64,000 bases of DNA from Tubulanus polymorphus (Eukaryota > Nemertea > Palaeonemertea > Tubulaniformes > Tubulanidae): NCBI RefSeq assembly GCF_964204645.1, contig NC_134029.1, positions 2,985,001-3,049,000 of the forward strand. Reading direction: 5' to 3'. Positions within the stretch are counted from its first letter, which is position 1. Each line of letters starts with the position of its first letter. Positions 1 through 64,000 of this stretch are shown one piece after another. The notes beneath the pieces were generated by a model. That model was given only the letters and a program-made list of their open reading frames with translations, did not search any database and was not told the DNA's origin. Position numbers and translations under genes: made by a program.

Positions 1-449
1 AGTTGCGTTGATAACGGAGGCAATGAAGAAAACTTTGCGGAAACCAAATCGTTTGACCGCCAAGTTTCCAAACGGTGCTGAAAATGAATTCAAAAATCTT
101 CTTATTTACTGGAATCCATGTTTTTAATTGAAGGACCTGATAACCTAGCGTCTATGTATAAACTATGGACTTTGATGCCAGAAACGGTAACAATAACGAG
201 AAAATATACATACATGTACAACATACCTCCGCAAAAACTAATTCCTACTATGACTGTACCGAGCCAGGCAGTCATACTGCTTCCCTGATGAAAATAATCC
301 ATCCATTCCGCTACCAGAATTCCATCAACATAACATCCACCTACGATGAATCCAGACGCGAAACCAGCTAGGATAATTATAACAGTCTCCAAACGATTCG
401 ATTTTTCGGCTTCGATCATCACGTCACCGAACCTGCGATTTCTGCTCAT
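1..449 (-). CDS. Monocarboxylate transporter-like (SLC16/MFS), 5' part, runs off left edge
   Basis: Two coding exons are visible: exon 1 at 227-449, starting at the ATG at 449, and the start of exon 2 at 1-77. They encode the first transmembrane helices of an MCT-like major facilitator. The first loop (EWMDYFHQGSSMTAWLG) resembles the SLC16 loop after TM1, and exon 2 has the loop after TM2 (GNLAVK). The exons are nearly identical to those at 2936-3445, so this is a tandem paralogue; the rest lies outside the window. Solute transport at the plasma membrane is inferred from family membership and the substrate cannot be told. Unlike the downstream copy, the exon 1 donor reads GGAG|GTATGT. Confidence 0.8.
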
Positions 450-1671
450 CCGTAAATTGTGTCGTTTCGATCTTCAGATTAACTTTGAACAGTTTATTTG
501 TGTTTCGAACTGAGAAATAATCGGTCTTATCTTTAGAAAAGGAGGCTATCATTACGTAATGTAGTGTCCCTCTTTTACCTATACTGAATACCAGACGTTG
601 ATACGGTTCCCTACTTTGAGGAACAACGGAATATAATGTGTATGTATAATCACGTCCACAAAGTCACAGAAGCTGAGTGTAGGTTCTGATATATCTAAAT
701 CCCCCCAAAAAAACTCAACATAAGCTTTCTATCAGATTTGATTGGATAATTCCTTCTAAAACCTTAATTTCATTGGATGGCGAGGTGTGCTTTCCTTGAG
801 TATCGAAATGGTTAAGTACTTTGTTATTTGAGATTTAATTCGAATTCTAACCCTTCAAGGCATATGGATTGATCCAACGAAGGTCCCATGGTGTTTTGCT
901 GTGTTTTGGCGTCCTTGACGCTAGGGTGAGAGTCCATGGTTTTATTGATCAAATGGAAAATAGTGTCACCTCAGGACGAACGTCCATACGAAACACGGAT
1001 TCGCGTTTTTACCAAGAAAAGAAGAAAAGAAGGCAAAGAAAATATCAGACACAAAATAGAAATATTGGAGATTTAGAAATCATGAATTGGGGCAAATAGT
1101 GTGAAAGAAGATGACAAAATGTCAACTATTACACAACATGGTACAAGCTATCCAAATACAGCTAAAGCTAGAGTAAATTAATTCTTATCAAGGATATCAA
1201 TAGAGGCAAATAATAATTGGCCTAGAGCGCTTTGGAGTTGTCGAATATTACATACTATTAGCATGAATTTAAGATTTGAATTTGTCAGATTTAATCCGTA
1301 AACCTCGGGGTTTTAACCTTAAGCGATAACAGCTCGTTGTCAAATCAAAATCAGATTATGTCTATGATGAAGGAAGAGGCTAAAAAAGTGTTGATCCCTT
1401 TCTGTGTAACAGATCTATATCCAAACACTCCCCCATTAATAGTACCGACAGAGTAAAAAGTGGCTCACAATTCTTTAACAAAAACAGATAATACTTTAAT
1501 ATGGCTTTAAGTATCAATGAAATTATACGTTGAAACAAGTTATTTGAATGATTAGATTCAATAGATGTAATTTCGCATTCGGGGCGGCCTGGAATAGTGA
1601 TGGCGGCGAAGACCAGTTTTTGTTGTTGTGCACTGTCTAATGTTGTAGCAAAAAAGCATCATCTTCATGGA
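450..1671. other. Intergenic spacer between the tandem transporter copies
   Basis: Positions 450 to about 590 match the sequence upstream of the second copy (about 3446-3590), so the duplication took in the 5' UTR or proximal promoter. I see no convincing gene in the rest. A short open frame at 869-1099 has no recognisable features. Confidence 0.5.
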
Positions 1672-3445
1672 TCAAGAGAGACTTTGAACACTGATCATAT
1701 AATTCGCAGATTCAACTGTCAGTTTTTTAACTCGATTCTCATCATCATCAGTTTTCGTTTCTGGTTTTTTAGTCAAATGTTCCATCAATCCTGGAATCAT
1801 GATCACAATACTTAGAATCTGCATCCCAGCACAGAAATAGAACGAATAGGCATAGTTCCCTGTTGCGTCATATATCCAACCTGTGAATAAGGAATATATG
1901 TCAATATAGAAATATAAATATCCTAAAAATATTTGAATTCATCGTTTTCTTAAATTTTATTTATTTCAAAGAAATTCAGTGCGAATCCTGTGGGCGATTA
2001 TACGCAGGGTAGACCTACATAATTGCATTGAATAGACCACCTACCTGCAGCAGGAGCACCAAGTATATATCCAATTCCACTAAAAAACATACTATATGAA
2101 TATGACATGTACAAGCATTCACTTCCGAATAACTGTAAAACCACCAACGTATATAAACAACCATAACCAGACAAGGAAATCCCAATAGTAGCACTGACTA
2201 CCAGGGCTGCTGTATAACCCCTCAGAAATGGTAGTACACCTACTGGAATCGCCAGTAACGCATTGAGAATTAGGTAGAGAGTGAATGTATCGATCCTCGG
2301 ATGTTTGGTCATCAAAGAAAAGACAACTCTTCCAACAAACAATGCTATAGCTATGGCGGATAACGTAAATCTTGCTTGTTCTGTTGATATTTCGAGTAGA
2401 AATTTAGATCCTGATACAATATGTACATAGATCGTAGACAGCGACAGGTGGAAGATAAACGAATGTACAAGAAATGCTACGAACATTTTCCGTTTAAAAA
2501 GTTCTAGTTGATAGAGATTGTGCTTTGCATTTTTATTTTTTTCCAAAAGTGATTCTTGATTGTCTTCATTATCCGGAGGTAGTTGTTTATCATTTTTAGA
2601 CCAATTACGAAACACAAGTCCAAGAGCGCATTGTTGGAATGAGATACCACCGATAATCAAACAGCATCCTCGCCATCCGTACTCATTCAAACAGTAGTTG
2701 ATGATGAAAGGGAAAACGAAGTTCCCACCAGATCCACCCATACCTCGAAAAACTTGAACCACTGCCACTTGATTTGGGAATCTGCATAATAGATACGGAC
2801 CCAACGAATTTATCAGAACCGTAAAACCACATCCTGAAAATTTAATAGGTTTGCATATCTTTAATAAAATGATCGAATCTAAAATGATTGTCAATAAAAA
2901 AAAGAGATGGGAGAATTAAGTATCGGAATTCTTACCAGCGAGAACCCGAAGAGCTATAGCAACGTAGAAACTGTATGCAAATGACGTCATTGTAATAGCA
3001 GTTGCGTTGATAACGGAGGCAATGAAGAAAACTTTGCGGAAGCCAAATCTTTTGACCGCCAAGTTTCCAAATGGTGCTGAAAATGAATTCAAAAATCTTC
3101 TTATTTACTGGAATCCATGTTTTTAATTGAAGGACTTGATAACCTAGCGTCTATGTACAAACTATGGACTTTGATGCCAGAAGCAGTAACAATATAACGC
3201 CACATATAGAAAATTAACATACATCCGCAAAAACTAATTCCTACTATGACTGTACCGAGCCAGGCAGTCATACTGCTTCCCTGGTGAAAATAATCCATCC
3301 ATTCCGCTACCAGAATTCCATCAACAAAACATCCACCTACGATGAATTCAGCCGCGAAACCAGCTAGGATAATTATAACAGTCTCCGAACGATTCGATTT
3401 TTCGGCTTCGATCATCGCGTCACCGAACCTGCGATTTCTGCTCAC
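1672..3445 (-). CDS. Monocarboxylate transporter-like protein (SLC16/MFS), complete
   Basis: Four coding exons join in consistent phase: 3223-3445, 2936-3076, 2045-2833 and 1672-1880, giving 453 residues. The protein has about 12 hydrophobic segments in the order expected for SLC16 transporters. TM1 and its loop are in exon 1, the loop and helix SPFGNLAVKRFGFRKVFF in exon 2, and the N-half, the charged central loop (KNDKQLPPDNEDNQ) and most of the C-half in exon 3. TM12 and a charged cytoplasmic tail are in exon 4. The PDGGWGW signature of classical MCTs is not seen before TM1, so this is a divergent member; lactate or pyruvate transport should not be assumed. It is divergently arranged with EXD1, with 1.7 kb between them, and is a tandem copy of the gene at the left edge. 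Confidence 0.88.
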
Positions 3446-3590
3446 ACGTAAATTGTGTCGTTTCGATCCTCACATTAATCATTAAACTTTGAACAGTTTA
3501 GACTGTTTTTAGAACTGAGAATTAAACGGTCGTATCTTAAGAAAAGGAGGTTATCATTGTGTAGTGACCCTCTTTTACCTATTTACCCAT
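2999..3590. repeat. Segmental tandem duplication (partner of 1-590)
   Basis: This block aligns with 1-590 over exon 2, intron 1, exon 1 and about 140 bp of upstream DNA, with small indels and few substitutions. Intron and promoter retain high similarity, which indicates a recent duplication or gene conversion. Confidence 0.85.
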
Positions 3591-3903
3591 GGAAGCCTAA
3601 TCCGATCAAGTCATACGATTGTATATATTTTGTGTATCAGACCTTGGAGTAATCATTGATCATGATCGGACGGTCTTCAGTTCAGAGGATTAAGAAACAT
3701 TTATCATTATAACATTTATCAATGCGCTGGTAATGTGATAGGCCTTGGACTCTCACTTGGCTAAAAAATCAGTTAAAATGAGCCGAAATATCTACTAAAA
3801 TATCTAGGCCCTACACTAGAATTTCATCGACGGATTCTCACGCGTGATTCTGGGGGATACTAAGTAGAGAGCTTTCGATTTCAAGATCGATACTTAGTTT
3901 CAT

Positions 3904-3943
3904 CATGGACGTATAAACTAGATATCTAGTTTATACGTCCATG
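3904..3943. repeat. Perfect 40-bp palindrome, no spacer
   Basis: The two 20-nt arms meet at a central GATATC; the sequence from CATGGACGTATAAACTAGAT is followed directly by its exact reverse complement. Confidence 0.95.
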
Positions 3944-4525
3944 GTTTCATTCGATATTGCATCGCGCTTCATGCAGCACGGTTAATTCACGAATTTTCCC
4001 TCACCGATCGATGACGATGCAGCACCTGACGGCCAATATCTCCTCTGTTCATTGACGATCATGTCATTTGATTATGATGAATAAACAAACTTGAACTTGA
4101 ACTTTCCTACTGCGGCAGGCGACCCGAATTAGATTTCGGTGACATTGACCTAAAACGGTGGCGAATGTTGATGATATTCAATTAAATTCAATATTTATTC
4201 ATCACTGTCGTAGAGCGTAGTAATAGCTAAACGACGTTTAACCTGGTTTGGTCATTTGATGCGTCTGTTTATCCTCAGACCCCTGTGCGCCTGGCTTTAG
4301 CTGAAAGGATACGATACACAAAGAAACCTCAACGCCGACCACAGTCCACCTAATATTAGTCTGCTGAATACCACCAGTCCGGCAGTCGTTGTTACCGGTT
4401 CCCATTCCCAGTACCCAGTACGACGTTGTTGTTTGTTGGGGAACAATTATATTTATAGGTACTAAACTAAACTACTACTACACAGTCCACCTGGTTGTAT
4501 AATCCGTGAATACCTGAAAAATTGT

Positions 4526-4700
4526 AAAATTTTTTAGTAAAAGCCCTTTGTGCCGTGGTCAAGTGGATATATAGAACTTGATTTTAAATTGACGCCAAGC
4601 ACCAAGCAACACATTTACTTTCCTCAACCTGGAGGAACTAACTGTAGACCACGATAATTGGAGGTCCCTTGTACCGCACAGGGGCTTTTCAAAAATTATG
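4526..4700. mobile_element. Putative MITE with imperfect terminal inverted repeats
   Basis: The left end (AAAAGCCCTTTGTGCCG, from 4539) and the reverse complement of the right end (AAAAGCCCCTGTGCGGT, around 4673-4689) match imperfectly and enclose about 150 bp without coding potential. I could not identify target-site duplications or a superfamily. Confidence 0.4.
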
Positions 4701-5150
4701 TAAACACATTTTTGGGCAAATTTAGAGGTTGTTTGTAGAACAACGGCTAGGTACTAGACTACCCCTCCCCCCTCATATAGGCCTAATTATTCATTTAGAC
4801 CATTACGACATTGGGAAGGCCTAGGTAACATCCTAACAGTAAATAATGCACCACTTGATTGTTGATTGTTATACGTTTAAATATCCACTGCGTTAGGCAA
4901 GTATGCAAACCGAATTTGTGGCCAAACTGTGATGAAATTGTGTCATCAATATCATCAAAAGACCACTCAGTAATGACAGAGACCACTCAATTATGACAAC
5001 CAATATTAATCATCATTCAATATAGAGCAAACAATTAGCAAGTTTTATATTTTAAAGTACTCATTTCGTATAACATTTCACCAGCAAATAAGATTTAGCC
5101 AGGCCTGCCACTGAGACAAATTCAATTTGATATTTCAGTAGAGTGCTAAT

Positions 5151-8100
5151 ATGAGTGAATGGAAAGGTGCTGTTATCAGGTTGACAACCGAAGACGCGAC
5201 CTTTGAAGGCACTGTCTTCAGTATAGATCTGAATGAAAGACGTGCCACGTTAAAAAATGGTAAGAAAGTGTAAAATCAAACCAGGGCAAAATTCAATGAA
5301 ACTTATAAACCGGGTAGGCCTAATGCGGAGTTCATATGTATTGATCCCAGCCATATCTGACGACAGTTGACCATTTACAGATCCACACTCGCACTGGTAG
5401 CAAAGTTCATTCTTCATCAGATTCTGATTCTACAGTAGTGTTTTTAAACTAACTAAGAGTTGAAGTCAGTTCATTTTCAATGAGTTAGGGCCTAAATCTT
5501 AACCGAGATCTGGAACATTAAGCAACCAATAGCTTGTCCAGTTCACAGATCAGCCTATCACTTCCACCATGTAGATTACGGTTTTCGGCAGAGAAAAGTC
5601 AGTAGTCAGCTACGTAAACCACAATTACTCAACATTCTCTTTCATTGCAGTTATTAACAAAAAAACGAATAAAGCGATACATGGACTGCAACATTACTAC
5701 GGCAATGAACTTGAACATTGTAAGTTATAGACCAATAACAGATAAAAAGATGGAAATATTGCCATCCAGTGGTTTGATTATAAAACTGTATTCTTTTTCG
5801 ATGTGTTGTTTACAGTGGAAATAATAGAAGAGGCCAAGAAAGAAAGTATTGTTGATACAAACATGAAGTGAGTAAAAACATCATTTATCCAAGTAAAAAT
5901 ACAAAGTGCATGGTTGAAAATAGTACTAAAAATTGTATTCTTGTGCGTGTACAGGTTTATGGAATGATATGGTGACCAGACAGTATTGTGTACTATTTCA
6001 ACTCATATCTGACTCTTACCAATCATTGATTTCTTTTTTTCAAAAATGATTATAATGTGTATATTTTATAGAAATGCACGAGGCCGACTGATGAGAAATG
6101 AACGAAAACCTAAACATCTTCGTAAATTAGAAGATTTGAACGATGATCACTTGTTAGCGAGCTATGCTAAAAAATCTGCAAGTAAGTGTTTTACTAATGT
6201 GCAATTACCGGTATATGAACTGATATCTGAATCCATTCACTATTTGCAAATTGCAGACACGAAGTACTGGAAGGCATTGGTTTCAATGCTTCATTCATAT
6301 GGGCAGATCTAGCGTCTGACTCCTGGAGCGGTGCACCCCCAAAATAGGGCATATCATTAGAATTGAAAGGGTTTCCTGACCCCTCTCCATGAAAATGTTC
6401 TTAGTAAAATATCAACTCACATTCAGAACTCATATATTAATAATTTTATTATTTTTAGGAATCAGTTTAATATTGTCGCGTAAAATTTCAGGGGGGGGGG
6501 GGCATTTTTATGGGGTATATACTCCCTGGATCCACCCCTGCCTCGTATGTGAACTGTATGTCATTTATTCTGTTTTTAAGGTTCTGATTACGAAGAAAAT
6601 TGTTACGAAAGCGGAGTTGAAAGTGGAGCTGATGATAGCTACCTCAGTCGAACTGGTGGACCTCTCTCTTACACTGTCATCGATAACTTCAATGATGGCA
6701 GTTTTCAAGCAATGGTAAAGAAGTTACTTCTCTTACTGCAGTAATTTGTAATTCTCGGAGAACCCCTACTACTAGAGTCTATCCACTTCAAAGTATCCCC
6801 ACCGTTACCAGTGCCTGCTATAAACTTTAATTTTCCCACTGTATTTCAATTTTTTAGGTGAATTACCTGAAAAACCAAACTAACATCGGATTTGCAGTTC
6901 AGGGTGTCAACATTGGTCGTTTTGGGGAACTCAGTCTGATTATGGTAGGCAGCATATTCAGAGAAATGATTCTACAAAAAAAAATTTGTAAATAATTCAT
7001 TATTATGCACTCTTCATTTTATAGTTTTCCACTAAAGAAAAAATGATTTTCTTCGATATTCTCAAATTGGGAACAGATGCCTTAACCAGCGGCATTGCTC
7101 AAATATTGGAAGATCAAAATATAAAAAAGGTACATTTATAATGATTTATCAATTAGAAAAATTCTCACTCAGAAAAAAGTTAATGAATAATCTTTAAACT
7201 AATAATCAAATGTGGCTGCTCTATTTTCAGGCTATACACAACTGCCGTATGTTATCAGACATGTTTTATCACCAGTATTCTGTGAGACTTAATAATGTAT
7301 TTGACACACAGGTAAACTGAACTTATTTACATATGGACCGATCTATGATATAATGTAAAGCTGGCTCCAGAAATCCTGATGATATCATCAAATATTTCAG
7401 GTTGCTGATGTAATAGTTAATAAACAGATAACTGGATTATTTCCTCGGTTTGTGAAGAGTTATTCGGAATGCGTTATGCAATATCTTCCAGTTCGTAATC
7501 AGGATATCTGTACGCCAAATATTAGAGCTGGTATTGAACAGGTTAGTTAGTGATGATAAAACTTACAACTAAATGTCGATCTAAAACGATGATCAATATT
7601 GATGGTTTCACAATTGGGTGGGCTGATTTCAGACCAGCATCCTGAGGTCAGCTGTGAAGTTAACTATAAGGCTGATGAGTTATGCCCCCTACTGCAGTTG
7701 TCTGTTGCTTAAGTCATTAGTGGTGATAATGGTTTTGATGTATTTTATAGGAAGATGAGAAAGTCTGGTTGCAGCGTCCACTCAATGATTTCCTACTGAA
7801 CGTAGCGTCGAAGAATGTAGTATATTTATGCGACCTGGCGTGTGTTTTAGATAAACGTCTGCTACAGGAATTTACATGCGGTGTTTCTCATTTCCTACAC
7901 GTCTGCACTGACGCTAAATCCGAAGATCTCGACCAGGTCTATCAAGTAATTAAACTATTATTAGCGCCTTATTACAATGTATCACATTATACATGCTGAA
8001 TTAAACATTCTCAGACATAAGCTAATTGACTCAATGTTGTTTTATATACAAATTAGTTTTTAAAGCATGCTTGAAATTATTAACACTGCAAGCCTGCCTA

Positions 8101-10180
8101 ATACAGCTGGGAACACCGTTCCAGTCAACAGGAGCTTCTTTTATCTTCTGCATTATGTACATAATTATAAATATGATCGATTTTTATCACATTACATCAT
8201 TTTGCTTTTCAATCCAGTTTTTCACTTTCAGAACATGCATTTGTTACCGAGTACATTTACCAAGTTCTGTAGTCCGATTAGTACAAAAAGGTCTCCGGCT
8301 TCGAGAGCAAACAATCGTCAATCTAGTCTGCCTGATAAGGATGATACTTACGATGGACTTCATGAGACTAGCAATGGTTTATCAGATCGTAGCATTCAAT
8401 TCAGTAAAGCTGGAATCTGGCATAAGAATATATTTGATAATGACAAATCACCGGGAGTAAAATTCGCCAGAGGTAAGAACATCTTATCATTTTTGTTTCA
8501 TGTTTAGCTTATGACATGTGTTTAAACTGAGGAAGTGATTCTTCAAAGTTTCTGTAAGAGATTGTCAAAAGCCATGCGTGCAATCTCAAAGTTGTAGCGA
8601 TATTAATTATCATTTAAAATCAACGTTGCAATCCTAATAAAGTGTGCATAGTATAGGAAAACCCCGAACTACTAGGAAAAACTGGGGCTGGCGAACTCAG
8701 TCCAGGTAAAGGATCAGAAAAATAAGATAAGAAAACCAAAACAAAATTTCGTGTACTGTACTCAGTTAAGGTTGGAACTGGTTCATCGACATCAAAGAAT
8801 CAGAACATATATATGTATAACTCGTAATCAACCAAATATGAAACCCGATTCTTGTATTTATTTCAGAACAATCAAAAACTGTATCGCCTTCGCAGAAATC
8901 TATCGATGGTCTGATTGAATTTCCGGTTCCTGTTGGCAAATCTCCGAAACACATTGTCAAGAAAAAATCCCACGGCAACAGATCATCGGATGAAGATAGT
9001 TCATCGTTTAACGTAGCTCAGTTAGCGAAACTGTCATCGCGACAACGTCCGGCCGGCTCTGAAACTCGAACTAAACAACTTACTAGTCCCGTTATTACAG
9101 ATGTAGTTACACCAAACAGAGAAATAGATGAGATTTCTATGGTAAGTACTGCATGGTCAACTAATAGAAACTACAATCCCTAGCATGCTATTAGTTGACC
9201 ATGCAGTACTTACCATAGAAATCTCATCTACCTTTTGTAAAACACTTTAAGCCTTGTCAACTCTATTAGCTATTCATCTGCGTTACCTTTTTCTTTTCGA
9301 TTAAGAGTTATTTTATTAAAAGGACAGTGTTCTTATTTTACTCAGCAGACTCATACTCATGTGCAAACGAACGAAACCAATGCCCGTCAGCCGAATGTAG
9401 TGAAAATATCCGAAAAACAAGTTCCACCAAAACATCAGTACGAGCACGTTTGTCGCCCTGATACCATGACATCTGCTAGATTAAGTGAAAGATACAAGTT
9501 TAAGGTAAGCAGAAAAATGGCTACTTAATATGATAGAAGATCAGAAATACCATTAAAAATGCAGTTATAATTGTTACTTTGTCAACTATCCACTGGTTAA
9601 ATCTTACAAACCTATGACTGAGGTTGGTTTGAGTTAACCTTAACAACTGGCCAAGGATACCTTGTTTGGTTGTGGGTACATGGTGTAGGGAAGTATGATA
9701 TTTAGTCAAAATTTATTGAATTAAATTTAATTTCAGGATGAGAAAGATGATGAGTGGGAATTGGACAATATGCAGTCGTCAGTAGTTGATACTAGTACTG
9801 AGTTTGATATGATTCCTTGTCACAGCAGTCATAAAAAAGACGACCCAAACAAGAAGAAAGAAATAGAAAATTTAGCTTCCAAAATCGGATCGTATTCATT
9901 TGAGGATGTGACTACAAGCCCGATACACGGGGTAGCTGGAAGAGGGGGTAAGATTGTGAAAGCAGAACAGCCTCAAACGCCCTCTATTGGCCATTCATTC
10001 GGGACTAGTATGCTGGGTCGAGGAGCTTTGTTCAGAAAAACTGTATCTCCGAAGGACAGTGATGGGTCGTTGAGTGCAGATGGACTTCGGAGTCCAGGAG
10101 GACTTGTTAGTAGTTCTCCAAAAATTATTGGAATTGGTCGAGGTGGCGTGTTTCTAAAACAGACACCGCTACAAAGCTAA
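5151..10180 (+). CDS. EXD1: EXD1-like piRNA biogenesis protein (Lsm + degenerate 3'-5' exonuclease)
   Basis: Fourteen exons join in phase to 730 residues: 5151-5259, 5651-5719, 5816-5867, 6072-6181, 6581-6714, 6858-6944, 7025-7129, 7231-7311, 7401-7541, 7751-7936, 8232-8472, 8867-9141, 9346-9504 and 9737-10180. Residues about 1-60 form an Sm-like domain (MSEWKGAVIRLTTEDATFEG). Residues about 150-350 match the DEDD exonuclease fold of EXD1 (GVNIGRFGELSLI; CRMLSDMFYHQYSVRLNNVF). The rest is a long disordered tail. Catalytic positions are lost: motif I D-x-E reads A-x-Q, and the Asp of motif II (HDCR) is Asn (HNCR). In silkworm and mouse, EXD1 is an inactive nuclease acting as RNA adaptor in the PET complex with TDRKH/Papi and Tdrd12, so a scaffold role is inferred. 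The donor at 7937 (GTCTAT) is weak. AATAAA lies at 10448. Confidence 0.88.
9125..9230. repeat. Perfect 43-bp inverted repeat with 20-nt loop across an EXD1 splice donor
   Basis: Positions 9125-9167 and 9188-9230 are exact reverse complements with a 20-nt loop. The left arm contains the last 17 coding bases of EXD1 exon 12 and its donor (exon ends at 9141, GTAAGT follows); the right arm lies in the intron and is an inverted copy of both. The transcript could fold into a long hairpin that hides the donor. Confidence 0.97.
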
Positions 10181-12582
10181 TCTATGAATCTCAGGTATAA
10201 CCTAAAAGAATAGACTAATGATCTCCATTTATTTTCATTATCTGCACAACTCGGGCTGTTGTACTTTTTAGAAATGCTCTTTGTATAGATTTGTGTAATG
10301 TGAAATCATTCTTGATGAACGTTTTTGTGATTATGAGATATCACCTGGATATAGCTTTGTTTTCATACCGTAATTTACATATTTCATTCTAAGAAATTAA
10401 TTATGTGACACTTTTGTTGGCTTGCTTTGCTGATTAAATGTAAACAAAATAAATGTACATCAATTTTTGATGTTAAGTACATTTTTGTGAAGATTTTGAT
10501 TTCAATTCTGGTTTCTTCTTTCTTTCCTCACTCATCACTGGATCGTTTTTAGCACTTTTAATCTTTTGTCCAGCATTCAGGACCTCACTCCAGACATTTG
10601 GAGCTAAGGAGACGAGTACAAATACCAGACACATTAATCAGAAGTATGTGTTGGGTCACATCTTAGAAATAGTGACATCATGGTGCATGTCAAGAGCTCC
10701 GGACCGATGATAGTTTCAAATCCATGAAATGTAAGAAATACGACAAAACTTACAATGATGCATTCATATTTTAATGTTTTTGAATAAAAATAATATAAGG
10801 CTGAACACAGTAGAAAATAATAAACTACAGCTTAAGCTAAATTAATACAAAATGGGTTTCAATAAAAATATAGCGTTCAACCCAACTACATAATAATAAA
10901 GATACATATATCAAATAGGTTTGAGGGATGAAGATCAGTCTGGTCCAAAATAAGTGATTTCTGTAAGCTATGGTAAAAAGGATGTCACCAAATCATCGCA
11001 GCAAATATGAACACAAACTTATCATTTCAATTTTCTGTTTAACGGATGTGATGTGTACCGGAATTCAGAGAAACAAAGATCGCTAATCAGATGAGACAGA
11101 GTTACCAGTACAGCTCTAGATACAGTGTCCACCAGTTGGTAATATTATGTATCTCTAGTTATTATTGAGAGCTTTAATGTAGAAAATGTACTAATCCGCA
11201 GGAAGAAAAATATGGAAGAACAAGAGCACAGATTGATAATTGATAAAATAATAACATGCCAGTAAGAGAATTAACATTGACACAAAGGTTTTGATCGCAA
11301 AAAACTGCAGGCTCACACATCTACCCCATTGCATAATATTTGTGAAAAGGCCGAAGGTGTGACCTTCTAATAAGCTGTATATACTAGCTAGGCCAGCATT
11401 TAAAAGAATTCTATTCATATATGTTCATGATTTTAAATCTATAATTCGCAGTCAGCTGTCCACATATAGAAAAGCATCTTGGTAAATGACGAGTCTATTT
11501 CATAGCATGAAATCCAGCAAATTAATGAAATCTTAATGAATCCAGATCACTTATACGGCACATGAATTAATAGTTAAGTAGGTTTTATCAGAAATATATT
11601 CTAAAATCCCAGTTTTAACTGAAACTTTGCCACTACTGCAATTATAATTACTATCGTACTCAATTATAGATTTCACGTTCTATAAAACTCTCAAATTTAA
11701 CAAAAATAAACATTTAAGACTCTATAGAAAAATTAAATTTTTCCATCACTCATTATACACTAATATAAGTAGACGTAGGTAAGTATTTTCGTTACACAAA
11801 ATTCTGGTCAAAAGTCGATGAAATTAATATTAACATATATTTATTTATTCACCACCATAAGACAACAGTTATTGATCTGAAAATGATGAAAATATTTATA
11901 ATAAAACACCATAACTCATGTTTCATAGTTACATATTACTTGAATCTGGAGGAATATCCATTTCTTGAGGGGATCTATTCCCAGTTTGCCTATGAAACCA
12001 GGCCATTTTTACAGCAGGATATTCTTCATAGAAATGGTTTACAATTAGCTACAATAAGATTACAATGATATACAGTTTTTATTTTTTCATTTATTAATTC
12101 AACATTATTACGATCCTTTTATATTTATTGTTTTACCAATTGTTTTGGTATAATTTACATAAACAATGAAGTTATAGCTGTACTTTTTCAAAAGAACCAG
12201 CAGCGCTCCAGAAACAAACGAAGCCTGTATTTCGCTTTACAGAAAATGCCACGCATGTGCTGATCGTAAGCAGTTTTTGCCGATTACGAGAAACTCATTA
12301 GAAATTAATTTGTGGAGTTTCTTTTCGGAATTTAAAATGACATGATTTCTTTTAGAAGCAAATCACTGCCTCATAACAGTAATATGTATATAGCGCCAGT
12401 AAACACAGTAGAAAACTTTGAAGTGTCAAAAAGTCATACCGGTACTGAAGTAAAATGCGAGATTTTCCGATTGGTTTTTTTTTGGCTTTGGTTTTTTTCA
12501 TTGAAGGAGAGGAAGCTTAACGCGTTTAATATTCATTATCAAAATTCCAGCAACGACAGACGCGTAAATAATTACGAAATGC
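10181..12582. other. Convergent 3' region of EXD1 and the Smad gene
   Basis: The EXD1 3' UTR ends near the AATAAA at 10448. The AT-rich remainder probably holds the Smad 3' UTR. I see no supported coding exon; the short open frames here lack family resemblance. Confidence 0.5.
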
Positions 12583-16457
<3,875 letters not shown>

Positions 16458-19400
16458 ATGGATGACATAAAATTCTATCTATCCGCAAACGTAAATCAAA
16501 TTGAAAAAACATTTACTTGTTCTCCTGAAACTCGGATAACTCTTTTCTGCGTATACTTTTGTCGCCTTGAACGCGATGTCAGCATTGAATTTATATCGCG
16601 TCCGAAACAACAAGAACAAGCAGATTCTTGCATCCTCAGTCTGAACGTAATCGAACTATTAACGAACAAGAGTTTCAAACAGGAGAAAAGTGATGTACGT
16701 TTCGTGAACTGGTGTAAACTGCCTTGCGCGATAAACCGAACTGACGGATTGATCTATTCGGGTCTTTGTAATATCTTGCGTTTGTTGGTTTTGATCGCGA
16801 AGAATTCGCAGTCCAGCAGTGATTCATCCGTTTTGGATCACGTACTCGGGCACAAAGATAACTGTTTAAAAGCTTGTGAACACGTGTCTCCCTGGACGAC
16901 ATTTTGCGAATCAAAAATACCGACACTGATCCGAGAAGTCGATCTTAGAAATAGATGCGATAAAGTGACAGTCGAAGAGTTGTGTATTCCCAGTCAACTG
17001 TTATCATTTGAGGATAATTTCTACAGTCATTTATCAATTCCTAATCATAATAAGATACTAATGAAAATGAAAAAGCGTGGTTTAATCGATGAATCATGCG
17101 TCTCTGTTCCGCATTATTTCGCCGAATCGGCAGAAATGATGTTGACTGATATCATTCTGTTTCCTTGTATACACCTGTATTTAGTAAGTAGGTTTGCGAG
17201 ACTTTCAACTATGTACAGTCCAACCTCTAATGAACTTGGATTTAACCAACTTAGAATTACATTCTCTATTTCAGACTAGATACAAAAACTACTTAAGCAG
17301 TTTCCGCGTTCACCTACCCAAAGTATTTGAATGGTACACAAGGATGTGTAATATAAAGAGGGTTAATCAAGCCAGTATATTTATGGATTATAAACTATTG
17401 GATCTGGCTTCTGTCAAGAACGCGTTCAGTTGTGATTCAGTTTCTCTTGAAATTCATAGAGATGTTTTGACCAAAAGATATCGGTGAGTAAATACATTGA
17501 CAATTGACTAGTGGATATTTATAATTCAAATAAGAGAGTTGTGGCTTTTTGACGATTCTCTGAAGCATTTTCTTTCTTTTAATCCATAATTGTGTTATTT
17601 TTTCAATGGATGATGTTGAGTTCTGAATTCACCGGAAAATTTCATTCTTTCAGAGAGAAAATTAATGAACGTTGGAAGTTGAAGGAAGATGATGTTAAAC
17701 CAAGTTTACAATGTTTAGAGGTAACGTATTTATGAACACATTGTAAGTGATGATTGAGTCATTTGGACGGACAGCAATTCCAATGGATGCGACACTGGTT
17801 TGGATTATGTATTTCAGAATGCCAAAATCGAAGCTAAAATAGTTGATCATCCGAGAAGTTTGAATGATGGTTATAGATTAGACTGGTTATCTCTACCTCA
17901 TTGCGCGCATCCCACATCGGGAGGACTTCCTGTGAATCGTGTCGATAGAAAATGTCAACAAATTGAAAACTTGGCGACTGCAATTCAACACATCGCAAAA
18001 CCCGGAGATACTATTGTTGATTTTTGTTCAGGTGGAGTAAGTATCAGAGGAAAAACATTCTCGAAGAAATCATTAATTGGTTATTGTTAGCGGTCTCGGC
18101 AGGAAGGGGTGACATGCACTCTTTTCTCTCGTTAGTGCTCTATACTCTTCAAATTATGTGTATTTTCCATTAAAATAAGTAGGTAAATGGAAAATTCAAT
18201 ATTTATTTCATGTAAAAGCGGGATGATTACATTAATTAAGGTGCTATGTGCTAGGTCCACTGATAACACCTATCGAAAATAAAGTTTTTCATTCTTCCTA
18301 TATGGTCACCATGGCGGATATTTTGGCTTTCTTGTTAGTACATTACACATGACACGCCGAGTTGACATACGTGGTGTTTCACTGCTTTCTATTTATGATT
18401 GTTTTAATGGTACTTTCTAACAGGGTCATCTTGGAGTAGTTCTCGCTTATTTGTTACCTGAATGTCATGTGATAATGATTGAAAACAAGGAAGAATCAGT
18501 TTCGAGAGCGAATAAACGTATTTTAGAACTCGGACTAAAGAATGCCACACAATATCAGGTAATGGTTTATCGACATTATTCAGGAATTTGATGAATTTAT
18601 GTTCATTTGATCGTGCTTTCTATTTAGTGTAACATGGAATATTACAATGGACCGTTTGATATCGGTGTTTGTCTACATGCCTGTGGTGTAGCTACCGACA
18701 TGGTGTTCGAACAGTGTAGAAAAAACAAAGCTTCATTCGTTATTTGTCCGTGTTGTTACGGGGGAATAAAAAAAGTTGGTAATATCGAGTATCCAAGGAG
18801 TGATACCGTGAAAAATGCCGGCATCAAGCAGGATGTAAGTATCCCTTCTTTTTGTAGAATAATGAAGTGTTGAAATCTCTGAATAACCATTGATGAAACA
18901 CATGATAATCTAAGATGAAATCCTTCAATACAAAAGAAAGACTACGGTTGTCCGAAAAGTTTCCATAAGCTAATTATGTTATTCAACATCATGGCTATAT
19001 CCTTATACCGGTAATCTTAAAAAGATGGCTATTAGGATATACTGATAGTTGAACGGCTGACTCAAATATTAGCTCACGGAAAATTTTCATTCTCAGTTTT
19101 CTTTCGTTTTGTAGTATGTTATCATATCACTAAATTTGCTGCTGTTGTTAAAGATGTTTATTCTATGTTTTAGGAATTGATAGTTCTTGGTCATGTTGCA
19201 GATCAAACTCAGGTCGATATTCCGCAGTATGAATTAGGTATGTGCCTCACTGCTCCTGTCAGATGACGTTATTCATATATAGCCCTCTTCCGCACACTAT
19301 TATCCGATATATTCCTATTTTCAGGTGAGAAATGTATGGGATTGATAGATACAGATCGAGCGTTGTTTGCAGAGGAAAATAATTATGCGGTCAGTTTATG

Positions 19401-19470
19401 TAAACTGAAACCCACAACGTGTACAACGAAAAACAATCTATTAATCGGAATTTATAACGATAGACATTAA
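16458..19470 (+). CDS. GSTCD: GSTCD-like protein (GST C-terminal-like domain + methyltransferase domain)
   Basis: Eight exons join in phase to 590 residues: 16458-17183, 17275-17483, 17654-17720, 17818-18036, 18424-18558, 18628-18834, 19174-19237 and 19325-19470. Vertebrate GSTCD is about 630 residues. The N-terminal part contains the GST C-terminal-like helical region (DIILFPCIHLYL, YLSSFRVHLPKVFEWY). The C-terminal part is a Rossmann methyltransferase: SAM-binding motif I is TIVDFCSGGGHLGVVLAYLL, split by an intron inside the Gly run, followed by an acidic residue (MIENKEES) at the motif II position. A Cys-rich CPCCYGG motif follows, as in related methyltransferases. Its substrate is not known to me, so function beyond probable SAM-dependent methylation is not claimed. 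AATAAA lies at 19555. Confidence 0.92.
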
Positions 19471-22400
19471 AATTAGTGAATTTTTGATAGAATGATTTTA
19501 GAATGTATTTTATCTGGTGTATTATCATTGTCTTCTTTGTGCCCTATTTATGGAAATAAATCATTCAATAATCTATTCTTGTATCAAAAATTTTTCTGTA
19601 CTTCTTATTTCATTGTCTGTGTAATTTTCACCTGCATTATTGTATGATGCTGCCTGTGGAGGATGTCGTCAAGAGGATGAGGAGGAAATGAGCTAATAAA
19701 CACTAGATTACTGAGCCACACTAGATTAACATAGTCACGTCATTGAAGTTTTCACTATTTCCGAGTCCAAAATTTCAATAAAATTAACTAAGCAAGAGTC
19801 ATCAACACAATGAGGCTCCCAGCTATAACGACTTAAGCGAGTCACTTTCTAAGCTCCACGAATTTTCTAAAAATGGTTGTAATCACTTCTCGCACACTGT
19901 GGATATAATCGTCTCCCGTATGAATGTATCTTTGTGTTAAGGCTCCATCTTCTGAGACAGAAGAAAATGCCTTTGATTATAAATCCTGCAGCACTGACAC
20001 CAAGAAACAACAATATACATACATAGGAATGTTTATTTCTAAAAATAACATTTTCTGTACAACTCCATCATTTTTATACATTTTAAATATCATTTGCATA
20101 TTTCACTCAATGGTTTCTGTACATTTCTATTGCGGACACAGCAGGAAAAAATATCGAAAATGATTCTTTCTTTCCTACGGATCAGTATTATCATCGAGTT
20201 TCCGTAATTATGTTACAGTTTTATGACGTGTGTGTCTCAAAATGATGCGGTTCTGGAATTCAAAATACGTCGAACAAGCCTAAGCCTACATACATATGAT
20301 TGGCCCGGTGCCATTTGCTCAAAAGTTGATCTAAGTGTTAACAATGCAGGCATTATGTCAGTTATCAATGGTTCAATTTAGCCAGCTTTTGAGCACCTGA
20401 CCCCTGATTTCATTTCAGAAACCATCCTATAATTCTTAATCCCTTCCGGACCATTTTCTGTATTCAGTCAGTATTCGGTCGGCTTCAATTCACTTTAACC
20501 TACTTCAACCTAGCTAGGTGGGATTAACATTTCAATATCACATAATTAAATACACTACAACATGTCTCCTACAATCATCATCATAAAGCGTCGCACTTTC
20601 GTTTCGATTTGATTCAAAAATCTAAAATAAATGCTTTAGCCTAAAAAAATCAAATAGGCTTACCCGGTATACAGAGAATAAAAATATAATTCCTATGGGA
20701 CAGCCACAAATGATATACAAGTTTAGAACAGATCTATCAGTTACTGGTTCATACGCCAGTGTCATACGCACACCGGTTGTGTTGACATTTACTAAATTTA
20801 TTTTTAAATTAAAGCTATATTTTTGCCATGTATGAAAAATTATAGCGACCTCATAAACCCCCGCCCGGTACCCCTTATTGAATAAACACGAACAAATGCG
20901 ACATAAATGCTTAGTAAAAGCTATATGAGCTCGGTGAAAACTCATCAAGTTGGATTTGTAGTTTAGCAGTTCAATCATTTTGTTGTCAATGATGAAACTT
21001 TTCAGTATAATTCTATGATGAAGTTTTTATTGCTGCTCAGAGATTAAGAGCCACAAAATTATTATTACTAGAAGAACTAAATCTATCTATAAATGCGTTT
21101 TTCCGATAATAAGAGAATTTACTATGAAAACTGATAATGAAATGAGTCCGAAAATCAGTTGGAAAGTACCACCGGTATTACTTATAGGACCTAAATTTCC
21201 ACTGCTGTTAATTTCTCGTGTTCATTTCCAATTATTTCACTCTATCTAGCAGTCACAACCACTGTAGAATTGGGACATGAATATACAATTGAAATCTGAT
21301 AAACCTAAACTCTGATGACTATTACTCAAGGACAACAAACATATGTGGTCCCAATTCACGCGAGCAGATTTATATTCAGTTAGTGTATGCGTTTTACCGG
21401 GAGTTAGAAAAATATTCGCTAAAACCTGTTCATTTCCGTATAAAAATAAACGTTTTTACATCATCATAGATTCTGCAGTTAACCCCGACCCCTGTTTTCG
21501 AAGCCTTATTTTCCACTCTACAGCAATTTCTCTCAGCTTTACGATCAAAACTAAAGCTAATAATACACAGTCCATTCCAGTAACGAAACCAATTGATGAG
21601 AACACTGTTTACTACGATAACATTGTGATATGTATGGAATCATTGGAAATATGCAAATTTGATATCTATTCATGAAGGCAGCAGTACATTATTAGTGATA
21701 CAAACTCTCTCCAAACTGCACCTTTTTAACTACTACAACACTTGCCACCACTAACATACTGCCGACCGATGATCATGATATTTGTAACTTTTTGAGGAAT
21801 TTTTTTAATCGTATTTTCCTCGTTTTTCATTATTTTAATTATAAAATCCGAACCATTCTGCCGCTACTCAAGCAGGTTCGCGGAAATAACGTTCCCTCCG
21901 CACGCCCCGCCCCCTCAGTCAAAAACCTCGTACGTTAATGATATCAATATATGTTCGTACAGAAGCCGTTTTGACAGCCGCGCGCAAAAGTCTCGTTTAA
22001 AAATATACAATGCATACGAATAAATACTGGTTGCTTTTTTTACAAAACAAAAAAAAAATTCTCATATATAATAATAATAAACAACAATGTCTTTCTTATT
22101 ATTTTATGTACACAGGTTTTTTTAAACAAATCTCTTTCAAACGAGCAACATATAACAATTGCCGATTGTTTAATTCGTCTTTTACTACCGACTTCCCGAT
22201 AACAGTACTCATTTATCATCCTTTCTTTCTTTAGAACAGTTTTTAACCCAGAGATACTAGCGAGTGAACTATTTCAAATACCCCACCAGCGCGAGACTAA
22301 CCTGCGTAAACTGATCTGAAGCCAGTTGCACGAAAAACAGTTTCGACTCTTCGATCAAATTAATTTCTTCATCAAATTCAGTTCATCTCAAATCGCTTTA

Positions 22401-23125
22401 GGAGTTAATCGTGAAACGGGTCCTGTCTTTAAAAAAATCTATACAATCGCTTTACTATATCGTATGAAAACGAACCACAATTTCAGAAACCAGTATTTTC
22501 GAAGTAAAACTGCAGGGTTTTGATTGACCTCAACTAGTATTCAGAGACCATCGTTATAAAATACAAATCATTATACTTACTCATCGTAATAATAATAATT
22601 GTCAAAAAATACCGATATTTTTTCCAGCGCCAGCATCGACGACATCGTAGCGTTCAAAATATATAAAACGATTATTCTTCATCAGACACGATGACGAGAA
22701 TCAACAGATACAACAATAAGTTCAGTTCTTACCGCCGCGCGCCACAACGCGCATCGTCAATTCGTGCCAGATCATTACAGATGCATCATCGATTCTCACC
22801 AGACCACGATCAAATGCATCATCAATTTGCACCAGATTATCATCAGACGCATCATTAATTAGCAACGGAAAATCACAGATGCATCGACGATTCCTGCGTT
22901 GGTTATCCGGTTTGAAACTCGAAATAATCCACTGATACATCAATCATTAGGAATACAAGTGTCTCTATAAGTTATATACAGGCTTATAATATTATTAATA
23001 TATTAAGGTCTTTTCATATTGAAGTCGTGGCAGTACAGTCAGTGTTTTATAACCAGTATAGCTGGATTTTACGTCGTATCATCGGTATTTCCCGCACGAC
23101 TGATCGAGATGACAACGTCGTTTGA
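19471..23125. other. Convergent 3' region of GSTCD and PAN3
   Basis: This AT-rich sequence has runs of A and T around 22020-22130. It probably holds the PAN3 3' UTR at its right end. I see no supported coding exon. A minisatellite lies at 22751-22895, and a weak inverted repeat (TGCTCAAAAG / CTTTTGAGCA) spans about 20315-20395. Confidence 0.45.
22751..22895. repeat. Minisatellite, about 33-bp imperfect unit x 4-5
   Basis: The core GCATC(A/G)T/AC recurs at 22751, 22783, 22816, 22849 and 22881, giving spacings of 32, 33, 33 and 32 bp. The units also share a CACCAGA-like segment. It lies just downstream of PAN3 and could be part of its 3' UTR. Confidence 0.75.
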
Positions 23126-26100
23126 CTATGTCGATGAAGATGCCAGCTCAGACATGTGACTAGCGTGAAGAACTTCGTTGAACGCGGAATCGAAACATTG
23201 TTTCAATTCGGCGTACGAGACGAGTAAAACGGTCTGAGCGTCGCGTGACATCAGGCAGATCTTTTCATGAGTACCGGCGTCCAACTAGAAATATATGGTA
23301 TCAATACATTAAAAACCGGCTAATCGTTGAACATACCGCTGGTAAGAATTATAACACAGGCTGCCTACATTCCAGGGCTAAGTTTCATAGATGTGGAAGA
23401 AAAGTAATCCCTGGGAATATTTTGAAATTTGTCAGTTATAACCATGGTTTCTCATTGTTACTATGGTGGTTGTCACCCGGATTGAGGATTTACCCCTAGG
23501 GATAACTTTGATACTCAGTCTATGAAACCGGGCCCTGGGTATTAGGGTTGTCAATGGAAAAAGTTTCAAATTTTCAAAGTACTTTCACAATTTAGAAGTT
23601 TGTAAGGAATCGAGGAGGCATAGGAATCGTGTAACACTAAAATTTACAAACCTTATTCAAACTCTGTACGATATGAGCCATGTCGATCCATGGCGCTCCG
23701 TTCTCATCCACTTGATGGAAAACATAATCTCTGAATAACTTTAACATGTATCGATCTCCGGTTTCAGACCAACTCGGATCCATATTGAACCTTGAAATTA
23801 AATACCCGTAACATACTTCACATCATATACACTCTAGAATTATCTGAGATTGGTTGTATAATCTAGTTCAAAGTCGATTAAAGATATCTTCATTGGGGGC
23901 AGTTGCTTCCCAAGAGGTTCCTCGTGTCACTCGTCAAAAGCATTGAACGAGACACCAAAAACTCAATATTCTATGACTTTTGTGTGATTTTCCATGAAAA
24001 TCAAGATTTCACAATCGGTAAATAAAGCCAGAATTCCCGATCTGTAAGAATGCTGCTAGTCTCAATAAGAGAAAGTGTTTTTCTACTTACTCTTGTCTCT
24101 CATTGATGATTCCGAGTTTTGTGATGAGTCGACACAATCTACTGTTCTCAATCTCCTACAAAAACAACACAATACATTCAATCTGTGATCTACATCATAA
24201 ATATCGTCGACAGAAAGTGATGACGTACCTTGGCGAGTTCGTTTTCCAGAAGATCATTACGGATCTGTGCGGCTTCGAGTTGTGTATAGAAACGAGCGCC
24301 GATCATCGGCATGATGTCATTAACGCTCCTAATCCGATTGTGATTACTCAATAAATAACTGAAAATACAATTTATATTTATCAGAAACATGTAATTTAGC
24401 CACCATAGATTCCATGAAATTAAGGCAGGTATTGATTAAGCGTATCCTGGTTTTTAGGAATAGCAATTTCCGACTACAAACTCTCTACCGGCAGCTTCGT
24501 CATGTATGACGTTTACACAGGGTAGCCATTTTTATTCGACTCACTTTTTCCCCCGACTATTCCCAGACATGCTCCTTGTATTAACTGACTTGATCCGCTA
24601 AAGTTTCGATCGATCAACACAGTCAAATATGTAAGAAATAGATGGAAACTGTTTGATCTCAACTAATCTCCCAGACTTTCTACCTTTTTTTAAAGAAAAG
24701 AAATTCCCCTGGTTTTTGTGTTACAGACATACTATTCTAGAATAGGTAAAGCATATTGTGGTCGAACGAACACACCAGAAGAGAGTTCTAGAATCAGTAG
24801 GAACCAATCAAAACCTGCCTAAATATTAATGTTATGCTTCAAAATTAATGAAGCTGTAAAGACTAAACTCACAGTATCAGATTTTTCAGATCTGCAGAAT
24901 AATTTCGGGCGACCAAATCAACAGATGCCTGTAAGTGTTCACGCTGGATTCCCATTACTGAATTACACGCTAATGCTAACACTACCTTACCCAACGAAAC
25001 CATATCCTCTTGCTAGAACAAAACAATACATTCTACCATTAATACAAATATATACCGTTAGAAACAGCTTATTATCAAACACGGTTTTCGATAACAGTTA
25101 CTATTTATACAACTACCGGTCTAGAGTAGATACTATTACCTGGTAATGGGGCATTAAGCCCATCGGATTCGACTGGGTCGCATCAAAACCCAAAACATCG
25201 AAGATGCCAACGCAATTCAACCATAGTCTGAAAAATAATCCACCAAAACTAATTCAGTCTAATTCGGATAGCGAACTCAAAACAGGTGACACAGAATGCT
25301 ATAATACTCCGCTCAATGACAGCTTCACATACGTATTGATCAATCGATATCATTTACAGCTGTTTCACGTACGCATTAAAACAGTAACAGTTTGCGTGGA
25401 AATTTAAAAAAACTCTCATTCGACGCGCCGCACGACGCACCTTGATTTTCCCTGTAGGAGAATCTTCGTAGGATCCATGACGCGACACGCGAGGCCGGCG
25501 GCGTGGATCGTTCTCAGGGCAGACGTCAACTGAACGATGTAATTCCATATGAGACTTTCCGGTAGAAGAGTCGTCTGTCTGACTCCACCTGCTGCAGCTC
25601 CTTACAAAATAATCAATACATTCACTGTAGTGAAACTTACTATAACCGAAACAAGTTCTACACGATCCAGTTCAATGAAATCGAGAACAGCCCTAATGTT
25701 GAATTCAGAAAATCAAACCCGGGTACTTCAAATTTTACCCTGGGGATTGTGCGTTGAATCGAGTAAACTATTGGATTAATGTCAAAACTGGTCTTTAACC
25801 CTTTCAGTGCGTCTACACCGCAGTGCGGTGTATAAATCAGTGATGGATTTTGCTAGAACACCGCACTGCGGTGTATTGATGTAATTAGTAATTTGTAATT
25901 ATCCCTATTGAAAAATGGCAGAAAGTGTCAAACATAGTGAAATACTAGTAACTAACGATACACCGCACTGCGGTGTAGACGCACTATAGTGGTATTCCCA
26001 TTGTTCAACACACTAGGGTGGAATTTTTTAGAATTTTCAAATTTTCTCCAGCACTATAGGGTATTAATTAGTCAGCACTGAAAGGGTTAAAACAGTTCAG

Positions 26101-29100
26101 ATTCATGATATTTTAGCTTTGAAATGTATCATAACTGAAAAATAATATCTGATCATATGCCTGTGAACACCTATCTATTTATTACTAACTAAACAATACA
26201 CACAACATGCCTTCATTCATTAAATCAATTTTCACGCGCCTGTGTTACCTTTTTAAATAACGCGTATCGTTAACTTCTATTGAACTACATTTTTTCCTTC
26301 TAAAATCAATATTTCAATGAGGCAGACGCTTTGTGATAGAAGGGTGGTGTTCATTATAAATCTAACTACAGTATAATGAGATAGAAACCATCTGCGCACT
26401 GCATATACCTGATAATAACAACACCCATTACAGTTCAAAACAACCAAATTTCAAAGATTCTTTATCACATTTTATCAGCAATGATCGGGTTCAGCACCAA
26501 ATAATCTACCAAATCTTATGACTTTCCGTGTTATTTCTTGACCCTTAATTCCAAATCTCAATTGCTTTCTAGATTAATACTAGGGAATTTCAACTCATGC
26601 GAGAAAATTGTCTGAGCCGAGAAAAATATTCTCAATAAAATGACACCATCATTTGCGTGCATTTTACTGATTTCGAGCTAAGGGCACTCCTAAAGAACAC
26701 TAAAATTCCCTGACTTTCAAAAATCATCATTCCCTGACTTTCCTGGAATTATTTTTCACTGACCCCGGGAGCCCCGATTGATTTTATCTTAACAGATTGA
26801 TGTTTACCTTTGCCGAAATGCCTTCCCGATGAAGCATTGGTTGCGCCCACATTACTGAATGGATTGTTAAAACCGTTTAATCTGCCCTGCATGAAATGTC
26901 GATGCATCAAAGTCTCGGATCCGGCGTGGAAATCATACACAAACACAATCGCTATCAAATCAAAAACAAAACAATAACAACAATGATATGTAGGTGGTCA
27001 GAATTTCGTTATTTTTAGGAGTAATTCAGCTGATAAAGGAGCATTCAAGTCAACATTCAAACAGTTATGGTAGCAAGGTCAGTGTACAGTATCAATATTA
27101 ATCGTTCACAGCAATAACCTGTTTGCGCAATTCTGATAGGTCCATAAACTGCGTTTCGGGCTTATTGACCAATTCGCATTAAGAACACCGAAATTGATAT
27201 CGAATCGGTTCTCGATCATAATACCGCAAATCAGCCGTATCGGAATCGGAGTCTAGTATCACGTTAAGTACTTACAGTGGTCACCGAATGATTTAGTTGT
27301 AAATACTTCTCTCAATTGGACAATGTTTGTATGCTGCAACTTCTTCCACATATCAATTAACGACATACACTTCGTATTAGTCAAACGATAACCTGCAAAA
27401 CAATCATTCAGTAATCAGTAATCAGTAGTTTCAACGTTGTGACAATTGTCGCGGAATGAGGCTTACCGTGAATTCTTCTGAGACAATAGATCAGCCCATC
27501 TTTAGTATTGTGAGCTTTATAGCACGTAGTCGGGTAGCCGAATGTGGATGACTTGTGTAGACTGTTTGAAGGTGGTGGTTCAAGTGGATATAAACTCTCA
27601 TAGTTATCAACGCGTACCGGTATATCTGTTAAAAATAACATCGTCAAATTCATACCATTGTCGATCATTTGAGGACTGGTTTTTCTTTTACACGTATTCA
27701 TGTTGAATTATTAGTTACGTATGAGGACACATTTATTCTATAAAATTAAGATATTCAAACTGTCGGCAAAGAACATCAAAATGATTTATTCTTACCTGGA
27801 ACAGAATCAGGATCGATTTGAAGCATTGTTACTGCTGATCTATTCAACATTTCCTGAAATTACACAAATTGTAATTTGATTAATATTCTTTACTCTAGCT
27901 GATGATAATTCTTAGCCAAGTTTCCATTGAACACATTCCAGTTTAGGAAACAGCAATTCCGAATTGAAATCTGATCAGTATTTGTCACGATGTTGAAACT
28001 ACTGATTACCGATCAAATTTTAATCCGGATCTCAATGCCTTAAGAAAATGAAAGCAAAATTTGAATGCGTACCATTTTAATTTCCTCGGAACAGGCAAAA
28101 CTCGCAAGCGTTGGTCTCGGTTTCATGTGAGCGATGTGAGGTGGAACCCCTGGATACATACTCAAACTAGGCAGCATCTAAACATAAATATCAGTTGAAT
28201 TGAAAAAGGTTCATCCGTACAGATAGATAGATTTTAAACAATGAAAATGCACGATCAGATCGGTATTGACTGCCCTACCCTAAACAGGGATCATGGTTGA
28301 TATCTTATTACATGATAATTCATTACGTATTGAAAGATCCATGGATTTGGACTAAGTTTTCTTGAAAATTTGAATACTTTCAACACTTCAAATCTCTAAG
28401 TTGATATCAGTTGAAATCTGTTTAACCATTGTAAATACAGAAACTGAACGCATTTGTATTTCTCACGTACCACTCCCTGGACTTGTTGTGCCAATGCGTC
28501 AGGTGTGAAGAAGTAAGTTGTGCCACCGACGTTTTCGTGAAAGGTCGCCGCCGGGTTGTTTCCATTGTTGTTGACCATCTCAGGTTTTTTCAACGGTTGC
28601 GGTGATTTATTGCGCCGCTGAGCCAGCGGGGATTGTGTTGGTGAAAGTCCCGGACTCGCGACCGGACTTGTTCCTGCCGACATAGGCATAACTGAAACAT
28701 AACATACACTACACGGTTACCGACAGCATCTCCGGATTAGAAACAGTTCTTTCCCAATTAGAGACTGTTCTCTCCAGATAAGAAACAGTTCTTTAGGGTA
28801 GAATTACAACTCTAAGGGTTGGAATATAAGAAAGAGCTGATGTAAAATATCAGGTTTTTAGCAGTCAGACTGAGGAAAAAGTCAGCACTATTTCTAGTTC
28901 AATTTCTACGATCAAATTTGACATTTCAAAACAATCATTTTTTTACGAACTCACTTGTGACTAGAAAGACACATAGATCTTTATAGTATAAAATATGTCA
29001 GTACAAATTTCCACAAAAAATAAGCTCTTTTCAGCACTTTTTCAGGATTTACCCGAGAGGTAAGCAAGCACCAATCAGGGCCTTTCCAGAATTTTCCATA

Positions 29101-30918
29101 AGTCAGAACTTGTCAGACTTGCTCAATTTATCATTTTGTTCTATTGTTAGGGGAGGGGGTATATACTTACTGCCGGCAGTTGTATGCTGACTAATATGGT
29201 TAGCAGTAGTAGTAGCACCTGTTAACATATGACCATACGTTGAACCGAACGACGGTGTACTAGCACTATGAGACAGTGTACCGGCCACAGATGATTTAGC
29301 TGCACTGAATTCAACAGATGTCGGAGCGTGTAAGCCATGATGCTGCATCAATAAACAGAAACAATGACTATTCATTCATTCATTCATTCATTCATTCATT
29401 CATACCGGAGGTGTTTAATCATATCTAACAATCTACTCTGTGCGAGTATAAATAAACAATGTACTCCGAGAATCCATGACCTGATTCCACAATTGTGGGT
29501 TCGGATTTCAAATTCAAACTTCCATTTTCCCTGAAAGTTTCCCTCATTCCGGAGTCACAACCATTCCCTCGTGAATTCTGTTTCAAAACTGACCTTGTTA
29601 TTGATATCCAAACCGTTCAAACCGTTTTCCAGCGAATCGACGACGTTCGCTTCCATCATCGCCGCGTTCTGCGGCGCTACGAGATATTTGCCCTGGTTAT
29701 CGGACACCGATCGTAGGGGACTAGACCGCTGCGTCGTATTTTTCATCCTCTGTAACAGAATAATTCATTAAAATTAATTAATAAAATATATTATAGGCTA
29801 ATACAGGGTCCATACAGATCAGTAATTCCTGGATGGAGTTTTAAACGAGAAAATTTCATATTTCAAGGAAGCATCTACATCACTTTCATATCCCAATTAC
29901 TGTCAACTCCTCCTAAATCAGTTCTGTTTATCTCGGTAATTCTCTGTATAGTTATTATGTACAGGGTCCATCCAAATATTTGAGTTCAAACTTCCTAATC
30001 ATTGATAGATAGCGTTTGTGATATAAAGAGCAAGTACAAACCAGTATTGAATTGAAATCGGGTAAACCAGTGCTAGCGCTGAATGTAGCGTTGAAAAACT
30101 CATCTCCATTGTTCGCTTCAGCTGAAAAATAGAATCACATGATAGATTAATCAGCTAAGCTACGAGCAGGAGGTCCTGAAGAGGGGGGTAGGATTCAGGA
30201 CAGGAATCAACTGCAGGCCTCAGATTAAGAGACCAGTTTGAAATTCGAACGGAATGACGATCATGGTCTCCCTGGGCGACATTTAATCCGTATTTCCGTT
30301 CGTCAATATATCATTATATTACATCAATTTCTTCAGAAAAACTTTTACTTTGAGAAAAAAACGACGATTTTTCATGAACATTTTCAGCTTATGCACAGTA
30401 ATGTTACGCTGAAAACCCCGCTCCACAGACATTCAGAAATGTAACGATGATTTCATCAATTATTCAAGCGCTATAAAATCCAGTAGGTGGCACCACGCGA
30501 TGGTCATCGGAGGGGCATTTTTCAGCGTTACGCTTAGACAGTAGAACCAGCTGAGAATTGAATCACGCGCCTAGAAAGAAATAAATGAAGATTTTCGCAA
30601 AGGTTACACCACATTTAAGAACTTACGATTCGACGGTTGTTGCGGGATTGTCAAATTGGAATCGCCGACAATCAGATCGAACGGAGGAGTCGATCTATCA
30701 AACGGTGGCCGCGACTTCATCTGTTGTTGAGCCACTCGTAACCCTACGCTGTTAGGAGGCAGATCGTGATGCAGATATTGACAATCATCTCGATAAAAAC
30801 ATGAACCAGTATTCAGGTAGTATTTGCACGGTACTGATGATGCAGTAGCCTGTTTCTTCAGCGCAGTTCCACTAGTAGCAGCAGCAGGCACCGGGTTACT
30901 CATCCTGGTGCAGCTCAC
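23126..30918 (-). CDS. PAN3: PAN3, regulatory subunit of the PAN2-PAN3 deadenylase
   Basis: Seventeen coding exons join in phase to 794 residues: 30627-30918, 30042-30121, 29594-29749, 29171-29342, 28471-28691, 28073-28177, 27796-27853, 27467-27625, 27276-27392, 26808-26951, 25441-25600, 25140-25227, 24873-25012, 24229-24358, 24091-24155, 23652-23790 and 23126-23284. The N-terminus has a CCCH zinc finger (C-x8-C-x5-C-x3-[11 protein letters not shown]...), then a disordered Ser/Pro/Gln-rich region. The pseudokinase follows ([53 protein letters not shown]), with no catalytic HRD or DFG motif, as in known PAN3. The C-terminal part ([40 protein letters not shown]) is the coiled coil and knob that bind PAN2. 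It recruits PAN2 to poly(A) tails. The usual PABP-binding PAM2 motif was not confidently found. Confidence 0.96.
25799..26086. mobile_element. piggyBac-type MITE in a PAN3 intron
   Basis: The 288-bp element has terminal inverted repeats starting CCCTTTCAGTGC and is flanked on both sides by TTAA (25795-25798 and 26087-26090), the piggyBac target-site duplication. It carries three copies of a 17-bp palindrome, ACACCGCA(G/C)TGCGGTGT, at 25815-25831, 25858-25874 and 25960-25976. It has no coding capacity. Confidence 0.9.
29369..29403. repeat. (ATTC)n microsatellite in a PAN3 intron
   Basis: About nine ATTC units lie directly upstream (in gene orientation) of the PAN3 exon at 29171-29342, within about 60 bp of its acceptor. 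Confidence 0.95.
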
Positions 30919-31469
30919 AGCATAGATTTACCACTCTATATCACTAGTACAATGGCTCTAATTAATTAAAAGCGTTAATTAATCACAGTTAAAACGATCC
31001 AGACTGCTGCTGTGTGTATTTTTGTTAAAGGCTGCGCGCGCATCTCTAACCCTTCAGTCGGTTGAGTATAAAATCATAATTTTTCATTTCGATAATGAAC
31101 CGATGATGATTCAAAGCATAGTCGATGATTCAATGTAGAACCACTGATTCACGCCCCTTCCCTGATGTTTTCCTACGAATTTGTCTAGAATTGAGAGGTT
31201 TTCAGTTTTTTAACCAGATTCATTTCTATGCCCTGCTAAAAGTGAGATTGCTCAGCTTTCTTGAAAGTTTTATTTTTGATTTCATCTATCCTTTGGGCCA
31301 AACATTTGAGCACATTCTTTCTAAGCCTATCTCATAAATTCATCATTTCATTATGGTTTGATAAGGTTTTTTTTCAATCAGAATCGATCCGTAATCAGGT
31401 GGTTTTTGTGATTGGGTATGTTAGTTTTGCTCGTTCCCGCTAGGCGGCGCTGTGCCACACCCAAGGAAA
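30919..31469. promoter_or_regulatory. Short divergent promoter region, PAN3 / four-TM protein
   Basis: Only about 550 bp separate the two start codons, so a shared bidirectional promoter is likely. GC-rich patches occur near 31030 and 31440. No TATA box stands out. Confidence 0.45.
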
Positions 31470-34441
31470 ATGGCGTTGATAAATAAGTGTATGTGTTTTT
31501 CCCTGAAATCAGGGACGTTTGCAAGCGCTTTGTGGGTAGCTGTAAGTATCTAGATATTCAATATTGATCCTCTTGTTAAATGGAGAAAGTGTTTGAGTAA
31601 AGCTTCAGATGTTTTATTGTCAATGACTCATTTGTTTTTGTCATTTCGGATTGAATTTAATCATATATTGTCATTATTGTGAGATATTTGAGGCGTATAC
31701 TATTTTGCATTATTTTCAGATATCAGGATTCTTTGCTCTGCTGTTTGTAATATTGGACCAGGCAGCGAGTGATAGCTCGACATTTGAAATATCTGGATCA
31801 TTCGTCACCGACTGGAGAGTATTGATTTGGAAACGTAAGTTATAGCCGATTTTATCATTATATGGATACACAATTTGTCACAATCATTCATCTTTCATAT
31901 TTTGTGCTAGACCTGGAGAGTAGAGGCCAAAAGTTTGTTTGTTCCACTTTATTCTACATCACTCAGATCTTGGCTGCACCCCCCCCTAGTCAGTAACCTG
32001 TCTGTGGTTTAGTTTCACAATCGGATATTTTCACAAACCACAGTCAGGAATGGGAAGGTCATTTTTGTATGAAATCTTCGTCAGCCAATTTGACTGACGA
32101 GTAATTTGCCTGGCATTTCATTGTCTCTTAAGATATCCGTCTATTTTTTGTTGTAATCGACGCACAACAGATTCGTAGTTTGTCTGATACCTATAACACC
32201 TCACCTGACGATCTTAATCCATGTGCAAATCGGCCGTAAAGTGAGAGTAAATTTCCGTCGGGTCAACAGCTGCCATTTTGAAAATTACTGGAGGTGCTGG
32301 CACCTGTGGACTGAGGCGAGGACAACAGCACAAACTAACGAAGCGAAACGACGAAATTGAAAAAAATTAAGAAATCAACACTTATTCACATTTTTCTTTT
32401 ACCAGAATTTATTATTTTATTATTTATTATGGAAAACACGAAGATTTGAAATATAAGTTGGAAAACCATCAAAAATAAAAATTGTCGTTTCGTCTCGGAA
32501 GTTTTATATAAATCCTTGTAGGTCCCCTTGTCTTATCATGCCACATGTGCAATACAGAGAAATGGCGGCCAATGGCGAAATTGGTGGGGAAATTAATTAA
32601 TTTCTCAAAATAATGTTGATTAACCACTCGAAACATACATAAAATTGGATTATTTCGAAAGGTACCTGTGTTAGTTTGTGAATCAAGCCATTAATTGTGG
32701 ACTGAAGTGAATAGAAAGTATACTTTTGAAGTGTTACTTTTTTCAACCGTGTTTTGGTCCTTGTCATCCCTAACGTTGGTATAAGCCCATCCGATTATAA
32801 AAAGCTTACCACCAACGATTAGGTAACTAACTACACCCCCCCCCCCCCCGGCTAGTTTGATTGTTCACGAAACCTCACAATCGGACAACCTTTGATGTAT
32901 TGCTCATAGTCTTTAAGCAGCCTGCAGGACTTGAACCTGTTTGTCACTCAGTGCTGATGATAGTGAATTATACAACAGCATCATACCTATATCCTACTGA
33001 GCTTATAAAGCAACTTGAAAACCTTCTAAGATTTGGGTTGTTTTCACTTTCAGAATGGTTGGCGTGTAATATCGTAATGATATTTGCTCATATTGTACTA
33101 GTTGGTTTGTCAATAGCTGTTTGTGTCGCTCATAAAAATTGGGTAAGTTTTATTCTAATATTAGAATCCTTGGAAAACTTGGACTATTATGGAATTATTT
33201 TCAAGCAGCTAAAATCTTATATAATGTGAAATTATTCCTGGAAACTAATTAGATTCTGGGAAAGTATGAAAAAAATTGTCAAAATTCAATGTATTTGTTT
33301 CTGTGAAGATGGTACCTGGTTTGAAGACTTTGAATTTCAAAAAGGAACCCAGTGTGCAAAATTTACATATTTCATGTAGGCCATCAGGCTATCAGGACAT
33401 TAGCACTTGGATGTCTCCACTTAAGTCAATTAGTCCAGGGCTCAGTTGCAGGGCTTGAGTTGCGGCTTTAAAATGGTCTTAAATCTTAAAAACTAGCCTC
33501 AAGTTGTAAAATTGACTGAAGAAATAAGTTGTTCTGCCTGGTCTTAAATCTAAGCCATGACATTACAACCTGGAATAGGCCTATAGTAGAATTGTAATAC
33601 TGGATCTTGGCCATTTGTCACAAAATGCCTGTATGTAGGAAATATTGTTTTTGTTGTAGGTGATCTATACACAAATTCCACTATTGAAAGCCTGGTATTG
33701 GATGATGGCTATCTACATTCTGTGTGAGTTTATTATAGCCCTGTATGAGTTCACCTGGTACGGCAAGAATTTATTCGTAAGTATAATCACGAAGACATGA
33801 AATCAATCGTATACAAATCACTGTTTGAATATTTGACCGTTTTGGTGTTATTTTTTGTAGCGTATCTTGTCGATGCCATGGTTAACGTTTATATTTTTCT
33901 TCTGGCTGATCCGAACCATTTTCAACGTAAGTGAAATATTTCCGCGGACTGTCTCTGAATTTCATTGTTTCTCAAGATATTTCGTTGTTTCTGTAGGTTT
34001 CCATTGTTTCTATAGACGTTTCATTTTTTGTGACTTTCATTGTTTCTGTAGATGTTGGCGCTGGTGTGCGTGTTGTCGCGCGTTCAGGACATCGAATACG
34101 ACTTGGAACACGGCGACAAGAAAGACATCACAACGAGTTTCGGAGTAGATACGTCTTACCCGTACGCAGCTGGTTATGGATACGATGGATACGACTACAG
34201 TGATTATCCTGGATACGGATACGCGGAAGGTTACGACGGTCAGGGTTACCCGGCAGATGGACAGGGATACCCGACCGACGCGTATGGATACCCGGTCGAA
34301 GGATACGATTACGATCGCACTTACGAAGGTCAGGGTTATTACGATGGGAAAGGTCAAGGTGAGGGATCATCGTCGTACGGTCGTGGCTACGATTCGTATG
34401 GTTATCGTATTGAGAACACTCAAGCTGATTCCGCTGTCTAG
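31470..34441 (+). CDS. Four-transmembrane protein with Tyr/Gly-rich cytoplasmic tail (unrecognised)
   Basis: Six exons join in phase to 282 residues: 31470-31541, 31720-31834, 33054-33142, 33660-33776, 33861-33926 and 34052-34441. The ATG at 31470 has a good context (GGAAAATGG). The protein begins MALINKCMCFSLKSGTF, a Cys-containing cytosolic start seen in several four-TM families. Hydrophobic helices follow at about residues 18-36, 64-90, 100-127 and 134-165, with a short loop containing TDW between TM1 and TM2. The last 110 or so residues are a low-complexity tail rich in Tyr, Gly and Asp (repeats of GYGY, GYPADGQGYPTD, EGYDYD). I do not recognise the family; LAPTM-like or other small tetraspan families are possible. 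The tail resembles aromatic-rich disordered segments able to self-associate, but that is inference. Confidence 0.85.
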
Positions 34442-37400
34442 AAATTACTGACCAACATTGGAGACTTTACTTTATTATGATATCGTATTACCTATGTTTT
34501 ATATTTATAAGCTGAAGTCGATGATTCATTTCTTCATGTAATCTTTTTTATTGATTTTTTAAATGTGCGTAATTACGATTTATAATCTTAACAATAATTT
34601 CAGATTTTTTATAATCATGAATTATGAATGAAATGACTAATTGGTGTAAATATAGTGTTATTTAAACTTTGAGGTAATCATTTTTAAAACATTCCACTAT
34701 CGCAGAGAATTTTGAATCAATTTGAAATAAGTAGAAATAAGTCATATCAATATACATATATATATATATATAACTATTTATTTCATGCCCTGGAAGGAAT
34801 ATAAGTATGTACATGCTAAATAGAATTAAGTCCCTTTGCTTTTAATAGCTATGAGTTTAAATTGTGTGTGAAGGAATAGATAAAAAATACTGACATTTCC
34901 GTCCAGGAAAATTGATTATCCATTTAGAGTAATTGCCTATAGTTTCGGTATATTCTTTCTTACTACATTCCAATTGTTCACAGATCCATCCTGTATTCTC
35001 AAAATTTATATATAAAAATATTATTCTCTGTATACAGATATTTTTACGCGTAAATAAAACTTTTATATAAAATTTGTGTTGATATTTGTATGGATAATTG
35101 ACGTCATAATCATCGGAGGAATCTTTTGCAGTTCTTGAAGTTATTGCATAAGAACGTACCCAGCCATACTTGTGGGATTTGAACACGAGATTTCAGTTTC
35201 GTAGACTGGTTGCCTGTCCATTCGATAGACTGGTTGACTGCCAGTGCAGGTGTTGCGTGCCGAATAGGAATCGTGCCATCTGAGAATATATGCGCACTAC
35301 TCTAAATTTAAAATTGCTTTGGCGAAACGATGATTTTAGCGGGCTACCGGCGCTTCGCGCCGGTAGCCCGCTAAAATCTTTCCTCTTTCCTCTTTCTTTT
35401 CTTCTCCCCCTTCTTCCCATTTCTTCTATAGAATTGTATAGAAAATGAATTCATAGATATCATCTGATATCATATCCGTTTCTTTGCTAGAATTTTAGAT
35501 GATATCAGAATATTAGCCTGCCCAGATTAGGCAAGCCGCAACTATATACTTTTTTTCTGAAAAAATAAGCTTTAGAGAAAGACTAATTCCTTGCTTAAAA
35601 AAGAAAAAGCAATCTTAATATGAAAATAAACAAGTTGTCTTTTGAGTTCTGATATGGCTACCGCCTGCTTTTCGATTATGCGCATCTTCTTTTTCCCAAA
35701 ATATCAAGACATCATATATATAGTTGCGGGACCCATCAAAAATTAGGAATATTTTATGTTACGGATGAAACTCCAGGGCCGAAATACCCAATTCTTTTTC
35801 GGATCCAAGCTCCAGGGTCGAACTAAAACCCATAAAACTAACGACGACTCCAGACGTATAATATTACAAAGCACGTACATTTATTAAAGTACTGTGGCTG
35901 GGACTCACTGTGGTCAGTCAACAGATATTTATTTAGGTACAGTTTATAGGGGTAAGTCAAGTATAAACACTGAATCATTCACACTTATAACAGACTGAAG
36001 TCAGTATACCGTATAAACACTATACATACCATAACTATTCAATAACTGGGTAACACAACTGGGTAACATTTATAATTCCATGTTTTGATGATAAATTGTG
36101 ACTTATAGCCAACCGCTTACTTTCTGGAAAGATAAATCGTTACGCTGTAGAAATGCGCTGTTAGGATTTACGAACAGAATTAGGCCTAACATCCCCAAAT
36201 GCTTCATTCATAATTCAAATTCCGTATAAATGTTAAACATTCGCGCTCGCAACTTGATTTTTTTTGTCATGGTATTTTGATGAGCTGAATTTTTGGAAGT
36301 TTCAATTTCCTCTACGCCACCAACTAATGATTTGTCTTGGTCTTGTATAAAGTTTTTTCATGAAATGTTTAATATTAGAGAAATTTTGTTCGTCACCTAA
36401 AGCAATTTTCAAAAATTGATTGGATATCATAAGGTGATTTCTAACAATGCGGTTCGTAGGCCTACAATCATCCTCCCAGATTCGGTATTCTTCATGTAAA
36501 ATGAGATGGCTCCTAAATTCATCTGCTTTCAGTTTGACTTTGATTTCTTTTGGGAAACGGTGATTTCATTTCAAAATTATATAGGCCTTCCTCGTTATCG
36601 GAGTTGCAATATTTCTATTTCTTGAAGTGACGGCTTTGTATGCGGACGATATGACAATCAAGAATAGGAGATAATCATATTTTTCTATCTACTAACAGAA
36701 TAATTTGATTGAACTTCTATGGTTACGCGTTTTCGAGCGAATATGCGCCGAACCTTAACGCCGAACCAATCATTTTTCCGACTTCCTATTATATCATATT
36801 CAATCGTGTGGTAAGTTTATATACTGGCATGTGTTACTGCAACTAGGCCTGGGGAACAGTTGGATCACCGAAAAAACGTATCTGCTGCAGATTATCTGAG
36901 CGCTTGTATTTTTTTTTCAAATTTTCTGGCACGACCGAGACAATAGGCCTACTCTAGTGCTCAGCTGCTCAGAATCAAATTGTTGCAAAAACATCAACAA
37001 ACACTATCAAGTCGATGCTCACTCAAATAAAACGTACACTATCTTCAGTTTGTGACAAGAATGAACAGGGAGATATGTACCTTTATGAATAAAGATACAC
37101 GCAAAATTATAATTTTTGAAATTGATAATGGTCATATATAGTAATTCATGGGACTAACTACGCTATAGTGTACTCCCTATTGAATTCAAAATACATGTAT
37201 GTGTTAAACTGAGGCAAACATACCAACCCTGCCTATGCCAACTAATACATATCACATCACTTTGGCTAGAGTTGAATGATCGATAAATCCATAACAAAAT
37301 CACAACTAAAACAAAATTCAAATTTGAAGTCAGATCGCTATGGGGTCCTGAAAGAAGCACCCATATCATAGAAAACCATTGTCATTATCGAATGTGGGCT

Positions 37401-38599
37401 ATATATTCTGTAGTATAAGTGTGTGTCGGTGTAATGATTAGGCCCGGATCAGGTTACTGACTAGGAAAACCCACATTGAAAAATTAAGAACCTTGTTCGA
37501 CTATGATTTCTTTTATTAATATTTCATGAAATAAGTTGAGTGATAATATAGACCTTTGAAGAGTAAGACTTTTTACACTAATTGCAATGATTAAGATTTT
37601 ACATAAGGCTTTATCCATGTTTGAAGGATTGTTCAATAACAGTTACATAAGCTAGATAGAGGAAATTTAAATATTCAGGCCCAGCTAGTAAGCCTGTCTT
37701 TAAGGAGCGCAATTGGATTGATTAAGATAGGATCCATTGCGCGTTGATAAAGAATCAATAGATATTGCGGCATTCTAAATTAGATTATTTAAAAACCGCA
37801 AGTTTAGGCGTTCAATTGGTCCTAACATTCATTAGAAACATCAGATCAAAATGATACAGCGTTTCGATACTCGTCATAAAGTACATTGGCTGCATCAATT
37901 TGGTGAATATTATATGGCAAGCACAATTTTTCTAAATTTTTAAATGTTAAAGGAAAGTTTAAGGTGCTGGACCAATAGTTATCTACACATTTGTTTGGGT
38001 CAAAAATATGCCTCCACAAGGTGAATGATATGGTAAAAATTAAGAACATTCCAAATCAAGACACATGACAGTCATTTTTGGGGGAAGATGTAGACTTTTC
38101 CCACCATAATTCGAGGATTTAATTCCCAAACTTTCATTTTTCATTGCGCCTGCATGACCTATAGTCAAGTAGTTTTCACAGCTAGAATCACCAGCCACAG
38201 ACGGTTTGTTCAAAAAACCCAGGTTGGTTTATAATATAATCTATGAAATTTGATATGTAATTTGCTTGCTTATTCTTGATATAAATGAACTACCCTGATA
38301 TTTGGTTCGGTACAGAGGCACGCAAAGTAGGTTCATGGCTGGAGGAAAGTAACCTTCATGTCAATGAGATTCACGACAAACATTTTCAGCAGTTTGCAGT
38401 TCTGAGGGAATTTTTGCAAACCGTAGGATCAAAAGTCTGGATATTTATCGGTCAACATGGTAAATAGGCTGAAAATTAAATAGTTCATATTCAAGACAGC
38501 GATGACTGACACCATTTTTGTGAGTGAATAAATGCAGGCTTATTTCGCGTTTGAAGTTTTAGTGGTTTACCACATTGCATCTTAAAACTTTATACATAT
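34442..38599. other. Gene-poor region after the four-TM gene
   Basis: The start is the 3' UTR of the four-TM gene, with an (AT)n run near 34748-34772. A minus-strand open frame at 34857-35186 has ordinary-looking composition but no motif I can name. A hairpin lies at 35332-35378. From 35.4 to 38.6 kb I see only AT-rich sequence and short open frames (for example 37846-38049 on the minus strand and 38285-38467 on the plus strand) with no supported function. Confidence 0.4.
35332..35378. repeat. GC-rich hairpin, 22-bp perfect arms and 3-nt loop
   Basis: The arms 35332-35353 and 35357-35378 are exact complements (GATTTTAGCGGGCTACCGGC... and its mirror) around TTC. The arms are GC-rich in AT-rich surroundings, and a polypyrimidine tract (CTTTCCTCTTTCC...) follows directly. 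Confidence 0.95.
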
Positions 38600-38695
38600 A
38601 GTAAAGTCCGCTGCACAAGGCACCGAAAAAAAGTTTTTTCCTCGTGAAAAACGTTTTCGATGTGTCTTGTTATGCCGTGTGCAGCGGACTTAACT
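38600..38695. mobile_element. Small MITE with 23-bp terminal inverted repeats
   Basis: AGTAAAGTCCGCTGCACAAG at the left end matches the reverse complement of the right end (AGTTAAGTCCGCTGCACACG) with few mismatches. The 96-bp element is nearly a complete foldback. No superfamily could be assigned. Confidence 0.75.
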
Positions 38696-38739
38696 AATCT
38701 TGTTTTATATTTTAATAACTTAACGTACCGGGTGTTTTT

Positions 38740-39330
38740 TGTCATTTATATAAAAAAGCGTGTTCATGATTATGGATAGTTGGGTTTGTCAAAATAAATT
38801 TAAAAAGATAAGTTCTAGTTATTTGTGGTTAAAAGTTGGTTTGATTTCAAGATATGTTACGGCTTTTGAAAAAGTTAAGCAGTCTGAATTCCAATGTTGA
38901 ATAAATTGGTCGGTTAGTCGTAGTTTAATAGATTCTTAAACATATTGAATATTCGGATATTTTGGTGTGCCCCAACATCGACCATTCCACGTTCTTCCAG
39001 TATACCTTTTATACAAGCTAATCATTTAAGATTGAAAACTTTTGAAATACTGAAGTCTATGGTATATCTTGCTAGATAAATTTTCCCATTTTTAAAAACA
39101 AGGTTAGTTCACAGATTTTACGGTTTTTTTTATACACATATATTTAACTCTCCATATATCATGTATTTGGTGTCGCATTATTAAGACGTATATACTTTCA
39201 AAACTTAGGTGAACCATTCTAAGATTTTCAGGTTTTCATATCCCCATATTTCACACGAATACAAAAGGATCGGTTTAACCATAGAACCACACAGAAACTT
39301 GCTCACTTGAGTAAAAGACTAGCTCAAGGA
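38740..39330 (-). pseudogene. Decayed LINE reverse transcriptase C-terminal fragment
   Basis: Minus-strand translation gives KPILLYSCEIWGYENL near 39230-39285, typical of the end of non-LTR retrotransposon RT domains. Further on, a frame near 38840-38930 reads DQFIQHWNSD followed by KAVTYLEIKP, which resembles the downstream LINE C-terminal region. Stops and frameshifts separate the pieces, so it is a dead fragment. Confidence 0.6.
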
Positions 39331-39536
39331 AACATTTTTAGGACCTTGTTCTGGACGTTTTCGTTATTTCTGTGGGATTCGCTTTAAATTATGCATGGCT
39401 ACATCCCTGTAGCATGTGAATTAAGTTCCAGAGTAAATTTCCAGACGGCAGATGAAGGCAATGACATAAGTTAGGGGACCCTAAATACTGAAACAAAAAA
39501 TCCAATCAAAACGTCTACTAAGTTTATTCTATAATA

Positions 39537-39717
39537 CAGTGGAACTTCGTAACAGCGAGGTTCATGGGACCAGAAAATATGTTCGTTATTACCGATAGTT
39601 CGTTTCGTTATATCCAGTATGAAATTAATAGTTATCTTTCTTACTTGGGACAAAATTCTATATTTGTTATATCCGATGAGTCGTTGTTTTCGAGTTTGCT
39701 ATAACGAGGTTCCACTG
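39537..39717. mobile_element. Tc1/mariner-type MITE
   Basis: The 181-bp element begins CAGTGGAACTTCGT and ends in the complement of CAGTGGAACCTCGTTATAGC, flanked by TA dinucleotides (39535-39536 and 39718-39719). Ends of this sequence with a TA target site are typical of mariner-derived MITEs. Confidence 0.88.
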
Positions 39718-40156
39718 TAATGCACGAATAACTGACGAGGTAAACTTAGCAAAAGAGTTCAATATAAGTTCCACAAAGCTAAACAGTTCAAATATCAAAA
39801 CGATACAATTTATTATAAAAAAAACAGAATTATCAGTTTTCCACTTAAAGCATTATTAAGGAATGAAAACTAATACAGCGTATCAAAAACATATATAAAA
39901 AAAACGCTAATTAATACAATCTTCGATTATCTTCTGTACAATATTTCTCTCATGCACATCGGTTTTCGAGAATTAATTGATGAAATCGTATACCAGTAGC
40001 TACAGCTTGTTGGACGTCATTAGTCTGAACAGGAGGCATGGAAGAAGGCATGTGAGACCATCTATCTTGGTTTAGTAATGCAAGATAAAAATTAATATTG
40101 CATTAATATATAGCATACTGACCCACTACCTGACTCAGCTAAATAACTGCAAGTAT

Positions 40157-43100
40157 TCAAAATAATATTGAAAGAGTTTTTTGATACTTTGGATGTTCGT
40201 AGTAATCGAGAATGGGTGCGCAGCGGTAAATCAAGTATTCGTCTAATGGCCGTCCTCCATGCCTTAAAAATGTGTCATACATACATACAAGTAGACATCA
40301 GTCCATTGGTAATACATTTATGAATCCCTATAAGTAATCTGTTTAAACTACTAATAATATATATATGTACATGTACATGAATTTAGGCCACAGGAGGACC
40401 ATCTCAGGTCAGTCCAATTCTGATGAGCCCTTGAGCGATACAAATGTAATAAAAAATATCAAGATAATTGATTAAAGCGTTTTCAAAATCTCCCTTCAAA
40501 ACTTCAAAAGTGTGTAAGTGCTAAGTTCAGCAATGCCATATTCCCTATATGGACGGATGGATGAATGCGAAGATAGACAACGGATGAACAGTGAGCACAA
40601 TAATCTGGTGGGACTTAAGTCTCAAGTGGGCTAAAAAGGAAATATCCTGATGCGGACGTAATTTCTATCGACAAAATATTACAACCATTCACAGAGGCTC
40701 TTCGACTTTGACATTCCGTCAACGATATTGGATAACACTTAACGACGTATGTCAGCAGAATTGCTGAGAATCTACAAATCAACTTTTAAGTGGCCTTATA
40801 TTGTAATTTTCAATCTTAAAATTTGCCAATCTGTTGTACCGCTCAGCTGTATTTTTTTCCTAACGTCGCAGCACAGACTTCATGAGCTTGGTTATCACTG
40901 ATACCAAAATATCTTGCCACCAGGGATCTAATTATGTGTATCCTTATTCTTGCACGTACTGATGAAGAACTGAAAGATGAGAGAAATCAAATAAGAAAAA
41001 ACTTCATATCTATCTATCCATATATGTATAAATTTGAATCGTAGATCTGTACCTAACAAACACATTTGAGTGAAGACAAAAATTTAAATACATTGAACTG
41101 GTATACCAGTCATACAGGGATTCAGGAATTGAAATTTTAATACAATCATTTACAAATGCAATGAAATACCTACCTTAATCTCTTTTGAAGAATTTTGGAT
41201 ACTAAATGAATTGGTGCCATGAATGGAACTTCCATTTGTGAGTAAGAATACACCATTCTGAAAATGATAGTTTAACGGCTTTAAAGCAAATATTTGTACT
41301 GTTGACCCAACTGTATTTTGAAGGTTAAATTATTGGAGGGTTGTACAAACAAACCGTGAGATATAATGTTTTATTCAATGATGTTTTAATATTTGAACTT
41401 GAATACCGAGTGCAACATGTTCTTTCAGTAGTACGAAACATTGCTTTACCAAAATAATCTGTGAGAGTGTTCAAATATTTATGTGATTTGAGTAAACTTA
41501 CATTGGATGTACTGTATATTTTACAAAAAGCGACTCAGCAATCAGTTGAACGACACAGCTGACATTATTTTCGACAACACCAGCACCATACGCATTATCA
41601 GACAAAATATTTTCCTCCTGCAAGCTGAATGCATAGAGCAATTATCTTTATCGTTAAACAATTGCAAATAACAAGAGAAACTAAACTTATGGCACAAATG
41701 GGATGTCATAATGATATGAATTTCTCTAGAGTCCATCAGATGATGATTACATGAACTTGGCACCTCCATTTTCTGCCTTAAGCTTTAGATCAGAAATTCA
41801 TAGAAATTATGGATGTTGATTATTAATTCATCCATAATATGGGTCGCTACTATGGTCAAGATTCAGATCTGTATTAAATCCCTAGATGTACATGAGCTGA
41901 TGCTTTTTTTCAAAAATTAGCCAAATCGATCAAATTTTCAGAATCTCCTGTCATGAAACTTTGTTCTTACATGCTTGGTAGACTAAATATCTTCTCAATA
42001 TCATATCTGAGCTCAAGGAGAACCTGAAAGTATAATAGAGAGTTGGAGTGGTGTACATTTGAAAGTCCTATAGACATATTAACGGGACACCATGCCACTG
42101 CTCAATGGGATCAAAATCTATGAAAGACTACAGCAACACCGTCTGCTGACTAGTTGAAACCGATATGTTTAATGATCTTAACTAATATTCAATAATAGAA
42201 AGTAGGAATAGAAGATCTATGCTATACTGAAGTTGGCTATAGATTAGCCATCTGAGGGCTCAAGACATATATACTCACTTTCCCATTGCTGCGATACAAA
42301 TATGACAAAGGAATCATTCTTGAATCGTCTACATCGTTTTCATCATCAATGAGTTTATTCAGCTTTTGCGAACAAATCATACATACAATGCTATCAGACA
42401 TTCTAAATTTAATGAATAAATACATAACATGTAAGCATCAAAGAAACTGAATTTACAAAATGTAATGTTAACTATGAACTTAAGATTAATAACCTCGAGC
42501 TACTTTTGGAAAAACAGATAATACACGCAGAAGTAATGGACAATCTGACCTCTTCCTTGACCTAGAAGAAACAAAAGCAAAGAGACCAAATTAGACATTT
42601 CTGTAGAATAACTACTGGCAGGATCAATTTGACAATTATAGGTTGATGCTATAAATGATGGACAGTTTGTAGTAGTACGTATATATGATTTTACCTGATT
42701 ATAAGCACTGAGCTTTGTTTCGACGATATGTATGGGACATGTGTATGTTCTAATCAAATGACAATCTTTTTCTTCCAGACCGACACATCCAGGATGAATG
42801 AGCCATTTACAACTTACATTCAAACATTCCATAACATGATAGTTGCTATAAAATAAGAAGAGAGTTAGTTTTTGAATCTATGGAGTGAATAGTTTTCAAT
42901 TAAGAATTATTGATATCTTCAATGTATCATATTCAGTAACGGTATACTGGTTTGAATTTCATACAATAATGAAGGCAAAAAGAAATTATAAAATTAAATC
43001 CTTTGATTCAGAGTTTAAGTGGTTTTGTTTCAGGTAAAAAAGAAATAACATATCTTGCAATGTAATATAATGCAGTTACGTATTTTGTATTGGTCTTGAC

Positions 43101-46100
43101 TGGAAGTACAACCATAATAAGTCACATATAAGCTATGTGGGGGGGGAGATTGTAAGGTGAAGCACATGTGAGAATGAATAAAGGGCTAATATGCGCCATG
43201 AGTGGTGAAGACCTCTGCAGATCCAAACACAACATTCTTCAAGGGTGGTTCATTCACATAGACATGTAGATTAAATGATATCATTAGGGCGTTTTTAATA
43301 TACAATTTCAACAATCAAGAACCTTTGACATTTTATACCAACTCCTAGCTTTCTGATGCATAATTTCAGTGAAATTTTTGGCTCAGTCATGTAAATGTTG
43401 ACAATAAAAAGATGTGCTACATCTTGAAGTCAATCAAGATCAAAATTACTGCAAAGATGACAAAACGTTCCAACTTCACCACAAGAGTCATCATTATTTT
43501 TTCGGTAATCATTTTCCCAAAAAGCTAGTTATCCATTGTTACCATTCTTTCATGTTCATGCTGCTGATCACTTACTCATTTTTCTGTGCATTACAAAAGC
43601 ACAATAATGGACGTTTGTTGTCTTCATCCGTTAAATTACGCAGTATATCGAAATTTTGCCTTCTTTTCTGGACATTTGTACGCTTTAACTTCAGACAAAT
43701 GGGGTTAAATCATTAATAAAGCATACCATACCACTATCAATTTCTATTTTCACAACTCATGCGCATATGGCGCTTTATTAGATTTTTCACATACCTGGGA
43801 GACCGTTCGATAAGTTCTTCTTCTAAAAGTGGACAAAATTTTCAACAAAAGAAATAAAATAATGTATTGATTTTCAAAGTCATTGATATAGTGCTGTGTA
43901 AGGATAACCTTGTTAGGAGATACTTAGCAATGCTGACCGATTTCCAAGGTCCAGAGTCTAATGATCTAGTTTTCTCATTAATGCTATAGCGAAACTCAAT
44001 CAATGCTAGAATTCGTTTATATTTTCCCTTCAAAGAATTCACCCAAATTACTTAGTGATAAAACTTAATATCATTTTTTAAGTCAATGTACAACACATCT
44101 GGTTTTAGGTATCAATCCTGCATACGTATGTTGAAGCATGAATGTAAACCATCTAGTTTGAAGAGTTTGTTGAGTTATTGATTTTCTATAAATTTGATTA
44201 AATTTACTACAATTGGTATCCACTGCACAATTAATACTTACTCTTTACAAATTTTTCTTTTTTCAATATGTCCATCATCATTGTTCTGTTTCTTATTTTT
44301 CACTGGTACTAGGCTAAAAGAAAAATACACAATACACTGGTAAAAAATGAAATGGAAATATATGTGTAAATTAGTTTCAAAGTTGTTGATACATTTATGG
44401 CATGCATCAACTTACGATTCATTCATATTTAACTCATCAAGCTGATACTGCATAAAAAAGAAAGAATCAAACGAAGATCATGTTCAAATGCAAATCATCT
44501 CAAAATACTCCTTTGATAATAATAATAATGATGATTCACATTAATATGTTACAGTGCAAAAAGCATTCAGCAAAACTTTGATAGGAACAGCAAAAGTAAT
44601 ATGTCTATAATGACTAAATGTATTAAATTCAATTCCTATTATTAATTTGACACAAGAATGAATGATAAAATTGATTGTTAAGCGCCATATTTCAAACATT
44701 CTTTCATATGGATCTGAAGTGTAGAACACATACACTAATAAAAACAGAAACAATTAAAAACTTTACCTCATTGACGATTTGATCAACACAATGTCTGATC
44801 TCTTCGGGTACAGTTAAGTCATCCCTAAAATGGTGAAAAATCATCAATTTAACTATCAACTTTAAATGTTCCATGATTAGGATAAATAAAGTAAGATATT
44901 TTCCTGGCCAAAAACTTACAGCATTTCAAAACTTGTTTCCGATGAATCCGAATCATGAACCGCAAGGGACTGACACTGTAGGCAAATGAAAATGAACCAG
45001 GGGTCCAGTGACACCATACCCACTTAGTGAAATGCATTGCAACCCGACAATTTCAATATTCAATGCCCCTGGTAAATATGTATAGAAACCAATGTCCGCG
45101 AAACTCACCACAAACATAGAATAAGTCATGGGCTACAATTTTACGTTTTCTGATTGTGTTTTACAAAATGTGTAAAGGTACTAATATTATAGGGAACATT
45201 ATCAAGTATATTATAGGGATTTGAAATGGTTGCATTAAAAAAATCTTCAAATATAATGCTAATATCTCACATTTAATCATCAACATATTTCAAGTTCTAT
45301 GTACAGGATATTTGTATTTAGTTACAGATCACATCAAAGACTTTTCTGTTTGTCTTATTAACTGGTTAACAAACGTTTGCTTATTATACACTAGTGTCTC
45401 AAACTTATCATAAACTTATTCAATAATAATCTGTAGGTAGCTTTCATAAACACCATTGACTATATTAGTACGTTATATGTTTGTAAAATATAACCAATTA
45501 CTTACGTTTAACTGTTCTGTATTTTTGTTCATAACATGATTATTTCTAAAAATCACAGATTGATATCAAATACATGTAATTCTTCTTTAGATGATTGAAA
45601 GCGAAAATCACATCGAATGACCAATAAGACATACTATATAAAATATGAATAAGATGGAGAATGCAATGTAAACTTACTCGCATGACTTTCCTGAGTGGCA
45701 ACTAGCTGTACAAATTACACCCCTCTTCTTACACAGACATCTTAAAGTCGAGCAATTTGCTTTGCAGTGGCATCGGCTAGCTGGTTTCAAAGAGTGTGAC
45801 ATTGCCATCGCAGCTGTTCTTATCGGCAATTTGGGAACTGATCCCCACCCAGCGACAGGAATATCAAATTCCCCAACAAACCGTTGTAGCACATCTGCTC
45901 GCAAGGCAACATCTAAGACTCCGTACTTGGTTCTAAAAATGAGGATTAACAGAATAAAGAATAGAGCTGTTAAGACTTTGCTTTACGATTTATGAAATTA
46001 TCTGACAAACCGTATTATATAAAAGTTTCCATTCTTAAACTTTTTCACTTGGACTACCACACCAGGGAGTCTACGTAGATCTATTTTGTGGCGGTCTTGC

Positions 46101-49100
46101 TCAGGAATTTTCACCGTTACAAAATCCCCAACTTTGAATATTAGTTGTTCTTTGTATCCCCTTTTCAACATCCTTTTTGCGCCTTTTAAGGAGGCAAGGT
46201 TAGCAGCCATCCTAATTTTTTGGTGAGCTTCCTTAGTTGCTAGCTCATTAGCAACCTTAACTCTCTTTATTGGCAGCTCACTAAAATCAAATCCCTAGAA
46301 TGGAAGTGGTGCATTGGTTAGCCAGCTTAAAATAAGGCCAAATGTAGTAAGTAGAGTTTAGGTTATAGCAAAGTGACAAGTTTTGTGCATTGTTAAAAAG
46401 GCTTACTTGCGAAGTGGTTGAGGCATTTGGTTCCATCTGAAAAAAGTTGAGTGATATACAGATATGAAAATTGGTAAACACTGCACTTGCAATAAATGTC
46501 GATTTTCTGACACTTGAAAAATTGTCAATTTTTTAAATATACATCTCTTAGAAATGCCACAAAGTTTACATTAATGAAATACTGTAAGTATCCCTTTATA
46601 AAATGCAAGTTGGCAGTTATCTTTTCTCAGGACAAGATTTCAATGAGCCTTATTCTGCAGGAGATGAGATAGACATATTTGTATTTAAAATTAAATCGAA
46701 TATATACACAAGATAATCAATCAAGCATGTACACACCGTAATATCTTCATCACTCTGAATTGTTATGGCCTATGAAAAAGAATATGGATTACTGATACTT
46801 GGTAAGTATTATAAAAAAAACATGCATTAAGATAATATCTACAGCCTGGCTCTGTTTACAAGATGTTGATTAATTTTGAAAGGTATTTTGACTTTTGTGA
46901 TACTACTGTATTTGAAACTTAATTTCTTACTACACCCTACAGGGCCATAGGAACGAATTGTGGCCCATAATGACGGCGTAGCAGGCACAAAGCACTAAAT
47001 GGTCATAAAATTTTGAAAAATTATATCATTTAGGTACATTCTGAGTACTTCCTGGTTGAAATTAGGAATGATATAAGCTCACAGTTTCACCATTTCTGCC
47101 ACTAGGTACTATGGAGACCTACCCTAGGCATGTAGGAAGTCATAGGCAAGAGTCAGAAAATGGGGGGGGGGCATGGCTCCCCGGTTCCTACAGCCCTGCC
47201 CTAAAATAGATTTTAGTGAGTATTAGTACATACTTCTGCATTGCCCTCCTCTTCGTCATTATGTTCATTTGACTGAAATCAAATACAATTTCTTATAAGG
47301 ACTGAATAATGATATAAATACCATTTGCTGAAGTAACTACAAATTTTACCTGAAGTGCAATATTTGGGGGTTTTTGCCCATACACACATTCATAGGGGGT
47401 ACATTTTATTCGTGTGGAATACGTAGTGTTGATCATATCTAAAGAAGCAAAAAACATTGAGCATATAGGGGAAGCATATTATGAATTAATCAAGATATCG
47501 TGTTCAATTTTACTTACACATAATTCGTGGTAAATAATGATGCCATGGAAATTCTCCTTTTCCAGTGAAAGACGCTTTGAATGAGGCAATTTTATCAGCC
47601 ACGATACGATGACCCCGTTCTACTAAGCCCTGGCTCTGGGGATGACGAGGTCTACCATGGACAATTTTACAGCTGGAGGGCCATTCAGACAGAAGATCAC
47701 CCAGTTCCCGGTCAGAAAATTCACCTCCATTATCACATTGAAGAATTTTGGGTAGCCCAGTAAAACTGAATAGGATCCTGAGAGCATCTTTCACATCAGT
47801 CGCAAATTTTCCCTTCAAGGGCCACAGAAAATGAAATTTGGAGGCATGGTCAATAGCATGCAATATGAAGCGATAACCTTCTGTTTCTTGACGTTGCATA
47901 TCAATCAAGTCAACCTGAAATGAATATACATGTATGAATTAACGATAATAGTACTCAGACCTTAAATAAAAGTTATGTCTTACCTGAATTCTTTCGAATA
48001 CATTTTGGCTAATGATCGGAATGACTGGGGCTCTGCCAGTTTGCGATGATTTCAGTGTGCACACTTTGCATTTTTTCAAGGTATTCCTTACATGAATTCG
48101 AATGACACCGAAGTAGTTTTCTTGAACCTGAAAGTTGATCTTTTGAATAAGTGATTAAAGATATGATTAACTAAAACCTCAGGGAATAATTTTACCTTTT
48201 TAAATGTAGCATTCTCTCCACCATGCCCAATAGCCTCGTGACAGGATAATATGATTTGATCAAAATCTTCCAAAGGGATAACTCTGAGTTTCCTTGAAAC
48301 CTGAAACAACCCATTTGGAGCAAATGAATAACTTCTGTACATACTGCAATAAAATGATATTTTCCATGTAAGATACGTACATCACTTTTGCATGGTGCAA
48401 CTACATTCTTATCACCGTTTTCCTCCTCTTTTAAAGTAAAACCTTTGGTTTTGACCTGCAAAATAAGACGAAGCATCACTTCATAAATCAGTTCTATTAT
48501 GAGAAAATTGTAGTGATACAAGTCGTCAAGCATTCACAACGAGAACATTTACCTGATGTCGGAATTTGGCTAAGCTTTGGCTGTTGGGAAAATAATTCTT
48601 AACATCTGGATGCATTGGGTTTTCAAGAAACTGTTTGACAACATCCAGATATTCTTTATCCATAACCGAGCTATTTTTGGCTAAAAAATGAAACACCTCT
48701 ATTCACATTCATACATAGGCCTAATGCCTTATGAAACCAATCATTTTAATTTGTGGCCTAGCAGTAAGGAAAAAGATTCATTCCCACCAGGAAATCATTT
48801 CTGATTTTATAAAACAAAGGTATTTTATAAAACAAAGGTGAGAATGTATCTGAATAACCCATGCTATCTTAGCTTACCTCTTTTTTTCACATCAGATCTT
48901 TTCACATCATCTGTAATTCTGTTATAAAATGAATGAAAATTTATTGTAGCGAATAAATTGGCCAGCTTTTAGTCTCAAGTATCTTACGTAATAAAATGAA
49001 CAATTTTGTATCCTAAAACAAACTGAACCATAAAGCGAATCTTAGGTTTAACCACCAGCATTTGTGGGCATTGAATAATATTTTGTACCAATTGTGCTCT

Positions 49101-49736
49101 TTTTTTAATCAATAAAGTTTTCTTGGTTAAACTAGTTGAACTGACAACTTCGAAAAATATTTGACAGCCAAAATTTCAATATTCAACACCCCCTGATGAA
49201 CAAATACAGCAATAGATGAATGACACTGACTTTTAAATGCCATAGTGCCAATCAATTGAGCATATATACCATAATATTCCATGGTTAACATATAGCAGAA
49301 GCCATCGCCTTCTAACTCAACATAACCATACCATATCATGGGCTACCAATGTGCAATTGATTGGGTTAACAAAATATGCATACGTACCAATATAAAGGGA
49401 AAATATTAAATTTAATATCAAACTATCCGTGGTGGGGAGAGAACAAAAGACCACAATTCCGAGCAAGGAGATGTATCCTACGATAATGCAGTCAATTATT
49501 AAACATTAAGACTATCAAGACCTGTTGAAATTTTTCCTGAAAAACCTTTTAGAATATAATAAGTTTCATAGATAGACTTACTTAGATGATGCTTTCTTAG
49601 CAGAGTCATGTGCTTTCTCTGAATGATCTATAGGATTTGTATCTGAAAATCTATCATTAACATGGAATGAAATTCTAGTTTTCTAATGAGCATGTCTCAG
49701 TGGAAACGTCATTTCTCAAAACATACTTATCATCAT
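40157..49736 (-). CDS. Multi-exon DDE integrase-derived gene (KRBA2/Ginger-like) with CXC- and PHD-like segments
   Basis: I join 27 exons in phase, about 910 residues, from a possible start ATGATGATA at 49736 (exon end 49727). The next exons are 49582-49642, 48878-48918, 48553-48680, 48381-48455, 48196-48300, 47984-48127, 47518-47914 and 47350-47438, ending at 40157-40262. Order: charged N-terminus; H2C2 zinc finger (HEAIGH ... CKVCTLKS); integrase core with all three acidic residues (VDLID, QCDNGGEF, GLVERGH) and the late motif TPYECVYGQKPPN; a beta-rich segment (VGDFVTVKIPEQD, 46011-46294); a Cys-rich CXC-like motif (CHCKANCSTLRCLC, 45678-45932); linkers; and a PHD-like half (MECLNVSCKWLIHPGCVGL, 42695-42845). 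The C-terminus, 40157-41624, is unrecognised. Related vertebrate genes are domesticated integrases. An active transposon, a domesticated gene or a fusion with the upstream USP gene all remain possible. Confidence 0.82.
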
Positions 49737-51530
49737 CTGGCATGTGATCACATGACACAGAAGCTTTAGTGCGACTGTTTGAGGCCTATCAAATATAAAA
49801 TGTAGAGGGTTGACAAAACTATAAACTACATTCAAATATGGATGCACACAAGTGAGTTCAATATGGATGCACACAAGCGAGTGTAAGAGGAAAAAAATCA
49901 AGGGCTATAATCTTTAAAAACTAGGTGCGCAATCAGAGTACGTCTGGAACCAGTCCAGTCATTCAACCAAATGCAGCAATGAACATCGATGAAACTCCAT
50001 GAACTAGAGGACTGCAGATAAAAGCATCGGTAAATGACAACAATGCTTAGGCCAACACATTTTCAGGGATTTTTCACATGCTCTTTCTTCTTTCTCACGA
50101 AAAGGTTCAGACTCTAAAAAAAGAGCAATGTCCTTAGGGGGGTGCACGTGCCCTCTGCGCAAACCCCTGGATCAGCCGCTGACATATCTATATGTACGCA
50201 CATATAGTGATTGTCCCTATGGTGCCAGTGAAGCCAATGTAGCATGTCCAAAATATCAACGAAATCCTATGCGCCAGAATCTAAAGGCTTCTTCGTCAGG
50301 GCGTGGCTATCTACAAGGGTCCGCCATCGTCAAACAGTCCCGGGGAGTGGTAGTGAAAAGGGAAAATGTCATCCTCTGAAGGTTGATGAATGAATAATGG
50401 CCGACTCCAGGAATAAAAGGTCTAAAAGGGGTAAACTAGTGTCCGAGATGAGTGCGAAATCTTTCCCAGGTGACTACATTATCTAAATGAAGTCACTTGA
50501 CCAATCAGGACGAGTGTCTGCCAGGTACTCAATCAAGTCAGGGTCCTTGACAAGATATGAGATCAGTCATCCAAACACCGGCTCCTACTTCTCTGGTCCT
50601 CAGAGGTGTAGTGTCATTCCAAATGCCTCCAGCACATCACTACTGCAACCAGCCTCTTTGACTTGCCCTCACTTACTATGGTCTCACACATAAAATAAGC
50701 AAATCAAAAGAGACTTAGTCTTGAAAGATAAACAATATGAATAATGAGAGAAATCCCACAATAGATTCAGCCAAAAATGTTAAGTTCTTGAGTAAAATTC
50801 TATATACATCGGTATAATCTGATGATGGCTAATAGTATTTAGCATATATGTTGCTCAAAATATATACCACTTTGCTATAGAACTTTTCATTTTGGGCTGA
50901 TTCTATTCTGGGATTTCTCTCGTTAGGCATTGGCTTCCTCCTCTCCTGACAGTGAAAACGAAAAGAATTATAAACTTAACATATATCGATTATTATTTCA
51001 TAGTTAACTTGTTCATTTTACAATTTTACAAATAAAATATGCGAATAAAAAAGAATAAAATTCATAAATGAGTAGAGAACTATACATTCATCTTAGTTTA
51101 ATAATCCTATGTACATATTGCACATGACTGGATACAAGTAGGCCTAGCCTACTGAAATTTAGCATGATACACTACATCCTCGCACTAATAAAGTAGAGTA
51201 AAATGGGCCGCCAAGTTCCACAAAAAGTTTTAACTCTTAAATCGATTTAATTTCTTCATTAATTCAGTTTATCTTTTTTTGATCAATTTTGGCTTTAATC
51301 CTTTTTGTGAAACTGGGCCCCAGATGGATGGAATAATTAGAAATATACGTACCCGGTAATAACATTCTAATCCTTAGCCATCACATACAATTTCATAGCG
51401 ATACAATAATCTAAAGGTGTGAAAATGATCAGACTCCATTGCAAGATTCAAGATTCAAACAAGTCACACTGATCTCCACATGAAACCGACCATTTTCCGA
51501 CACCCAAAATACAACATCTAAACCTACAAC
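49737..51530. other. Spacer between integrase-like gene and USP gene
   Basis: It contains a TIR element at 50743-50924. A plus-strand frame at 50128-50379 has no recognisable domain. Directly upstream of the integrase start, the exon-like stretch 49728-49785 has an acceptor (TTTGATAG at its upstream edge), so a further 5' exon may exist. Confidence 0.4.
50743..50924. mobile_element. TIR element (MITE), 182 bp
   Basis: Positions 50746-50779 and 50888-50921 are about 90% complementary over 34 bp (GAGAGAAATCCCA(C/G)AATAG...). No target-site duplication was recognised with confidence. Confidence 0.75.
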
Positions 51531-54500
51531 TCATAAACACATACAGGGGCGGCTGGGCGACGTGTAAAATGTTTCACATACCTGAGGGTCGGGTTGGTGT
51601 GAATTATCTGCTGTAGTCCTTGTCTGAAAAATAATATTTAGACTCATTACAAATATATACTGCATCCTAAATTCCAAGTAATGACACATTTTTAGAAAAA
51701 TCAACGTGTAAAATGTTTCACATACCTGAGGATCGGGTTGGTGTGAATTATGTGCCGTAGTCCTTGTCTGAAAAATAATATTTAGACTCATTACAAATAT
51801 ATACTGCATCCTAAATTCCAAGTAATGACACATTTTTAGAAAAATCAACGTGTAAAATGTTTCACATACCTGAGGATCGGGTTGGTGTGAATTATGTGCC
51901 GTAGTCCTTGTCTGAAAAATAATATTTAGACTCATTACAAATATATACTGCATCCTAAATTCCAAGTAATGACACATTTTTAGAAAAATCAACGTGTAAA
52001 ATGTTTCACATACCTGAGGATCGGGTTGGTGTGAATTATCTGCCGTTGTCCTTGTCTGAAAAATAATATTTAGACTCATTAAAAATATATACTGCATCCT
52101 AAATTCCAAGTAATGACACATTTTTAGAAAAATCAACGTGTAAAATGTTTCACATACCTGAGGATCGGGTTGGTGTGAATTATCTGCCGTTGTCCTTGTC
52201 TGAAAAATAATATTTAGACTCATTAAAAATATATATTACATCCTAAATCCTAATTACCGTTGTATCGTGCATTACTGGCGAGTTGAACCCTTAACCTTCT
52301 GGCAGCAAGATCATTTGCATGTTGATGAAATTAAACTTCCGATTTTTGAAAGAGGGGGTACACTGGGTGGGGTCATTTTTGGGGGCCCAGCGCGAAAAGT
52401 GAAATCACTTCCAGGTTCGGATTCACGAGTATAGGCAGTTGCCATGTCTTAAGAGGCTCAACGCGCTGCGAGGCGCTTGTGACATAAAAACAATCTTTTA
52501 ATGCGAGATAGGCCGGGCTATTGACTACAGTTGCCTACGGCAGATTCCCAGTGTGTCGACTCAGTAGCCTGCAGCAAGTTAAGGGTTAACTACATAAAGT
52601 TGAATATTATATGACAAAATAAGAAAGAACACATACTGGTACTTTTATATAAAATAGCATGTAAGCATTCTGGGATAGGACCCAATCCTTATTGGCTCTC
52701 AATACCTAAAATAAAGATTAAGTTACGTTATATTGTGCAAATGAACGGAACTAACTTCTCTGTCCTCATTTGATATTATGACAAAAATATACAGGATGTA
52801 TGCTTGTTTTTCATATAGAGCTCCTGTGGTTCCAAAGGGTTTGTCCGCAGCGATTATTTTATGATAATAAAACTTTTGAGTCACTTTTGCCTGTAATTGC
52901 ACATTTTGCATTGGTTTTTGTTATATAATGTGACAGAATGGGCATGAACCAGATTAAAGAATTAGGTGCTGCGTCAGAATGGTGATTCGCCTTAGTTATC
53001 TGACTCATGTTCAAGACATAGCTGCCAGGTGTCTGATGAATAATCAATAAATGATAAAATATTCCTGGTTGCAAATGATCAATGGATTTACAGTACCTTA
53101 CTGTCATTTGTTTCAAACCATTTACCATCAATATCGCAAACAAAAGATATATAATGTCCTCCTTCCAAAGAAGAGCCTTGATGAACCACAACACTGCAAA
53201 GTTTAAAATTCTGAAAAATATGTGACAGTGTTATTTATGTGCAGTATTCCTAAAAAACTAGAATATCTTCAGTAAATGAGCATACCTCGTTGTGGAAGCT
53301 AAGAACTTCATCAAATCTCACAAAATCATTTCTTTTTTCCAATGTCTTACTGAATCTTAAAAGGACAAGACAGTCTATTAGTTATAACTCCACCAATCAA
53401 TTCTAGAGATACTGTTCATACCGTATGCCATGCGTAAAATACCATTCTACAGGGTGCCTCAAAAAATGTGTTTTCAGTTACACAAAAGCAGTTTAAGCAA
53501 ATTGACAGATTAAGTATTTACCTGTTAATTTGAATAGCTAAACATTCAGGAGCCTTCAAAGGTTTAGTAGATTTCCTTGCAACCTTTAATTTGCAACTTC
53601 AATGAAAAACGATGGAAATGAAATCATAGCTAAAAGATAATACCTATAAATATGGAATCAGTACTTATGATCACTACATGAAATAAACATAACAAACTCA
53701 CTGGGAACACTCATAGTCATCCAGTTCCTCACTACAAAAATATGAATTAAGTAACGAGACAAGGGTTGTGACTCCTTTTCCTTTATCCTTCTGAAATACA
53801 AAGAAAATCTCAAATGTCATATAGGAACTATTTATAGGAAACATATAGAAATATTCAGCGGTTTAAGGGACCAAAAACACAGCTACACACCCCAAGTGAT
53901 AGACTGAGGTTTGTGAATCCATCAGTTTGTGTTGATTCAGTAGAACAGGATCTACAGATGACTGAAAGAGAAAGTCATAAAATATTCAAACAGGGCTTAC
54001 TGATGTGAAAATTAAGTGTAGTAAAAATGAATGAATCATTGCTTGAAAAGCTTTGCTACTTAAAATACCTTTTGTTTGAAGAGAACCATGGAAAAACTTA
54101 ACAATCTGTTTAAAATCAGAACTGAAAAAATAAACACACATTATATTCATCATCTATCTAGCCTCAATTTTTTGATAAGTATAAACATAATTGCATTCGT
54201 TCATTCGCTCGTTGCTTCATTCATTTTGTTTACCTTGAATTTTCATCTTCAATTTTACTCATCCAACGAATGAAGAACTCATGGGCATCACACTGACGTC
54301 TTGAGTAGAGCCCTATATCTAAGATAAAATGGGGTGAAAATCAGTTTGGTTCAGTAAAGGAAAGTTGAAGAAAGAAGTGAGAAAGAAGCAAAACCACATT
54401 TTTTTCCAGTTCACCACGGTTGTGTATGAACACCAAACCATCCAGCTCTTCATTATAGAACAGATAGGCAAGGGTCTCATTCCTCGAGACATCACCTACA

Positions 54501-57500
54501 TATTTTGATCATAGTAGTGTATAACATACATGAATAGCATAAAAGTCATGAAGCGAAGCAACATATATAAAACAGAAAACAGATGAAATAGGAGTGAAAT
54601 ATTCAATTTGCACTGGTCATTGTGGTCACCTCAAAGTCTTCAGATACAGAAGCAAGTGGCAATGAGGCTCTAGTCATTTAAGACCCTACTCAAAATTAGG
54701 GGATACCTATGGAATTTCCAAGAAAATAACGCCTATGTGACTGTCATTGGTTTGGCAAGAAATCATACTATAATTAAATATCATATCAAAAGTGTTTGAT
54801 ACAGGCTATTCCTAGTATAAGCCCATCTGATCACTTTTCCTGAGATAGGCACATAAAATGTTTTCCTAAATCGCTGCAATAAGGTGAAAAAAAGACTTTT
54901 GGTGCAACCACACAACTAGGACACCACGCCTACTGGCGAAATGCTTGACAATCTGAAAATAATCAAATACCACATTATTCCGTTATTCGCCTGGTGATCA
55001 TACTCAGAAACGAATTATGTACCTTGAAACTCACCCAGCACGAATTTCAACACATTATAATGGCAAACCATAATCACTACCATTAGGAAGCTACAGGTCT
55101 CAGAATTCAGGGCACAAGTGACCTTTTTTTGTCAAAATATCAAGGAACTTCATTGAAGCATATTCAAGATTTCCCAGCCAGCCATCTGGAATTTGATCAG
55201 GCCAGTTTTTGGCTCCAGATGCATCTAAAGTAGCTATTAACCTAATATCAAAACAAACCATTGAAGCATCAATTACAGTTCAATTTTCCACAAATTACTG
55301 GGGCCTGTCTACAAACAATGAATGAAAAGTGAACAAATTAGGCCCGCTAGGATTTAAGTCCCAAGTGGGTTAAAAAGCATTTGCATTGTAATGAGACATA
55401 ATCATGTGGATTACTTAATACTTAATACCCTGAGATGAAGCCTATATGTGTAGAGTATTTACATAGACAATGTGAAGCAAAGAAAATTGATGAAAAACAA
55501 ATAGGAAGATTATATAATATACCAACCATTTTGCCATTATTCTGTCAGGAAAAGGAAATTGAAATATAAACATTAGGTCAAAAACACTTTAATTCTCAAA
55601 TTACACAACTAATCTAGTTTATGAATTAGAGATATTTTATTTCAAAGGACTAAAAATTGCAGTATAATGAGAAATTATGATCAAAGTAAATACTTACTAG
55701 GCAAAAGACATTTCATGGCACTAGGATTCACTACATGACTAATATTTGCTGATGTACTTCGCAGAACTAGACACAGATCCTCCAGTGTCTGGGTGAAATT
55801 ATCCTGCTTTACCTCTAAATCAAAGATGTTATGTGTCAATTCTATGAACAATAGGAATGCTTGGCTGTGAGACGATTAGACAAATTAACTATCATCCCAC
55901 CCTTAAGGCTGGCTTGAGGCTGATTAGCGGGATATGAGATCCTCCCAGTTGCTTCCCTGCTTTTGTCCAGTTCCGATTACTGGCAACTGCACTGGATCAC
56001 ATGGTCATGAGCATTTTGAGGATAGATTTAAATTATTTTGAATTGCGAAATATATTTCCAGTTGAAAAGCAGTTTCGTTAAGACTTTTATCTTTCTGATT
56101 CTGTTTTGAATACAATGTGTAAGCGACATCATATAAAGATGGCCGCTCACTACGTAATTCTACCAATTTCGTTTCTAGATCTTTAGTCCAGTCAACTGCA
56201 ATGCTGGACGTTTGGTTTGCGTTTGAAACTACTTGAAATTACCGGTAAATATTTGTGACATGATACAAATGACACTAATGTAGCAATCAAAATTTGTACT
56301 ATGATCATTCGGTCTCTAATTGGCTGGTATTCCTGCGCTCAGTTCCATCGCGTCAAGTCAGGAGAGGGAGGTTGTCATACACATAGGATAACATATATAC
56401 CGGTACCCATCCTTTATATGGGCTAAGCATAAAGTCAAATTATGGCTCCTCACCGAAATTTGATGATGATGATTAGGCCTATATATCCAATCATAGAACT
56501 CATCATGAGCTACAATTTTGCAAAGTGGTGACAATTTTGCAATTGTGGTAAAAATATGCCTAGGTAACTTGACTAAAATTGAACCGATATGCATTAGGCT
56601 ATTCCTCAGGCATTGATATTCACAGGGCTCTGCCCCAAATGACATCCAAGTCAAGTCACGGGGCCGTATATTTTGGTGCAGCTGAAAAGTAGCGATACTT
56701 AAAATAATATATATAGATGATGATAAATATTTCAGTTAGATATATCATAATAGCATAGGCTATATGGTATCTATAGTTAGTCTGAATACCGGTGGTCGTT
56801 TCACGAACGCCAGTTAACTTCGAATTCGAAGGTGATAATCAAAAATTCTTCGAATTAGGCATAGATCATTTGATGATTAAATCTGTTTCACTAACGCAAA
56901 TTAGCGAAAAATTAACCAATTCAAATTATCTCAGATAATTCTGAATTAGTTGCCCATAATGCATTAGTCCTATAACATGAACAAGGTTTCATTCATAAAT
57001 ATCGTAGGATTTTTTGGTTGTACAATGAAATTGTATAATCGATCGTTCCGTATTTTCTTTGCAATTCTTTCTCCAATGAGATTTTCAATAGGCCCTAAAT
57101 CTAAAAATGTGTAGGTGATATATGATAAATATCTTAATTTGCATTTTTGAAATGGGCATCGAAAATTAACCTAAAAATTTTTATTCGAATTGGGCAACTA
57201 ACCCAAATTAGAGGCTTAATCCCTGTATGTAAAACCGGGCCCAGGGAGTTAGGGTTAGTTTAAGGGTCCGTTTTACACTTAGAGAGATGAAAGGGTTAGG
57301 GTAAGGTTGAGATACGATACGTTGAATGCTATATGAATTGAAAACTTACAGCCAGATTGCAAGAACGTATTTTATATTTATATTTAGAGGATATATACAC
57401 TGGTCCGGGTTCGAATCCCGCTCTATTTTCTCTAAATCTGTTCAAATTTTCTTGAATTTTCAAAGTTTTGCATTTGCGCAGCATCAATTAGGCAATCAAA

Positions 57501-58678
57501 ACAAGTCATTGGAAAAATGACATAGTCTAATAATAAGAAAGGCAGCCAATATTTTGCCAATGCGGTATTATTCCTCTTAACACTATTTTGCCAATGGCGC
57601 GTTCTGAATGACTAATTGCGGCTGCATAGGAAAGTTTGGAGAACAGAGTTAGCCTAGACAAAATAAGAGCATAGACTAGAGTGGGATTCGAACCCGGACC
57701 ACCAGATTACTGGCCTAACGTCTTTCCACTAGACTAGACCACTGGGCTCACTGACAACTACCCGTAATTTTTCACTACAGCCTCACCTTTACCAAAACTC
57801 TATGGGTAATAACGGACACTTAAGTGGCTAAACCTCACCCTAACCGGCACGATTTTATTGTTACATTTCATAGCCATTGGGCAATGGCAAAATAGCATAT
57901 CGCTGTGGCTACTCGTACGGACCCGTACGGATTACTCTGGAGGCTATTCATACGGAACTAGGATCTGTTTCACCAAGAATCTTAGTGTCTGATGTAGGCC
58001 TACCACAGGATTGGTTACACTAGGATCGTAGAGCGACGGAGATCACTGGTGGAGACAACCACTGCCAGTGCTGGGTGAAGGATCTGTACGCTAATAACTG
58101 TCGCTGATTGGCCGATAAACGCCCGCCATTCAAGGAAAGTGTGGAGAATATAGTTAGAGAACAATAGAGTGGATCAAGCGAGACTCGAACCTGGGCCAGT
58201 AAATAACTAGCACAGCATCATACCACTAGACCACTGAGCTCACTGACAGTCAGCCGAATGTTTTGACTAGCCTGACCGTACGAATAATTCCACAGTAATC
58301 CGTACGGGTGCGTACGAATAGCCTACGGAATTATTCATACGGGCGCGTACGAATAGCCTACGGAATTATTCGTACGTGTCTGTACGAATAGCCACTTGGT
58401 TTACTAAAATAATGCTGCATTATTGGCAAAATATCCACTTCCATTCTTTAAAGCCTTCAAAATGGGCTTTATATATACTTACGACATCTATTGAAAAGCT
58501 CCATTGAATTCTGGCTTTCTGCGGACTTTTTAGAGAACAGTTTGAAATGTTCTGCTACACACTTAACCGATTGAATAACGCTGTTCATATAACAAGACTG
58601 CCCATAATTAGCAAGACCACGAGTGTATTTTGAAGGCCTCTTAGAATATGCCCAAGCAGTAGAACCTAAGAACATCAT
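51531..58678 (-). CDS. USP-family ubiquitin-specific protease with repeat-exon tail
   Basis: Ten exons join in phase to 313 residues: 58483-58678, 55698-55814, 54234-54318, 54069-54121, 53891-53961, 53702-53790, 53522-53596, 53286-53355, 53097-53210 and 52637-52705. They contain a whole USP domain. The Cys box is RGLANYGQSCYMNSVIQSV (usual NTC is QSC, catalytic Cys kept). Next come the QQD-like box (RRQCDAHEFF), two CxxC pairs of the zinc ribbon (ICRSC; YECSHC), the His box (EGGHYISFVCDIDGKWFETN, followed by D) and the terminal AYMLFY. All catalytic positions are present, so cleavage of ubiquitin conjugates is likely. The frame continues into the five-copy exon array; the stop used here (51531) follows the last copy. 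Start at 58678 is the first ATG; an acceptor-like TTTTTTTCAG just upstream allows an earlier exon. The paralogue cannot be named. Confidence 0.88.
51582..52199 (-). repeat. Five-copy tandem array of a 42-nt exon (144-bp unit)
   Basis: Five copies of a 144-bp unit lie head to tail. Each contains the same 42-nt in-frame exon with acceptor (TTTTTCAG) and donor (GTATGTG), at 52158-52199, 52014-52055, 51870-51911, 51726-51767 and 51582-51623. The exon encodes TRTTADNSHQPDPQ in copies 1, 2 and 5 (transcript order) and TRTTAHNSHQPDPQ in copies 3 and 4. Each exon is symmetric (phase 0-0), so any number of copies keeps the frame. The units also read through in one open frame. The array follows the last USP-domain exon (52637-52705, phase 0). 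Reading past the last copy reaches a stop at 51531-51533. Confidence 0.93.
52288..52585. mobile_element. piggyBac-like MITE in USP intron
   Basis: The left end CCCTTAACCTTCTGGCAGCA pairs with the right end (reverse complement CCCTTAACTTGCTGCAGG). TTAA follows the right end at 52586-52589, while the left flank is TTGAA, so one target copy may be mutated. The interior is GC-richer than its surroundings. Confidence 0.6.
56005..56228 (-). other. Orphan MADF/Myb-SANT-like exon inside a USP intron
   Basis: The open stretch reads SSIAVDWTKDLETK followed by LVELRSERPSLYDVAYTLY, resembling MADF or Myb/SANT-like DNA-binding domains (W near the start, ERPSLYD core). It starts after an acceptor-like TTTCAAGTAG and runs to a TGA at 56005 without a clear donor. 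Its entry phase fits the upstream USP exon, so an alternative terminal exon is formally possible, but a gene fragment or an independent exon is as likely. Confidence 0.4.
57680..57755 (-). repeat. tRNA-derived SINE-like head
   Basis: The minus strand has an A-box-like TAGTCTAGTGG and a B box GGTTCGAATCC at tRNA-like spacing, starting near GGCCCAGTGG. The arms do not fold into a credible functional tRNA. A second copy lies at 58171-58246 and an isolated B box at about 57403-57419 (plus strand). Confidence 0.6.
57905..58395. mobile_element. Non-autonomous TIR element with subterminal repeats and internal tRNA-like head
   Basis: The outer ends are GTGGCTACTCGTACGGACCC on the left and the complement of GTGGCTATTCGTAC on the right (58382-58395). 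The left ~50 bp also pairs with 58273-58323. Two 35-bp units (TACGGAATTATTC(A/G)TACG...) repeat at 58324-58358 and 58359-58393. Inside, 58171-58246 (minus strand) carries A and B boxes of a tRNA-derived SINE (TGGTCTAGTGG and GGTTCGAGTCT). Confidence 0.7.
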
Positions 58679-60050
58679 ATTGTATGTTGAAAACTGAAAA
58701 AAACTTAAATCACTGAGTCGAAACTTGTCGAAAAAGTTATTCCAACTTGGCGCAAGTATCCGTGGCGCCTCCTACTATTGCCAACGTTTCAGTATAGGAT
58801 GTTGTTTGCATTTTGATTCTTACTCTGGCATGCACTTCCGCCGATAATTCTTACTTGGCACGATATTCCCACTTGGCGCATAACACAGGTGGCGCGGAAT
58901 TGAAGAGGCAATCAGTCTTTAATAGTAGCATGCCACAGTAGGAACATTATTCTTGATCGCTAGGTGCTGCCTCCAGGAATTGCATCGACGGTGAATATGG
59001 AACTAATACGACCTGCACGGCGGACTCGAATTAGGAAATTCTGCAATTCTCATAATTAGCAGAACAAATTCATCAAACATTCACACAATATCCATCATTA
59101 TCACCTGGACTTGAATCAAACCTATGGAGCATTCGCTTTTAATTTGCGCCGAGTCAGGTTAAAGGCATTATGAACTGTGTTCACCTGCGGGGTCCTGGAC
59201 ACTTTAAACCGAGAAACGACCCCATTCACAACCAGATGATAAGACCCCTGTGAAAATGGCTCCCGGTTCCCGATTCAAAACCATTTTGAATCGGGAGCCG
59301 AATCGGGAACCGGGAACCGGTAGCCAGCTTCACACGGGTGATGATAATGTGTATGATGAAGCTGTTTTATATCATATATTTCACCTTGGAATAATCAGTC
59401 TGATTATACTCCGATTTCACAACGAACGCTACCATTTCCAATAAAACGTACGGACCGTCAAATTTTGGGATTGGCTGGATATATACTGACTGAGACATCT
59501 ACTTCGGGATTCTTGCGACTTAAGTGAATATTCAGTCAAGGTGAATTATAACATTGGTTTTTATTGGAAACTAATAAACTACTACAAATACGTGAATCAA
59601 TAAGATTAAATGATATTTTTGCCATGCGCATTCATTGGATGATATTGCAAGATCTTGGAAAGCAAAGACGCGCCCTGAAGAAGCGCGTTTGAACTTTGTT
59701 TGCATGGAAAATTGCGCTTTATAAATTCTATTCTATTTATCATCATTATTATGAAACAAGTGCACATTTCTATATTCATTCTTCATGCGTTGGTTTCATT
59801 TTATTCAATGCTTTCGAAACAACATTTTGAAGAATGGAATAAGTATTTAGAATGAAGTGACTATATACGGTTATAGATATTTATAGCTATAGTCAACAGG
59901 TTATTCTTTGCTATTTCTAATCTACGAGCAATTATCTCAACGATTTATGCTCGTAATTCTAATTCATTTCGAAAAATCTTTTTCTGAGAAGAGCTTATGT
60001 TATGGACATCTTCATCGTTACCGATACCTGTAGTTTTGATTCTGTTCTTC
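58679..60050. other. Spacer between USP and the repeat-protein gene
   Basis: No coding exon is supported. It contains a short foldback element at 59244-59339 and, at the right end, the presumed 3' UTR of the repeat-protein gene. Confidence 0.45.
59244..59339. mobile_element. Foldback MITE, 96 bp
   Basis: The left arm ACCCCTGTGAAAATGGCTCC and the reverse complement of the right arm (ACCCGTGTGAAGCTGGCTAC) match, followed by runs of GGTTCCCGATTC on both arms. The element is almost entirely one hairpin and is GC-rich compared with its surroundings. Confidence 0.8.
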
Positions 60051-62095
60051 CTATCTGTCTTTCTCTTTTGTTTCTTGTCCTTCTTTTTGATTTTGTTGCT
60101 TATTGCGGAATTTGTTTCTGAGAAGAGCTAATGCATCTTGGACATCTTCATCGTTAGCCGAGGCCTGTAATTTTGACTTCGGTTCTTCCTCACCATCTGC
60201 CTTTCTTTTTGTTTCACTTTCTTCTCTCTGCTTTTGTTGCTTATGGCGGAATTTATTTCTAAGAAGAGCTAATGCATCTTGGACATCTTCATCGTTAGCC
60301 GAGGCCTGTAATTTTGACTTTGGTTCTTCCTCGCTATCCGCCTTTCTCTTTGTTTCACTTTCTTCTGTCTGCTTTTGTTGCTTATGGCGGAATTTATTTC
60401 TAAGAAGAGCTAATGCATCTTGGACGTCTTCATCGTTAGCCGAGGCCTGTAATTTTGACTTTGGTTCTTCCTCACCATCTGCCTTTCTCTTTGTTTCACT
60501 TTCTTCTCTCTGCTTTTGTTGCTTATGGCGGAATTTATTTCTAAGAAGAGCTAATGCATCTTGGACATCTTCATCGTTAGCCGAGGCCTGTAATTTTGAC
60601 TTTGGTTCTTCCTCGCTATCCGCCTTTCTCTTTGTTTCATTTTCTTCTGTCTGCTTTTGTTGCTTATGGCGGAATTTATTTCTAAGAAGAGCTAATGCAT
60701 CTTGGACGTCTTCATCGTTAGCCGAGGCCTGTAATTTTGACTTTGGTTCTTCCTCACCATCTGCCTTTCTCTTTGTTTCACTTTCTTCTCTCTGCTTTTG
60801 TTGCTTATGGCGGAATTTATTTCTAAGAAGAGCTAATGCATCTTGGACATCTTCATCGTTAGCCGAGGCCTGTAATTTTGACTTTGGTTCTTCCTCACCA
60901 TCTGCCTTTCTCTTTGTTTCACTTTCTTCTCTCTGCTTTTGTTGCTTATGGCGGAATTTATTTCTAAGAAGAGCTAATGCATCTTGGACATCTTCATCGT
61001 TAGCCGAGGCCTGTAATTTTGACTTTGGTTCTTCCTCGCTATCCGCCTTTCTCTTTGTTTCACTTTCTTCTGTCTGCTTATGGCGGAATTTATTTCTGAG
61101 AAGAGCTAATGCATCTTGGACATCTTCATCGTTAGCCGAGGCCTGTAATTTTGACTTCGGTTCTTCCTCACTATCCGCCTTTCTCTTTGTTTCACTTTCT
61201 TCTCTCTGCTGTTGTTGCTTATGGCGGAATTTATTTCTGAGAAGAGCTAATGCATCTTGGACATCTTCATCGTTAGCCGAGGCCTGTAGTTTTGACTTCG
61301 GTTCTTCCTCACTATCCGCCTTTCTCTTTGTTTCACTTTCTTCTCTCTGCTGTTGTTGCTTATGGCGGAATTTATTTCTAAGAAGAGCTAATGCATCTTG
61401 AACATCTTCATCGTTAGCCGAGGCCTGTAATTTTGACTTTGGTTCTTCCTCGCTATCTGCCTTTCTCTTTGTTTCACTTTCTTCTGTCTGCTTTTGTTGC
61501 TTATGGCGGAATTTATTTCTGAGTAGAGCTAATGCATCTTGGACATCTTCATCGTTAGCCGAGGCCTGTAATTTTGACTTTGGTTCTTCCTCGCTATCTG
61601 CCTTTCTCTTTGTTTCACTTTCTTCTGTCTGCTTTTGTTGCTTATGGCGGAATTTATTTCTAAGAAGAGCTAATACGTCTTGGACATCTTCATCGTTAGC
61701 CGAGGCCTGTAGTTTTGACTTGGATTCATTCTCCTGATCAACCTTCCTGACTTGTAACTTTGATTGACCATCTAATTCAGAAAGGATCCTCTTCGCTTCG
61801 TCAACGGCCAGTGCGAAGTCGCGGTCAAGTGGCCCTACAAAATCCAAACAATTATCTTAACATAACTGTTGTTTTCCAACCCTTCAAACAGGTACGTAGG
61901 TCAGTACTATCATAGATCGTAGCTTTGATGTCTATCTCACTGAAGGAAACTTAGATTCTCCTACGAATATTCATATTTAAATGCACTATATCGTCGCATT
62001 TGCCACACATTTGATATTTAAAAAAAAGTAAAAAGCAAATTACCTGCGACTACTGTATACGCCGTCACTACTACAATAAGTAGGGGGACCTTCAT
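60051..62095 (-). CDS. Secreted protein of twelve near-identical 47-residue repeats
   Basis: Two coding exons (62044-62095 and 60051-61834) give 611 residues. The first encodes MKVPLLIVVVTAYTVVA, a clean signal peptide, and the second starts GPLDRDFALAVDEAKR after a TTTTGTAG acceptor. The ATG inside the preceding intron is not the real start. After about 40 unique residues come twelve repeats of 47 residues (the fifth is three shorter). Each has an amphipathic helix core (DVQDALALLRNKFRHK), a Gln/Lys/Glu stretch, a dibasic KR (ETKRKADSEEEP) and an acidic end. The last unit degenerates into KEKDR and the stop. There is no Cys, no amidation Gly before the dibasic site, and no domain I know. A polyprotein cut at KR or a structural secreted protein are both possible; neither is shown. 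A non-coding first exon lies upstream (donor at 62226-62227). Confidence 0.92.
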
Positions 62096-62295
62096 CTTTA
62101 AAATCTGAAAATCCAATAATTTCTAATATGAGCAGAGAACTTCTAGACCTATATATTTGCATTTAGATTCTGCAGTTCTGCTGTGAGACAAATTATTTGT
62201 TTGTAGTAACGATGGAGCAAAACTTACTTATTGTTTTTTAACTGCAGTAACTCCCTTGCGATGTGGGGAAAGCGTCGAACACTGAACACCAAAAG

Positions 62296-62304
62296 TTATA
62301 TAAA
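62296..62304 (-). promoter_or_regulatory. TATA box of the repeat-protein gene
   Basis: TTTATATAA on the minus strand is followed about 30 bp downstream by the likely start of a short 5' UTR exon, which ends at a GTAAGT donor near 62227. A clear TATA box suits a tissue-specific, highly expressed gene. Confidence 0.65.
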
Positions 62305-64000
62305 ATCGATGTAGCGTTTGATAACGTGTCTGTTCCTTTGATTTTTTAACTTATTCGATTTTCCTCCACTCGTTTATTTATATGTAGCCTACGTTGCTGA
62401 TTGAATACCACCGTTAAATGAGGTCATCATCTTCAGTGGTATTTTTAATTATGTTTATCTTTAAACGAGACAGCATAGCTTAGCTGGATATCAATCTACA
62501 TTCTGCCAATAAAAAATATCCCTTGACAGATTCAGTTAAAACTTACGGGAGATGTGCCAAATGTACAGATATTTTTGCAGGGGTAGATCCAGGGTCCTTT
62601 CTTGAGGGTGTTCCATCAAATTGTAAGGGCACTCGGGCTTCTGTATCCATGCCTCGCCAGCACCGCAGGCGTGAATTCATTGCGGGGGGTTTGGGTGACC
62701 TCTCCCAGAGAATGTTTAAGATTTAAAACAATTCAAACCATGTTGAAATTACGAGCCCACGGCCTGCCCGTACACATGATACACAAATATATCAAGCTGA
62801 TGGTGTGCTAGAAATTCAAATGCAAGTCAAGGTCTCCAATCATCAGCTACTACATTGTACATGCATTATCAAGCTCCTTTCACAGATTCGATTATATCTT
62901 GGAACTCCATGATTAAACAAACTTTAAATCGTTAAACGTGGGTTTTCCACCCTGTAGTCATTAACACGCGCACCTGACTATCTCTGAGTGGATCCGTAAA
63001 AGAACAGAATGGCCACCGCCCCCTAGGAGTAAACGCCCGACTAAATCAACTCACTTCTGCACTTTTCCAAGAGTTTTGCATGAAAAGCTACACTTTTGAC
63101 CAGCTCATTAACTCTTGTAGTACCTTTCTCCACCGACATCTACGATTAAAGTGACTTTAATAAAACTAGTCTGATGAATTCACTGATTCTAGCGCGTTTT
63201 TCACCAGACTGTCTAAAATAAAATGGTTAGGTGTAAGCGGGACATCGTGCGCATTAGCCGACGAACTTGAACTGACGACGGATATGATGGTTAAGAACGA
63301 CTCAGCATGCTGAACACAATTCCTCATCTTTTGGCGCGTTTACCTCTGGGTATGGGCTTGCCATGTGTATGGTGAAAAATGTAAAAATCTTAAAAATGGT
63401 GTTTTGAGAGGGGAGGGAGGTCAATTGCCAATGTCAATTTTGGTTATGGAACAAATTTAACTTGTAATGAGAACAGACTGAATGAGAACGGCGGAGCTTA
63501 ACGATAAAAATATAGGTAGATGAGTGTTTTCTATCAGGATGTAAACTTGTTGATTACTGCGTGCATTGTTAATTTCGATGTGCCCTTTAGTACGTTGAAA
63601 AGTTTCTATATTTCTGATTGTATATTTTCAGATCACCCATTCTGCTCCATCTCCTTTTTTTATGCAATTGTATTTATCTCATGTTAAATTATATATATAT
63701 ATATATACGTATTGTTGATTTCCATGTTTTAATTTTCAAATTTTTTATTCATGAAGCATTTCATCCTTTATACATACCATACTTGTTCAGAGTAATGAAC
63801 TGTTGTATTATGTTGTATTTTATTGCATTGTAATCCGATAGAAGATCGATTCCTACTATGGTATGCTAGTGATTACCCGCATACAAGAAACGATTGTTTA
63901 AATCCCACAATACTGAAACATATACGGGTACACAAACTCCACGGTGCATTAAATCCGTGGCCACGCCTTTCATAATCAAATAATTGAAAAATGAGAAATA
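62305..64000. other. Upstream flank of the repeat-protein gene
   Basis: No coding exon is supported. An (AT)n run lies near 63690-63707. The plus-strand open frames here are short and have no recognisable composition or motif. Confidence 0.45.

Follow-up and report, generated by a model that had tools for sequence, protein, structure and literature searches.

A tandemly duplicated micro-exon in the putative USP-integrase transposase gene of a Ginger-like transposon from Tubulanus polymorphus

The window, by which we mean the whole stretch of 64,000 nucleotides analysed here, contains a tandem array of five 42-nt exons. With a probability of roughly 80%, we read this array as a duplicated micro-exon in the transposase gene of a young, 23.6-kb Ginger-like transposon, whose product would be a single protein made of a USP deubiquitinase, a linker and an integrase. 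The array is most likely a linker within this transposase rather than the tail of a host gene, because 37 exons join in one frame that passes from the USP through the array into the integrase. From the sequence, we infer that all array units are spliced in and that USP and integrase share one transcript.

Results

The exon array

The 144-bp unit is present in 4.8 copies with a 98% match (TRF, 51560-52248), and we accept the earlier view that the units are young. On the minus strand, the array resolves into five such units, each with one 42-nt exon in phase 0 that is preceded by ...tttttcag, followed by gtatgtg and read as TRTTA(D/H)NSHQPDPQ, in a frame continuing from upstream (Table 1). When scored with a splice-site matrix built from the remaining exons of this gene, the donor of the array (CAG/GTATGT) is among the top 6 of 1325 GT and the acceptor among the top 11 of 1257 AG in the whole element. 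The sequence-only reading, which had proposed an array of symmetric exons, each with its own acceptor and donor, is thereby borne out, and its coordinates fit exactly. The D/H changes that it took for the only differences between copies are present, though not alone, as silent third positions vary between the copies as well.

It was also correct that the frame stays open if a unit is left unspliced (an ORF of 234 aa). About 5% of shuffled introns as long as the array intron are open as well, and this chance applies to one unit: openness in all five counts as one event because the unit was copied. The idea that intron retention might extend the repeat found no support, the splice sites of the array being the strongest in the gene.

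Table 1. Coordinates of the features discussed (positions in the window unless a contig or piece is named).
Feature	Position	Strand	Evidence or reading
Complete transposon of 23,635 bp, with its gene on the minus strand	35251..58885	-	boundaries common to dispersed copies; ends and flanks
Target site duplication CAGG, left	35247..35250	.	flank comparison
Target site duplication CAGG, right	58886..58889	.	flank comparison
USP/UCH deubiquitinase domain, 10 exons	52756..58678	-	Pfam UCH 9.9e-33, profile 1-252/254; exon table
Array exon 1	52158..52199	-	TRTTADNSHQPDPQ
Array exon 2	52014..52055	-	TRTTADNSHQPDPQ
Array exon 3	51870..51911	-	TRTTAHNSHQPDPQ
Array exon 4	51726..51767	-	TRTTAHNSHQPDPQ
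Array exon 5	51582..51623	-	TRTTADNSHQPDPQ
Three small linker exons, leading to integrase	48878..49785	-	in-frame chain
Linker exon b	49727-49785	-	in-frame chain
Linker exon c	49582-49650	-	in-frame chain
Linker exon d	48878-48918	-	in-frame chain
Integrase, H2C2 zinc-binding domain and DDE core (rve)	47350..48680	-	Pfam rve 2.3e-9, Integrase_H2C2 5.1e-7
Three tiny phase-0 exons (39, 33, 30 nt), acidic or Ser/Thr-rich	46407..47272	-	exon table
Integrase C-terminal segment and Cys-rich (CXC-like) segment, exons o, p	45678..46294	-	exon table; Cys-rich tentative, Pfam TCR E=0.6
PHD-like zinc finger, exons w, x	42695..43688	-	Pfam PHD_NSD E=0.0037, below cut-off
C-terminal exons and tentative stop near 40843	40843..42561	-	exon chain; frame of last exons tentative
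Sister-family locus, C31	L068 1-5701		UCH and integrase matches
Sister-family locus, C5 (12.46 Mb)	C5:12458446-12468552		UCH and integrase matches
Sister-family locus, C3	C3:14447416-14464355		UCH and integrase matches

Dispersed copies and element ends

We searched for the array in the source genome (267.8 Mb) and fetched the matching loci, which lie at several further sites on several contigs. Four other large copies (C1, C4, C7 and C11) are about 99% identical to the window, over up to the entire 35251-58885. The element has ends of the TGTTR...AACA type (TGTTG...TAACA); its end sequences, TGTTGCGTGCCG and, inverted, TGTTATGCGCCA, form an imperfect terminal inverted repeat. Perfect 4-bp target duplications flank three of the copies: CAGG in the window, CCAC in C1 and AATA in C4, where the terminal base of the element is altered (G for A). 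The C7 copy is missing about 108 bp at the left end and the C11 copy everything left of 45977. More copies or fragments are found on C8, C77, C1 (a second one, at 93%, here C1b) and C6. With its defined ends, dispersed sites and target duplications, the element is a cut-and-paste DNA transposon of the integrase type.

The sequence-only reading had placed the array in a deubiquitinase gene. The deubiquitinase stands, as a UCH domain is present, but its gene is not one of the host: this domain is part of a repeated 23.6-kb transposon with dispersed copies. A host deubiquitinase with an evolving C-terminal repeat tail would account for the complete USP domain and its catalytic residues, but not for the element ends, for nearly identical copies spread over several contigs or for an integrase that shares the frame; the dispersed copies and target duplications rule it out, and we give it next to no weight.

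Three smaller features were noted within the element. About 310 bp at 35758-36068 of the window copy are missing there in C1, C4 and C7; a short dispersed repeat at 52328-52590 has dozens of genome matches at 73-91%; and the stretch between the array and the next exon holds an inverted repeat that looks like a MITE or small hairpin (50742-50925).

Gene structure and domain order

We joined exons by eye on the minus strand, using canonical GT-AG sites. The 37 exons form one open frame with matching phases and no stop, from MMFLG at 58678 to the end of the PHD-like finger at 42695, and the exon after them, y, is open as well. The domain order is USP, array, H2C2/DDE integrase, Cys-rich segment and PHD-like finger, with linker exons b, c and d leading from the array to the integrase. 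That the array forms the tail of the gene, as first proposed, does not agree with this frame, which runs on into the integrase, nor with the sister family described below.

Both catalytic boxes of the USP are intact (Cys, GQSCYMNS; His, GGHYISF), and the predicted protease, having these boxes and a UCH domain, qualifies as a member of peptidase C19. Its closest relative by sequence among USPs of solved structure is USP30 (PDB sequences). The integrase has the catalytic spacing D-D-37-E, and its C-terminal part, together with the Cys-rich segment, may resemble KRBA2-like proteins. Exon d and its splice sites are conserved in an older relative. Small in-phase exons appear to be a habit of the transposase gene, occurring in the integrase part too.

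Two properties of the chain count against our reading: the final exons ab to ad have no clean join, and three splice sites are weak in the matrix (the acceptors of e2 and e7 and the donor of e9). One could divide the chain into two genes, a USP gene that ends behind its last exon and a gene for the integrase with its start near 48660; the array would then be non-coding, in the 5' UTR of the integrase gene or in an intron. We consider this unlikely. Although readthrough of the last USP exon reaches a stop after 10 residues (near 52723) and integrase exon f offers a methionine, the phases match over the array and three more exons, and the single AATAAA between USP and integrase, at 48945, is far from the USP. 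An in-frame stop in one array copy would also favour two genes; in the sister family, however, the two parts are likewise joined by a phase-0 micro-exon with strong splice sites.

Within a single gene, the array might instead be read in an alternative frame (QGLQQIIHTNPTLR), if the last USP exon used a donor further upstream and exon c another acceptor. This chain is likewise open and avoids the stop in C7, but we regard it as highly improbable. We prefer TRTTADNSHQPDPQ because the other frame would leave the USP fold without its final strand (AYILYIF), has the weaker donor (4.2 as opposed to 7.3 bits) and conflicts with the sister family, whose USP ends in phase 0; in addition, the two changes in the diverged C1b exon are silent only in the frame of TRTTADNSHQPDPQ.

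Unit number between copies

The array has five units in the window, four each in C1, C11 and C7, and three in C4. As these copies are otherwise about 99% identical, unit number varies between copies of one element, and the in-frame variation in steps of 14 residues that had been suggested from the window occurs within one genome. The last unit and its own downstream flank are common to all five copies. A variant unit, carrying LE in place of PQ, occupies the penultimate position in C1, C11, C7 and C4; it is absent from the window copy, whose units 3 and 4 are identical. The diverged copy C1b has one recognisable unit, with the exon broken after 32-34 nt. One unit of the C7 copy contains a stop in the favoured frame, consistent with decay of that copy.

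This pattern would fit a history in which units were gained, lost and locally copied, be it before or after the element inserted, with unequal exchange or slippage as the probable route. Any unit number keeps the frame because the exon is 42 nt long and in phase 0; the repeated part of the linker would be free to drift between about 42 and 70 residues, with the enzyme unharmed.

Selection

Between the 99% copies, coding exons have changed in a way that looks neutral (14 silent, 29 replacement and 5 stop, counted as distinct changes). Such a pattern is what one expects of inserted transposon copies in decay, and we count it against our reading. For C1b, 4 of 387 sites differ in the USP exons, compared to 35 of 1117 in introns (p=0.025). 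An older relative, L067, has 26 silent, 21 replacement and 1 stop change in its integrase exons (d, f, h, i and j), a silent excess over the 24% expected (p=9e-6). At the sequence level, these deeper comparisons show constraint, with past selection on the integrase exons. Neither USP nor array was found in the older integrase relatives L066 and L067; the lack of an upstream USP in L067, which is a fragment, counts against our reading as well.

A sister family

A UCH profile search of the genome, read together with the integrase search, yielded a second, distant family in three copies (C31, C5 and C3), with UCH matches followed by integrase matches on the same strand. We read it in detail from one 5.7-kb piece, L068 (C31), in which the USP His exon is followed by the final exon of the USP (VSSMRAPIFQGGEPYVCFYEKKIHS), by a micro-exon of 27 nt (VNTSEMPQT) and by an integrase exon (INTSRGPS...), all in phase 0 and with good splice sites. 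The integrases of this family and of the window element are about 29% identical over 180 residues. Because the two families share this order and the phase-0 micro-exon in between, a USP-linker-integrase protein is the best reading for both.

On balance, we favour the broader view of a giant integrase-type transposon lineage with a USP-first transposase and at least two distant families in one genome, in which a repeat-variable micro-exon linker would act as an in-frame, splice-encoded length dial.

A further array, on C8 (L069 1-2401, C8:990600-993000, on to about 996100), repeats in tandem about every 1026 bp and has, by matches, about six copies. We rejected it as a spliced exon array; it comprises rearranged sister-family pieces and other DNA.

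Comparison with known systems

In the excerpts of Bao et al. 2010 (PMC2836005) used here, Ginger1 elements are described as having a Gypsy-like integrase with H2C2 and DDE, TGTNR ends, 4-bp target duplications and introns. Members are 2.6-7 kb long, with 0-4 introns and CCGG/CCGT insertion sites. C-terminally, their transposases have a protease domain acting on ubiquitin or SUMO (OTU or Ulp1), and one family also has a PHD finger. By these excerpts, our element is like Ginger1 in its introns, 4-bp duplications, ubiquitin-type protease and PHD(-like) finger, and it has the TGTNR termini (TGTTG left, TGTTA right), H2C2 finger and DDE core (Pfam H2C2 5e-7, rve 2e-9) of the Ginger superfamily. It differs in its length of 23.6 kb, its roughly 40 exons, its USP at the N-terminus and its targets, which at the three sites seen are CAGG, CCAC and AATA and in no case CCGG or CCGT. 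Pfam searches of the C-terminal pieces found neither OTU nor Ulp1, the UCH/USP being N-terminal instead. By eye, exon o (GDFV...LPGVVVQV) is without a clear GPY/F, and YPYY is likewise unclear.

Ginger2/Tdd, according to the same excerpts (PMC2836005), has TGTNR ends, H2C2 and DDE and 4-bp target duplications, all as in our element, and is without GPY/F. That group prefers RTATAY targets, which none of the three element sites match, and a protease is not among the features that these excerpts report for it. Because the Ginger1 target, the C-terminal OTU/Ulp1 and the Ginger2 target are all missing, the element is, on its sequence features, classed as Ginger-like and filed in neither Ginger1 nor Ginger2. 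Polinton/Maverick transposons (6-bp duplication, PolB, capsid genes) were ruled out by the 4-bp duplications and the absence of such genes in the scanned ORFs.

Deubiquitinase domains are also found in Helitrons, as OTU or VTD, where they have been suggested to save the transposase or its partners from degradation (PMC9741609); those transposons are rolling-circle elements without an integrase, and their protease families are unrelated to the one here. A Trichomonas vaginalis protein with Transposase_11 and Peptidase C19, mentioned in the excerpts of PMC2836005, similarly joins a USP-family protease to a transposase, albeit of another family and in another organism. Tandem exon duplications of host genes, often spliced in a mutually exclusive manner, resemble the array in having head-to-tail exons, each with its own splice sites (PMC9013439), whereas here the exons are near-identical, lie within a transposon and vary in number between copies.

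We found no relatives of the integrase in viral contigs and only distant matches (32-41%) in prokaryote genomes. The literature searched, which lay chiefly outside subscription journals and Repbase, contained no USP-integrase transposon.

Discussion

The predicted product would be one long protein, with the USP at the N-terminus, followed by the linker, the H2C2/DDE integrase, the Cys-rich segment and the PHD-like finger. Part of the linker would consist of n copies of the 14-residue hydrophilic exon, a repeat that probably serves as a flexible, neutral spacer between deubiquitinase and integrase. By analogy with the deubiquitinases of other transposons, the USP probably shields the transposase, or partners of it in the host, from being removed through ubiquitin; alternatively, it may act on DNA-repair ubiquitin signals, as suggested for the Ginger1 protease in the excerpts of PMC2836005.

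Domains of deubiquitinases and SUMO proteases turn up repeatedly in transposons that are not related to each other, OTU and Ulp1 in Ginger1, OTU and VTD in Helitrons. If our reading is true, a USP at the front of the integrase in two families this distant would be another independent recruitment, and the fusion would suggest that transposition generally requires the removal of ubiquitin. The array itself would represent a tandem exon expanding within a transposon. Its 3-, 4- and 5-unit states are preserved side by side in one genome, and exon gain can therefore be studied without comparing species.

Outside the transposon, the minus strand of the window holds a separate gene at 59981-61856 with about 12 copies of a 47-residue repeat (KSKLQASANDEDVQDALALLRNKFRHKQQ...). 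Its 601-aa repeat ORF (60051-61856) was rejected as part of the transposase gene, since it lies outside the element, and upstream, near 62095, lies an exon whose translation resembles a signal peptide (MKVPLLIVVVTAYTVVAG).
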